This document shows, piece after piece, positions 1 through 64,000 of a DNA stretch of 64,000 bases; positions within the stretch are counted from its first letter, which is position 1; every line of letters begins with the position of its first letter. This DNA is from Favolaschia claudopus. Lineage: Eukaryota; Basidiomycota; Agaricomycetes; Agaricales; Mycenaceae. The position numbers were made by a program, and so were the translations under genes. The DNA is taken from assembly GCA_037176885.1 (NCBI GenBank), contig JAWWNJ010000141.1, positions 248,001-312,000 of the forward strand, written 5' to 3'. The notes beneath the pieces were generated by a model. That model did no database searches. It saw only the letters and a program-made list of their open reading frames with translations, and had not been told where the DNA came from.

Positions 1-2
1 AC

Positions 3-626
3 GTGGCTTCTGTGGTGTTTTCTTGGTTGGTGGTCCTTTCGGAACCGTCGCAGGGGTGGCGGCCTTAGCCGCGGTCGCGTAGGTAGGTTTTGCTGTAGCT
101 GCTTCAACCGGATCAGGGGGCGTGGGGAGGGGGGGTTGGCCATTAGCGGGTTTCCGCGTGGCCTGTGTCCGCCATCAATTCTAGACGACACAAGATGCTG
201 GACGTCAGTCATTAAAGACCGAACGCCATCTGCTACCTTCTTTCGGCAGTGGTTCCAAGCGCAAGGCGGTGGAGACGTGATGAGCTGTATGGGGGCTATC
301 GGGGTGCGCTGGTCGAGTGTGCTCGTTGGCACATGCCGTGCGGGCGTGGGTGTGGTGGGCATCGAGGGCGACGGAGAGCCTGCGCCCGCAGAGTCATCCG
401 CGATTCGCCCTCTCTTCACAATACGGTCGGTGGTGGGTGACTGGGTGACAAGAGCTGAGGTGGAGGGTGTTGGTGTTGTTGGCTCTGCTGAGGCAGAGGT
501 GTCCGGTGGGGAGTCTGACCGAGGTCGACGCTGGCCCACATTTTTGCTGGTGATGGTTGAGAGAAAACGTGACATCTGGCGTGACTTCCACGTCGCCCGC
601 ATGCGCGCGCAGACTCGTGCACTCAT
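3..626 (-). CDS. LINE (Tad1-like) ORF1 / gag-like protein, partial at left edge
   Basis: An open frame runs on the minus strand from an ATG at 626 (second ATG at 575) off the left edge, about 208 codons with no stop. It is Ser/Thr/Pro-rich, then has a charged helical stretch (KVADGVRSLMTDVQHLVSSR) and an Ala-rich linker with PTYATAAKAAT. The same order (basic Ser/Pro-rich N-terminus, helical region, TYAAAL linker, then CCHC knuckles) is seen in the LINE ORF1 at 58.8-60.3 kb. ORF1 proteins of fungal non-LTR elements bind the element RNA. The knuckles would lie beyond the window. GGTAAGTA just upstream of the first ATG could be an intron donor. Overlapping frames on the other strand look like shadows. 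The gag-like assignment is inference from composition and arrangement. Confidence 0.5.
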   Translation of the reverse strand, partial: MSARVCARMRATWKSRQMSRFLSTITSKNVGQRRPRSDSPPDTSASAEPTTPTPSTSALVTQSPTTDRIVKRGRIADDSAGAGSPSPSMPTTPTPARHVPTSTLDQRTPIAPIQLITSPPPCAWNHCRKKVADGVRSLMTDVQHLVSSRIDGGHRPRGNPLMANPPSPRPLIRLKQLQQNLPTRPRLRPPPLRRFRKDHQPRKHHRSH

Positions 627-819
627 GATATGTAGCTCTATACTTACCAAATTTTGTACATTCTCCTGAGGGTTGACGCAACGTTGAGGGTTTACATAGG
701 CAAAGTTAGGAGCAAAAAGAATACATATAACTCTCCAGTTGAACTCAGTCATTCTGAATTATTCTCAAATGGGTCTAGAGGATGGACTTCCACAGGGTTA
801 AAGTCACTGTGCAGAGGGA

Positions 820-1010
820 AGGTTTTGAAATTCATGATGTTGTTCAGGACCTTGTGTTAGGTATTTCGTCGTCATTTGTGTTGAATTTCATGATCTTTTG
901 TCGGATTTCATGACGAAACGTTATGATCCGGGGTCCTGAAATTCCTAACGACTGTGGGCCCGTTCCTAACGTTTTTTCATGACATTTTGTCATGATCTTC
1001 GCAATGATTC
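820..1010. repeat. Cluster of TTCATGA motifs (first)
   Basis: Four or more copies of TTCATGAY or GAATTTCATGA lie at about 832, 888, 906 and 977, with reversed forms (GTCATGAT) between them. A similar cluster lies at 1728-1970. No gene is recognisable in 627-2022 apart from these clusters. The ORF at 1298-1762 (minus) has no recognisable motif. Confidence 0.5.
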
Positions 1011-1727
1011 GTCCGGAAGTACCACCAAGCTAGCCAGCTATCCCGACGCCTTACTCCTTATCAAACTCCATGGAAGAGGTATAAAACAGGATATATTTCA
1101 AGTACTGGACAATACAGTTGCAGTACTACTAGTATAATAATACTCTGACCTTCAAAATCTCGCCACCGTCGCGATCAGCCGTACTTGATCAGCTTGCGTG
1201 GCTCGGAAACACACTATGGAGAATGAAAAAGAGGTAGAGAAGGGAAGCAACTTACCGGGTTAGACAGATCACTGAATGCTCTGTCGTCATCAAAGAGCTA
1301 AATTACCACGACAGGGAAAGAGCGCATTAATGAGGTACAATGCACTCTCGTAGTATCACTCACAATAATACCCTGCCCAACCACTTCATCCCGGCTCATC
1401 CTTCGCCACCCCTTAATCCTTTGAGAGTCTTGCGCACTGCATAGAGATCTAGCTCGGTTACGGCGGTGTGGATTGATCCTAGAGGGCGGTGACGTAGGGA
1501 AGGAGGCGTGGTCCGTTACAGCAGAGTGTGTTGGCGAGAGTGACGGCGCCAGCGGCGCTCTACGATGGTGACTTGGAGGGAGGTCATGGTGGGGGGAGGC
1601 AAGAGGCGTCGTGAGCGGCCGCAGCATATGTGTGCTGCGGATGTGGAGCAATGCTGTAAGTGACGTCATTGACTCGGCAGCTCGGCCGCAGGACTTGAAC
1701 AAAAATTTGCTGGTTTTTTCGAGGCCG

Positions 1728-1970
1728 AAATTCATGATGTTTCGTCGTGAATGCAGGTTCAAGATTTTTATGTCACTTTTTGAAAGAGAATTATATGCAT
1801 TATCCTGGAATGTGGTCCCACAGTTAAATATGAGTGCGGTATCACACCTTGTAACTTTTAGAAGTTTTGGAGCATCATGAAACCAGTCTTGAAATTCATG
1901 ACGTGTATTCTAACGAAACATCAGGAATCTTGAATTTCAAGACGATGATCTTGAATTTCATGACGAATAC
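1728..1970. repeat. Cluster of TTCATGA motifs (second)
   Basis: AAATTCATGATGTT, TTGAAATTCATGACG, TTGAATTTCAAGACGA and TTGAATTTCATGACGA recur within 240 bp. The motif matches the cluster at 820-1010, so both may belong to one degraded repeat unit about 1.1 kb long. Confidence 0.5.
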
Positions 1971-2022
1971 TTCTCACAGTGAGTCTGTTAAAGCAAGTAT
2001 GCGACTTCTATCAAACTTCTAT

Positions 2023-2198
2023 GTACAGCCGCCTCTGCCTTAACCCATACCTCTCATAACCCATAATGGGCCTTAACCCATACATTTTTGGGAGATTTTG
2101 GCCATCTTTTGGCTGGGATAACCCATAACTCTGCGATACCCCATACTTAGGTTTCCGGCAGAACGGAGGCCCATGGGTTAAGACAGAGTTGACTGTAC
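2023..2198. mobile_element. Small inverted-repeat element (MITE) with AACCCATA motifs
   Basis: The ends are inverted repeats: GTACAG, 4 unmatched bases, then CTCTGCCTTAACCCAT at 2023-2048, mirrored by ATGGGTTAAGACAGAG, 4 bases, CTGTAC at 2173-2198. The interior repeats AACCCATA several times. Length is 176 bp and there is no ORF. No clear target duplication is visible, so the family is uncertain. Confidence 0.55.
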
Positions 2199-2539
2199 CC
2201 TTCGCTGCGACGTCTGGACACTATGTAAGTACGTTGTACATTCGTCAATTCCGACTAGTAATGGTGGTCGGCAACGCTGCCAAAATTCGGTGATCGTACA
2301 ACCGGTATTACCGCATTTGGAAGGTGCCTCCTCCTCGACCACTCCTTTTCCTCTAAGTAGTGTTCCCTGTCGCAGGAGAAATACAAAACGTGTTTGAATA
2401 TTCACCAATACCTTAAGGCAGTCTGTTGAGAGTGATTTCAAGCAAGAAAAGGGTGTAAATACACAATATATTGTGGCACCCCTCCGACTGCTCACCTAAA
2501 AATTCCGACGCGCATGAGGAAGTTAGGACTATCGGTATA

Positions 2540-3105
2540 CAGTCGCTAACCCCGAAGCGAAACGATCAGTGTTTCCGCTGGATTCTGGGACAATCAGAAT
2601 ACCAAACAGCCTAAGATTTGTTATAGACCTGCTAGTTGGCCTTCTAGCTACCGCGTAACAAAAGAGTTTGAGCGGTTTGAGCCTGTTTTCGCTGAGAGCG
2701 AGGGCAATTTTGGGGACGAGTCAAATATCGCCAAATAACGTCATAGCGAAACACTTCAAAACACAACAAAATGAGCCATCCTTCGCAAATCTACGAGTTT
2801 ATCCAGTACTTTCGATGCAATCCGGTTCAAAATGACTTTCTATAGCACTACTGTACATCACCGGTCATAATTCCATCGGAGAAAATAATATTTCGCATTG
2901 GTGCATTTGCCTGCGTAAACAAAGCCCAAATAAACAACGCTATTGCTGGCGGTGAGAGGACTTTCAAGACAACTCCTTTTGTATTCCAGGTGCTCAGATA
3001 GTGGCATGCTTGGATGCAAAGATTTGGCCCCAGGGGAAAGCATTGACCTTGTATTTGGCGGGCGTTTCGCTTCCTAGTATTGTTTCGCTTCGGGGTTAGC
3101 GACTG
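2540..3105. mobile_element. Non-autonomous Tc1/mariner-like MITE, TA-flanked
   Basis: Left end CAGTCGCTAACCCCGAAGCG (2540-2559) is mirrored at 3086-3105, giving terminal inverted repeats of about 25 bp. Both sides are flanked by TA (2538-2539 and 3106-3107), the target duplication of Tc1/mariner elements. The element is 566 bp and has no transposase. Confidence 0.75.
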
Positions 3106-3139
3106 TACCCGGAAACTGTACCGTACGTAGTCTAGACTG

Positions 3140-3260
3140 AAATGACTGAAGTTAATTTACAGAATCCCACTTGAGTGTCGACGTATGTTCAAATCAGTAG
3201 GTGAGGATGGCGGGTTTGTGCATTTCGGGGCACAAATTAAAACAACGACTTCAGTCATTT
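3140..3260. repeat. 13-bp perfect inverted repeat pair
   Basis: AAATGACTGAAGT at 3140-3152 is mirrored by ACTTCAGTCATTT at 3248-3260. It could be a small hairpin or the core of a decayed 120-bp MITE. Confidence 0.4.
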
Positions 3261-3450
3261 GCTTTAGGGAGCATACACCATTCATGTGTCCCGCCAAAAT
3301 TTTCCCTCAAAGTGCTTGCACGATGAGGAAAACCGTCTGACCACTGATTGTGCACCTGTCGGAGTTTGAAATTGGCGGTGGGTTGGTACTTTCAGACTGT
3401 GCGCGCAAATCGCGACGTGGAGGTCACGTGGTGCGCTACATCGTTGGGTC

Positions 3451-3705
3451 AACAAGCTTTAGCTCCCTGCCTCCGGCACGGCCGACTCGCTGCGCTCGCC
3501 GACCTCCCTCCGTTCGGTCACACAGCTTGTTGGGGCTGGCCGCCCCAAACCCCGCTGCGCTCGCTCCGCTCGCGACGTCTCGCACGATCTCAACATCTCG
3601 ACAAAGACCCCGTGATTTTCTGTCAAAAGTCACGCGACTGATGGCCTGGCCCTCTTTTCAAGTACAAGCTTTAGCTCCCTGCCTCCGTTCGGTCACACAG
3701 CTTGT
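3451..3705. repeat. Direct repeat flanking a GCTCGC-rich stretch
   Basis: ACAAGCTTTAGCTCCCTGCC occurs near 3451 and again near 3664, each followed by CCGTTCGGTCACACAGCTTG. Between them lie imperfect palindromes of TCGCTGCGCTCGC type. The second copy is a shortened version of the first. Origin unknown. Confidence 0.5.
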
Positions 3706-3719
3706 TCAAGTACATATAG

Positions 3720-5098
3720 GATAGCGTTTTCAGTTTTCTACGACTCGCCGCGACGATTCCACACGGCGCTCGCTCTCTTCGTCCTCATCAGTCTGCGCTG
3801 GAGAGCAGGCTGTCGCCTCGTTTGCTGTCTTGGGTACTTGACTACGCGCCACATACAAGAGCAGCAGCAGCGACGCCGCGCTCGCTCTCGAAGGCAACGC
3901 CGCCGTGATCTTGTCACTCCCGCGCCGACTCTGCCCAATCTTCAATCGACAATTCACGCCGCTGTTAACTTGTACAGCATGACCGGATACTACGATGAGA
4001 ATTCGCAGCTTGAGGACCCAGAGGGTGGAAGCTGATTGTCGAGGGAACACAGTGAGGTCGGCAGAGGAATGTGGGAGGAAGGGTCCCAATAAGCTAACTC
4101 GAGGTGCGTCGCACAGATATCTTATCTTGCAGGACTTTGTTGACGACAGCCCGACAGACAAACACGACGGATCGCCTGAAGGACAGTACAGGGCCCCCAG
4201 CCTCCTGAGGAGAGACGCACAACATTAGCAGGCTCTTGTAGGCTCTTGCGCAGCGTCCTCGGAAGCAAATTTCCATAGTTTGAAGACCGGACACTTGCGG
4301 CTCGGGATCGCGCACGAATCGTTGACAAGGCGCTGCCGGAAGACGGTGTCAGGCGAGTGGGCTTGAGGTACATCCTCTCTCCCATGGGGAATGATCCGTA
4401 AGCCGTGAGTAAGCCGCCTCGGCGATACTTCGGGCTCACAAATCCAACAGATTGACGTTTTGGGATGTCAGGACCGCAGAGACACCTAAAGGTGTATTTT
4501 GGTGCCAACACGCGCGAGTTCAGCACTGAAGAAAAGAAGATCTGGTTCACGCTGTCCTTCTTAAAGGCAGCTGACGGATCAAGTTGCCCGGCGGGCGACT
4601 GGAAGAGAAATTGGTGCAGTGTTAGCTTCGAGAAATGAAATGAAACATGTTGGGTATGTGGACAATGGTCCACATAGGAGGGTAAGCTTGCTTCAGTGCG
4701 AATGGGAATTCAATATCGTAGTCGAATACGTCCAAGTCATTCATGTACAGTAGCTAATCTTGCTAAATTCGGGCAACATCATTGGCTCAAGCAGTGTTTC
4801 GCCCGATTTGGGTAACCAACTTATTTCAGTTGACGAACCTCAGAACCGCCTCAGTACTCAGTAACCGCCCTCATATTCACCTTCAAAACCCTTCTACTCC
4901 TTATGAATCTGGTTGCACACTCAGTGGCCCTGTTTTTTTGGGTTATCAATTTTGACAGCTAAAGCTTATACTCTGGCTTATACTCACTGGTACTGGATAG
5001 TGGTAAGTATATTCAAGACACTGGTAGTAGCACAAAGTCTGGTAATTCTCTTGAAGTTGCTCAAAGCATTCCCCGAGCCTCGGCACTGGTGGCGATTT
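3720..5098. other. No supported gene
   Basis: Open frames of 143 aa (3730-4161, minus) and 183 aa (4122-4673, minus) overlap plus-strand frames and have no recognisable domain. A possible first exon starts with ATG at 3979 (MTGYYDENSQLEDPEG) before a GTGGAA donor-like site, but I could not follow it into further exons. The rest shows nothing I can name. Confidence 0.3.
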
Positions 5099-5100
5099 TA

Positions 5101-5847
5101 CAGGGTTTCCTGAAAATAATGACAATCACAAATAAAAATATTTGTGCTTCCCGAAAAGGAAATTCAGGCTCTTCTCTTTCCTTCTCCTTGTTTCTAAGCT
5201 CTCAACTCGTGGATACACTTCTCTCGATGTTCTGAACCATGTGTATAGCCATTTTGGAGGTCTTCAATCTCACTCCACGCTCAGTTATGCCCTCATGTAC
5301 TCGCTTTTGTGATGCATCGACATCAGAGTGATGGGACCATCTGGCGCTCGTTACAACGGCTTTTCGCACTACGAAGCAGGGTAGAAGAGGAGCTAGGAAA
5401 TATGACTATCCCCCCTACGGCTTTGAAATGCCTGCAAAGGTGTATATTGTCTTCCAATTTCTATTGCTTTTGTTTCAGTCAATGGGAGTTACAACAGCTT
5501 CGTTTGAGCTCTGATTTCAGCCCAAGCTATGGGAAATGATACAGAACATTATTCTAATACTGTTGTATCGCATGCTTCCCCAAATACATATCTATATGCC
5601 GTCGTTTTCCTAGGTAGGCGGTCCGACTATTGAATGCATCGCTGGTTCGGCTTCTCTCGGACTTACCTTGAGTTTGCACCGCCAAATGTTCAGAATGGTC
5701 TACCAAAACATTTCTTACGACTTCCTGTGGCGTCGGAAAGGTTTTCTGGCGGGAAAAAGACGAGAAGGAGAGCAGCGAGCGCGAATTTCCTTTTCGGGAA
5801 GCGCAAATATTTTTATTTGTGATTGTCATTATTTTCAGGAAACCCTG
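5101..5847. mobile_element. TA-flanked MITE with 65-bp terminal inverted repeats
   Basis: Bases 5101-5165 and 5783-5847 are reverse complements with one mismatch, beginning CAGGGTTTCCTGAAAATAAT. TA lies directly outside both ends (5099-5100, 5848-5849), as in Tc1/mariner insertions. The 747-bp element contains short frames (for example 5554-5829) but no transposase motif. The near-identity of the two repeats suggests recent movement. Confidence 0.85.
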
Positions 5848-5960
5848 TAAAAGTGCTTGTAACTTGAGGAGGCTTTTGGGAGGCAGCCGAGGCTTGTAAC
5901 TTACAAAACTTGATGCTTACTGAATTCTTTCTTAAGGAGCAAGCAACCATTGAGTATATA

Positions 5961-6340
5961 CAGTTGCGGCAAAATCAAATTACTTACCAAATATGGAAAT
6001 TCTCATCAATCCCCTCCTTTTGCACCCAGATGAATGGTTGTTTCATGCGGTAAGCGGACAGAAATACTTAGAGGCTCCATCTTGTACGCCTGGTGTAGAA
6101 AAATTTGTGTCTTTGCATTGATGTTGGCTGGATAGCCGCCAAGTTTGTGTATCAAAGTGCGGCCAAAATCAGTTGGAAGTATGATGAATTTGGTTGTTTT
6201 TTTGTGCCTAGATGTATTCAATCAAAGGAGTCCAGGCCTTTTGTGCCATTCCAGCCTACGTATGGATGGTTTTCTGTGCGGTCGGGCAGTTCTGATGAGA
6301 ATTTCCTTATTTGGTAAGTAATTTGATCTTGCCGCAACTG
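5961..6340. mobile_element. TA-flanked MITE (GCGGCAAAATC family)
   Basis: Inverted repeats of 48 bp (5961-6008, 6293-6340; two mismatches) start CAGTTGCGGCAAAATC and are flanked by TA. Single ends of relatives occur at 9858, 23932 and, more degenerate, near 52431. Length is 380 bp and it is non-coding. Confidence 0.85.
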
Positions 6341-6597
6341 TAGGTGCTGGTAGGGTATATATATTTATTTACAGCACATGAGGTTCAAACAGGCCGATTG
6401 AACTTGGGTTGAACCCTCCTGAACCAAAGTTGAACACTCGGAAAAGCTCGGAAAAGTTCATTCGGCGCACAGTCCGAAAGTCACATGGCAATGACAGTGG
6501 CGGCTGTTCCCGAAGTCCGAGGCCACGGACTCAGGACTCCTGGACAGTGCTTACAAAGCATCCGGACGGACATTTGTAAGCATCTGCATTCTGGAGC

Positions 6598-6637
6598 CCT
6601 ATACCGATGAATGGGGAAGCAAGCTTCCCCATAAAAG
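6598..6637 (+). repeat. Dispersed repeat with hairpin, copy 1
   Basis: CCCTATACCGATGAATGGGG is followed by a GGGGAAGCAAGCTTCCCC hairpin. The same block, with 5 extra bases, is at 20321-20362. The surrounding 6343-6925 has no gene. Confidence 0.55.
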
Positions 6638-6925
6638 GACTAAAGTACAACGAGAATATACTACGCTATTTTTTACGCTCAGTAGGCTTATTTGCATGCA
6701 TCTGACTCCATTCTTAACATTCTATACTACTTATCTCGTAGCACTATGGATTGTTCGACTGCCCCCAATTGCTAATTGCTGAGCATGTGGAGGTTGCTGA
6801 CTACAGCCTGAGATTTGGTTAGTGACCAAATCAAAAGAGCTAACATATTTAATTACCCTCCACTGGATGACCCGAGTGTCAGAACAGAAGACATTATTTG
6901 GACGAGTGTGTGTTACAAAACCATC

Positions 6926-8552
6926 CTATTCCCAATGTGAATAAGACCATAGACTATCGGTTGCTTTACGAACCTTCGTACGACGAGCTAGCGCGGGGAA
7001 CCAAAGAGCGAGATGTGCTGCATCGATTAGGCGGACCTCAAAATTGATCACGGGGAAGGGAGACAAGGGCAAGCCAGCTAACTCAGAGTCGAGACAGAGA
7101 AACTGCTCCATGCTCGTTTCCCCCAAAATCCCATCCAACGCAATTGTTATGGTACGGATTTTTTGCGTTGAGCGAATGGAGGAACACGCCGCGAGTATCT
7201 CGCTGGAAACCGTTTGGGAGGTGAATCCGAAGGACAGTGAGACAGGGGAACATGGACAAATCAAGGGGCTCTATTGGCGTACGAGTTCCCCAATTCTGTA
7301 CAATAACTCCTTTAGTGGCGTGGAACGGCAGACAGCAGAAACTAACACTCACTCCCCCTGACAGCTCCATAACTTGGATTGTTTGACACCCCATTCCGTC
7401 ATTCCAGTTCACAGGCAGTTCAAGTCGAACTGAAAGGGCCTTTAGCTGCGAAAAATCGAACGGGTGAAAATCGCTAGAATCCAGGTGCTGGGGGTATTGT
7501 TGTATTGATAATGAAAGATCTATTCTCATTGACTCTAGCAAAATCCTTGCCGAGGGTGTAGTGCCTTTCCACCACGGAAAATTAGAACGGAAGTCAAAAT
7601 GTCTGATGGTTGATGAGCAGTGCGTCCAAACGTGCCTGAGACCGGGGAACGAATATGAGTTGCAGGTACAGTGAAGGCGGCAAAGGGTATCCGTGCCCAA
7701 AAGATTCGGGAAAGCAGGCGAATCCCGTATCTCGGTGAGCGAAATAGAGAGACTGAGCAGACCTGTAAATCGCAGCAGGCCAATGCTATCCAGAGCTTCC
7801 GAGGAAATATGGAACTCGTCAAGTGTGAGCTCGCGAATCATCGACAGAAGGTCAGGCCTATTACTAAGCGAACGGTAAAGCCGAAGGGCCTTCAGCTGTC
7901 CTCCGTCCCTTTTCCAGCTTCCAATAGAAGGATTTAGGGAGCGGTATATATGGGGACTGGCAAATCACACCAAACAAATGTCTGTTTGGACTTTGTTTGT
8001 TCGGAGTCGGTCCCGCCCCCCGCCCTCTACAGTGACGCTAAAAATCTGAAATAAATTGCAAATGAGTCCTGGGGCGAATCCTCAGGGAATCTCCCGCGCC
8101 GATTTCCCAAATTTTCCCCAAGAAGGGCGGAACATCAACGCAGAAATGGCTGTGAAATGGCTTTGCACGGAGAAAATAATCATTTGCAGAACAACAAGGG
8201 CCAAAATAAAAAATATGGCCGGGACATTCCCTGTAGACTACAAATACTAAGAGATTCTATACTCAAGTTGGGTGGAAAATGTCGACGGTTGAGGCTGCAG
8301 AAGGGACTGATGAGGGGCAGACATTTGATCACAGCCACTTGCCAGTCCCCAGTATATATACACCCGCGCCACCGCTAGCCATGCGCGAGCGACACGAGCA
8401 CATGCGGCGAGGTCGGATGGTGATGAACTGAGACTTAGATACCCAATACATTCGTCCAGAAGCTCTGGTATGTTCAATGGACTATTTTGAGCAATCACGC
8501 GACATGATGCATTCGCTGCGGTGGATATTACGCTTGAGTCGATTCTAGTCAC
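6926..8552 (-). pseudogene. F-box protein pseudogene, split by a hAT MITE and a frameshift
   Basis: At 8552-8360 the minus strand encodes an F-box (SPLNIPELLDECIGYLSLS...SDLAACARVARAWLAVARVY), the Skp1-binding module of SCF ubiquitin ligases. At 7930-7083 a second frame continues with the LRR-like text usual in Agaricomycete F-box proteins (LLSMIRELTLDEFHI). The two are separated by a 400-bp MITE. Ignoring the MITE and one 8-bp duplication puts F-box and downstream part in the same frame. Near 7240-7264 a second break shifts the frame; the C-terminus (FPVINFEVRLIDAAHLALWF) ends at 6926. No in-frame ATG is seen before the F-box, so the start is also lost or on an unseen exon. Such families expand in these fungi and decay often. 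Confidence 0.75.
7952..8351. mobile_element. hAT-type MITE inserted in the F-box gene
   Basis: The inverted ends are GGGGACTGGCAA and TTGCCAGTCCCC(A). The 8-bp GTATATAT lies at 7944-7951 and again at 8352-8359, the duplication length of hAT elements. It is 400 bp and non-coding. Removing it with one duplication restores the F-box reading frame. Confidence 0.8.
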
Positions 8553-8559
8553 TGATGGC

Positions 8560-9430
8560 CCACCGTCGAGGGATAATTTAGCTTTGGCTCGCGGGTACCG
8601 TTTCCTTTACAAGATACATAGTCAGCGATGACAGCGTTTTACACAGACTATGCCTACCGGCATCGGAAGCAGGGAGATTGGGCGTTGCATTGGCTTTGCC
8701 GGCTCTTCCTACCGAGACATAACTTTGTGGCACTTGAGTCGATATGTGTCATCTCAATTGTTCGGGCTACTGAGGCATTCAGGCAAAGGACTCTTATATG
8801 CTGATATATTGAGGGCGGCCCCGAACTATTCAAGAGGGACTCGGAGGTTCTGATGGGGTAATTGTATCAAAATTGTATTAGCAATTACCCCAAATTTGAG
8901 CCTCAATACAATTGTTTGATCCTTCTACAGTGCCCACCATCACTTCTCCAACACCACCTTTTCACCCGAAAATAAATTTTTGTGATTTATTTCTGATTTT
9001 CTGAGGAAGGAAACCCACCAAAAGAATACGTTTGGCGTCAAGAACTCAATTTTTCCCACGATGTTTCACTTTTTTGACAGAAAAATAAATAAAAGCCTGG
9101 AATCAAACCAATTATGTCCGAGAAGTGTGCTGAAAGTGTCATGTTGCGGGAGCCAAGGGCCCGGACGGTTATCCGAGGCTGGACTCGGCACCGGGCGGTA
9201 CGTAACTCCTAACCCTAACGAATATGGGAATTTGACGTCATTTGATGGCATCGTTAGGGTTTGTTTCACTTTTTCGGTGGTGAAAAAACAAAAACTTGTT
9301 CAATTGTTCTGCAAAGCACAAGCTAGGTGCATACACATCTAGTTGCAAGCCGTATACAGACTGGTAACGAGTCTAGGCCTGATTTGCAAACCCTGAAGCT
9401 GCTAATTCCGCTATCTCGCAGCGTCTAGCG
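8560..9430. other. No gene; short hairpins
   Basis: An inverted repeat GGGGTAATTGTAT/CAATTACCCC lies at about 8855-8893. AACCCTAACGA near 9211 is mirrored by TCGTTAGGGTT near 9251. No coding region is recognisable. Confidence 0.35.
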
Positions 9431-9434
9431 CTTC

Positions 9435-9767
9435 ATGGTCATCTTCATCGCACTGAGAAGTACTTGCCCCAGCCCCTGCAATGCTTCAACTGCTTGGCAT
9501 TGCGTCTCAATGCAAGCGTCCCGCTATCTGCGGCATTTGCCAACTTGGACCTCCAACCACTCCACTTCCGACTGCCGCTGCCCACACTCGACTCAATGCT
9601 CACCCCACGCCAAATGCTCCCTTCTCCCTGTCAAATGTGGCCTGCGCGGCGGCGGACCTCACCGGGCAACTGACTTGTCATGCCCCATCCGCCAAGCCAT
9701 TCTGCTTCGTATTGCTGCAGAACATGCAGCTGCTGGCCCTCTCTTTATAGTCCCACCGGATTCTTAA
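9435..9767 (+). pseudogene. Zinc-knuckle gag/ORF1 remnant of a LINE
   Basis: Three frames together retain pieces of a multi-CCHC knuckle region: QCFNCLAL near 9480, AICGICQ near 9527, and a later frame with CGLRGGGPHRATDLSCPIRQ near 9640-9690, followed by an ORF1-like tail (AEHAAAGPLF). Frameshifts separate them. The layout resembles the knuckles at 60.06-60.27 kb. The molecular role would be nucleic-acid binding; this copy is dead. Confidence 0.5.
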
Positions 9768-9857
9768 AGATCTCCCCCCTTACTTCTCGCCATATGAAAA
9801 CTAACCCCTGCCACGAACCCTCTTGATAGATTCACCTCAATCTCTACTCCCTGCCTC

Positions 9858-9905
9858 CAGTGGCGGCAAAATCTGATGTCACCCCAAAAAAGGAAATTCT
9901 CATCA
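9858..9905 (+). mobile_element. Single MITE end (GCGGCAAAATC family)
   Basis: CAGTGGCGGCAAAATCTGAT followed by GTCACCCC and GGAAATTCTCATCAAT matches the terminus at 23932 almost exactly and the termini of the 5961-6340 MITE. No partner end was found within 2 kb and no TA lies outside, so this end is probably truncated. Confidence 0.5.
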
Positions 9906-10972
9906 ATTCAACTCGTTTTCTTTTCTGTGCCCTGTTTTCTGTGGTCGGACCTTTCGCAGTGCATTCAAGACATAGATTTCAAACACATTCACCCCTTTAC
10001 TCGGCAGAGGACAATTTGTCAGAGCGTGCTAAAACACTGGCGGCTCGGCGTGAGGCTCTTCTGGTCATTGTCAGTGCTTCATGTTGTCAATTACAGGAGA
10101 ATATTGACTGAGATAGTCACCAGAAATGGGTCGTCATTATCAGTATATTAATACAGAGCTCGAACAACAAGTGCAATGCACTTGAGAGCGTGTTCGGAAT
10201 TTTTCTGCATGCCTCCAACACTCCGTACAAAGTCATCGAAACTCTTGCGCACATGGGAATAACCATCTCTGTTGATGCTATTGTAAAGGTCCGTAGCGAC
10301 TTTGCGTTTATGGGCGAAGCATGCACGTTTGAACATCGGATTGGGTTCTCGGGTGCCTGTTGGAAGATTGATGCTGATTCCGGGACCTGGAGCGCCGCTC
10401 TGGCTTGATTTGGAGACTTAGATTCAACGTGAACGAAAGTAGTTGAGTCATGGCCGATTGTCGCCGACCTTCGGTCGACTCCTCGCGGCCCCGGTTTTTA
10501 CGAAAGCAGGTGTGCTTTCGAAGCGCATGATTATTTTTGAACTGCAAAAAATTACCAAGGTCTTGTCGTCGAGTATCGAGCCGTGAAGTCCTCTTGATGT
10601 CTCGCATCGTAGGAGACAGTAGAGACAGTACATATCCAATACATAGATATTTCATGTTATTTTGGTGCGACGAGCCGGCAAAAACAAAAATCCATAGCTC
10701 AAAGCTTGGCGACGCCAAGCTTTTATTTTGCCGCGGCCAGGCTACATGCGACCTTTCAGAATTGCCGCGGACTGCTCAGTTTGAATGGTGGAATCGTCGG
10801 TGCGCTTTGCGGCGACGTCTCACCATCCCTCACACTGTGGAAAATTATGTACAATATTTTGATAATATTGCAAAGAAATCCTGGATTGATTGTCATGGCT
10901 AAATCTCTGGTTTGATTTTCTCAGGATTCTCTATTCATTTCCTTGGACTAAATCGACGTTTAGTGTTGCCGG
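9906..10972. other. No supported gene
   Basis: Short frames only (for example 10308-10718, minus, 136 aa, no motif). A hairpin AAAGCTTGGCG/CGCCAAGCTTT sits at about 10697-10720. Confidence 0.3.
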
Positions 10973-11315
10973 GAGCTGAGTTGGAGCTGAACTCGAGTTG
11001 ATTGCCCATCAGCTCGCTGTCAGCTCGAGTTGACCGGAGCTGGCTCAGAGCTGATACCGGATATGGGAATCTAGTGTCCCAGGGTTCATCTTTCCACCCG
11101 AAGGGCAAAATTTGAGGGGAGAATGGACCAAATTTTTATGTGGAAGGTTTTCCTGAGCTCTCTTCAAGCTCAAACTGCTTTTTATACGTCGAAAACGGCC
11201 AAGAAACGGCCAATACAGAAACTGGGGAAGGAGTGTGATGTCACTCAGTTGCACCACCCGAAATGCCACGTCGTCCGCTTTGGGTGACGAGGGTGGAGTC
11301 GAGGCGAGCTGGCAT
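10973..11315. mobile_element. Half of a small hAT-related element (other half at 24702)
   Basis: It starts TAGTGTTGCCGGGAGCTGAG, close to the right-end repeat of the 3.6 kb hAT elements, and runs into the hAT copy at 11316. Its inner edge (GAGGCGAGCTGGCAT) matches hAT subterminal sequence. Joined to the inverted complement of 24702-24791 it would form one non-autonomous element of about 430 bp with TAGTGTTGCC at both ends. Confidence 0.65.
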
Positions 11316-14300
11316 TAGTGCTGCCGGGAGCTGAGTTGGAGCTGAGCTCGAGGTGATTGCCCATCAGCTCGCTCGAGCTCGGAGTTGGGCCGAGGCAGCT
11401 CGGAGCTGACATCCATAAATGGAAGTTTCCGTCCCACGGTTCTCCGTCTCCTCGTTTTGAGCTGCATTGCACTGTTTTGACCTCGTATGCACCTCTAAAA
11501 TGTGCTACAATTCTCCAATAAGTACAATAAACATATGCACAATAAAAGACTATACAGTTTATGAGTAAATTATGGAACAATACAAAGCACAATGATTATA
11601 TAAGTGAATACAACGCAAAAATCAAACGGGCGAAGCCCAGGAAGATTCTATAAGATCCTCAAGCTCTTGAGTACGCCCTGACGCAATCAACCTTTCTGCT
11701 ACATCAGGGTCAATATCAACAACAGACAGATCTTCCTCAGTTACGACGAAGTCCTCGCAAAATTTGATGTGATCCTGTCGATAAATAAATTTGAGAATCT
11801 GGAGCATTTCCATCATCTCGGGGGAGAGACTGTTGCGTAGGGAGGCATCTGTGTCCTTGCTGGAAGAGAAAACACGCTCGCATGGTACCGCAGAAGCCTG
11901 AACAGGCAATACATCAAGCGCCACGCGAAATAGGTAACGGAACCGATATTGACGAGCCTGCAACATTTTTCAGACCAACATTGTATAAGAACATACTTAA
12001 ACTCACCTCCCAGTAGCGGAGCAAGTCAAGGTCCTCATACTCTGGGTCCGAGCCTCCCAGCAAACCCTCCTTCTCATAGGCGCTCTGCCTCTACTTGCTC
12101 TTCCTCCGAAAGCGGCTGCGGACTTTGAGTACTCGGTGGGGATTCGATGTCGGAAGCAGACAGCTCTTTTACAAGAGCACCAAGCTTCGCAAACCCAGAT
12201 TTCTGGGCACGAGCGGCATGGGATGCAGACGGCGTGTGAACAGCGCGGCGGCTGGCGGTCGAAGCTATGTGCACAGTGCTCGGAGAGTTGTGGTGAGCGC
12301 GGAACTCCCGGCGGTACTCCAGCATCTTGGGAGTTTGTCAGTAGCGCAGTATAATGTGAAAGTTGGGACGCACCGCTGCACGAATCCAGGTTCTGGCTTC
12401 TTCAGCATCTGATGAAGACCAGTTGTCCCTTAGCCACTGGAGTTTTGTCGTCGGATTTAGAACTGAAAGTTAAATATGAGTGATTGAAGCGAATTAAGAG
12501 ACAAACAAGGAAGTAATTACCCATCGCTAGCGCATACATTCGAGTGCGCCGAGACATCCCAAGATATTCTGTGAATTTGTCGACAGCGGCGTTGATACCG
12601 AGACTGATTTTCGGGAGCTCTCGTGCAAGAAGCTTGAGGGCGGCAATGAGCTGCTCGTAGAGTGGAAGCACATAGGACAGGGTAGGTGCTTTCTCCGCAG
12701 AGACTATCTCCTGGACAAGATGCGGAACCTGTAAAAACCGCCGAATGTCGATGAGAACAGTCTTGGTGACTGGATCGAGCCGATCATCCGAAATTTTGAC
12801 TTGCATTGGGTCATCGAGAAATGCCTCAACAGCCTAAACGAAATTCCAAGTCAAATTCAAGGCACGATGTAACGAGTGTACGAGTTTGTTTGACTGGATT
12901 TTTTCTTAGCGCCTCCCAATACCCGACATCCTGCTTCAGTGCCTCGGGAATCGGCGTGCCGTAGTTGTCCGAATCGACACCATCTTGAGGAGCAGGTAAT
13001 TCGGGAAGTGTTGCGAGAGCGGCTTTGACAGCAATATTGACGACATGCGGAAAACAGCTGAACACGGTTAGCCCTCAGACTCGGGAATAAATCATTAAAA
13101 CTCACCGAATTCTGTTCCCTTCCGCATCGAAAGGAATTCCGAGCACGGCGAGCTCTTGCGCAATATACACCATGCATGTGTTATTGTTGCTAGCATTGTC
13201 GCATGTAATCATTCCGAGCTGAGTTATCATCAGCAAGCCGTTCAATTCACAACTCTATGTGACTTACTTTGTGCAAACAACCAATCTCCTTCAAAACTTG
13301 TACAAAGATTTTGGCGATATTTTGACCGGTGTGTCTCCCGTCCAATCGACGAAAAGCAACGAGCCGAGTTTTAAGTACAAGGTGCCCATTGAGCTCGGGA
13401 CAGTCCACCACGTCCAGAGACTAAACAAATATATCAGAATCGCAAGAAACAATGATGAGATAGCACCAACCTGATCATCAACAGCGATCCACTTAACCAA
13501 TCGTTCGTAGAATCCGGGAATAGAAAATTCCTCTCGCTCTCCCGGAGTCTTCGGCGCCTTTGCGAGAATATCCCAATTCTTGAGCCCCTTCAGGATGACC
13601 ATATCCTTCCAAACTTTGCCATGTTCTCCCTCAAGATGATTTCGGATGGTCTTGGTTTGTCCAGGACCATTCTTCCATGCCTTCCATTTCGGAAATCTAA
13701 CGATGGAAGGGTTCAGATAGCGAAAACAAAAACAGAACACACTTGAACACTCACGGACAGAGGCGGCACGACAAATGGGAAAACACCTTTTTATCCGGTC
13801 GATCTTCCTTCATTTCCGTTGGTTCTGGTGCGACGGTTGGCGCAGAAGCGCCGTGAACGCCTCGAACAAAATACCAAACATCTGTTGCATCGTCTCCGGA
13901 TGCCGAAGATTGATTGACCAAAGAGCCGAAGTTGGGGTGAGGGATTGAAGGATGGGAAACTGATTCAGAGGCAGCTGCTGCCGCTGCAACATTTGGGTCA
14001 GACGGACCGACCCCGAACACAGCCGGTTCGGAGGTGGAGTTGGGGTCGATGCGGCGACGGGTACGCGATGTAGCTGCCGAGTTAGCGTTGGGATTCGCTT
14101 TACGTTTCTTCTTGCGCTGTGGCGGAGCGAGGCCGGCATTAATCGTGTTAGTCGCGTCGACAAATGGTGCATGGGTTGCCGCAGAGGAAGGGGGAGGAAT
14201 CACGGTGTTAAATAAGGCGGGGTATGTATTTTGAAAGCCGTAAGTCTGGCCGAAAGTGACGGGAGGTGGTGGAGGATACGGCGATCCGGGGATGAAAGCT

Positions 14301-14900
14301 TGAGGCGGGAGAGGCACGGCATGAACCTGAGAGCCAGGCCAGGAGCCAAAGACGTTGGGCGTGGGGTAGGAATGCGTTGTGAAATTGTTTTGACGCGGGG
14401 GTTGGATGTAGCAAGTGCATGCCTGCGGGTTGCCGCATTGGCAGGACGGCGAGGCCATGGGAGTTCACAAGAGGGAGGGTTGGAATGGAGTATAATTGGG
14501 GCAATATATATAACATTTCGGAGGTATCTATTGCGCGTACCTTGGAACCTGAGTGCGCCAACGCACTATCCCGACGCGCCACCTTTGCGTCATATTTCCA
14601 GCTCTGTGTGGGGCGTTTCGCATTCTCCGTAGCAGCCAGGCGGTGACGTCGACGCCAAGCGAGGTTGAGGTGAATCATAGGAGGATTGGTTCGCGGCAGG
14701 AACGCGCTAACCGGTGAGCGGGAGGACGAGGATTGTGCTTGACGCGCCAGTCACTCAGTGACGCTGTCAAGAGTGTCACAGTGCCTGTTTTGGGGGCCGA
14801 GGCGAGGCGAGCTGGCATCACCTCGAGGTGCCGTTTATGGTAACGTGCCGAGTTGGAGCTGAACTCAGCTCGGAGCTAACTCCAGCTTCCGGCAGCACTA
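11316..14900 (-). mobile_element. hAT DNA transposon, copy 1
   Basis: Element of 3585 bp with ends TAGTGCTGCCGGGAGC (11316) and its counterpart finishing CACTA at 14900. It is nearly identical, in inverted orientation, to 24792-28369; the visible differences are a 7-bp indel near 11605 and a few substitutions. Its flanks are GCTGGCAT (11308-11315) on the left and TCCATAGC (14901-14908) on the right. They do not match each other but match the flanks of copy 2 in swapped fashion. Confidence 0.9.
11622..14458 (-). CDS. hAT transposase, copy 1 (multi-exon, with shared internal stop)
   Basis: A reverse copy of the gene described at 25234-28070. It has the same exons, BED-like finger, catalytic region, C-terminal dimerisation domain (PVQASAVPCERVFSSSKDTD) and the same stop after EEEQVEAERL. 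Residue differences include Leu for Ser near residue 82 of exon 1 and Ser for Phe near the C-terminus. The enzyme would cut and paste the element by an RNase-H-like mechanism in the nucleus. Confidence 0.8.
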
Positions 14901-14959
14901 TCCATAGCAGAGCCCCAGCTCTGACGAGAGGCAGCCTTGCGGCGAGACACAGCTGGCAT
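14901..14959 (-). pseudogene. First codons of a gene split by hAT insertion and inversion
   Basis: On the minus strand an ATG at 14959 opens a frame (MPAVSRRKAASRQSWGS) of 17 codons ending exactly at the GCTATGGA duplication beside hAT copy 1. The same GCTATGGA precedes 28378, where the frame continues (DSIRSGVKRVIGS). The two parts join in frame, so this looks like the severed 5' end of that gene. Upstream on the minus strand lies the end of the large element at 15114, so the promoter may be element-derived or disrupted. Confidence 0.6.
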
Positions 14960-15179
14960 CGCGGGTAGGGCGTCGTGGCAGAATCAGTCTTCTGTCACTG
15001 ATCGGGCTTCAATAATTCAGCGCGTGCAGATTTCGGGTCAAATTTTTGTATATCAAAAGATCGTGTCTATATTAGTGAAGTTACGTAGAAAAATTGAGGG
15101 TGGATGTATGGCTGTAATACTGTTGCATAATTATTTCGACCCTAGATCCGTGTTTTCTCACACCGCCTCACCAATTTTG

Positions 15180-15445
15180 CTTTAAAAAATAGCGCAACCT
15201 GGATAATGAGCCCCAACAAAGCACAACCTCTCATGATGAATATTCACAGCTGCCTGTAGTTGACAAAAACACACAGCCCTTGTCAGAACAGATGCGAAAG
15301 AAAAATGCTCTGCTCAACCTCTGCACGAAAAAAACACGCAACCGGTTAAGAACAAAATCTACCCAGGTTAAAAATATGACACAGGCCGACCAGCAAGCAA
15401 AAGGATGACACACCTCATACTATCAGCAGTCAAAAATGCGCAGGT
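15180..15445. repeat. Left subterminal repeat array of the 4.9 kb element
   Basis: About eight A-tract units follow one another every 30-40 bp: AAAAAATAGCGCAACC, CAAAGCACAACCTC, AAAAACACACAGCCC, AAAAATGCTCTGC, AAAAAAACACGCAACC, AAAAATATGACACAGGCC, AAAGGATGACACACC and AAAAATGCGCAGGT. The opposite end carries the inverted form. Confidence 0.6.
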
Positions 15446-15594
15446 AAGATTGAGTGCAAAAGAGCGCTGGTGTCAGAAATTACGCAAGTCCGCGGTCACG
15501 TTCGAAATTGTTGACACCACGGAATCAGCGCGTGATCCTGAGAGGTTGACATTGATATCAATCTACACCTTCTCTCGTCCCCTCATCTTCGCGA

Positions 15595-16904
15595 ATGCCT
15601 GAGCAGCGGGAGACCGCATCCTCAGGCAAAGTTGCTGAACATGGTATCAAGATTGCCATTGAAGCCAAGGCAGATCTCACTCTTCAAGGCATATACTGTG
15701 ACGCGTCTGTCGCCGAAGCTGAAAGTGAAGATGCGCCAGAGCGCGCTCGCTCTGGTCTTGTCTACGAGCTGGCACCATCCTCAACAATTGAAAGAGGGAG
15801 CGAAAGCCACCAGACTCGGGTCTACCCCGAATTTCTCTACATCCCTGAGGGCCTTGGCAACTACCCCCCTGTCCCATATCCACCTTCGCCCAAATCACTC
15901 GTTCTTTCTGGCGTTGAGGCCACACATCGCGCTCTGATCTTGAACCTGGGTATGCTCCACTTGATGGTATGGCTTATCCCTTTTTCTTCTTCCCAATCCG
16001 CTCTGAGAGTAGCGTCAGGTATCTTACTTGACACACACCTCTGTTCAGTGGTACACCAACGCTCAATGGGAGACCGGTATAATGTCTGTTACAAAGAAGG
16101 TTCGTCTTTGCAGTCCTTTGAGTGCAAACATACTGATTCAGTTTTGCCCAGGTTCGCACCATTCACGTCGGAATGGCTCTAGTCTTCAAAGAATATGTGC
16201 TGGCCTTCGTCACAATCGACTTGCTGTTTCAAGTGAGTTGATAACATTCGAGATTTAGCTTTCTGTTTACGATTCTCGCCCACCTCCCAGCCCATCTGGA
16301 AACGGTCTTTCCACGAATTTATCATTCCTCCCAATATCTACACTGCGCCCACCGACTTCTTGGTTTTAATTGCTAAGTGGATCGCAGACGAGAATTGGTT
16401 GAAGGGCAGACGTTATATTCTCGCTTGTGACGCCATCCGGGAAGCTAGCAAGATCTGGTACGGGATCGGTGTTTACACCGTCATGGAGCTCTTCTTTCTT
16501 GCCGGTTCGTCATTGTGTCTCAATCTGCTCCATCACCGAAATTTATTTTATTCCTGCTCCAGGACTATCACCCTTCATCACTGCATGCGAACTCTTCTCT
16601 AGCCCTTCTCGTACAGCTCGGCTTCTAGCCGCATACTACACTTATATTCACGTCGGAGAGACGGGTCTGTGGTGAGTTCGGAGTTCGGTTTCCTCTTGTT
16701 GCCTCTTCTCATGGCTTATGGATGTACAGGCGACTCCTGAGCCCTTGTATTCACAACGGTGTTCTTGCTCCCACCACCGAGCAGCGACTGCGATACGCGG
16801 ATTGGCTGTATGTGTGGGCCAAGGACCGTGTCTGGATGTCCACTCGCATGAGCCAACTTCTTGATTCATACAATAGAGCCTTTGCGGTAGCTGCTGGCGG
16901 CTAA
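15595..16904 (+). CDS. Unknown six-exon gene carried by the 4.9 kb element (333 aa)
   Basis: Six exons with canonical GT-AG introns and matching phases give a continuous 1002-nt frame: 15595-15966, 16049-16099, 16152-16232, 16291-16504, 16563-16671 and 16730-16904, ATG to TAA. Introns are 52-82 bp. The protein starts MPEQRETASSGKVAEHGIKI, is acidic and Pro-rich in the first third, then becomes Trp/aromatic-rich and mainly hydrophobic-helical (VFKEYVLAFVTIDLLFQ, IWYGIGVYTVMELFFLAG). I see no catalytic motif, signal peptide or clear transmembrane array, and I do not recognise the family. Its preservation inside an element whose transposase looks truncated is notable. It could be an accessory element protein or a captured host gene. 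Confidence 0.65.
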
Positions 16905-16984
16905 TTTTTCTCACGACCCACTAAGCACCGGGTCTCAAGTAAGCCACCCTGAGCAGCTGTTATGAAGGACATCTCAAGGTGGCT

Positions 16985-18093
16985 AACTTGGCCCAGTAGC
17001 ATCAGCAGTCGTTGTGTGGCACGAACCGCCAGTTCGTGTGGCGGCTCACCGCAAAGGCTCTAATGTCCGTTTGCCTCCTCCTCATTCCTCGTTCGGTTCA
17101 AAATTGACTATTGTCCTAGAATACTCTGGGAAGATTTGCTACCGCAAGCGAGGTCACCTGTCGCAAGGCAGTCACCGATGTTTTCGAACCGAGCCTGGTG
17201 GAGCCCGCCCTCCAGGCTCATCCGGCGTGGGGCAATCTTATCTTCGGTGAGACGGCATGGTTGTCCCTTTCTGGGGATGCTCCCATGGCCAGCGATCCCA
17301 TCATCGAGTTTTTCTGAGAGCAAGGTGAGTACGTCGGATGCATCTCAGAGCACCTACCTCTCAATCAAGGCTTACTATCCAACCCAACCCATCTACGCCC
17401 CGCTGAGTTTTACAACCCAGTTTTCCTTCCGTCTTCCGAGCTCAAGACCGCGCGCCGAAATACCTTTGCCTATCATGGCAAGAAAGAGATGTGGACGGTT
17501 GTTCGCAATTTCCCAAACACCTTACACTGGAGCAGTAAATCGACGCATTTTCTTCTTGCTTCGGGCTATCAATCCTCTAACATGGTTTGTAGTCATTCAC
17601 TCCAAGGTTCCTCGCATGGACGAGTTTGTGGGGAAAGCACGGGAATCTATGCTGTTCAAGTCTATTGTTAAAAACACTCAAGGGGTTTCGATTGGTCCTT
17701 TAGAATAGGGCACATAATCAGCGTTGGAAATTCTTCTTTGTCAGTCATTGATTTTTCCTGCCGATTTGAACACGAAACTGAACTCACTTTACGGTTTCTT
17801 CCAGTCTTGCTGTATGTAAGGGGGAGCCCTCTATATCGCAGCACTTTGGAGAACGCCTATTGAGGGGACTCAATCGGATTTCCACCAAGCTAGAGGCACC
17901 AGGTTCACACAAGCGCAAACGAACGGAGAAGGAAAACAAGGCTTTGGCGAAGAAGCTGGCAACTTTGAAGCCTGGTTATGCTAGGGCTGTGGCAGCGAAG
18001 GAGGCAACGGAAGAGGATGATACAGCTGAAGAACCAAAGCCAAAAAAGTGTCGCATGAGCGCCGACCAAAAGCTAGCACTCCAGAATATCTAG
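16985..18093 (+). pseudogene. Unknown coding remnants downstream in the element
   Basis: One frame reads AAHRKGSN, then after a plausible intron (17067-17118) NTLGRFATASEVTCRKAVTD to a stop near 17318. A second block (about 17370-17585) reads RPAEFYNPVFLPSSELKTAR and then GKKEMWTVVRNFPNTLHWSS; continuing it to 17708 needs a frame change. A third block (17860-18093) is a basic C-terminus (SHKRKRTEKENKALAKK ... PKPKKCRMSADQKLALQNI) with nuclear-localisation-like clusters. These may be exons of one second gene, partly decayed. Function unknown. Confidence 0.35.
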
Positions 18094-18423
18094 TTATCTA
18101 TCCCATGTATTGTATATTACTTGTTAATTAACATTTTTCTGCCGTAATATTGGTTCTCTATTCCTCCTGTTTTGTTCTCGCTAAGGAGGTAGAGCAATCT
18201 GAATCCTACACCTGCCAATCTTTCGAACCAGCACTTGCGTGTGACTTGAGTGACAATGTGACACTGATGTGGCAGGAGTGAGCCTCAAAAAGCAGGTAGG
18301 GTCCATTGACTAAGGATTTTGAAAGAGTGCATATCAATTATATACAGCATATGATCCCCCCAAGGTACCCAGAACCTACACAAACACTCTGTGGATTATT
18401 TGGTGCCATAAGTGGTGTCTTTG

Positions 18424-19498
18424 TCACAGAGCGTCACGACGTGTGACTGTGTGACTCACGGTGATACACCAACGCACACGGCCGCCCATCCCGTCATTTG
18501 TAAGATAACCTAGATGGGCAGAAGTTTGTACTCCTAGAAAACAGAAGGTTGAACATAGTTTGACACTGTTCCAGGTGCCAAGTATGTCATGGTGGCTAGT
18601 TAGGTAATTCAAAATGTGTGCAGTGGCCGCCTCAAAAAGTTGAGCTACCGTGGCCATTCGCTTGTTGGAGCAACAAGCCGAATATATGATGAGACGTGAA
18701 TGGCCGTCAATGCAGCCATGCACATAGAAACCCCACGGACGAAGTTTTTCGTTTCCGTCCTGGTGCCACAGCGCGTTCGATCCTCGAACTTTATAAACAC
18801 GACGCTTGATAATTCCCGCCCACCTGTACATTGTAAAATCAGTTGATAGCAGAGCGAAATAAGACATACCTAACGAGCACCCCAATTTCGTCAACCCTTC
18901 TCAAGCTATCTTGAACGCGCAGGCGAGGAAGATGAATGCCTCGAGCCTCGAGATGGCCGGAAACAATGACAGAGCCAACGAATGGGTGCGCCAGTGATAT
19001 TTCAGCAACAACCTCATCTAGCGCGTCATCAGTGATTTGTGTGAACTCACGGCGAGCGGTGGGGATGCCAGCACGCTCAAACTGGCGCCAGAGTGTTGTC
19101 CTGTCGACACCGAAGGCGGCGGAAATGTCTGTCCAAGTATTGCCTAGATCGTGTAGAAGCCGAGCGCGGGAAAGATCAAGAGAATAGCTAGGGCGTCCAG
19201 GGCGCCCAGTCCGAAGTCTAGGATGAGAGGTATTGGCTGGAGGAGGAGGTGGATTGATTATGAAGTCTTCGAGAGGAGCAAGCAGATTGTCGACGTCTGC
19301 CAGGAGGCTTTCTCGAACCTCTTCTGTCACGGAGAAGTCTTCGAGAACGACAACAATCTGGCGCACGGCCCCAAGTTGATGAGACCTACGTTCAACCGCG
19401 GGAAGGTCTGCGTTAGGGAGAGAGTCGATAATGAACTGAGCCTGTACACAGATGTTATGGGCTTCCAGTAAGAACGTGTGGACTGGGTCGTTGCTCAT
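18424..19498 (-). pseudogene. Integrase-core (rve-like) transposase, C-terminally truncated
   Basis: Exon 1 (19498-18870) encodes a long N-terminal region and a helix-turn-helix-like segment (GRPSYSLDLSRARLLHDLGN, then TWTDISAAFGVDRTTLWRQF). After a 46-bp intron (18824-18869) exon 2 reads RRVYKVRGSNALWHQDGNEK, then WGFYVHGCIDGHSRLIIYSA. This matches the N-terminal half of an integrase-type DDE core found in many Agaricomycete proteins (xALWHxDGxxKL, then the GxIDGxSR aspartate). The following text is frame-broken and no second Asp or Glu of the triad is recognisable before 18424. It lies at the right end of the 4.9 kb element and points inward, as a transposase gene would. Confidence 0.6.
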
Positions 19499-19639
19499 GG
19501 AGAGAGGAAGAAAGAGACAAGACAGGAGAGATCGATACGATCAGATCTGTCGAAGCCTCGGACCGGTATTACGTACATTACGTACTTTACAAGTTCAACT
19601 CTTCTTCGAGTACAGAGCTGCGCATTAAATAAAAATCTC

Positions 19640-19960
19640 ACACTACCTGTGCATTTTTTCATTCCTCACACCACCTGTGCATTTTTTTTGTTCCTCAACT
19701 ACCTGTGCGCTTTTTTCTTTCCACCCTGCAGGCTGTGTGTTTTTCCCGTTAATCAAAGGGTGGGGTATTTTTGCATAGTCACCTTAGGCTGCGTCTTTTC
19801 CGACGAGCAGCTGAGTGGTGCAGTTTTTTGAGATGGTACTCAAGCTGTGTCAAATCTTCGCCCAGTGTTTCAATTTGGGTAACTAACTAGCTGTGACATT
19901 TCGGAGCGCAATCGAGAGGTATGTCGTTTTTGGAAAAGGTGGTGTGTTTTCTGACAGAGG
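19640..19960. repeat. Right subterminal repeat array of the 4.9 kb element
   Basis: ACYACCTGTGCATTTTTT occurs three times from about 19641 to 19712, followed by looser copies (GGCTGTGTGTTTTTC, GGCTGCGTCTTTTC, GGTGCAGTTTTTT, GGTGTGTTTT). Reverse-complemented they are AAAAAATGCACAGGTRGT, the same type as the left array. Confidence 0.6.
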
Positions 19961-20096
19961 TTGCGCATATAATACGTACAATTGACCTGTAATTATGCAA
20001 CAGTATTACCCCCAAATGGATGGCCCCGATTGGATGTAAAGACGCGTTTGATCGTGATTTTGCTGTAATGATTCCAATTATGGTCTGTCACACTGG

Positions 20097-20137
20097 ATCA
20101 CGTGGGGTAGGTTGCTGATGAATGAGATCTACCTTAC
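20097..20137 (+). repeat. 41-bp exact dispersed repeat, copy 1
   Basis: It begins ATCACGTGGGGTAGGTTGCT and ends GATCTACCTTAC. The identical 41 bases occur at 29143-29183; flanks are not conserved. Confidence 0.6.
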
Positions 20138-20320
20138 ATTGATATAAGTACTGTGACTGTGACATCAATCCAGTCCTTTCGGCTTCTTTGCCGTGTTGAA
20201 ACCGGTCATTTTCTTTTCTGATAGCTGGCAATTGGAGGACTTGATGGCCTGGAAGGCCGCCTGATCAATTTCAGCTAGCCGCGTTTTCGTTTTCGATTTT
20301 CGTTCATAGCGGCATTTTGC

Positions 20321-20362
20321 CCTATACCGATGAATGGGGAAGGGAAGCAAGCTTCCCCATAA
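20321..20362 (+). repeat. Dispersed repeat with hairpin, copy 2
   Basis: Same block as 6598-6637, here with GGGGAAGGGAAGCAAGCTTCCCC. Confidence 0.55.
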
Positions 20363-20917
20363 CCTGTACCTAAAGGTAGCGGGAATGCCGTAATGTTCGG
20401 ATTTGGAAATTTTTCCCATCAGCCTTTCGCCTCGTACCAGACTCACTCAACAGCTGGGGGCTGCCTTTTGCGGGCAGAGTAGGTGAGAATGACTTTCTCA
20501 ACATGGCTCCGTGGTCACAATAATTTATTTGGGCTCCGGGACGTGCAGACTCGAAGAACTGCAGTTGGCGGCCAACCCTCCAAATCTCGAACTCTTTCAA
20601 TTTTGGAGCTTTTCCCTCGACTCAAAGGCGAAATAGAGCTTATTAGCAGCCGCCAGAAACCCACTTTCCTAATCAAAGAAAATAATTCGCTAAACTATTT
20701 TCGCTTAGAGTCGGTGCTCCACTTTTTGAGTCTCGGATATACAGTTGGATATATGGGGAGAACGAGGTCGCGTTGTCTGGCTTTTCGATAAACTGTTCTA
20801 CGCGATCGATGACGCACAGATCCACCCCCCAAGACCATTGCGTATTCATGTGGGGCGGGGCCACTGGAGCCATGATACGCGATGAGGAGCATTGGGCGAG
20901 GTCATCGTTGAGAGTAA

Positions 20918-21019
20918 AGAGCAGAGTGAGCGCTGAGCTGGCAAGCCGTGCCATGTCGGAGTTAGCGTAAAGAGCAGAATGAGCGCTGAGCTGGCAAGCC
21001 GCGCTATGTCGGAGTTAGC
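20918..21019. repeat. Tandem duplication of about 52 bp
   Basis: AAAGAGCAGARTGAGCGCTG is followed by AGCTGGCAAGCCGYGC and ATGTCGGAGTTAGC, twice in a row with few differences. The surrounding 20140-21420 otherwise has no recognisable gene. Confidence 0.6.
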
Positions 21020-21422
21020 CGAGACACGCCAACTTAGGACGTGGGCAAACGGCCCCGCCGCGTCCATCAATTTCTCGCTTGATTAAAGAGGGTGAATTAC
21101 AGGTTCAATCTAAATTTCGGGGCTCTGAAATATATTTTCAGGTCGCTGCTAATAAGCTCCAATCAGCTTCAGTCTAATTCTTTCTGAGTTTCTAAATCGA
21201 ATTAAATACTAGTTTAAATTCCCTATCCCAAATTTCAGAGAAAAACAGCGAGGAAAGCCCTCTAAAACAAGGCAAAGAAAGTCAGGCATAGTTCAGGACA
21301 TCATTGGCCGAATCTCTTTCATTTTCGAGTCAACAACTGGTTAGAATATGCTGATAACAAGGCAAAGGGAGCCTTATATACTCTTCTTGGTTCTCCACTA
21401 TTTCATAATAGAGCATTTTGGC

Positions 21423-21566
21423 AAACGGTGAAAATCAAATCTCAGTTCGAAAAACTAAGCGAGTTTGGTGAAAAACTACAGTGGGCTGCGCACTGTTTTG
21501 CAGCTCCACAACCAAAATTTGGTTAGCGGGAACTGAAGAAAAAAATCATTTTTCACCGTTTAGAAA
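21423..21566. mobile_element. Small inverted-repeat element
   Basis: AAACGGTGAAAA near 21424 is mirrored by TTTTCACCGTTT near 21553. It spans about 140 bp with no coding content. The frame at 21627-21965 (minus) has no motif. Confidence 0.4.
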
Positions 21567-21974
21567 CCTATGAAAGGTTCAAAGTTTTCAAATTTCTATT
21601 CGACAGGAGCGGAGGCAGGTGCGCGCTCAATATATATAGGAACCATTCTTCATTTCAGACTCAGTGATACTGATGTAAACGAAGTTTAGATGCGCCAGAG
21701 GACAAGGCATCTTCCTTTTCGGGGAATCGAACATTTGTTCCAGAAAATGATTAAATTCCGTGTACTTCTTGGATCGGGACTGCACCCGTAAATTAAAATG
21801 TAACCAAGTAGATAGATAATGACGATTCCAAGCTTGATTTATCTCAGTCCAAGCCCAGACCTTCTCGTTCTTCTTGTTCATCCTCTTCATCTGAACACCA
21901 CGCAAACCAGTCTGTCCCGCGGAGGGTAAATTATCAACTCTGCCCTGCATATTACTCTCAATCAAGGCCGGGAA

Positions 21975-22578
21975 TACTGTACTATTTCGACCGTAGATTC
22001 AATGGGTTTGAGATGTGACGCTTTATCTTCACTTTTGCCATCATTCATCAGTGATTGAATTGCCTTTTTAGGGAGATTTTTCGTGTTTTGCCGATCTCAA
22101 AAAGCGCTGTACATGCATCAGGAAAAACTGAAACTGCGCCAAAGAGCGCCAGAGACCGCCATAGCACCCCATAGACGTCAAAGACGTCATAGCCGAGGGC
22201 CGAGCTACATAGAAACCTGGGTGCACCGTGGTCAGATTCATAGACACCCAAAGTTGGTCAAAGTAGCCATAGTCATAGCTCTTATAGTGCTCAAAGTCGT
22301 CAAAGTGGCTCAAAGTACGCACAATAAATATGTGAAACAAATCATATTTTGCGACAAGAATAAGCACTATATGTATATAACCGGCAGTCCGACACCAGCC
22401 AAGGAAGAGTCGATATTGCGGCAGATAGGAAGAGCGGGGGAAGGAGGCAAAAGGGCTGGGAACGGATTGGGAATTTTATTTTCGTAACGTGTCAGTGACA
22501 CGTTACGAAAATAAAATAGATTCAATTCAAGTCCCTCTGTAACCTGTGACTTGAATCTACGGTCGAAATAGTACAGTA
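21975..22578. mobile_element. MITE with TACTGTACT ends, 28-bp perfect TIRs
   Basis: TACTGTACTATTTCGACCGT (21975-21994) continues 8 bases further and is perfectly mirrored at 22551-22578. The terminal TA on each side may be the target duplication. The interior is non-coding and holds a 45-bp near-perfect palindrome (22473-22517). Confidence 0.8.
22473..22517. repeat. Palindrome with 22-bp arms and 1-nt spacer
   Basis: Arm ATTTTATTTTCGTAACGTGT plus CA, then G, then the exact reverse complement. It lies near the right end of the MITE at 21975-22578. Confidence 0.8.
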
Positions 22579-22940
22579 ATGTGATTACATGAGGGGTTGA
22601 TTACGAGTGTAACGGAGCAGTTCATTGTTGAAACATGAATTCGGAAGACGCATGTTGATGTAGCGCGGCTGTAACGCGGCGGTGGCTGTGTTGACGCGGC
22701 ATTGAGGCGCACCGGCGCGGTACTGACGCGTAGTGACGCGGCACATAGTGCATTCTCACCGAGCGATTTTTAGGTCCTCCAGCATCCTAGAAACTCCCCT
22801 TCGCTGATGATAGTCTCACCAAGTCAGACTCTACAAGATTTATGATAGTCGATAAATCTATTATATAGACTTTGCTGAGTGAAATTACTAGTAATCAACA
22901 GTACACGAAAGGCTGCTATATCACCCCAAATCCCTCAAGT

Positions 22941-23188
22941 TACTGTACTGATCCGACCGGTCGTTCACCGGGTGTCACCCGTCACCCAAATTGTTCACTG
23001 GACAAGTTGCTCACAACACGTCAATCACATCAAAATTACCATATATGGTAGGCCGGCCTTGCTCGGCACATGCCGGCCGGAGATTTTTGCCCTAAAAAAC
23101 TCGGTGTCACTCGTCACCACCTTCAAAAAGTTCAGTTCACGACGGGCCGTCACACATAACGTGAACAACCGGTCGGATTAGTACAGTA
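22941..23188. mobile_element. MITE with TACTGTACT ends, second member
   Basis: TACTGTACTGATCCGACCGG (22941) and its inverted partner ending CAGTA at 23188 match over 28 bp with two mismatches. It is 248 bp. It shares the first nine bases with the element at 21975. Confidence 0.75.
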
Positions 23189-23508
23189 TCTTGTTATGCA
23201 CCTCGGTTGAATGTCTGAGCATGGTCGATACAGGCCACAATGAGCCTCATGCGGCATCTTCTCGTGGTAGTGTGAGTGCTCAAGATCTGGGTCTCCTGTG
23301 TCCAACAATTATTACTATCATAAGAAAAGACTCCCCGCGACATGTAGAAATGCCGCGTCGATGCTGTGCCGGTCGGCGTCAAAGCCACGTCACTGCGCGT
23401 CAATTTCTCCGGACCGCGGGTCGAAGTCCATGTAGCTGCATATTTTCCAAACGAAAACAAATAGAAACTGTATGTAGATATGTATACGGACAAGAGAGTA
23501 ACGTATGT

Positions 23509-23928
23509 TCATTGCTTGCGGCGTGACCTTTCTGTGAAAATGGCGTCGTAAACGTCCACAGCGCGGGGACGCTTTTCGGGCTCGTCCAGTACGCATCTGG
23601 CAGCGAGAGTTCGCAACCAGTCCGGGGCCGCCTGGTTCCACACCAGGACGGGGCAAACGTATTCCTGCTGACGCTCGAACTCCCCGACTTCCATGCATAC
23701 GGCCCATATTACGAGACCGAGGGCGAAGACGTCAGCGGCGGTGGTGCGGGGCCCGGGCTGCGCAGCCTCCGGGGGATTCCACTTGACCGTAGTTCCGAAG
23801 GGCGCGTAGTCGATGCCTCGACAATGCCCGTCCTCGCAAACTACGATGTTGGAGGTTTTGAGATCGTCCCAGGTCATGTTCTGTTTGTGCAGCCACGCCA
23901 CGGTGGCGGTCTCTGGGATTACCGACCG
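23509..23928 (-). pseudogene. Protein kinase C-lobe fragment
   Basis: The frame reads VAWLHKQNMTWDDLKTSNIV, then GIDYAPFGTT, NPPEAAQPG, DVFALGLVIWAVCMEVGEFE and RCVLDEPEKRPRAVDVYDAI, ending at 23509. These match kinase subdomains VIb to XI: catalytic loop with DLK and a conserved Asn, DFG replaced by IDY, APE-like PPE, the structural Asp and the C-terminal Arg. The N-lobe is missing: the frame is cut at 23928-23931 exactly where a TA-flanked MITE end begins. The loop and DFG changes suggest a divergent Agaricomycete kinase-like family or a pseudokinase. Confidence 0.65.
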
Positions 23929-23931
23929 CTA

Positions 23932-23980
23932 CAGTGGCGGCAAAATCTGATGTCACCCCCAAAAAAGGAAATTCTCAAAA
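23932..23980 (+). mobile_element. MITE end (GCGGCAAAATC family) truncating the kinase
   Basis: TA at 23930-23931, then CAGTGGCGGCAAAATCTGAT and GTCACCCC, as at 9858. The other end was not found before 24514; that stretch has no gene. Confidence 0.55.
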
Positions 23981-24513
23981 GGCCGGGGACAGACGCTCCA
24001 CCTCTGTCGACCCACATTCTGAGGAGGCAGAAATCTAGCTTGAGTCTCTCTGATGCTGCCTTCACAAGAGTGCGAAATAAAATCCGTTGTTTCCATCGAA
24101 TTACACGCGCCGTGAAGTTTGCTTACATGATACTACATAATAGAGGGTTTGCGAAGAGCCATTGGAGCCATTGAATGGCTACCGATTTCCGCATTAGGAG
24201 AGTTTGATGGGCCAAACTTTCATGTAGAAGTGGAATGAAGTTACTCGATCTTACACTTGTTTAGCCATTAGCCATTCAATATCTGCATGGCAAACAGGTT
24301 AATATGACTTTGGTCCTTGGATTAGGCCTCTTCGAGGCGGGGTGCTGAACCTTTGACGGCCACAATTTTTGAAATTTGAAAAAACTTCTAGTCCTAGCCT
24401 AGCTTTTTCCTCTCAAAGTGAATTGATTGGATGCTTGATTACTGATTAAATTTGCGGTTGCCGGGAGAAAGCCCAATGGCTGCCGGTCGATGTATGATGA
24501 GCAAAGTCGATAG

Positions 24514-24703
24514 TAGGGGCGCTCAATTCTTAGCTCGTCGGCTCGTCCTCGTCCCAGAAATTATTTAATTGCATGATGAGCTGATGAGCTGCTGATCCCA
24601 CTCCGCATTTCTCTCCACTTCCCATCAAATTTTGATCCCCTCATCAAAAAATCGATATTTTACGGACGAGACGAGCTGACGAGCTAAGAATTGAGCGCCC
24701 CTA
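24514..24703. mobile_element. 190-bp MITE with long inverted repeats
   Basis: TAGGGGCGCTCAATTCTTAG (24514) is mirrored by CTAAGAATTGAGCGCCCCTA (ending 24703), extending to about 40 bp with small differences. It is inserted at the tip of the hAT-related fragment that starts at 24702. Confidence 0.75.
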
Positions 24704-24791
24704 GTGTTGCCGGAAGCTGGAGCTAGCTCCGAGCTGAGTTCAACTCCAACTCGACCCCTTCCCAAAAGCGGCACCTCGAGGTGATGCCAGC
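24702..24791. mobile_element. Other half of the small hAT-related element
   Basis: TAGTGTTGCCGGAAGCTGGA resembles the left end of hAT copy 2, and the fragment runs to GTGATGCCAGC where copy 2 begins. Its missing remainder is at 10973-11315, inverted. Bases 24503-24510 (AAAGTCGA) match 7 of 8 with AACGTCGA, the complement of the bases outside 10973, a likely old duplication. Confidence 0.6.
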
Positions 24792-27700
24792 TAGTGCTGC
24801 CGGAAGCTGGAGTTAGCTCCGAGCTGAGTTCAGCTCCAACTCGGCACGTTACCATAAACGGCACCTCGAGGTGATGCCAGCTCGCCTCGCCTCGGCCCCC
24901 AAAACAGGCACTGTGACACTCTTGACAGCGTCACTGAGTGACTGGCGCGTCAAGCACAATCCTCGTCCTCCCGCTCACCGGTTAGCGCGTTCCTGCCGCG
25001 AACCAATCCTCCTATGATTCACCTCAACCTCGCTTGGCGTCGACGTCACCGCCTGGCTGCTACGGAGAATGCGAAACGCCCCACACAGAGCTGGAAATAT
25101 GACGCAAAGGTGGCGCGTCGGGATAGTGCGTTGGCGCACTCAGGTTCCAAGGTACGCGCAATAGATACCTCCGAAATGTTATATATATTGCCCCAATTAT
25201 ACTCCATTCCAACCCTCCCTCTTGTGAACTCCCATGGCCTCGCCGTCCTGCCAATGCGGCAACCCGCAGGCATGCACTTGCTACATCCAACCCCCGCGTC
25301 AAAACAATTTCACAACGCATTCCTACCCCACGCCCAACGTCTTTGGCTCCTGGCCTGGCTCTCAGGTTCATGCCGTGCCTCTCCCGCCTCAAGCTTTCAT
25401 CCCCGGATCGCCGTATCCTCCACCACCTCCCGTCACTTTCGGCCAGACTTACGGCTTTCAAAATACATACCCCGCCTCATTTAACACCGTGATTCCTCCC
25501 CCTTCCTCTGCGGCAACCCATGCACCATTTGTCGACGCGACTAACACGATTAATGCCGGCCTCGCTCCGCCACAGCGCAAGAAGAAACGTAAAGCGAATC
25601 CCAACGCTAACTCGGCAGCTACATCGCGTACCCGTCGCCGCATCGACCCCAACTCCACCTCCGAACCGGCTGTGTTCGGGGTCGGTCCGTCTGACCCAAA
25701 TGTTGCAGCGGCAGCAGCTGCCTCTGAATCAGTTTCCCATCCTTCAATCCCTCACCCCAACTTCGGCTCTTTGGTCAATCAATCTTCGGCATCCGGAGAC
25801 GATGCAACAGATGTTTGGTATTTTGTTCGAGGCGTTCACGGCGCTTCTGCGCCAACCGTCGCACCAGAACCAACGGAAATGAAGGAAGATCGACCGGATA
25901 AAAAGGTGTTTTCCCATTTGTCGTGCCGCCTCTGTCCGTGAGTGTTCAAGTGTGTTCTGTTTTTGTTTTCGCTATCTGAACCCTTCCATCGTTAGATTTC
26001 CGAAATGGAAGGCATGGAAGAATGGTCCTGGACAAACCAAGACCATCCGAAATCATCTTGAGGGAGAACATGGCAAAGTTTGGAAGGATATGGTCATCCT
26101 GAAGGGGCTCAAGAATTGGGATATTCTCGCAAAGGCGCCGAAGACTCCGGGAGAGCGAGAGGAATTTTCTATTCCCGGATTCTACGAACGATTGGTTAAG
26201 TGGATCGCTGTTGATGATCAGGTTGGTGCTATCTCATCATTGTTTCTTGCGATTCTGATATATTTGTTTAGTCTCTGGACGTGGTGGACTGTCCCGAGCT
26301 CAATGGGCACCTTGTACTTAAAACTCGGCTCGTTGCTTTTCGTCGATTGGACGGGAGACACACCGGTCAAAATATCGCCAAAATCTTTGTACAAGTTTTG
26401 AAGGAGATTGGTTGTTTGCACAAAGTAAGTCACATAGAGTTGTGAATTGAACGGCTTGCTGATGATAACTCAGCTCGGAATGATTACATGCGACAATGCT
26501 AGCAACAATAACACATGCATGGTGTATATTGCGCAAGAGCTCGCCGTGCTCGGAATTCCTTTCGATGCGGAAGGGAACAGAATTCGGTGAGTTTTAATGA
26601 TTTATTCCCGAGTCTGAGGGCTAACCGTGTTCAGCTGTTTTCCGCATGTCGTCAATATTGCTGTCAAAGCCGCTCTCGCAACACTTCCCGAATTACCTGC
26701 TCCTCAAGATGGTGTCGATTCGGACAACTACGGCACGCCGATTCCCGAGGCACTGAAGCAGGATGTCGGGTATTGGGAGGCGCTAAGAAAAAATCCAGTC
26801 AAACAAACTCGTACACTCGTTACATCGTGCCTTGAATTTGACTTGGAATTTCGTTTAGGCTGTTGAGGCATTTCTCGATGACCCAATGCAAGTCAAAATT
26901 TCGGATGATCGGCTCGATCCAGTCACCAAGACTGTTCTCATCGACATTCGGCGGTTTTTACAGGTTCCGCATCTTGTCCAGGAGATAGTCTCTGCGGAGA
27001 AAGCACCTACCCTGTCCTATGTGCTTCCACTCTACGAGCAGCTCATTGCCGCCCTCAAGCTTCTTGCACGAGAGCTCCCGAAAATCAGTCTCGGTATCAA
27101 CGCCGCTGTCGACAAATTCACAGAATATCTTGGGATGTCTCGGCGCACTCGAATGTATGCGCTAGCGATGGGTAATTACTTCCTTGTTTGTCTCTTAATT
27201 CGCTTCAATCACTCATATTTAACTTTCAGTTCTAAATCCGACGACAAAACTCCAGTGGCTAAGGGACAACTGGTCTTCATCAGATGCTGAAGAAGCCAGA
27301 ACCTGGATTCGTGCAGCGGTGCGTCCCAACTTTCACATTATACTGCGCTACTGACAAACTCCCAAGATGCTGGAGTACCGCCGGGAGTTCCGCGCTCACC
27401 ACAACTCTCCGAGCACTGTGCACATAGCTTCGACCGCCAGCCGCCGCGCTGTTCACACGCCGTCTGCATCCCATGCCGCTCGTGCCCAGAAATCTGGGTT
27501 TGCGAAGCTTGGTGCTCTTGTAAAAGAGCTGTCTGCTTCCGACATCGAATCCCCACCGAGTACTCAAAGTCCGCAGCCGCTTTCGGAGGAAGAGCAAGTA
27601 GAGGCAGAGCGCCTATGAGAAGGAGGGTTTGCTGGGAGGCTCGGACCCAGAGTATGAGGACCTTGACTTGCTCCGCTACTGGGAGGTGAGTTTAAGTATG

Positions 27701-28369
27701 TTCTTATACAATGTTGGTCTGAAAAATGTTGCAGGCTCGTCAATATCGGTTCCGTTACCTATTTCGCGTGGCGCTTGATGTATTGCCTGTTCAGGCTTCT
27801 GCGGTACCATGCGAGCGTGTTTTCTCTTCCAGCAAGGACACAGATGCCTCCCTACGCAACAGTCTCTCCCCCGAGATGATGGAAATGCTCCAGATTCTCA
27901 AATTTATTTATCGACAGGATCACATCAAATTTTGCGAGGACTTCGTCGTAACTGAGGAAGATCTGTCTGTTGTTGATATTGACCCTGATGTAGCAGAAAG
28001 GTTGATTGCGTCAGGGCGTACTCAAGAGCTTGAGGATCTTATAGAATTTTCCTGGGCTTCGCCCGTTTGAGTTGTATTCACTTATATAATCATTGTGCTT
28101 TGTATTGTTCCATAATTTACTCATAAACTGTATAGTCTTTTATTGTGCATATGTTTATTGTACTTATTGGAGAATTGTAGCACATTTTAGAGGTGCATAC
28201 GAGGTCAAAACAGTGCAATGCAGCTCAAAACGAGGAGACGGGGAACCGTGGGACGGAAACTTCCATTTATGGATGTCAGCTCCGAGCTGCCTCGGCCCAA
28301 CTCCGAGCTCGAGCGAGCTGATGGGCAATCACCTCGAGCTCAGCTCCAACTCAGCTCCCGGCAGCACTA
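24792..28369 (+). mobile_element. hAT DNA transposon, copy 2
   Basis: Element of 3578 bp with ends TAGTGCTGCCGGAAGCTGGA and CAGCTCCCGGCAGCACTA. Left flank ATGCCAGC (24784-24791), right flank GCTATGGA (28370-28377). Inverted, near-identical twin of 11316-14900. Confidence 0.9.
25234..28070 (+). CDS. hAT transposase, copy 2
   Basis: Exon 1 (25234-25937) is a Pro/Ala-rich N-terminus ending in CRLC; after an intron HLEGEH completes a BED-type zinc finger (C-x2-C ... H-x4-H) for binding DNA ends. Later exons carry RRLDGRHTGQNIA (first catalytic Asp region), LGMITCDNASNNNTCM (second), CFPHVVNIAVKAAL (the C-x2-H of hAT enzymes), and NPTTKLQWLRDNW. The C-terminus ARQYRFRYLFRVALDVLPVQ, then CERVFSSSKD, is the hAT dimerisation domain. 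Splice sites are mostly canonical. After EEEQVEAERL a TGA (27616) breaks the frame before the dimerisation exon, and I found no intron that repairs it. Copy 1 has the same stop, so it predates their duplication. Confidence 0.8.
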
Positions 28370-28941
28370 GCTATGGATTCTATCAGGTCTGGGGTCAAGC
28401 GTGTGATTGGCAGTTTGTCACCAAAGAAGAAAAGGAAAACGGAAAAAGAGAATGTGCGTCTGTGCTTCTTGTTCTCATGCTGTGAATAATCTTGCAAAGG
28501 ACACGCTGCCTCCGTCGACCCCGGGCCCATCGCTGTCTGGCAGCGATGTTTTTCTATCATCTGAACCGGCCGTCTTTACACCCGACTTCTCGTAGTTCCC
28601 CATCGAAGTCATCAACAGTTGGCAGAATATGGCAAGAATGGACCCCTCGTTTAATCAGTCGATTCTCACCGTCTCGTCAATCCATGCCAAATCACGAAAT
28701 CTTTGACGACAACGCGTCAATTCTGGCTGCGCGATCCCCGTTCCCGCCGCAAATGCTGACCAATGACTCTGTCTCCGAGCTCAGCTTCCAACTCTATCCG
28801 CACTCCGTCGATTCCGCCTCTCTAAAATCAGCCGACTCTGCATCAATAAAATTCCCAACTCCGCAGCCTCCGTTGCCCACAGATGCAGAGTTGGCTGAAC
28901 GTGCACGGGCTCGTGAGGCAGCTGCCAAATCTGCTGACTAA
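28370..28941 (+). pseudogene. Main part of the split gene, Ser/Pro-rich basic protein
   Basis: From the GCTATGGA duplication the frame reads MDSIRSGVKRVIGSLSPKKK with a nuclear-localisation-like PKKKRK. A probable intron (28453 to about 28498) follows, then DTLPPSTPGPSLSGSDVFLS. Another frame continues to 28941 (SRFSPSRQSMPNHEIFDDNA, ending ELAERARAREAAAKSAD), so a frame change or further intron is needed near 28590. Its first 17 codons are at 14959-14909 on the minus strand. No domain is recognised; basic Ser/Pro-rich N-termini of this kind occur in some fungal transposon-encoded proteins, but that link is weak. Confidence 0.5.
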
Positions 28942-29751
28942 TCGGCGGTAGTTTCTCCGTTGTTTTTGCTTCAATAATTCGCACACTGGGCAGAAAAATC
29001 TACCAAGCTGGATTATAATACTTTTACCGATTTAGAACATAGTTACGTAGAAGGTATACTCAATATGTTGTCCAAGTCTACGTGAATTGAGCATCAGTCT
29101 GGCTTGGACAAGGATAGGTAACATCAGTAACGCGTTACATCAATCACGTGGGGTAGGTTGCTGATGAATGAGATCTACCTTACGTGGTCTATAGTGTCAT
29201 CGGCCGCTTGCCGAACGCGTCCGAGTGGCTGTACCAGGTCACGCACACGGCCCTTATTGGGTAGCCATAAGTCCGGACGCCGAGTTACATGCTCCCAAAG
29301 TCGTTGGAAAGCTATTGGCTGCAACTTATGTCCTTCTCCTAGCGTGCCTCCATGAGATTTCAGTACAGAAAATGCAATATAAAATTTGGTTTTTTGTTCT
29401 TGGGCGATTTGAGACATCAATGATGGCATCAGTGATGGGACCTATTTGGTGGTGTTTATGCGATGTGCACCATAGCCGAGCATCGGAACGGGACCAACGT
29501 AACTCGATCGATCAAGCATGTACGTGACCGTGACCCTTGGCGTCATAGAGCCGACCTTGACTTGTTCCGTGCCGACTGCTTCATTTTCGTTTCTGAACCT
29601 GCTGCCGACGGGCACCACCGGCCATCTATCGGCTATTCTATATATAGTCGTTTTCGTTTTCGTTTCTAGTATATACTCCGGCTGCCGTCCGTCCGTCCGT
29701 CCCGTCCGTTTCGACGGCTGCCGGACAACCTTTTGCGCCTAAACCACATGA
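28942..29751. other. No supported gene; repeats
   Basis: Contains the second 41-bp repeat (29143-29183). A minus-strand frame at 29429-29175 (GEGHKLQPIAFQRLWEHVTR) looks protein-like but is unrecognised. CCGTCCGTCCGTCCCGTCCG near 29685 recurs near 31023. Confidence 0.35.
29143..29183 (+). repeat. 41-bp exact dispersed repeat, copy 2
   Basis: Identical to 20097-20137. Confidence 0.6.
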
Positions 29752-29911
29752 CAGCTATCTACAAAACACTGGAGCGCTCCGAAAAAAAGTTCACACATCG
29801 GTTTTGACAGCTCCTGCCTAATTCGGCCAGCCCACTCCACTCTCTCCAACGACACTCGCCCTTTCGTCACTGCTCCTGTAACGTCTCTCTCGCCTACCAT
29901 GCCTTACAATA

Positions 29912-30186
29912 CAGCTGTTTTACGGTTTTTGTCCGGTTTTTGATGGAGTGGGGCATTTCGTTTCTTGTTTACACCTGTATGCCTCCGAGTCGCCGTATGG
30001 CTCCACTCTGGCCTCAAATTGGGCTATTTGCGGCATTTTGCTCCACCAGTGAATGCAGGGGGGCTGCGGTGGAGCGGTCAAGCTGTCGCCGGCTGCTCGG
30101 CGAGGGCACGCACCAGCAATCACAGGTAAACAACTCCTGAAGAGCCCCACTCCATCAGAAACCGGACAAAAACCGTAAAACAGCTG
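29912..30186. mobile_element. Inner TA-flanked MITE
   Basis: CAGCTGTTTTACGGTTTTTG (29912) begins a 43-bp inverted repeat mirrored at the right end (one mismatch). TA flanks both ends (29910-29911, 30187-30188). 275 bp, non-coding. Confidence 0.85.
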
Positions 30187-30302
30187 TACCTTCCGCTACA
30201 TCCCTCCTGCACACAAGCGGCTCATGATTACCATGGCCGCCTAGGCTGCAACACGAGGTCGCCCCGCCCTGACGCGCCAGCCGTCGACGCAATGGATCCG
30301 AC

Positions 30303-30739
30303 CAAGGGGTGATCTGTCAACCATCAAAGATGAGGCCTTGCAGTATGCTCGTGTTTATGATGGGCGTTGATCTCACCGTCCATCCTCCCTGTATATTCTA
30401 CGTGGGGTTTATTGAGCTGAAATATGTCAAGTCGAGTGTTATTGAGCCATATTATGATATGACCATTAAAAAGAGCGCAAAAAAAGGGCCACAGAGGATG
30501 TTTTGTGGTGTGGTGGGTCTGACTTACATAACACACTCGAAAAAAGAATGTGCCCGGAAGAAATTTCAAGGTGACACTATATCCCTATAAATGTACCCAG
30601 AAGCATAAGGGAGCATCCAAATACTTTAATTTGCGAGGGCAGCTCGCGTCTAAGTGAGCGCAAGTGGTTGAACGTCTTTGACAAACACGAGCATACTGCA
30701 AGGCCTCATCTTTGATGGCGCTTGACAGATCACCCCTTG
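30303..30739. mobile_element. Inner hAT-type MITE with 8-bp duplication
   Basis: CAAGGGGTGATCTGTCAA starts an inverted repeat of about 55 bp, mirrored to 30739. GATCCGAC is present directly at 30295-30302 and 30740-30747. 437 bp. Confidence 0.9.
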
Positions 30740-30949
30740 GATCCGACAGTGCCTACCTCATATGGTAATTGACGTCATCGCATCAATGGGAACTTTTTTT
30801 CGGAGCGCTCCAGTGTTTTGTAGATTATAGATAGCTGGAAAATCTTCGAAATCAGTTGATTCATTATGTTAGGATCAACAAGAAACATGTTGCTCACCTC
30901 GGCACGGCACCCAGCAACAAATTTAAAATTATACAAGTTGGATCGACAT

Positions 30950-31111
30950 CCCCGTCAGACGGCACAGTCCCGTCAGTCGCCGTCCGTCAGATGAGCATCC
31001 TCAAGCTCAAGACGGACGGCGTCCGTCCGTCCGTCCCGTCCGTCTGTCCGTCACTCTGACGGACGGGTTCAAGCTTCAAGCTTCAAGCTTCAAGCCCTAG
31101 CACTGGCATAA
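30950..31111. repeat. CCGTC/GTCCGT low-complexity stretch and TTCAAGC tandem array
   Basis: Alternating CGTCAGACGG and CCGTCCGTCCGTCC units are followed by TTCAAGC repeated about four times (31069-31095). Confidence 0.7.
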
Positions 31112-31311
31112 AACAACCGTCAACAACATAGCCACCTGCCTGGCCAACTTTTTTGTTCATCGAGTCGTCAATCCGCCTTGGCGCTGAAAATTTGGGGGCA
31201 CGACTAAAGGGCACCTAGGATGAGATTGGGCACTGGCTCCGAATTATTCAGAGGGAAACCTGTTGACGAGGAATATTTTGACGAAATGTGGCTATGTTGT
31301 TGACGGTTGTT
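31112..31311. mobile_element. 200-bp MITE
   Basis: AACAACCGTCAACAACATAG, then CCAC (31112-31135), is mirrored at about 31288-31311. Non-coding, no clear duplication. Confidence 0.65.
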
Positions 31312-31447
31312 AGTTGAAGTTCGGGAGTAATAAGATCAAATTTGACGATTGATATTACGAGTTGGGCCAAATCTCGGAATTCACAAAAACCCTTCGCCCC
31401 CAGTGACTTCCCCAAACTCGGGTGCTGGCCGCCGGGTGATTGCCTGC

Positions 31448-31738
31448 TGTGATCCGAGGATTTCTGATGTCAGAATATGAATTATTCCGGGTAGCCCTCC
31501 GATATCTGATACTTATCATACAGCCTTGTTCTTACATATAAACCGTGCTCGTCTGTCCACCACCCTCAGTCTTTCATCCCACATTGCGGGAGACTGAGGG
31601 TGAGTTCTCTATCTATCTACCTACTTGTATTTACTTACTCATTGTGTAGTTATTGCGCCTTCCGCGCATTTTCAGGTATTTAATATATAGTCTTTCATCC
31701 CACAGGGAGACTGAGGTTATTGCGCCTTCAGATTCTGT
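31448..31738 (+). repeat. Probable copia 5' LTR with internal duplication
   Basis: Boundaries are inferred from TGTGATCC and the primer-site-like sequence. AGTCTTTCATCCCACA with GGGAGACTGAGG and GTTATTGCGCCTTC occur twice (31569 and 31690 onward). TATAA-like ACATATAAACC near 31535 could be its promoter. Confidence 0.4.
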
Positions 31739-31915
31739 TAGGTTATGGGCCACCGAGCGCTAGCTCTCTGAAGACGTACCTATTGGAAGACTCACCTGCT
31801 CGCTCATCAGAGCTCGAAGCATCACAAGCACAGACTTGTATCAATCAATCAATCACACGACCTGTTGCCGAAATTCCCTGGGACTCTGGTTATCTCACCT
31901 CGGACTTCTCACACA

Positions 31916-32703
31916 ATGTCAACTGCGGCAAACTCGGCTTCTTCTGAGCTTTCCGGAGCAGAAGACTGGCCGATTTTTCATGTTAATGCTACAGTGGAAC
32001 TGCGCCTACAGGGAGTCTACACTCTGCTTGAATCTGTTATCCTCGCTGCAAATGCATCTGATGCCTCTGTTGCTGCTGCTGCCGTCACTCTTCTGCCTGC
32101 CACAGCTCCTGTTGCTGGAGTAGCTTTTAAGGATACCCCTGGCGAACGTAATAGCCGTGCTTTAGGTGTCATTCAGAAGCTTCTTTCAGCAGAACTGCGC
32201 ACAGAGTATGTCAACGAATCTAATGCTGGAATTCTCTGGGCCAAACTGCGCCAGCGCTTTGAAGCAGAAAATCGTGCCGATTCTGCAATGGGTGTTCTAG
32301 CAGAACTTTTTAGCACCAAGCTCATTATTGAAGGCGAACCAGAGCTCATGGATCGCAACAAGATTCTTTCTCATGTAGCTGCTATCAAGACCTGCTTTGA
32401 TAGGCTTGCACGCCTGGAAGTTCCATTCCCCCCAGAGCTTCAGCCTCTCATTCTGCTCAGCACTCTAACTGGACAGGCATTAAAGGGAACATTGTTTCCT
32501 CTCTTGGTACAGGCATAACTTGGGATAAAGCTCGTGCTCGCCTGATTACTCTGGGTAAACTACCAAAGAGTGAGAACGACGACGACACTGCTCTAGCTGC
32601 TAAGTCCACAAACCCTGGCAAAGGAAAGCCATCTGCCAAGGGTGATAAACATTGCCTTATACATGGACAGAACAAATCTCATACCTCCAATAACTGCTAT
32701 CAG
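31916..32703 (+). pseudogene. Copia gag, frameshifted
   Basis: ATG at 31916 opens a gag frame (MSTAANSASSELSGAEDWPI ... LLSAELRTEYVN ... HVAAIKTCFDRLARLEVPF) resembling UBN2-type capsid regions. It stops at 32518. From about 32478 the next frame continues naturally (GNIVSSLGTGITWDKARARL) to a knuckle-like CLIHGQNKSHTSNNCY and into pol. A single-base change or programmed shift near 32478 separates the two; nothing proves it is programmed. Confidence 0.7.
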
Positions 32704-35700
32704 TTGAAGAATCTAGCGCAAGGATCAAAGGACTCAAAGAAGAATGACAAGCAGAAGTCTGAGAAAGCGAGACCTAGAAAGCGCCGTGACAAGGCAAATG
32801 CCTCTGCTACTACAGATTCCGAATCTGATTCCGATGACTCTGAACATGGACATTTAGCTATACCTGTTGTTTCCCAGAAATCTTATGCTGCTATGTCTGC
32901 TTATCTTTTGAGTGATGCAAACCCTTCATCCAAAGCTGTGGTAGTTGACTCTGGTGCTTCTACTACCATGACACCAAATGAGGCATGGTTTGAGACAGGT
33001 TCTTACAAAGTACTCAATCCACCGAAAAGGGTGCGGCTTGGAAATGACACATATTGTGATGCAGTTGGAACTGGAACCATCCGTCTATCTTGCAAAACAA
33101 AGCGAGGGATGTCTGATGTCTCTTTACGTGCATTACATGTCCCAACCTTTGGTATCACACTTGTCTCAGTGCAACAAATGGCTAAAAAGGGATACAATAG
33201 CATGTTTGAAGCAGATAGCTGCATTGTTCGAAACCCAAAAGGGCAAAGAATGATTGAAGCCAAGCATCGGAAGGGACTGTACCACATTGTCTATACTCCT
33301 TTGAGTGAAGATCCACATGCACTATTTGCTATGGATATAAATCATCTTCATCGAATATCTGGTCATACAAATTTCCAACTATTACAGAAATCTGTTGCTA
33401 AAGGCCGACTTGGTGAAATTACATCCTTGACAGGAGTCCCCAAATTCTGTGAACCCTGTGTTCTTGGGAAAATGAAGAAATTACCATTTTCCAAAAGTCA
33501 AACCAAAGCTCGTGGTCCTTTAGATATTGTATCATCTGATGTTGGTGGTCCAGTAACACCTGAAGGCCCAGGTGGAATACGCTACTGGGTGGTTCTTATA
33601 GATCATCATTCCTCTGAGGTGTGGATTCTATTTGCCCAAAAGAAATCCCAAGTCTATTCGAAACTCAAAGAATGGCGAAAATCTACTGAGGCTCATTTTC
33701 GTGCTCAAATTGCTAATTGGGAATTCTGTGAGGGCTGGACTCGATTCTTTCGCACAGATGAGGGTGGTGAATTCACGTCTCATCAAATGGAAACAGAATT
33801 CAAACGTCTAGGCATCATCCATGAAACAACAGCGCCTTACACTCCAGAGCAAAACGGAGTAGCAGAGCGAATGAATCAAACACTTGTTTCCAGAGCTACA
33901 ACTATGTTGATTGCCTCACGCCTTCCTCGTAAATTTTGGGTCTTAGCAATGCGAGCAGCTGGTTATACTGTGAATAGAACACCTACTTCAGCACAGGAAT
34001 TTGAGATACCTCATGAGAAACTTTTTGACCGTCCAATAAACATACGACACCTTCATCCCTTTGGCTGTAGAGCTTATCCTCTGATTCCTAAAGAAAAGCG
34101 TCACAAGCAGAAATTTGGTGATAAAGCAAAGCGGTGCATCTTTGTTGGCTACCATGAAAACAGTAAAGCATATGACTTGCTAGTAATCAACAAAGATGGT
34201 TCTTATGGCGAAATCATCACGTCTAGGCATGTTCGGTTCGATGACCAGGAACTTCATTCACCTATAGAACCAAAGCTTGAGGCACCTGCTACATCTAGGA
34301 AAGAATATGAGGATTTTGCTCAGACACTGCGGAAGAGGTCTACCCCATATTATGGTGATAATGACGATGATGATGAACCGCCGGACACTCTACCTCACCC
34401 AATACCAGGTTCAGTGGGGGATAATCTAAGTCAGGCTGATCCACTGTCTATTGTCCATCCATCAAATAGGGGAGCTCCACCATTGCGCAAGGTCGCAGGC
34501 GTACGACAGGAACCTACTAGGCGGTCAACACGTCCACATGCAAGGGCACAACATCCCACTGCTGAGTACGACAGAATAGCTGAAGGACCACAGCATCAGT
34601 CAAAAGCTCAGCGTGATGCAGAGAATGCAGCACGTAAACAGGCGAAAGAAAATGAAGCTTCTGTCGAACCAGACATTGAAGTCCCTGATGCTCCAGAGGC
34701 AGTCTTGCTTGCTTCTCTAGACGATGCTATTGAAGAAGCCTTTTCAGCTCAGAACCCGTTCAACCCTCTTGACCCTTCTAGTTGGCAAGAAGCATTGCAG
34801 GGTCCTAATGCTGAACATTGGAAAGCTGGACTTGAAGAGGAACTTGCTGGTTTCCGAGCAAATGATGTCTATGATGTTGTTCCCGTACCACACGGTGTCA
34901 AGCCTATTAAATCCAAAGTGGTTCCCAAAGTCAAAGTGGATGAAACAGGCAAAATTGCTCGTTACAAAGTCCGAATCGTTGCCAGAGGAGATACTCAGAA
35001 AGAAGGTGTTGACTACAAAGAAGTTTTTGCGCCCACTGCCAATCTTGAGTCTGTTCACATCATTTGTGCTCTTGCTGCCAAATATGACTTAGAACTGGAT
35101 CAGCTGGATGTTTCACAAGCCTACCTCAATGGTAAACTGGAGGAAGAAATCTACATGATGCCTCCAGATGGTGTTGAAATTCCAGAAGGTCACTGCTGGC
35201 GACTCAAGCGTTCATTGTATGGTCTTAAACAAGCTGGGAGAACTTGGAACAGGACTTTTGACACAGAGATTCTAAAACTCGGATTTCATCGCTTGAATTC
35301 AGAGACCTGCCTTTATGTTTATAAAGAAGGCAAACAGACTTGTTTTGTTGTGGTCTATGTTGATGATCTTCTTGTTGCTGCAACTTCTAAAGAATTCTCT
35401 TCCAAAGTCAAAAGAATGCTTTCATCTACTTTTAAGATGCGAGACCTAGGTCCAGCCAAATACCTCCTTGGGATCGAGATCGTTCGAAACCGTAAGAAGC
35501 GCACCATTGCACTGAACCAGCGTCAGTATATTGACAAAGTTCTTTCTCGCTATGGCATGACAGACTGCAAACCTGTATTCACACCTATGTCTACTGGAAC
35601 CCCACTCACAGAGAATGACCCTGATGACGACAGTATCATTACCCATATGGCTATTGTCGAAGGTGGATCTATTGTTCCATATCAAAGTGTAATCGGGTCT

Positions 35701-36270
35701 GCTATGTATGCCATGCTAGGTACTCGACCAGATCTTGCATACAGTGTAGGAGTACTTGGTCGATTTAGTGCAAAGCCAAAGAGAATTCATTGGGCAGCAG
35801 CAAAACGACTTCTTCGATACCTCAAAGGCACCCGTCATTGGGAACTTGTATACAGCGGGGCTGACATCAGCATGGACATGCAATTTCTGGGATACAGTGA
35901 TGCCAATTGGAGAGATACATCTCGTTCTACTTCTGGTTATGTGTTCATTGTCAACTCTGGAGCAATCGGATGGTCTAGCCGTCGGCAATCCATGGTCGCT
36001 CTATCTTCTACGTATACTGAGAGTGAATACAGCCGACACGGTCAGAGGAAAGGAGTCGCATCCAGTATGAAGACAAACACAAACAAACTTTGCACCCCGC
36101 AGCGCTTTTCTCCCGTCTCACCTCTGCGCCGCCGTCATGCCTCCAACATCAGCTCAGAGAAGACTGCCATGTTCGTTTTGTTATGTTTCTTAATTCGAAA
36201 TATTGATTTCTCGACAGGCTCTTTGCTTCGGAACCCGTTAACGGCCAAGGTGCTCTCTCCAGCCAAATGA
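32704..36270 (+). CDS. Copia pol polyprotein (protease, integrase, reverse transcriptase, partial RNase H)
   Basis: The single frame has all expected parts in copia order. Protease VVDSGAST lies near residue 81. The integrase zinc region is HRISGHTN ... CEPCVLGKMKKLPF. The integrase core has SSDVGGP (residue ~278), FRTDEGGEF (~352) and PEQNGVAERMNQ (~384). Reverse transcriptase has LDVSQAYLNGKLEEEIYMMP, SLYGLKQAGRTWNRTF and YVDDLLVA (~885). RNase H has YSDANWRD (~1065) but is lost after ALSSTYTESEYS. The last about 80 residues (to 36270) come from unrelated flanking sequence. The frame opens upstream into the gag knuckle, so there is no true pol start here. Confidence 0.9.
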   Translation: MKNLAQGSKDSKKNDKQKSEKARPRKRRDKANASATTDSESDSDDSEHGHLAIPVVSQKSYAAMSAYLLSDANPSSKAVVVDSGASTTMTPNEAWFETGSYKVLNPPKRVRLGNDTYCDAVGTGTIRLSCKTKRGMSDVSLRALHVPTFGITLVSVQQMAKKGYNSMFEADSCIVRNPKGQRMIEAKHRKGLYHIVYTPLSEDPHALFAMDINHLHRISGHTNFQLLQKSVAKGRLGEITSLTGVPKFCEPCVLGKMKKLPFSKSQTKARGPLDIVSSDVGGPVTPEGPGGIRYWVVLIDHHSSEVWILFAQKKSQVYSKLKEWRKSTEAHFRAQIANWEFCEGWTRFFRTDEGGEFTSHQMETEFKRLGIIHETTAPYTPEQNGVAERMNQTLVSRATTMLIASRLPRKFWVLAMRAAGYTVNRTPTSAQEFEIPHEKLFDRPINIRHLHPFGCRAYPLIPKEKRHKQKFGDKAKRCIFVGYHENSKAYDLLVINKDGSYGEIITSRHVRFDDQELHSPIEPKLEAPATSRKEYEDFAQTLRKRSTPYYGDNDDDDEPPDTLPHPIPGSVGDNLSQADPLSIVHPSNRGAPPLRKVAGVRQEPTRRSTRPHARAQHPTAEYDRIAEGPQHQSKAQRDAENAARKQAKENEASVEPDIEVPDAPEAVLLASLDDAIEEAFSAQNPFNPLDPSSWQEALQGPNAEHWKAGLEEELAGFRANDVYDVVPVPHGVKPIKSKVVPKVKVDETGKIARYKVRIVARGDTQKEGVDYKEVFAPTANLESVHIICALAAKYDLELDQLDVSQAYLNGKLEEEIYMMPPDGVEIPEGHCWRLKRSLYGLKQAGRTWNRTFDTEILKLGFHRLNSETCLYVYKEGKQTCFVVVYVDDLLVAATSKEFSSKVKRMLSSTFKMRDLGPAKYLLGIEIVRNRKKRTIALNQRQYIDKVLSRYGMTDCKPVFTPMSTGTPLTENDPDDDSIITHMAIVEGGSIVPYQSVIGSAMYAMLGTRPDLAYSVGVLGRFSAKPKRIHWAAAKRLLRYLKGTRHWELVYSGADISMDMQFLGYSDANWRDTSRSTSGYVFIVNSGAIGWSSRRQSMVALSSTYTESEYSRHGQRKGVASSMKTNTNKLCTPQRFSPVSPLRRRHASNISSEKTAMFVLLCFLIRNIDFSTGSLLRNPLTAKVLSPAK

Positions 36271-36787
36271 CGGATACTCAATTCTTAGATGCACACTTTA
36301 TCCTGTTATACCAGCCACTCACGCAATTCAATTCAGACGACCAGTCTCCATCGCCCTCACCTAAGACGACCAAACCCTCTCCTCTCTCCCCCCTCTGACT
36401 CCTTCGCAATATGTGGAGACGCAACATTGGGACATTGAGAACGACGTCGTTTCCGATGCTGATAGCGAGCCAGACAGCAACGGTGACGGTGCTGAAAGCC
36501 GGATGCGTTTCTGGGATTGGTTGGGGAAAGATGGGATGATAAGTGCGTCGTCCCATGTTCCACTCTTCATTTGTCTACGAATCTAACTACATTCAGATTG
36601 GGCGGTTCTATCTACGCCTTCCTTCACTCCCAATCCTCCTCCTTCTACTGCCTGCGATGTTTTGGTCAAGCACGAAGACAACGGAGACGATGCTGGAGAA
36701 ACTACTGTGAAGCAGGAGGACGTTCCGCTCGAGCCTTTGCCAGACCTCACTTTCTCGGAGCTCTCATGTGACGAAAGTTTACCGTAA
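36137..36787 (+). CDS. Small unknown acidic multi-exon gene
   Basis: The last two exons are convincing. One ends at 36542 (reading PSQYVETQHWDIENDVVSDA and SRMRFWDWLGKDGMI). After a 54-bp intron (36543-36596) with a CTAAC branch site, another runs to TAA at 36785-36787 (NWAVLSTPSFTPNPPPSTAC and KQEDVPLEPLPDLTFSEL). A likely start is ATG at 36137 (MPPTSAQRRLPCSFC), reminiscent of a short Cys-containing N-terminus, but exon boundaries between 36180 and 36380 are unresolved. The product is Pro-rich and acidic with no known domain. The truncated copia tail lies immediately upstream, so this gene may now use different 5' sequence. Confidence 0.5.
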
Positions 36788-37057
36788 GGCATGAGTTTCG
36801 GCACACGAGAGCTGGTTTGTGGCGAACAGAGTGACTGGTTTAAGTTCTAGATTCACCAAAGCCTTGTAGCTAATACATCGGAGTACTTATAACAAGTAAG
36901 TAAGTAAAACAAAGGCGGAATGAGATCATCTATGAGCGCAGGATAATGGAAACGGAGCGGGAAATGGAGATGGGTCTAAGTACAACACGGTCACGAGATA
37001 AAAAAGAAATGATGGTGTTACATACGCCCTCCAGGTTGACGCGTCGGCAAACTCAAT

Positions 37058-40000
37058 CTAAGTCTGCATCTCATCAGAACCTCCCGCGGACGGTCCAGCG
37101 CGCTTCTCGGCGGCAGCTTTCTCAGCAGCGGCCTTTTCAGAAGCCAACTCAGCCTCGATCCGAGCATCCAATTCCTCTCTCTCCTTCTCCTCCTCCACCA
37201 TACGGCTCTTCAACGCCAAGCGCTGAGCCATGGCCGTAACCCGCTCGTACTCCGGAGCATCCCGCTGTTGTCTCTTAACACGTCCCTCGGCCTTCGCACG
37301 CTCGCGGTTGTCCTGCCGGCGCAAGTCCATCTCCGTCAAGCGGTCCCAACGCGCCTGGGAAACAAGGACCTGCCCGGCAGGCGGCGCCTCGGCAAGGTCA
37401 CTCTCGCGAACGGAATAGATGACGATGGAGGGGAGGTGATGGTCGGGATACCAGAGAGTGCGGCCCGACTCGATGTCGTAGTAAGCCCACTTCTCTCCGG
37501 AAAGACAATGAGCATTGAGAATGCGCGCGAAGTCGACATAGCCCCACGGCATGTCCTTGTAGCGATTGGCGGGGTCGTTAAGGAGGTAATTGAACATGAT
37601 GTATACGCGGACCAGCATCGCGGGAACAACGTGGGTGGTTTTGTTATCAGGGTCGCGAAGGTGGAAGGTGTGATCGTCAATATGCTGGAGCCAATGTGAA
37701 TTGTTGAAGTCGAGGAATTTAGCGAGGGCGACGATGTCCTTCCCAAGCACTCCGTTGACACGGAAGCCGGAAGACTGGGTGGAAGAAGAGGAAGATTTGT
37801 TGGAGTGTTTGTGGTTGGGCATGGCGAGGGATGGGATAACGGTTGAGGAAGTGGAGGATGAGTAAGAGGTAGAGGAGAACTCGGGGTTGAGTTCCACAAA
37901 CAAATTCAGAGAGCTTATATATCCACTCTGATTTGAGACATACCTCTGTTCCGCATGAATCAAGACGATATCCGCAGAGAATATGTCAATGTCTTCCTCG
38001 GGTAATTTCCCAGACCCGAGCGGAAGTTCAGAAATCTCAGATATTCCGAGAGACTCAAAATAATCCTGTAAGGCGGTAAGATGACTCGCCTGAGAGTATG
38101 GCATCCAAGAACGATCCCCGGACTGCCACTGAACTTCAAAAACAGCATTGGCACGCCGTCCTGAGTGCCCCACAATTTTATCAATCGCCCATTCATGGGT
38201 TGTTGCATTGGTGGAAACATCCAGCTGAGTTTCCAGCCTCCCTGGGAAGCGGCGGTCATCATTCGGCACATGGATCCGAAGTAATGAAGAGTGAAAAACA
38301 TTGTGTACACCGCGTTGTTTCAAATTCGGAGGCAGTTCAATCTGAAATGAATTATTTCCGAAGTCTCGGATAATGCGGTAAGGACCAATGAATTTAGGAA
38401 TTAGCTTACGAGCTAATCCCTTCTCAAATTTGAGGTTCTTGGTTGAGAGATAAACCAAGTCTCCTTGCACAAACGGTGCAGCTTGCCTTCGCCTATTTGC
38501 GTTGCGAGTTTGTTTGACGCGAGCAGCAAGTACTGCGTCATGAGCTGCCATAATGGCGAGCCGACGTTGTAATGCGAAATTAGCGATCCCAGGGTATTCT
38601 CGAGTGCGATCGGAGTCCCAGATTAAAGACCGAGGCATCCGCCCGTTGTTCAGAAAGAATGGAGTATAGCCCGTTGTCTCGGAACGAGCGGAATTGAGTG
38701 CAAATTCCACAGCAGGTAATTTTGCAACCCAATCCTTCTGTTTCTCGCCAATGCACTGTCTAAGCATCTGGGTAACGGTACGGTTCGCCCGTTCCGTGCT
38801 GCCATCCGTCTCGGGATGATACGCGCTTGACATTCTCAGCTTGGTTCCAATCAATTCATGAAGTCGACGCCAGAAGTTACTGGTAAACAGAACATCGCGG
38901 TCACTCACGATGGATTTAGGTAGCCCGTGTAACTTGTACACATGTTCAAACATAAGCTCGGCCATCTGCTTAGCAGTGTAGTTGATACGGCTTGGAACAA
39001 TGTGAACCATTCCTGTTAATAGACAAATTACAACTGTAATCGAATTGAACACGCTATCGCGGTTCCTAGACTCGGGGAGAGGTCCCACAAAGTCTACCCC
39101 AATCGATTCCCAAGGCTGAGTGGGAGGATTAAGTGAATGAAGAAATCCGTAGGGTTTCTGATTGTTCGGCTTACTGTGTTTGCAAGTTTTGCACGAGTCG
39201 CAATAAATTTGCGTATCAGGCACTAAATCCTTCCACCACACATACTCCCGAAGGTAGTCAGTGGTTTTACGAGGCCCAAGGTGTGCCAGAACAGAATGAG
39301 CTTCCGAAATAATGATTTCCCGGATGTTTCGACCCTTGTATTTGAGATGAGGGATACAGAGGACTTTGCGATCGTGTTCACAAAGAAATATGAGCCCGTC
39401 AGAGACCTCAAAGTTCTTGAAGGCTTTTGGAGTCGCCAGAATGTCCTTAAAGAACGAATCTTGGTCGTATTTATGTTGTAAGAACTTCACCAAGTCCAAG
39501 CCATCAGTCCCTCCAGAGATCACAGGAAAGAGAGAAGGATCCATGTCCTTTAACTGTTGCTCAAGTTCAGACAGTGTAGGTGGTCGTGGAGTCGACGGTT
39601 CAAGAGGTGGAGGCTCATCGGTCGTGGTAGACGGAGAAATAGATTCCGTTGATGGCGGATTTGCTTCCGGGATCAAAGTTTGATCACCGCTGTCAAACGG
39701 CTTTGCCTTCGCTCTTGACTTCGCGTCAGAGCGCCTTGACTTCGCGTCAGGCTTTTTCAATTTCAATTTATTGGTACTCCCGCCCTCCTTTGCTTCTCCT
39801 GGAGATGCAAAATCTTGCTTGTCAACGTTACGAGTCATTGACCTCAAAACTCGGCCCTCTTGGGTATGCTTCGCCTCAGCAGCCTTCTGCTTAAGCTGTT
39901 GCTCAGCAGCACGTGTAGCAGACCTCAAGACTCGGTCACTCGCTATTGCTTTCGCTTCAGAACCAGCAAACACCGGCATGGAGATAGAATTGATATTGAG

Positions 40001-41374
40001 AGCGTCGTTATTGACCACATCATGGTACGTGTACTCGCTTCTTGCGCGCACGGTACCCGGTGCCTCATTCGAGTAGATCCGAGATAAAGCATCTGCGAGA
40101 ACATTCTCTGTTCCCGGGATGTATACCACCTCAAAATCAAATTCGGAAATCTTTTCCATCCAACGAGCTTGTCGTCCAGACAAATTCTTCTGATTCATGA
40201 AGTGAATCAGACCTTTGTGGTCTGTTATCCATTTGAAATGGAACCCTTGTAGTATGTCACGGTGCCTGATCATTGCTTCAACACCTGCTAACATTTCAAT
40301 CTCATGCACAGGATAATTCTGCTGTGCCGAGTTAAGTTTTGCACTAAAGAATGCGGCAACCTTGGCTGACTTCCAATCAGCGCCCTGGCTGACTACGCCA
40401 GCAATTGCCGAGCTCGATCCGTCAGTGACAAGAAAGGCAGGATCAGCACCTGGTCCATACTTCAGGGGAACACGGCGATGCTCCCGTGATTGGTGAGCAA
40501 TCCGTTTGCAATCTTCGAAAGCTCGCTGATGAGTATAACCCCAACGGAAAGGGACTGTATCCCCAGTCAATCCGTGAAGAATACCCATAGGCCTTCGGAT
40601 TCGAGCCAGATCGTCAGCAAGGTATCCAATCGAACCGAGAAATCCACGCAGTAAGTCCCGGTTCGTTGGAGTTTTCCAGTTGATTACACTGTCGACCTTA
40701 TCAGGGTCCATCCGAATCCCATCATCATCGACTATCCGACCGAGAACTTTCATGTCTGGCTTCAAGAATTGAAGTTTATGCTCACTCAGGTAGAGTGTTT
40801 CACGCTTTAACACGTCGATGATTGCCTTGACATGCTTAATGTGCTCGTCTAAGGTCTCAGAATAGATGATAATATCATCAAGATACACATCCATGAACCT
40901 TCCGATGAAATCCGAGAACAGGTAATTCATTAATGATTGATACGTAGCTGGTGCGTTGCAATCGCCTATTTGGATCACCAAACTGACCATATTTCCATCA
41001 GGAGTAGTAACGGTTGTACGGTCTACATGTTCGGGAATTATCCGAATCTGTTCATATGCGTCCTGACCATCAATCAGCGAACGATATTTACACCGTGCAA
41101 CACGACGCAAGATACCTTCCATGTCGGGAAGCGGGGAAGATAACTTGTGAGTATTCTTGTTGCGTGCTCGCAAGTCAACCACCGTGCGTAATTTCGGCGG
41201 GTTTGTCTTCGCTGTAGTGAGGAAAGGCGAGTTGAAGCACAGATATTCCACGGGATTAGCGAGCCTCCCTGGGAAAATTTGGTATAGGGTGGAAGCGGGA
41301 GAAAGCGTACCTTGACCTCCGTTCCTCGAGCCCATTGATGTCAGCCGAACCCAGAAACTTTGGCCGCCTAACAT
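37058..41374 (-). CDS. Ty3/gypsy pol (RT, RNase H, integrase, chromodomain-like) with C-terminal extension
   Basis: 1438 codons from ATG at 41374. Reverse transcriptase: LIDGQDAYEQI (Asp ~102) and YLDDIIIYS (~164). RNase H: VTDGSSSAIAG (~318). Integrase zinc module: HSVLAHLG ... CDSCKTCKH (~693-732). Core: VDFVGPL (~761), VSDRDVLFTSNFW (~825), ETDGSTERAN (~861). IDKIVGHSGRRANAVFEVQW (~1064) is chromodomain-like, as in chromoviruses. From residue 1185 (MPNHKHSNKSSSS, 37822) a further 254 residues follow in the same frame, ending in a coiled-coil-like Glu/Ala tail. Gag and protease are missing upstream and no LTR is seen, so the element is 5' truncated. The extension could be a fused third ORF or captured gene. 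Confidence 0.85.
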   Translation of the reverse strand: MLGGQSFWVRLTSMGSRNGGQGTLSPASTLYQIFPGRLANPVEYLCFNSPFLTTAKTNPPKLRTVVDLRARNKNTHKLSSPLPDMEGILRRVARCKYRSLIDGQDAYEQIRIIPEHVDRTTVTTPDGNMVSLVIQIGDCNAPATYQSLMNYLFSDFIGRFMDVYLDDIIIYSETLDEHIKHVKAIIDVLKRETLYLSEHKLQFLKPDMKVLGRIVDDDGIRMDPDKVDSVINWKTPTNRDLLRGFLGSIGYLADDLARIRRPMGILHGLTGDTVPFRWGYTHQRAFEDCKRIAHQSREHRRVPLKYGPGADPAFLVTDGSSSAIAGVVSQGADWKSAKVAAFFSAKLNSAQQNYPVHEIEMLAGVEAMIRHRDILQGFHFKWITDHKGLIHFMNQKNLSGRQARWMEKISEFDFEVVYIPGTENVLADALSRIYSNEAPGTVRARSEYTYHDVVNNDALNINSISMPVFAGSEAKAIASDRVLRSATRAAEQQLKQKAAEAKHTQEGRVLRSMTRNVDKQDFASPGEAKEGGSTNKLKLKKPDAKSRRSDAKSRAKAKPFDSGDQTLIPEANPPSTESISPSTTTDEPPPLEPSTPRPPTLSELEQQLKDMDPSLFPVISGGTDGLDLVKFLQHKYDQDSFFKDILATPKAFKNFEVSDGLIFLCEHDRKVLCIPHLKYKGRNIREIIISEAHSVLAHLGPRKTTDYLREYVWWKDLVPDTQIYCDSCKTCKHSKPNNQKPYGFLHSLNPPTQPWESIGVDFVGPLPESRNRDSVFNSITVVICLLTGMVHIVPSRINYTAKQMAELMFEHVYKLHGLPKSIVSDRDVLFTSNFWRRLHELIGTKLRMSSAYHPETDGSTERANRTVTQMLRQCIGEKQKDWVAKLPAVEFALNSARSETTGYTPFFLNNGRMPRSLIWDSDRTREYPGIANFALQRRLAIMAAHDAVLAARVKQTRNANRRRQAAPFVQGDLVYLSTKNLKFEKGLARKLIPKFIGPYRIIRDFGNNSFQIELPPNLKQRGVHNVFHSSLLRIHVPNDDRRFPGRLETQLDVSTNATTHEWAIDKIVGHSGRRANAVFEVQWQSGDRSWMPYSQASHLTALQDYFESLGISEISELPLGSGKLPEEDIDIFSADIVLIHAEQRYVSNQSGYISSLNLFVELNPEFSSTSYSSSTSSTVIPSLAMPNHKHSNKSSSSSTQSSGFRVNGVLGKDIVALAKFLDFNNSHWLQHIDDHTFHLRDPDNKTTHVVPAMLVRVYIMFNYLLNDPANRYKDMPWGYVDFARILNAHCLSGEKWAYYDIESGRTLWYPDHHLPSIVIYSVRESDLAEAPPAGQVLVSQARWDRLTEMDLRRQDNRERAKAEGRVKRQQRDAPEYERVTAMAQRLALKSRMVEEEKEREELDARIEAELASEKAAAEKAAAEKRAGPSAGGSDEMQT

Positions 41375-42678
41375 GATTTAGCGAAGAGTTCAATGAGTAC
41401 GGTTCAGCACCATATGACGAGATGCACGAACTTTTATCAGCCTTGTAACATCACGTCCGTGCGCTGGACAGATGCGGTCGATACACGTACAAACGAAACG
41501 TGAAGGAGGCAAACAGAGGCAGGGCGCTGAGCAGAAAAAAGGCAATCAGAATCGGGGAAACAAAGGCCAAGAAAATAGGATGGTACAGCGACGAAGAGAT
41601 AGTCGTTGGTTGACTATATCAGATACGACGAGTTGAGACGGACAGGAGGTAGGGCAAAAGGTCTTGAAAGACACCAAGAAGAGTGCGACCGGAGAACGAG
41701 GGTGAAAGGATTCGCCGTTATTTCAGTACAGGAAGAGCTCAAATCTCAGTCAAGAACCGTAGCGGCGCTCGAAACGTCGTCGAGTGGGATTGAGAGAATT
41801 TGGGGATGAGGGTTCGGATACTCCGGAAAGAACGCGCCACAACAAGGAGAGAGAAGCGGGAGAGCAGAATTAGCGGAGGGGCGGAGGCGATAGCGGCGAC
41901 GGCGATGGCGACAAAGAAGACACAGAGGGACTCGGAGATGGTGGTGATAAGAAAGAAAGAGAGGAGCGTGGGTAAATACTGGTGCTGTGGGCAAATACTG
42001 CAGTAATAGTGATGCTTATGTAAGGATTCGTCCATTTTGGGAAGTCCGTGATCCTCCGCGTCTTTCGGAGTCGCGTCTCTCGCTCTTTTAATTCCCTTTG
42101 CTCAGCTCAGCTTCGCAACAACTCAGACCAAGTGTCAAAATTCTAGATGAAATTATCTTCGATGACTTTAACACGCGATGGAGACAGGCGTGTTGCCGGT
42201 GCACGACAAAGAAGCAGTTAGCCAAACATGCAAGAAGGTCAGTAGTTGTCGGCCAGCAACGAAACAGCATCAAATCACTCTTTGTTCCACTGTAATATCT
42301 CATGTCTTTCCATGCTCGACTCTGGAGCATTCTTTCTCTGTACCAACTTTTTAGCTGTTTGACAAAATACTCTATATTGTTCTATTTGCGGACATTGGGC
42401 GTAGAAATTGAATGAGGAACGACATGCTGGCAGCGCGGCTGAGCAGCTTGAAGGAATCAAAGCCTGCTGAAAATTCAGCGTGGCCGCTCAAGATTGCGCA
42501 CCACTGTGACGAGTGCTAGCACCGGTTTCATGCACCGTGTGATGGAGCCGGCGGATTGATGTCGCATCAACTGAACCGGATATGGCAGTCATACAATGAA
42601 TAGCATTATTTGGCATGAGGGTCATTCAGCGGGAGTCCCAAAGTGTTTCTGAACACTTTTATGAGGTATCTGACGATG
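41375..42678. other. No supported gene
   Basis: Purine-rich sequence (41,480-41,960) with short frames only. No gag, protease or LTR of the adjacent gypsy element is visible. Confidence 0.3.
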
Positions 42679-42850
42679 CCTAGGCTCGATACCAGCCGTT
42701 ATAGTGGTAATGACGAGCAAGCAGGTATTACTGTTATAGTAAGTAATACCTGCTTGCTATAGTAAGTAATACCTGCTTGCTCGTCATTACTATAACAGTA
42801 ATACCTGCTTGCTCGTCATTACCACTATAACGGCTGGTATCGAGCCTAGG
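42679..42850. mobile_element. Foldback element with 63-bp perfect arms
   Basis: CCTAGGCTCGATACCAGCCG (42679) begins a 63-bp arm that is exactly mirrored to 42850. The 46-bp loop region itself repeats AGTAATACCTGCTTGCT twice. CCTAGG at each end is a palindrome and might include a target duplication. Non-coding. Confidence 0.85.
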
Positions 42851-42959
42851 ATTCAGGCGCACCACAAATATTGAGCACGGTGTCAGGAACTACTACCAGT
42901 ACATATATGTACCTCCCCACCCGTAACTTGGGTACCAGAGGGCTGAAGGGCAGTTTTGA

Positions 42960-44330
42960 TCGCTTATTTCCCCATTTGGGAGGGTGAGGGTCGCCGATTT
43001 CTCTGAGAAAAAAAAAAATCGAGGTATAGTATGGATTTCGCGAATTTGATCCCCCTTGGAAAGTCCGATTTACGTGAGTCATCCGTCGAAGAAAGTATAT
43101 TGACAGTGCTTACCAATTAATAGCGTCAAAGACCATTGCAAGCTAAGAACTGGGCATCAAGTCCGCTTCTTTTGTAGCCAAGACGAAGCCCGGAAAAAGA
43201 AATTCAAGTCCTCGACTGATCCCACCATCAAGAGATGTCGTACTTAGGCACGAAGAGGTTCCCTTGTCGTTATAAGCTGCCGCGAGAAGCCGGGAGACGA
43301 AGACATGCTCACCGTGCATGTGAAGCTTCATCACACGCGACATATCCAGTTTTTCGGTGTGTCGATGCCCCAGGAAGCTTTGGATATCATCAGCGACAAT
43401 GCCAAATGGCTGACACCTGCTGAAGTGATAGGTTTTGGTGTTTTGACGATGCGCAGCTGTCATCGGCGGCTGAGTTGTTGCGGGAGCACCCGGAAGATGT
43501 CGCTATCTTTGGAACCTGAAGCCGTTGAAGGGGCACATCAAGGAGATCGGTGTCGATGCAACTTGTAAGCACCTGCCAGTGCTTCATCCACGCATTCAAT
43601 GTAACACAAAATCAGATAATACAAACTCGAAGCACCTCGAGTTGTGCAGTATCATGGCGGAGCAGGATGGTGCGGGGTTTCCTGTATCATATCTCCTGCT
43701 ATCAACTGCTTGATGAATTGAGCAATCGAAGCGCCGGAATGCACTCACTGCGTGGGCGAAGTGCGTGCGCGACAAGTACGGCATCCAGCCGGCGGAGACA
43801 CCCGTGCCCGCTGTTTCCGCTTCGGACCTGGCCGCGTTATCTGTGGATTGCTGAGCGGGGATGGTGATGCAAAGGCCGTTTGGAAGGGTCCGCTTTTCCG
43901 GGGCTTGAGAAGCGGGGACTGTGGGATTGACGGTATCAGGTACGCCGCCTTCGTATTCTCCACTGGAACGAATGACAGGTCAATGAAGTCGAATTCTGTC
44001 TTTGCGATGTGAGGATTGTACGGCGTGGTCGCGAGTTTTGACGACGCCAGTCGGGTGCGTACTGCACGGCGGAGGGTGCCACCAGCACAGACTGATTTTC
44101 GCGTTCCAGACATCCTTCAGCATTCCGATCTCTGCGAGACCTTTGTCGACATGATTAAAACTCTCCAAAAGTTTCCACCCCCCGTCCCTCTCCTCCATCC
44201 CCTTTGGTGGAACCGACAGCGACAAACGTCGCTGCACCTACGCTATAGCGAGCATTAGAAGCAACAAGGAGTGTTTTTCTCCGCGATTTCGGGGACCCCT
44301 CCCCCCTCTAAATGGGGGAATTTCCTTTTG
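42960..44330. mobile_element. Degenerate MULE (Mutator-like) element
   Basis: A transposase relic lies between imperfect inverted ends: ATTTCCCCATTTGGGAGGGT ... GAGAAAAAA at about 42965-43017, and at 44271-44325 the complement of a similar sequence (TTTTTCTCCGCGATTTCGGG, CTAAATGGGGGAATTTCC). Confidence 0.5.
43255..44165 (+). pseudogene. MULE transposase relic with an inverted internal segment
   Basis: Plus strand 43255-43790 encodes the N-terminal part: MLTVHVKLHHTRHIQFFGVS, KGHIKEIGVDAT, a 51-bp intron (43565-43615), NTNSKHLELCSIMAEQDGAG and FPVSYLLLSTA (first catalytic Asp in VDAT), a premature TGA, then AWAKCVRDKYGIQP. The expected continuation (FNHVDKGLAEIGMLKDVWNA, then KISLCWWH) is present but on the minus strand, reading from about 44160 back to 43745. 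About 375 bp (43791-44165) is therefore flipped. The family in Agaricomycetes normally reads straight through these motifs. Frameshifts and stops show the copy is dead. Confidence 0.7.
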
Positions 44331-45005
44331 GAGAAGCAATCAATCACTCACACGCTGTCGCCAGCGCACTTTCTCAAGTCTTTCTTGCTCTTTGCCCTCG
44401 CCTTAAGCTTCTCCCCTCTCTCTGCGCCCGTCCAACCCCGTGTACCACAGAAATTTCATATAACATTGTGCTACGTTCAACAAACACTTTCTATTGGCCT
44501 ATCTTCGCCCTGTACAAGACTCGCATACCTATCTCGAATTCAATATTGGAACTCAAACCCGAACACTTTCTAGGACTCACCGAAAAAATCATAGTCGATT
44601 GTGCGCGTCAGAGATGATTAGCGGTGTCTTGATTTTCTTCTTCTTTAGGACGCAAGTGGCCGGGTAACTCTGTCAAACGACGCGAGACAGTGGTGGTCAG
44701 GGCTATCAATAAACTCTCAGCAATTTGCACATAGAAGGTTGAATTTGATTGGCATATGGCATACCGTTGACAGATGTTTCTTGAAGTGGGCGGCGTTCTT
44801 CATTCGAATGTCGGGGAAGAACGCGAGGCGATTGCGGTGTGAAAAAACGGACATGTCAGCATCGATCACCACGAACAAATATCAACAGTATGTGTAAGCG
44901 CTGATCTGAGCCTACAAAATCAGCTCAGAAACCGTCCGGGAAGTGGTTCCAAAAAACCATATAAAACTTTTCTCTCGAGGCCGAGGGTACCCACGATTTG
45001 TGATG
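44331..45005. other. No supported gene
   Basis: Two overlapping short frames at 44271-44617 have no motif. Nothing else is seen. Confidence 0.3.
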
Positions 45006-45009
45006 GGAA

Positions 45010-46085
45010 GATAGTTTGATCGATTTTGGCGGTGATGGGAAAATTAGGCGTATTTTCCCATCACCGCCGAATTTTCCCATCACCGCCAAACGTCAAGGGC
45101 TGTCATTCGAATTACAGATCTCCGCACCTACAAGGATTGGGGAGGAAGGTCTGGGTTTCCGAGACTATTTACTGTTACGACTTGCTCTTTACTGTAAGTA
45201 TTCCACAACTATTATACTGACCTATTTCGGGTTCAAGATACTCAGAATACACACAAGCTCCCCCCACCTGTAGGCCGGGCACCGGCATACACAACAGGAC
45301 CTCTGACATTCACCTATGATGCCTGCCCGCGAAATTTTCGATTCGGATAAAACATGCCCAAAAATTGTGCGCACCCTGCCCGGATTCGGATAAGAAATCG
45401 ACCATCAACGACGCCTCCCCTGCCCCACAATTCGGATAAATCATGGAGGCTGGGAGCCAAGCCTGGCTCAGATTCGGATAAAAAACACCGGGGACTCCTC
45501 GGACACAAGTTCCACCACTGATTCCCACCAACTTCGAGGTCAATCAAGTACAATCTGATGAATTTTGCCCCGAAAACACATTTTCTACCTATTTCTGTGA
45601 ACTTTCGGAAATCAGGGACCGGCAAGCGCACCTCAGCAAGCGAAGAACAGCATTCAAGCTACATGACAAGCTTTCGCATTACTCAGAAGAGGTAGAGGGG
45701 CCACCTAGACGCGTGAAGAGATAAATTGCGATTTTTTGCGATTTTAGCTGATTTTTTGAGGCCTGGTTCAGCGTCCGGATAAAACATCGACCTCTTGGAA
45801 GGCCTGGTTCGGATTCGGATGAGATCTTCCCCATTTGGGGTCCGGATACGATGTCCCAAATCCCAGATTTTTCGGGGCCGGCATCATAGGTGAATGTCAG
45901 AGGTCCTTACACAACCTACGTTAATTTTGATGTGTGATGGGAAAAAATGGGTTATGGTAACTTAGGTCCAACTTAGGTCGCCCAATTGAAGTGGCCCAGA
46001 CCTTCCTAATAAGTCCCCGCTCCTATCATGACCAAAATCAATCAAACGTCAAAAGCTGTCATTCGTATTGCCGATTAGGAAACAT
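45010..46085. mobile_element. Repeat-family member interrupted by a hAT MITE
   Basis: Left GTTTGATCGATTTTGGCGGT ... and right ACCAAAATCAATCAAACGTC followed by AGCTGTCATTC (about 46030-46062) are inverted and match the termini of the element at 52865-53370. A second such stretch lies at 45081-45115. The 45296-45907 MITE sits inside. Confidence 0.45.
45296..45907. mobile_element. hAT-type MITE with internal TTCGGATAA repeats
   Basis: AGGACCTCTGACATTCACCT ... (28 bp) is perfectly mirrored at the right end. TACACAAC occurs directly at 45288-45295 and 45908-45915. Inside, ATTCGGATAA or TCCGGATA recurs about eight times between 45330 and 45850. 612 bp, non-coding. Confidence 0.9.
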
Positions 46086-46147
46086 ATCCGCCGCCCACTA
46101 GGACGCATTGAACGAGGGCACCTGGGGCGAATCCCCTCGACCAGATT

Positions 46148-47111
46148 TTAGATATTCATGTTAGTACGCACAAAAAAAGAAAGAAAAAAAAAAAAAAAAA
46201 AATGGAGCTCTAGGCTTCGTCCACTTCCCGATTCTACTAGTGCTGGGTGACTTTCCATATGCATCCGACTATCCCCATCATTCCGGATCTTCCCTTCCCG
46301 CTGTTGTCGATACGCAGCCGCACATAATTCTCGCAAGGGTGCGCCGGTGTTTAAAAACCGGCGACCTAGGGCCGGTTAGTTAGTCCGGCCGCCAGGCCGG
46401 AAAAAAAAATCTTCGACCCCCTAGTTTGTGGGTCAGAACGCAATCCCGGAGGTGCTTAGAAGCGCCTAGAGTAGTTATGGTATGAAGTGATGAAATGAGT
46501 CCTTGCTTGAAACATCAGCCCCGGACACAGTTTTGATAACAATGTGTTCATGTTTGGCTCCGCCTCTGGATTAAGTAGAAGTATTGTCCGGCAGGTTCCT
46601 CCCTGAGTAAAAAGGACTTAATGGATGCTAAAACCATCCCATAGATGATTTGAAGTTGATCTGAACACATTTTGGACGTCCGGTTGGTCCGTTGAAAGTT
46701 CAGCAGCGCACCGGTAACTAGAGCGTGAGAGGATATCACCGTATATGGTGCGTGGGAACGCTTACGTAGTATGTTAGTCCAGTCGCCGAGCCGGAAAAAA
46801 GAAAATCGGCCCTATATCTTTTTTTAGAATGCCGGTGCACCCTTGAATTCTCGACGCTCGTATCCCGGATCGCGCCAATCTATCTTCCGGCTCCACTGGA
46901 AGACCGCCATTTGCCGTAAGTGCAAAGCCGGGGGGTGCCACGCACCGCCACAAAAGGGCGGTGTGGTACGAGTGATTGGTGGTGATTGTTTGGGGTAAAG
47001 AAGTACCCGATAAGGTGTAAGTATTGTACTTCGCCTTCTGACGACTGCGACGGGGACGTGGGTGGGGCTAGGAACGACGTGGTTTCGTGTTGTTAACAGT
47101 GGCAGCAGCAA
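46148..47111 (-). pseudogene. Unknown ORF interrupted by a hAT MITE
   Basis: The minus-strand frame from 47111 reads ... AVFQWSRKIDWRDPGYERRE and meets the MITE at 46853. On its far side, RELCAAAYRQQREGKIRNDG continues to a stop at 46148. Both parts are in the same frame once the MITE and one AATTCTCG copy are ignored. The last residues are encoded by an A/T tract (46177-46201) and may not be native. The protein is unrecognised; the preserved frame across the insertion is the evidence that it was coding. Confidence 0.45.
46334..46845. mobile_element. hAT-type MITE with 8-bp duplication
   Basis: Ends CAAGGGTGCGCCGG and CCGGTGCACCCTTG. AATTCTCG lies directly at 46326-46333 and 46846-46853. 512 bp. 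The CAAGGG start resembles the MITE at 30303. Confidence 0.9.
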
Positions 47112-47711
47112 CCACTGTGCGAATTATTGGATGGGAACTTGGGAGACCACGAAGGTTTTGGTGAAGTTGCTGTGATCTATCTTGCTAACAGAATTGCCCG
47201 GGGTCTTCTAGAGCACACCCCACGACAACAGGATAGTCCTCACCGAGGTTTACACTAGTGCCCTGGTGTCCCACGCACCAGTCCAAGCGTCGGCGCCCTC
47301 AGGCGCCCTCTGAGTCTGGTGTCCAGAAAACAGTCTTAGGATATTACTTTGCATTCTGCCCGCTGCCTGGGGCATGGGAGCTAGGATATCATGTACCCAT
47401 ATAACTTACTCACACCGAATTGTGGCTTGGCACCACCAGCTGCAGGCATCAAACATCTTGAAGCCTCACTGTCCTTTGTTGGCCCTTGGGTATGCGGGAT
47501 AACTTTCTAGAGGTACCTTGTCATGGATAATTCTATTGAGAAACCCGGGGTGCAGGCAGAAACCCTCCCATATAAGGCAATTTTGCAGAAACCCCCACAC
47601 AAAACTTGAACCGATCCTGAATGGAAACCCTTACGCCGAGTTCCATGGCATCAGCGGAGTCGAAAACGGCTCTAGTTGGGAGCACTGTCTTTGTTCTTGT
47701 GTCCGGACGAG
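47112..47711. other. No supported gene
   Basis: Nothing recognisable apart from short frames near 47518-47745 on both strands. Confidence 0.3.
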
Positions 47712-47950
47712 AATAGAGAGTTTGCGGTGAGCCACCGGAAGCCACCTGGTGGCTCTGACGGCATGCGGGGGTGTCCGGCTTGTTTCAACGGGAGAAACCC
47801 GCATTTTTATATGGGGAGTGTTAGAATACAAACATCCAACTCATCTACAATTTTTGCCGGACTTTATACCTTGCTAGTTGTCGAGAAAAAGACGAGACAA
47901 AACTGCAATTAGCCACCAGCAAGCCGCCGGAAGCCACCATATGACGTAGC
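47712..47950. repeat. AGCCACC-type MITE relic
   Basis: AATAGAGAGTTTGCGGTGAG followed by a GAGCCACC...GGTGGCTC hairpin, and TAGCCACCAGCAAGCCGCCG near 47911. The same opening and AGCCACCGGTGGC core occur at 52537. Confidence 0.45.
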
Positions 47951-47964
47951 CGCTCCACAGCGCA

Positions 47965-48440
47965 TGCACTGAAAAAAGGCAGTACAAAATCCTATATTGC
48001 ACGGTCAAGCTTTGAATTTTGTGCTCAAATACTTTCCAGGGTATATTAAGACCCTGAATATGCTTTCTGAGTAGAATTCGAGTGTGCTGAGTCTTCTGTG
48101 CTCAATAGGAATGTGGTTCACCACTGGGCCAGCCTATTTGTCACGCATGTAACACATGTGACATCTCGCCGTCTTCCAGGAATTTTGGATTCCCTATGCG
48201 AACTGCTGAATTTCATGGCAAGCCTTTGGTTGAGAAGTTGCTGAGGAGCATGCTCAAAGTCGTGCTGAACAAAATTTAGGAAGTCAGAGCTCAAAACTAA
48301 GTCAATGCATTGGGATTTAGGAAATGCCAAAATGAGAATAAAGTTGACATATAACGCCTGCAAGACAAGGTATTCTAATAATCTAAAGACATAGGCATCT
48401 CGGTATACTTTCATTTGACAAGTTCTATCTTGTTCTTGGG
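47965..48440 (+). repeat. Diverged dispersed repeat, copy 1
   Basis: Aligns along its whole length with 55440-55915 in the same orientation. Conserved blocks: TATGCTTTCTGAGTA, AGGAATRTGGTTC, TTTGTCACGCATGT, GTGACATYTCGCC, GAATTTCATRGCAA and TGGTTGAGAAGTTG. No ORF is shared, so probably a non-coding or long-dead element. Confidence 0.65.
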
Positions 48441-49082
48441 ATATTCAAGCTGAAATGCGGACGATGCAGTGTTGTACTTAAGGGTCTTAATAAGGGTGCC
48501 TCCCGAAGTTAAGGCCTTAGGGTCTTTTTAAGGGTTATCAAGGGTGCCTATATTAAGGGTCAAATTAAGCCTTATTTCCTAAAATGGTCAGACCCGCCAA
48601 AAAAATTCAGGAAGAGCTCATACCAGCACAGATCACACACACAACAAGCTTCAATAGCCACCGCATTTGGTTGACCGACCAGCTGGACGTAGATTGCAAT
48701 GTTCAGCTGCATAGAACATTCAAAATAGACTCGCCGGACGGTGCCGATACATACACAAGATTGCATCAATAGTATTCCGCTCCGAAAATGCGGTAGGTGT
48801 CGGAAGGCACGGGGAACAGATCTCACAACAGATCAGGCCCAACGATGCTGGCTTCGGCCTGATGATGACCGACAATTAACCGCCGAAAAACTTATGGCGC
48901 AAGGGCCAGATTCAAAGTGCGCCATAGTCCGCCAGAGTGACTCAGAGTACCTCGTAGTAAGCCATTTTCTATGGCCGTCTATGACGCAAAAACAGTTTTT
49001 CCTGATCAGTGGCGGACGAAAACTTGGTGACAGCCTTGGTGCCTTGATGACAAGTCAGCGGAAGTTCAGACCCAGAGTGTAC
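48441..49082. other. No supported gene; TTAAGGG motifs
   Basis: 48479-48580 is rich in TTAAGGGT and AAGCCTTA, like the ends of the MITE at 51316-51845, so a relative may have been here. Short frames at 48572-49163 have no motif. Confidence 0.35.
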
Positions 49083-49493
49083 TTATCGCGCACCCTCACT
49101 GATAGCATGCTTGGCAAGCTCGCCAGGCAGAACAAGGCGGACACTGGTCTGGATTTCGCGTGACGAAATGGTAGATTTCTTCGAGTACTGTGCAAGCTCT
49201 ACGCAAGGCCTGAATATGGAATAGACAGCAATGGATAAACGCCGCACTAGATGCCTCTGAAGTGATGATATCGTTGACAAAGGAGTTGAGAATGGCCATC
49301 GCTTTATTGGAGAGTCCCGTGTCGGGATGCACCTGCTTCAGGACTGCACCACGCGTCGTCACAAGCGCCGCCCAGTGTGTTAGCACGCACTTATAAATGT
49401 ACGAAGAGTACGCGTCCTTTTACGCTTCTTTTTCTGTCCGTCGGCCGTAGGGGTGGCAGTCTTCGTCACAGTCGTTTTACGGCCCTTAGACTG
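49083..49493 (-). pseudogene. Histone H2B pseudogene
   Basis: Three reading frames retain the histone H2B order: basic tail [11 protein letters not shown], then out of frame SYIYK, an intron-like GTGCGTGCTAAC...[26 protein letters not shown] and SFVNDI, then in another frame [20 protein letters not shown] and [18 protein letters not shown], stop at 49083. H2B pairs with H2A in the nucleosome. Here there is no start Met (a stop precedes the tail), part of helix 2 to 3 (the FERIATEA segment) is missing or replaced, and the C-terminal helix stops short of the usual AVTKY. It keeps intron-like sequence, so it is a decayed genomic copy, not a processed one. Confidence 0.8.
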
Positions 49494-50919
49494 CAGCGGC
49501 GGTCAGCCACAGGGGAATTTGGGCCAACACCCCGACCTTCCTTTTTGGGAAGCGCCGCATTTGACGGCAATCAGGTGTCAATCACGGACACCAACCACCT
49601 ATTTCGGACGGGCGGAACGTGCTCGTGAGATTGTTGCGCACTTTGGGTAAACAAACACGGTGGCATTGTAGTTTTTCTGTATACTGTGTTCTGTACCACC
49701 ACCTTGAATTTTTCTATGGCCTCCTTCACATTTCTGTCTGAAAATGACAACTTCGGTGGTCCCCCGCCGCCTCACTCTGCCAACACCAACGTAGCCGCCA
49801 TTGCCCCGGACCAATCCACGACAGGAATTTGAGGACTCGCCCACGCCTCCCCCAGTCTGACACCTGCCAAAAAAGGGAAGAGTTACTGCATTTAGTAATA
49901 TGAAGCCGTTCTGACCGCCCTATAACGTCTCACATGCCTTGCATGCTGTCTTCACTCTCGTCGAGTGGTTATCAGGTATGCTGCCGGTGTATTGTTGTTT
50001 ACAGGCGCTCCCGGGTTGGATCCCCTCGAGCTGTCATTTTGGCTGTTATTTCGCTCTTTTTTCTTCCTTCGGCTACTGTTTGCGCCATGTACACCAGGTT
50101 CTGGTAGCGGGTGGCGCGCCACACTGAACACTTCCTGTCCAAACTGATAATTTTGAGAATCTACGAGCAATCCATGGCCGTCGCGATGAAATTTGGTCAA
50201 CTCGCCGATTGCTGGATCAGTGAATTGAGGTCTTCAATCCTTCAGAGTCCCCAAATTGTCAGAGGTAATGAATCCATATCGTTGCCGAATGATGCCTCCG
50301 TTGCTGGGGCAGCTCGGTACTCTATGGCAGCGTGCCGATGATCACCGCCGAACGCAAGCCGAGAACACGGCAACTGCATCGGCGGGGAAGGCACTGCCTC
50401 CGTTCGGCACGGCTGCAAGCAGTCGCTCTTGATTGATTAAGGCAATGTTTCTGGTATTCACTCAATGTGCCGTACAACCATGTGTCTCCCATTCCATCAA
50501 TGTTTCTGTCTATGTATGTTTCTCCCGGACTTCGTGCATCCCGATCAAGGGGAGTCGGCAGTTGTGGAGACTTGTGGAGCCCCACGGTACCGTTGACGGA
50601 GTCGTCAACTGTCGTTAACAACTGTCAATTAAAATCGAAAACGAAAGAAGATCATGTAGCTATTGCTGCATCAATGATTCAGAATACGCGCCAAAATCGC
50701 GCTCAGAGGCAGCCTAAATAGCAAGACGGCGAAAGGGTATCCTGAACCTTCCTTTCGAAATCGCAATGAAAATATTCGAGCATTGTTTACCACAGGATCC
50801 GCGTATGCCTCTCGCAGTTGATCTGGCTTTATTTGCCCAATTTTTTCCCGGTCACGGGTGACCCTACCCATCGAGAACCAACGTTCGACGTGTCAACATT
50901 CGGATCGACGTGTCTCAGC
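49494..50919. other. No supported gene
   Basis: A short plus-strand frame at 49715-49833 (MASFTFLSENDNFGGPPPPH) resembles a Pro-rich N-terminus but leads nowhere I can follow. The rest has no recognised feature. Confidence 0.3.
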
Positions 50920-51307
50920 TCACAGCTCAGGAGAATTGAGCGAAACTGTATGTACAGTATCCGGTAATATCTACTATTTATGTGTGGAACGGACTGTTTA
51001 TGTATGAGGGCCTTTTCAAATGCATCGTCGATTTCGACTTACCATGAGTGAGTAGAGTATCCCTCCTAGAAAACGCCGTTCCGCACCGCAAGTATTGGAA
51101 CGCTTTGCCGTTAGTGTGCAGTCTTTCATGCCTTTTGCAGTCGCTCCGCCGGGTGAACAGCTTCCCGCATTCATACCAGCTACAGCAGAACGGCCGTTCC
51201 CCTTGGTGGCGACGAATGTGACTGTTGAGATTGAACTTTCGAGTGAACGTGCTTCCGCAACCCTGCCATGGACAGGTAAATTTTCGTCCTGCACGAGGCG
51301 GGGCATG
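50920..51307 (-). CDS. C2H2 zinc-finger protein, 3' part
   Basis: The frame (not that of the longest ORF) reads FTCPWQGCGSTFTRKFNLNS with HIRRHQGERPF (finger 1), WYECGKLFTRRSDCKRHERL with HTNGKAF (finger 2), and CGTAFSRRDTLLTH (finger 3, first Cys replaced by Tyr). A GTAAGTCG donor at 51042 and CATACAG acceptor at 50946 define a 97-bp intron; a 26-nt last exon then gives a stop at 50920. Linkers of HQGERPF type are typical of DNA-binding C2H2 arrays, so a nuclear transcription factor is likely. A hAT MITE lies directly upstream (51316-51845). The bases before the insertion resume at 51854 with CTTACAG, a likely acceptor, so the exon edge was hit. Upstream exons are not resolved. Confidence 0.7.
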
Positions 51308-51315
51308 ATCGAGAT

Positions 51316-51845
51316 CAGTGTTCCACCTTAAGCCCTTATTAAGGGCTCCTCCGAAGGCTAAGCCCTTAAGAGGCTTAATAAGGCATATTAAGGGTTCATA
51401 TTAAGGGCATATTAAGGGGCCTTAGAATGAAAAATGAGGATTTTTCTAGGCATTTTCAGGTGCCTTTTTTTGGGGAGTTCCAAGCCGCTTTTGCTTCTTA
51501 CAGCTTGCTCCTGCTAATTTTGATGTTTATGGACAGTTGCAGCAGCCTATCAATTGCTCCCTCCACAGCAATGCAGGTAGCCGAGAAGTTGACTGGGCTC
51601 ATGTTCCGATGTGCTTCGGAAGCACTGCCCGGAGCACTAACTTTTCAATGCCGTTTGATCCTTGTGATAACGCTGCCAGACATCCCACGGCTGCCGGGCT
51701 TGCAGAGGCTAGCCGAGGACGTGACGTAATCTAACCTAAGGCTTAATTAAGGGTTAAGATGGATCCAGCTTCATGTTTAGCGTTAGCATTAACTTGAAAT
51801 TAAGGCTTAATTCAATTTAAGCCTTAACCCTTAAGGAGAACACTG
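51316..51845. mobile_element. hAT-type MITE at the zinc-finger exon edge
   Basis: Ends CAGTGTTCCACCTTAAG and CCTTAAGGAGAACACTG with TTAAGGG/CCCTTAA repeated inside. ATCGAGAT lies directly at 51308-51315 and 51846-51853. 530 bp. A frame at 51427-51729 has no motif. Confidence 0.9.
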
Positions 51846-51853
51846 ATCGAGAT

Positions 51854-52536
51854 CTGTAAGATTCCGAATTCCTGGAATAGTATGGGTGGCAAATGGGTGG
51901 CTCGGAATTGCGCCAGAGCACGTCGTGCCCGATCGAAAACCAATACTCGTTTGACCAGCTGCAGGCTGCACCCACAATAGGGTAATCGGGGCACGACAAC
52001 GGAAGGGACATGAGAGTTGAACTTGGGCGGCTGACTGCGGTATTTAACGAACTCGTTCTCAGCGGTATCAGAGTCTGAGAGTCAACAAAGAAGCTTCCTG
52101 GGTACACAGTTGAGTATAGTGTACACAAAGAAGCTTGTTGATCACGTACACAAGGATAGAAGCTGACAATGACATGGTTTCGATGGGGCAATCCTGGGCC
52201 TCACATGCTGTCACAGTTGCGGCCACTGAACTTGCATTACCATATATGGAAAGTACCCTTACCACACTGCGAGAGCGCCAGAGAAGCTGGGAAATAGCGC
52301 GGAGGTGCTAGTAGGTACCTCGGCATTGCATACCTACCATCAAAACGCAAGGAAAATGCACATCATCTCTGTGAACGATTGTTTGCACACGCAACGAGAG
52401 ATCGGTCACCGGTCTAGTCACATCAGTCATTTGATTTTGCCGCAAGTTCCAGTGATGTGCCTACGGCCTTAGTTTACGACCCCCCGGCACGCTATAGGCC
52501 CAGCGAAAAGTCCATCTTCGGATATCTTGGGAAATA
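51854..52536. other. No resolved gene; possible upstream exons of the zinc-finger gene
   Basis: A minus-strand frame (52191-51854) including CPDYPIVGAACSWSNEYWFS could belong to the zinc-finger gene, but the join is not in frame without a further intron. A GCGGCAAAATC MITE end relic is near 52431. Confidence 0.3.
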
Positions 52537-52745
52537 GAGAGTTTGCGCAAAGCCATACGAGCCACCGGTGGCTTTCCAATTTCGGCATTAAAAGCAATAC
52601 TCCAATTCCTGCTATTGCATGCTGTAGACGTACCCAATGATAGTATCCTGCCTACATGATCAATGGGAAACACCCCACTGGCTAGGCAGAAAGTCGAATT
52701 TTGGTTAGCCATAAGCCATCTGGTGGCTTTTGCGCAACCAGGTTA
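52537..52745. mobile_element. MITE of the AGCCACC family
   Basis: TTTGCGCAAAGCCATACGAG followed by CCACCGGTGGC is mirrored by CATCTGGTGGCTTTTGCGCA at the right side. About 200 bp, non-coding. Confidence 0.5.
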
Positions 52746-52864
52746 ATCTTGGGATATCTTGGCTCCTCGTAGATATTCTTATCCTCATCTTGGTAGTCTC
52801 GGAATCCCAGACGTTTAGCCGCAATCCGAGAGGGCTCGGAGCTCTTTCCTAATCTGTAATTACA

Positions 52865-53370
52865 ATGACAGGTTTGACGTTTGATTGATTTTGAAGGCGA
52901 TGGGAAATTGGGCGGCTAAACGTCTGGGCCACTTTCCTTGAAGCACCTACCGTAACCCCGCTTCGGGATTTACCGGCGTCGATTCCTTTTGCTCGTGTCC
53001 ACCGCAATTCACAGGACAACAAGTGGACAATGCCTGTGGAGGGTGGTGACTGTCACCCTGGCCTTTGTGAGCGCTTTCGACAGCTCCTGCACGATGCTTG
53101 GCGGCCCGCGCCCACCAATTGCAAATACATCAGCTCAAGTAGGAGATGCGTCGCGCGGGATTTTCAATGAATTATGGGCATAGAGATGTATTAGGGTACT
53201 GGCTAAGACTTTAATTACATGTTGAAGGGATTTGCACCTTGCAGAAGCAAAAGAACGCGAGCAGAGGGGTTATGGTAGGTCGCCCAAGGAAAGTGGCCCA
53301 GACGTCACTAAGTCTCCCTTCCCATCATCACCAAAATCGATCAAACGTCACAAGCTGTCATTACAGCTCT
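52865..53370. mobile_element. MITE with about 80-bp inverted ends
   Basis: Left AATGACAGGTTTGACGTTTG ... ACGTCTGGGCCACTTTCCTT is matched by the complement of 53270-53365, with small indels. Relatives of the same ends are at 45010 and 46030. About 505 bp with no supported ORF (52989-53183 is open but featureless). Confidence 0.65.
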
Positions 53371-55439
53371 GCACTACGCCTACTAGGACTCCGAAGTAAC
53401 GTCTGGGTTTCCGAGCCTACATCTTGGATCCTCTTGAGACGTCTCAAAATTGTCTCAAAATCAGGTTTTCACATCGCAAAGTTCATGAGTTCATAATTTT
53501 TTGCAAAGAGCAAAGAAAATCAAAAACAGCAAGTAGACTAGGATGGAAATCGACTTGAGACGAGCCAAGGGCCGCGAAAGCCAGAAACGCTCATTCAAAA
53601 ATTCGAGGCCTAACAAATAGAATAAAACAAGCCGGCATCTGCATCCGAGAAGCCAAGAGCCGACAATACTTAGATGTAGAGAAATAGACAATTACAACAC
53701 TTATCTTGGAAGCCCCTTGCCGTTTGTTCGAATCCACCTGCTTCCAAGTCTAGTAATTGGGCAGAACCCTCCTCCGATACCTCTTCCGCTTTCTGTTCAC
53801 TGGGTTTGGTTCGACTACAACTGAAGAGCCTGCTGCCGAAAACAAAACAAAAAAAAAAAAAAAAAACGCTCAAAGCCACTCTGTCACACACCACCGTCGG
53901 ATACAGGGACAGGAGGACAGGAGGACAGAGGCGAAGGGACTTCCACTGATCATCGGCGTAAACAACAGTTTAAGTAGCTCGATCTTCATATTCGGATAAA
54001 AAACTATGTATTGCGTGCAATAATTTATAAATATTGGGTACAAACAAAGCCATGCTGGGGACTCTCCCAACTCTCCAAATCAATGTCGATCTGTTTTAAC
54101 AAAGCCTCTATTGTATAGCAATGTTGGAAATATGTGCCGTCACGGCGGTGGCTGAAACTCTGACGACATCAATCATCAGCTTACACCCGTGTATTGATAA
54201 AGCACAAAGACTTGCCGTGGCCGTGTGTGTGTTTGAAAGTGACTCTCGATACTCAAAGCATTGGCAGGAAGTCGGCGGGGCGCGTGGGCTACAACGGCTT
54301 GAAGCTTTTTCCAAATTCGGAGCGGGAAGGACGCTCGGGATGGAGACACTTGATGACTGATGATTGGGTCAGTGACCAGATGATATTCTAACAATCTGGT
54401 AAGCCCCATGTAAGCTTTAGTGGGAAATGTAAGTACCTAGAACGTTTTGGCGTGGTGACCTACCGTCTTCATGGTCTGCGGCGAACACGGGGTAGGGCAT
54501 GTGACCTGGTCTCTTGTGAACAGAGTTATAACTTACAGACGCTACAGTTCGCGTCACCACTTCCCACCTTCCGCTTTTGGTGGTGATTGATGGCAACACT
54601 GAAAACCTTTCTCGGGCCGAGGAAATACCCTGGTTTTCTCGAAAATTGTGCCAAACGGCTTGTATTGATTGTAGCTATCTGGGTTATAAAAAAGGGTTAA
54701 AGCCCAGTGGAAATCCCGTCTGTGCTAATATGGGCAAATATGTTGAGATCTGGTCCATCTGCTCAGATCTGCTGCTGCACATATGAGAAATCTATTCTTA
54801 CCAGAAACCATTCGGACTTTTCAAGGCAAAATCTTGGCAACGGGGGTTGGACTCGTGTTCTGGGCTGTTTCGTCAAGCCGACGTCGGGCGTGGGAAGAAC
54901 TAGAAGCGACGGGAGACGACGGTCGGAGTTCGAAATGCATCTTGAGCCCGTACCACCACCATCTGCCTTTTCCACCTCTGTCTCGGCCGCCATCACTGTC
55001 GTCAACTCTCTACTGCTCTCTGGACTACCTCCTCCGCCGGTCTCTGTGTCCTTCCTCTACCTCATACTAGCCATCTTAGGATTAGAACCATCCAGCGAGT
55101 TGGAGCGACAGTGATGAATCTTTGCGGTAGTTCTCCATTGGCGAGGGGCAGCGAAGCTCTGCTACTGTGTCGTGTCTTAGGTTCGGATCAAGCCGCCTTC
55201 TCAACTCACATGACATTCACGTGCGGACACACGGATTCTGAGAAGGGGCTTGTGCCAAGCTCAAGAAAAAGAGGGATGTCTTGAACTCGGTCCAGGAGCT
55301 CAGCCGTTGGCGGAATCCCTTCTCTGTAAGTGTATAATATGTACCTGAGATGTATATGAGCAGCATGAGCTACTTAAATTATTATTTCAAAGCCCGCGTT
55401 GCTCCAATACAGCCCGCTGATGTACGCTTTGACGAGCAA
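53371..55439. other. No supported gene
   Basis: An A-tract (53840-53867), short frames at 54121-54391 and 54707-55114 (Pro/Ser-rich, one hydrophobic stretch VSFLYLILAILG) without domain, and a single MITE-like end CCCAGTGGAAATCCCGTCTG near 54700, inverted relative to that at about 57830. Confidence 0.3.
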
Positions 55440-55915
55440 GAAAAGGCTGCACAAAATCCTCTAGGGAAGAGTCAACATTTGTTTTTTGGCCCCAAATTTT
55501 CCTGAACATATGTATGGATGTCAGGTATGCTTTCTGAGTAATTTTTGAGTTTCTTTATGTCCCTGCGCCCACTAGGAATATGGTTCGCAGCTTGGCAAGC
55601 GTGTTTGTCACGCATGTCACATACGTGACATTTCGCCTTTCGCAGCGAAATTTGCATTCCTTGTGCGAAGCATTGAATTTCATAGCAAAACTGTGGTTGA
55701 GAAGTTGTAGGATATAACTATATTAGCCACTCTGAGGCAAAACCAGGTGCATATAGCTGAAAACTAAGGCGATCCATAGAGGTTTAGAAAATGCCGAAAC
55801 AAGCACAAAGTCCAAGCATAGGACACTAAAATTGAGGTATTTCATCAATTCAAATGCATGAGCATATGGGTATGCTTCCATTGACTAAGCCCGAACTTGT
55901 TTTATGAGCGTTGGT
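55440..55915 (+). repeat. Diverged dispersed repeat, copy 2
   Basis: Direct counterpart of 47965-48440; see there. Both contain the near-palindromic GTCACGCATGTCAC...GTGACAT. Confidence 0.65.
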
Positions 55916-56236
55916 GCAAAATTACGAGCAGTAGACAATCATGAGGACATTGGCCTTTTTTGGTAGTTTGGACCAAGCCTCTCTCCGAGTTAGTCCGGCT
56001 TGCCCGGACCGGAGAAGGCTTGTTCCGAACCTAGTCGTGTCTTTGATTGTGCGCCTCTTTACCGCTAGGTGGTATTCTCTTCGTTTGACCTGATACCCAC
56101 ATTGGAGATGGTTATTGATCCTGTTTTATTCCCTCTTCTCGCGGTTCTCCTCCCTTGTTCGATATATCGAGGTTTTCACCTCCGTCTCTCACGTCCTCCC
56201 CCCGGACTCGCTCCTGGACTCCATCGCTATCCGCCA

Positions 56237-57015
56237 TGTCTGCCGCAAGCCGTCTTCATGATCTGTTGTTTCTCCACTCTATTCACCGTTGTCGCGTCGT
56301 CTTGGATAGCTTTGTCAACACATTGAACCACGTCCAACGTAACTCTCCTCCTTTATCCATTCTGCAAATCCTCGATGACCGATTTTTTTGGTAGTAGTAC
56401 CTCAACAAACTGGCAGAGGGCTCGACTCGGAAGCGGTCGTCTCCATCAAAGTAAAACCCTTAATAACTTACTCCCGTCGTCTCATTGACGTCCTTCCGCA
56501 GGGTGCAGCGTATAGACCGACACAGCTCAGGATAGTTGCTCTTGCGTGGGCCCCAGACTTTTTTCGTGGTTTGTCTGCGGCCGGGGTCGTTAAGTGAGGC
56601 ACGTATTTTGCAGCTCTTGATGCATACTTGTACCTAACTCGTAGGGTCTATCCTGGTCTTCGAGCATACTCTGGTAAGTCTTTGGCACCATTGCATTTCG
56701 CGTTGCATTTAGTCCGTTTAGCCCACCGGGGAGTGGCAGTTCTCACAGCACAGCAGAATTGGCTGTGTTTCGTACGTGTGACGCGCTGTGGACCCAACGT
56801 ATAAGGTATGGACGCTTTTTTTTTTCTGTTGTGCGCGTTGCTTACTTACGCACTTCTCAGCCTTTCATACGTTATGAAACGCGACAAGGTAAGCTAAGGC
56901 CAATCTTGTCAGCATATCACTGGCGTTAACTTGACTCTACAGTTCGTCTGGGGCGGATTAAGAGATACCGCGTACGTTCGAGGCGATATTGTTCCCGCGC
57001 AGATCCCTAGCTGAT
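56237..57015 (+). CDS. Putative multi-exon gene of unknown function
   Basis: The 3' half splices well: ALDAYLYLTRRVYPGLRAYS, intron (donor GTAAGTC near 56673), AELAVFRTCDALWTQRI, intron (GTATGG...CTTCTCAG), LSYVMKRDK, intron (GTAAGC...CTCTACAG), FVWGGLRDTAYVRGDIVPAQ, ending at TGA 57013-57015. Further upstream, open text (RRLIDVLPQGAAYRPTQLRI; and from ATG 56237, MSAASRLHDLLFLHSIHRCR) probably belongs to it but the joins are unclear, with stops between. No domain is recognised. A diverged copy of its 3' half follows at 57180-57490. Confidence 0.4.
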
Positions 57016-57179
57016 CTCTTCCCCCACCAGTGTGCAGCGCACGCACCAGAAAAACGACTCCAAGACCTCTCTTTGCGAAGGTGCGTCTTCTTCTTGTTCT
57101 TTGTCCGTCTGATTATATATATGATTCATCGTGAGTAGGTCTTCGACTAAGCTTATCTATGTCGTCTCGGCTGCTCTTC

Positions 57180-57490
57180 CAGCATAGGTTCTCTGGTGAG
57201 TCTTTGCCATGGTTGTGCTTCGCTTATCTCACTTCGAGTCTACGTGTCGTATTATCTGGGACAGTTTTCCACAGCAGTCCGTTATGCAACAGAATTGGTG
57301 GGGGTCTGTATGTGCGACGTAGTGTGTGCGAAAGGTATCAGGTATGTAAGCTGGTTTCTTGTCGTGCTCGTCGCTTAGTACTTTCCTTCTTCCTCAGCCT
57401 GACATATGCTGTGAAACACGACAAAGTAAGTGAAGTCATTCTTGCTAGCATGTTACTTGTGTTGACCTTACTGTGCAGTCCATCTGAGAC
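57180..57490 (+). pseudogene. Diverged tandem copy of the preceding gene's 3' half
   Basis: Same exon/intron order as 56660-56975: donor GTGAGTCTTTG, then ...CTCAG, an exon reading LTYAVKHDK (against LSYVMKRDK), donor GTAAGTGAAGTCATTCTTG, acceptor GTGCAG, then a stop after two codons. It is broken. Confidence 0.5.
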
Positions 57491-57631
57491 GAGGTGGGAG
57501 ATGGAGCGTATGGTCGAGGCGGTTCATAGCTGATGGTGGGACTTGTTACTTTTTTTAGTTTACGATTCGTGCATACAGTAGTGGAAAAATGGATTTTATT
57601 TGAATTTTATCGAATTATATTCAGTGGAAAC

Positions 57632-57827
57632 GAAGGGAACGGACCCAAACAGAGCTGAACATACCAACGCAGATGAGAACCGACCAACCCAGAAAAAAAG
57701 TCCAGAATTTATGCTCTGAGGCGTTGACATGTGGGCTGATATGCTCTCAACTGGGAATCAAAATTGCACCGATCCAAGCATCTCTGAGCATATGTACCAG
57801 CTCAGACGGGATTTCCACTGGGGTTAA
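57632..57827. mobile_element. Possible small MITE
   Basis: CAGTGGAAACGAAGGGAACG on the left and ...ATTTCCACTG on the right form inverted ends of about 9 bp plus weaker matching. The right end resembles 54700. The remainder of 57016-58140 holds short frames only. Confidence 0.35.
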
Positions 57828-58142
57828 AGCCTAGGATCAATTTTCACTTTTCCGACCCAAGAAAAGTGACCGAATGCACAGCCACACAGCGATAGCCGGC
57901 CTCTGGAGCATCGGCTAGGGTAAGATCAGTGATGCTTTTACGCACAATGCCTATTTGAAGGGTATTCGAAGGCCCGGAAGGTGAAAAAATTGAGGTAAAA
58001 GTGAAGCGGCAGGCAGAAAAAGTGACCGATTACGTAAGAAAACCTTTTCAAGCGTTTCGTGGCTAAAATCTTGGTCGCAAGGTCTAAATCTTCTCGGATC
58101 ACTCCCGGCGGCAGTTGCAAGGAAGTGATGACGCGAACTGTA

Positions 58143-58323
58143 CAACACGGTGGTCCTCGTTGTAGTCTGTCAACCGTCGCCGCGTTCGCGAGGGCCCCCA
58201 CGGAATCCACTGCGGGGCTTGGGCCCCGACAAGCTGTGTACCCGCCGCAGGCATGGTACTAAAGCTTGTCTCTTGTAAACAGACGCTACAACACGGTGGT
58301 CCTCGTTGTAAGCTTAGTCTGTC
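58143..58323. repeat. Direct repeat pair
   Basis: ACAACACGGTGGTCCTCGTT with GTA...AGTCTGTCAA occurs at 58142-58171 and 58288-58326. 58324-58800 has no supported gene and may include the 5' leader of the LINE. Confidence 0.65.
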
Positions 58324-58804
58324 AATTTCCCTTGATCGCCGGCTGGAGGGTCCGGTTGTAGTGTGGCTGGCAGAATGGCAGAGTTCTGCCAATCAGTTCT
58401 GCCAAACTGGCAATTGCCGGCAGAAATCGAGGGGCGGTGGGCAGAACCTGGGAGAACCTCTCGGCTAAAGGCAGAGTATAATAGGAGGGGCCATGGAATT
58501 TGTATTGTTGAAGCGATATCTGTCGGAGTATTAGAGAGAATAGTGAGTTTTTTTATATTTTACTTCTCTTGGCTACTAGCGCAAATTAATAATTTAATCA
58601 ACTACATCTTCCCAATCGCCATCCTCGTCAGCCCCAAACCCGAACTCTTCAATTATAGGTGGCCCCCTCGTCCGTCTCCATAACTCTCTTGGCAACAAAC
58701 CACCACGTGCACCCGGTCGACGCCTTCGATTTTCAGTTTGGGGCTTGGGCATCGGGGCACGTAGTGGTCCTTAGCTTCGTTATACATACTCTATACAAGA
58801 AAAG

Positions 58805-60308
58805 ATGTCGTTCTCGAATAGAAGTAGTAGCACCTCGTCGAACCCACGACAAACGTCGCAGAGCAACACGCCAGAACCGGCAAAACGGCAGTCTCAATCC
58901 CAACCCCAGCGCACAACTGGAACACGTAGCGACCCACCAAGGAAGATGTGGATAGGGCTCAGCAAGATGGAACTATTTGAACTCAGCAGGAGCGGCACGG
59001 AGGAAAGAATGGACGCTCCAGCACTTTGTAGATAGTGGCTTCTTGCTGGAGGAGGAAGGTACGTCTCTCAGCAATAGTATTCTCATGACCATCATACTGC
59101 GCATCGCGGGTGCCTTATCGAACAATCTGAACGGAGACTCCCTACGGGCAGCAGCAGTAGCTCACGGGATACAACGCACAGACCGCGTACTTGAAGGAAT
59201 ATCAAACGATGTTAAAACGCTGCTGAGCGCTGTGCGAGCTGTAGCCCACGAGCACGATGATGACCTATATGAGCAGCATAAGAGCATAACTGAGTACCTG
59301 CGCTCGGCGGCCGTGCAACTCACGCGCGCCGTCGAGGAGCAGGCTTCTGACATCGCGACAACTGCTTCGCGCCTCGACGACGAGCTCAAGAATTTAATCC
59401 AACGCACCACCGAGGCCCAACCACCAGCCGCACCAACAAAAGCGGGGTCAGCACCTCGCACATACGCGGCTGCATTGACTCAGAATCTGGCGCATGAACG
59501 CGCGACGGAAGTGGCGGGAGCTGAGGCGAAAACTCGTCAGTTTCTCGTTGAGAAGGCCCGCCATATCCTGCAATGGATGGATGGGCTCTCGGAGAGGGGA
59601 GTTGATTGAAAAGGTCAAGCAGGCGATGTTGCTGACAATACAGGATGGGGCGCGGAGCCCACCGGAAGGCTCTCGCTTTGTTGGAGCAACCAAGATACGC
59701 ACTGACGCCATCCTCCTTCACATGAAGCTGTGGATTGGGTCAAGGTGAACATCAAATCTTTCTTAGAATCAATGTGAGGCACGTCACTATACAGGCCGCA
59801 AACAGCAAACATTTTGGTGCCTTACGTTCCAGTTTCATTTGACCCGCAACGCGAAGGCGCACTCCACGTTCTTGAAAACGACAACAACCTCCCGCGGGGT
59901 TCGTTGATTAGAGCCGGTTGGTTAAAAAATCCCCGCTATCGAAAGGAGGGCCAGCGGGTGGCGCATTTGGTGTGCGTTTTTGGCGATCCTAGAGCGGCAA
60001 ATGGATTCATGGATGGAGCGTGGATTGAGGGCAGTCGAGTGCGAGGGGAGAAACTGCTGCCCGAACCGAGGCCATGCCTGAAGTGTCAACGAATAGGGGA
60101 CAACCATTTGGTCGCTAATTGCACCTCAGCGGTGGAGGTGTGCGCACGTTGCGCGGCTAATCATAGGACAGAATCGTGCACGGCACCAGCTGAGCAGCTC
60201 GCTTGCTTCAACTGCAAGGCGGCCAAACGGGAGTATCTGGGACACGGCGCAGCGGATAGGACATGTCCCCTTATTTCATGGTCGCGGATGACCCGTCCAC
60301 ATGGGTAA
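58805..60308 (+). pseudogene. LINE (Tad1-like) ORF1 with zinc knuckles, frameshifted
   Basis: ATG at 58805 opens a Ser/Gln-rich N-terminus. Other frames continue it: LQHFVDSGFLLEEEGTSLSN and a helical region (59020-59560) with PRTYAAALTQNLAHERATEV, a third piece (VKQAMLLTIQDG), then 59814-60308 with YVPVSFDPQREGALHVLEND and three knuckles (CLKCQRIGDNHLVANC, CARCAANHRTESC, CFNCKAAKREYLGHGAADRT followed by C). The knuckles bind nucleic acid. At least three frameshifts (near 59030, 59570 and 59750) make it non-functional. Confidence 0.75.
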
Positions 60309-60816
60309 CGCACGAGCAGTCGTGGGTGAAGGTTAAAGGAGGGGATATGCCCCCAACTCGCCCTCGAGGACCTGGGCCGGACCCAACAGTTGTAGCGACT
60401 TTACGGGAACGTGCAGGTCCGAGAGGACGAGGAGCGCGACAGGCGGCCGGAGAAGATGGGAATTGGGGACCCGTCCAGCGCACATTGTTGGAGGTGGGGG
60501 TGACGAGGGAGCCGCGACAGGATGGCAGAATGCACCCGCTCAGATCCAAACCAACAACGACGACCCAGAGGCGGCCCGGCTGCGGAGAGGCCAACAAGTG
60601 AGGCAGCGGCTGAAGGAGACATCGAAGTTGGGTGGTATGGCCAATGTTACTCTCGGTGGGGGAAACGTGGGGCGACATGGTGACCGATGATGATGTGGGC
60701 CCGCCGCGGATGAGCCCTTCACGTCAGCTACGAACGATACAGGAGGACGAGGACGACTTCCCAACCAACCCCAAGCTGCCCGTATCAACCTCTCCCCCGC
60801 AAGGTGGCCGCCAACA

Positions 60817-61757
60817 ATGAGAAATCAACCGCGGGCCAATACTTTCGAGCGGCAACTTCGCATTTGGAGCCAGAACCTTAACAAATCTCTTGACGCACAT
60901 AATGATTTTCTTGACTCTTTCAGCCCTAACTTTTGGGGCATCGCTTTTTTGCAGGAACCTCACATAGACTTTCGAGGAATATCAAGGGCAAACCGCGCCT
61001 ACACCTCAGTATACCCACCAACACACAGAGCAAATCCTCGCATGACCCGCTCGATGATCCTCATCAACACTCGCATTCCATCCTCGACATGGAAACAAAT
61101 CCCGATACCCTCACCTGACGCTACAGGCATTGAGATCGTCGACTCACGTTTCAGCGTATTGCGGATTATCAACGTATACAGCGACTGCAACCACAACAAG
61201 GCACTGGACGTCCTACAAACATACCTGTCCAGTCCCGCAGCTACAGCTCCAACGAGCGGGCCGATTCGGTATATATGGGCTGGGGACTTCGACCGCCACC
61301 ATCCTCTTCGGGACGAGCTGCGGAATCGCCACCTCTTCACCACACACAACCTTGATCTAGCTCGACCCCTTCTCGATCTCCTAGCCCGCCACTCCATGCG
61401 CATGGCCTTACCCCGGGACATTCCCACTCTTCGCGCGTTCAGAACGGAGAACCATACCAGACCTGAGAATGTTTTCTGCTCCCCATCCCTTCTCCCGTGT
61501 TATGTTTCTTGCAACACTGATTCCAGTAGGATGCCTGTTAGTACTGACGATTATCCGGTGCTACAGATTTTGGACCTCGAGCTGGAGGTCACGACATTTG
61601 CGCCCAAACCAATGTTTCGCAAGGCGGATTGGGCTGATTTCGTAAGCAGCTGGCGGATGCACCATGCCCGGAACGGTACGATTCAGTCGATTCAGTAACT
61701 GATGCGATTCTCCGGGTAGAAGAGGCGGCGGACAAGGCCACAAAGACAGTAGTCAAA
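60817..61757 (+). pseudogene. LINE ORF2: endonuclease domain only, RT missing
   Basis: ATG at 60817 gives a 293-residue frame of the apurinic-like endonuclease of LINE ORF2: RIWSQNLNKSLDAHNDFLDS, FLQEPHIDF (catalytic Glu), INVYSDCNHNKALDVL, IWAGDFDRHHPLRDE (usually GDFNRHHPLWD), TRPENVFCSPSLL and STDDYPVLQI (usually TDHxPI). Asn to Asp and His to Asp changes hit likely active-site residues. The enzyme would nick target DNA for target-primed reverse transcription. The frame stops at 61698 and continues in another frame to about 61781. No reverse transcriptase follows: the sequence switches to a gypsy-like fragment. Confidence 0.75.
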
Positions 61758-61824
61758 ATGTCGAAGCCATCTCCGTACTAGAATTGTGGTGCTTTAACTT
61801 CAACGAGAAAGGAATCACAAGGAA

Positions 61825-62382
61825 ATGCTAGTACCCATTGTGCTGACCGCATTGGATACTGGGAAGACACGCTCAATAAAGGCTCTTCTTGATAATGGCT
61901 GTACCAACACTTGCATTGATCGAGATCATGCCAGGGCGGAAGGTTTCGATCTGAAGGAACTTGATGTTCATATTGTTGCCGGGGATGCAGATGGCACAGT
62001 GAACACCAAGGGGAAGATTACACACTATGTGGATCTTATTATGGCTATTGGACCTCACCAGGAAAAGCAACACTTTTTGGTAACTGGTTTAGGCAAGGCC
62101 ACGGCCTTTATAGGTTATGATTGGCTTTTCAAGCATAACCCAGAAGTTAACTGGAGATCACAGAAGATTCTGTTCAGTCGCTGTTCTCCAGAGTGCAATA
62201 TGAAAGGAACAGAAATTCGTACCGGATTCCCTGCAAGAGAAATGCTTGAAGAAGATGAATCAATTCTTCTTGTGGACTTTGGAGAAGCAACCGATTTAAG
62301 ATTGAAGGAAACTCCAGCTCAACGACTTGCAGAGGAAGCTACAAGAAATAAGGACAAATCCACCAAGGAGTGTCACCATTAG
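61825..62382 (+). CDS. Ty3/gypsy aspartyl protease fragment
   Basis: 185 codons from ATG at 61825. ALLDNGCTNTCIDRDHARAE is the retropepsin active-site region, normally D-S/T-G-C-T; here it reads DNG. AFIGYDWLFKHNPEVNW matches the conserved ILGYDWL.xHNPxIDW of fungal gypsy elements. It would process the gag-pol polyprotein. No gag before or reverse transcriptase after it, so this is an isolated fragment adjoining the LINE relic. Whether it comes from the same family as the gypsy pol at 37-41 kb (which lacks a protease) cannot be told here. Confidence 0.7.
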   Translation: MLVPIVLTALDTGKTRSIKALLDNGCTNTCIDRDHARAEGFDLKELDVHIVAGDADGTVNTKGKITHYVDLIMAIGPHQEKQHFLVTGLGKATAFIGYDWLFKHNPEVNWRSQKILFSRCSPECNMKGTEIRTGFPAREMLEEDESILLVDFGEATDLRLKETPAQRLAEEATRNKDKSTKECHH

Positions 62383-62679
62383 CTAGATGCTAATCACCAA
62401 CAGGTTGAAATTACATGGGAAAGACGTATGTGTCCTGTCCACAACACAACAACCTCGAGGATCGGCGGCCTTTAATTGAGATGATAGGCTGTCAAAAGTG
62501 TGGCACAACATGTCCGTACTCACACCATGGTTTGTGCTATCTCTTTAGTGTAATGGTTGTCTTGATTTTATTCCGAATCTTCTCCTTCATGCCACACAGC
62601 CTATGTTCAAATCCCACTGTCCTCCTCTTTTTATTACTTTTGATTTGCTTATGTCGCAAATTTATTTATTTTGTTACCG

Positions 62680-62780
62680 GGCCCGACAGCCCGATAGGGC
62701 CCGATAACAGCCCGACAGCGCCCGATCAGGACGCTATCGGGAGGCCATCGGGTCACGATAGGGTACTATTGGGCTCCTCC
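62680..62780. repeat. CCCGATAG/CCCGACAG short-motif cluster
   Basis: About ten variants of GGGCCCGATA, GCCCGACAG and CTATCGGG in both orientations within 100 bp. 62383-62680 has no supported gene. Confidence 0.6.
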
Positions 62781-62815
62781 TCTGCGAAAGAGCTTCTAAG
62801 AGTTTTAAATCAAAT

Positions 62816-64000
62816 TTAATTGCATACATGGCCTGTGGCGTTGAGTACCCGCAAAAACATATCCCCATCTACGGCGTCTACGAGATAATGGAAGCGGTTA
62901 CGCGAGTTTGGTGGTCCTTCAGCCGGCGTCAACAATGCCCCTCGTATAACGTAGTCCATGAGTAGAAAAGTCAAGTTTCCTTCCTCCTCGAGCACGACAC
63001 ACCCGTCCCATGAGGTCTTTGGCCGCCACTTGCTGTGTTTCATATTTTGAACCACTGCAAGATCAACCACGCGACTCGATGGCAGCTCGCAGCGTATGAG
63101 GGAGCGCAAGCGAGCGCATGCGATACTCGGTTGGTCAGAGTTAAAAAGAACACAATCATAGCGAGGCCCGGAATTATACCAGTTGGTATGGCACCGCAAA
63201 ATATCTTCAGCGGTTGTCCAATCGTCCTTGGACTGGTATTCAAGATAGACGCATCGGAATACCTCAATCTGAAGAGCACATCAGAACAAACTGATCATAA
63301 AGGACTCAAAACTTGCCATAATTGTATCCTCGTAGCCCAGATATTCGTCAGGATATTGAGAATGCAGGAAATCTCGAAGCCGAGAATCAAGGGAACGATA
63401 TACGGGATCATCGCCTCCGTGCAGATCCTCGTAGCTGCGACTGTCACCGTGCTGCAGTGGAGAGCCAAAAATCCATTGGTTCTCCCCCTTTGCGGGTGAT
63501 ATTCGAGACTTTGGGATGCGGCGTGCCGAGCCTTGCTTGAACTGTGCTGCGTCGACTGCTTTTTTGCTGTTTTCGGAGTCGCCTGTGGCGTCTGACTGTT
63601 CGCCGGTTCTTGAAGCCTGCTTAAAAAAATCGTCGATTAAGAGGCGCGTCCGAGCGACGACTTCCTGGTCCTCATCGCGAACAGAAATCTACCGGATTTG
63701 AGTGTATTCATTTGATTAAGAGTTAGTAGAAGCTTGCCTGTGCCTCCGTGTTCCGCTTATTTGTTTGAGCGTAGTGTTGTTTTACCTCTTGGTGCGTTCC
63801 CTCTCCTGTTCGCGTGGTACCGTTGCGTAGAACACCCTTCATGCGAACGTCGTCAAGTGCATGTACAAGGAAGTGTTGTTTCGGAAATTTGAAGTTCTTC
63901 CCATAATTCTCGGAAACGCGCTGGAAGTAAAATTCAGCAGCAATGAGCGTGAGATCAAAAGGGAGTCGTACCTTGCACCATTGTTCGTACTCTTCAATGT
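62816..64000 (-). CDS. Plavaka-like transposon protein, C-terminal part (partial at right edge)
   Basis: Four exons in one frame: 64000-63972, 63920-63738, 63688-63317, 63268-62816. Introns are 51, 49 and 48 bp. The first is GT-AG; the other two start with GC (GCAAGC, with a TACTAAC branch site, and GCAAGT) and end in AG. Exon 2 reads NYGKNFKFPKQHFLVHALDD with GVLRNGTTRTGEGTHQEVKQ. The last exon reads VFRCVYLEYQSKDDWTTAED, ILRCHTNWYNSGPRYDCVLF, SKWRPKTSWDGC, RGALLTPAEG and FHYLVDAVDGDMFLRVLNAT. This order matches, as I recall it, the C-terminal part of large Agaricomycete transposon proteins of the Plavaka (CACTA-like) kind. No stops or frameshifts in the visible 340 residues. Exact family name is inference. 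Confidence 0.65.

Follow-up and report, generated by a model that had tools for sequence, protein, structure and literature searches.

Contig C141 of Favolaschia claudopus, in an assembly of 264.6 Mb and 460 contigs, carries two facing copies of a hAT transposon, neither of which is flanked by a matching pair of target-site duplications, and this raises the question whether the DNA between them has been inverted and, if so, by which route. The window, as the analysed stretch of 64,000 nucleotides of this contig is called here, had been read in a first-pass annotation as showing an inversion by recombination, proven by exchanged duplications. All four 8-bp flanks are as given there: the left flanks of the two copies are reverse complements of each other, the right flanks likewise, and when the segment between the copies is flipped, copy 1 is bordered by GCTGGCAT at each end and copy 2 by GCTATGGA (Table 1). 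Repeat search and alignment also confirm that the two copies are oppositely oriented and border the segment at its two ends. A match of one 8-mer is expected by chance at about 1.5e-5 from the base composition and at 3.05e-5 from 2 million random pairs of window positions, and a match of both pairs at about 2e-10 from the composition. It is proven that the outer and inner flanks have been re-paired through the hAT copies in the assembly. The inversion itself has strong support and is very likely real: besides the two exchanged duplications, a third one spans the flip, a second contig repeats the arrangement, and both target sites have unbroken relatives.

Table 1. Positions of the features at the inversion (window coordinates) and of the facing copies at a second locus (coordinates of contig C221).
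Feature	Position	Strand	Basis or remark
MITE left target duplication, TCGACGTT (TCGACTTT in C301)	10953..10960	+	sequence reading
Left part of hAT-type MITE, entered by copy 1	10961..11315	+	437 bp, unbroken at 7 of 7 other places read
Half of copy 1 target duplication, GCTGGCAT	11308..11315	+	pairs with 24784-24791 after flip
hAT copy 1, 3585 bp	11316..14900	-	inverted repeat of copy 2; near-identical copies elsewhere in assembly
Half of copy 2 target duplication, TCCATAGC on + strand	14901..14908	-	flank comparison; pairs with 28370-28377
Inverted segment, 9,891 bp in window haplotype, with insertions absent from C301	14901..24791	.	flanks and alignment with C301
Insertion of about 4.9 kb absent from C301, terminal inverted repeats, direct TGGATG at both ends	15107..20016	.	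alignment with C301
MITE right target duplication, reverse complement TCGACTTT, parted from MITE by later insertion	24503..24510	-	sequence reading
Second small element with terminal inverted repeats (GGGGCGCTCAATTCTTAGCTCGTC) at very end of MITE	24514..24701	.	read from sequence; limits and duplication (TA or TAG) approximate
Right part of MITE, now at far end of inverted segment	24702..24791	-	repeat search and paralogue reading
Other half of copy 1 duplication, ATGCCAGC on + strand	24784..24791	-	flank comparison
hAT copy 2, 3578 bp, opposite orientation to copy 1	24792..28369	+	repeat search, copy alignment, PF05699
Other half of copy 2 duplication, GCTATGGA	28370..28377	+	flank comparison
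Second locus, facing hAT copy (C221)	111369..114958	+	
Second locus, facing hAT copy (C221)	124772..128184	-	

The element is assigned to the hAT superfamily by a PF05699 domain, by duplications of 8 bp and by short terminal inverted repeats. The PF05699 match (hAT C-terminal dimerisation domain) lies in the translation of 27735-28070 and covers profile positions 30-81 of 84 (E 5.1e-07, 29.8 bits with a cut-off of 21.4), and none of the Pfam models matched the 670 residues upstream of it at E 0.01. In copy 1, the transposase reading frame is on the minus strand and the termini are TAGTGCTGCCGGGAGC and ...CGGCAGCACTA, and terminal inverted repeats TAGTGCTGCCGG(G/A)AGCTG can be read at both ends of the element. 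Target-site duplications of 8 bp, as in the hAT superfamily, are perfect in 13 of the 25 family copies with both ends read, and the window copies regain their 8-bp pairs after flipping. The best match of the transposase, among 28 hits from 7998 scored candidates, is a "putative AC transposase [Mycena venus]" with 50% identity and a query coverage of 68%; 27 of these hits have a source name, eight being Mycena, and the named sources are presumably all mushroom-forming fungi and their relatives. The two window copies differ in direct alignment by only 3 substitutions and one 7-bp indel, the latter being a deletion in copy 2 that is absent from all 14 other aligned copies.

The sites into which the two copies were inserted are both repeats, with unbroken relatives at other places of the assembly. 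The small hAT-related element that had been described as split by copy 1 is indeed split, with its halves at the two ends of the rearrangement, but it starts at 10961 and not at 10973. This MITE is present at no fewer than 40 places, counting those in the window and in C301 (539 candidates, of which 40 were scored), and at the seven other places that were read it is always uninterrupted, with a perfect 8-bp duplication in six of them. Two of the MITE places, L039 and L040, carry an identical duplication and may be allelic. The MITE of the window also has a target duplication of its own that straddles the flip, matching at 7 of 8 positions in the window and at 8 of 8 in C301, which the first-pass annotation did not contain; this pairing counts the 5 bases before GGGGCGC (TAGTA in the window, TACTA in C301) with the later insertion. 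As to copy 2, a coding frame had been reported as cut at GCTATGGA. The open frame is real, but it is part of a repeat that occurs with both flanks elsewhere and is not a unique host gene. The present right flank of copy 1 gave 23 rows in a search of the assembly, from which 19 places are left once the rows of the window and of C301 and two short extra ones are set aside, and at 15 or more of these 19 places both original flanks of copy 2 stand exactly 8 bp apart (40 of 1976 candidates scored); some of these places may be allelic pairs. Where the junction itself was read (C253, C139 and C190), a single GCTATGGA joins the original flanks in all three cases. The contiguity of the target sites before insertion and before the flip is thus seen directly, in paralogous repeats rather than at the window locus.

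The same arrangement exists on contig C301, of which the first 50,000 of 78,088 bases were compared. This contig is collinear with window positions 1-41213 in the same order, with blocks that are mostly 99.4-99.9% identical and a first block of 97.4%; past window position 41213, the first 50,000 bases of C301 have no collinear match and only short repeat matches. The hAT pair of C301 is bordered by the four flanks known from the window, likewise exchanged. The segment between the copies measures 9,891 bp in the window versus 5,575 bp in C301, and the difference is mainly due to insertions of 4.9 kb and 0.5 kb in the window and of 1.1 kb in C301. All three have terminal inverted repeats or are bordered by short duplications. 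A 404-bp element (95%) is found at different places in the window and in C301. Apparently, C301 is the other haplotype of the strain. A segmental duplication is disfavoured by the 99.4-99.9% identity of most blocks together with insertions on both sides. With the same order and the exchanged duplications on C301, a one-off assembly error is unlikely. No non-inverted allele of the window locus was found, as the window contig and C301 both have the present order, and the ancestral order is therefore deduced from the duplications and the paralogues. It had been proposed that relatives with the present order and the same flanks would speak against an inversion; taken literally, C301 is such a case, yet the inversion stands, because C301 looks like a sister haplotype and its flanks are exchanged as well.

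Exchanged flanks are not general to this assembly, as the 13 copies mentioned above keep intact duplications. They represent 11 loci once copies that share a duplication are pooled; two pairs among them share one and may be allelic. The set of 25 consists of the copies with both ends read, C189 included, so that copies with one end or no end are left out, and at least four more copies seem to be two-ended. The other 12 copies have unpaired flanks and belong to four loci if allelic copies are pooled: two each are in the window, in C301 and in C221, three in C99 and one in C336, and the last two are C56:608497 and C86:1020357, which have both flanks in common and are probably allelic. Besides the four copies of the window locus, eight of the 25 thus have unpaired flanks, and for most of these no partner was found.

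Among them, the facing copies of C221 form a second locus that appears to show the geometry of the window, albeit on one side only, and that is a lead rather than a solved case. Parts of this locus align in reverse between C99 and C221, with C99 540860-544445 corresponding to the first C221 copy of Table 1. The left flank of that C99 copy, CCTTCAAC, is identical to the flank on the right of the second C221 copy; its C221 counterpart has 5 extra bases and reads CTGTCAAC beside the element. These two flanks are contiguous, with a single 8-mer, at C281:26487-26515, where the match is exact over 29 bases and is the only one at up to 3 mismatches (the backwards control gave 0), and C281 is 98% identical to one of the flanks over about 740 bases and 98.2% identical to the other over 282. 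The other side of the locus is unpaired, with GGTTTGCG versus GAGCGGGC, and a search for the partner of GGTTTGCG, with the 8-mer joined to the left end pattern of the hAT element, gave no exact match and three places at 1-2 mismatches, versus two for the backwards control. As this side is unpaired, no partner was found and the other C99 copies are unpaired too, more than one event is needed at the second locus. The copies C99:561492 and C221:124772 share the flank GAGCGGGC, and about 191 bases beside the former match the repeat beside the latter at 96%, but since this adjoining repeat is common, the shared flank may stem from two insertions into one repeat family and not from one rearranged site. 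The exchange at the second locus could also stem from the same kind of assembly error as has to be considered for the window.

In both loci, the neighbouring copies share variants in a way that bears on whether they have paired with each other. Fifteen hAT copies were aligned, the four of the window locus (window and C301) and 11 from elsewhere, and among these, G at 1962 and A at 2877 occur only in the two C301 copies (one copy has a gap at 1962). Only the four window-locus copies have the variants at 2120 and 3232, and all four also agree in the state at 455. There are 3 substitutions between copies of the same contig and 5 between alleles, but only 4 between window copy 2 and C301 copy 1; at position 329, window copy 1 has the common state and the other three window-locus copies do not, so that no simple history fits. 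When one more copy was added to the alignment for the second locus, the two C221 copies turned out to have A at 2195 and, after 3086, an insertion of 5 bp in common; the two C99 copies share G at 2197. By its flanks one C221 copy is allelic to one C99 copy, yet the variants are shared within the contigs. The simplest reading of such contig-shared variants is gene conversion between neighbouring inverted copies, which the alignments suggest with a small signal. Recent local jumps would also explain the shared variants of the second locus, and the polishing of near-identical repeats could mimic conversion at both loci.

These observations can be joined to a history that would have begun with two insertions, of a hAT element into the MITE (copy 1) and of a sister copy into another nearby repeat in opposite orientation (copy 2), each insertion producing an 8-bp duplication of its own. 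A crossover between the facing copies would then have flipped the intervening segment and thereby linked a left half-site to the right half-site of the other target. The flip would have preceded the separation of the two haplotypes of the strain, after which haplotype-specific insertions would have entered the flipped segment, and the copies may have kept exchanging sequence by gene conversion. Taken as a whole, this history of insertions and crossover is probably the best explanation, and it is favoured over a hybrid-element insertion, as a pairing of the facing copies is independently suggested and no special transposition step is required. The homologous crossover as such, and gene conversion as the origin of the shared variants, are both what we infer. 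From the earlier claim of an inversion by recombination, the inversion can thus be kept, but not the proof of its mechanism, as the exchanged duplications alone cannot separate a crossover from a hybrid-element insertion, which leaves identical ones, and the copies are not visibly chimeric.

In a hybrid-element transposition, one end from each of two sister copies of an element at one site (on sister chromatids or homologues) would act together and insert at the second site, so that the inversion and copy 2 would arise in a single event. This is a possible but rather unlikely origin of the window structure. According to the part of the Galileo study used here, the outcomes of the two routes are strikingly similar, but the copies are chimeric after a crossover and identical after a hybrid insertion (PMC2775673). 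The near identity of the window copies is what the hybrid route predicts; it also predicts that they share the state at 455 and the variants at 2120 and 3232, which none of the 11 copies outside this locus has, as all of these would come from a single copy. Ac/Ds elements, also of the hAT type, are moreover described in the portion cited of PMC8225341 as making inversions by alternative transposition. However, near identity is equally expected if copy 2 is a local jump of copy 1, or after conversion, and conversion could also have erased a chimerism between the copies, of which none is visible in the alignment of 15. In addition, Ac/Ds sister-chromatid transposition gives inverted duplications and composite insertions as far as the same portion describes it (PMC8225341), but a duplication of the outer flanks is absent from the window in a repeat search with a minimum of 40 bases. 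Still less credible is that the 3.6-kb repeats led the assembly to place the segment the wrong way round, with no real inversion: such a misassembly would yield identical exchanged flanks, but C301 has the same orientation with different insertions inside the segment, and 13 of the 25 copies have intact duplications. That the segment reorients repeatedly by crossover, with both haplotypes sampled in one phase, is highly improbable, for although the variants common to the facing copies suggest pairing and recombination, both contigs have the same phase and gene conversion works without crossover.

The inversion of the window is clearly a further example of a type already known, the Galileo-type inversion. 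The closest known system are the Galileo inversions 2j, 2q7 and 2z3 of Drosophila buzzatii, in what could be consulted of PMC2775673. As in 2z3, each breakpoint has one of two oppositely oriented copies of a cut-and-paste transposon, the target duplications are exchanged, and further insertions have later occurred nearby (PMC2775673, same extract). Galileo belongs to the P superfamily and makes 7-bp duplications, whereas the window element is a hAT with 8-bp duplications and a segment of kilobase scale; the Galileo copies are chimeric, whereas those of the window are not visibly so; and for Galileo non-inverted chromosomes have been sequenced, whereas in the present case the single target sequence of each breakpoint is seen in paralogous repeats (Galileo side from the excerpted PMC2775673). 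The alternative transposition of maize Ac/Ds also concerns hAT superfamily elements and inversions with 8-bp duplications at the junctions, but, in the passages available from that paper, the progenitors are known and the inversions are attributed to transposition with the ends of two elements, whereas the window offers the finished structure only, which fits a crossover or a hybrid-element insertion (PMC8225341). A fungal case of 2002, mentioned in those passages of PMC8225341, is likewise a rearrangement mediated by a DNA transposon in a fungus, with a different element. Nothing direct on a fungal hAT inversion with exchanged duplications was found in the open-licence literature that was searched, and no claim of a first report is made.

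For the hAT family of this mushroom as a whole, it is tentatively conceivable, though not the likelier view, that it repeatedly remodels the genome, in that clusters of facing copies would make inversions by crossover or hybrid-element transposition, neighbouring copies would homogenise within a haplotype, and exchanged duplications would record successive rearrangements that differ between haplotypes. Exchanged target duplications are a base-level record of the order before and after a rearrangement, and a comparison of haplotypes or strains at the four unpaired loci would help to distinguish a crossover from hybrid-element transposition and would make the rate and the mechanism of transposon-mediated inversion measurable in a mushroom.

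The ~400-bp element listed in the table does not lie at the same location in the window and in C301, a second contig of the same assembly and apparently the other haplotype, and it is accompanied by a short duplication of its own (CTCCCTG in C301). The differing location in the two contigs, together with this duplication, points to a recent movement of the element. The 4.9-kb insertion is bordered on either side by a direct TGGATG, and a Pfam scan of three of its four ORFs of at least 150 aa gave no matches. The 1.1-kb insertion, with a 3-bp duplication (AAG), is presumably CACTA-like, judged by motif.

Element of ~400 bp and insertions in the window and C301
Feature	Window	C301	Ends
~400-bp element	7951-8351	8476-8879 (stretch L009)	TGGGGACTGG/CCAGTCCCCA
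4.9-kb insertion	15107-20016	no counterpart	20-bp terminal inverted repeats
1.1-kb insertion		21283-22375 (stretch L011)	CACTGTGAA/TTCACAGTG

The window also contains an inverted repeat (42679-42850), whose 64-bp arms match perfectly and are separated by a 44-bp spacer, and two identical copies of a 41-bp direct repeat (20097-20137 and 29143-29183), a stretch that is found again at many places of the assembly.

Unpaired flanks, i.e. two 8-bp flanks of one hAT copy that do not match as a target duplication, are also found in near-full-length copies on other contigs (C86:1020357, C56:608497 and C336:23232), and close to each of these copies lies a fragment of a related small element. Furthermore, hAT pieces adjoin each other in opposite orientation at C116:712466-718266 and terminus to terminus at C281:1634-3912, and these abutting pieces are possibly products of aberrant transposition.
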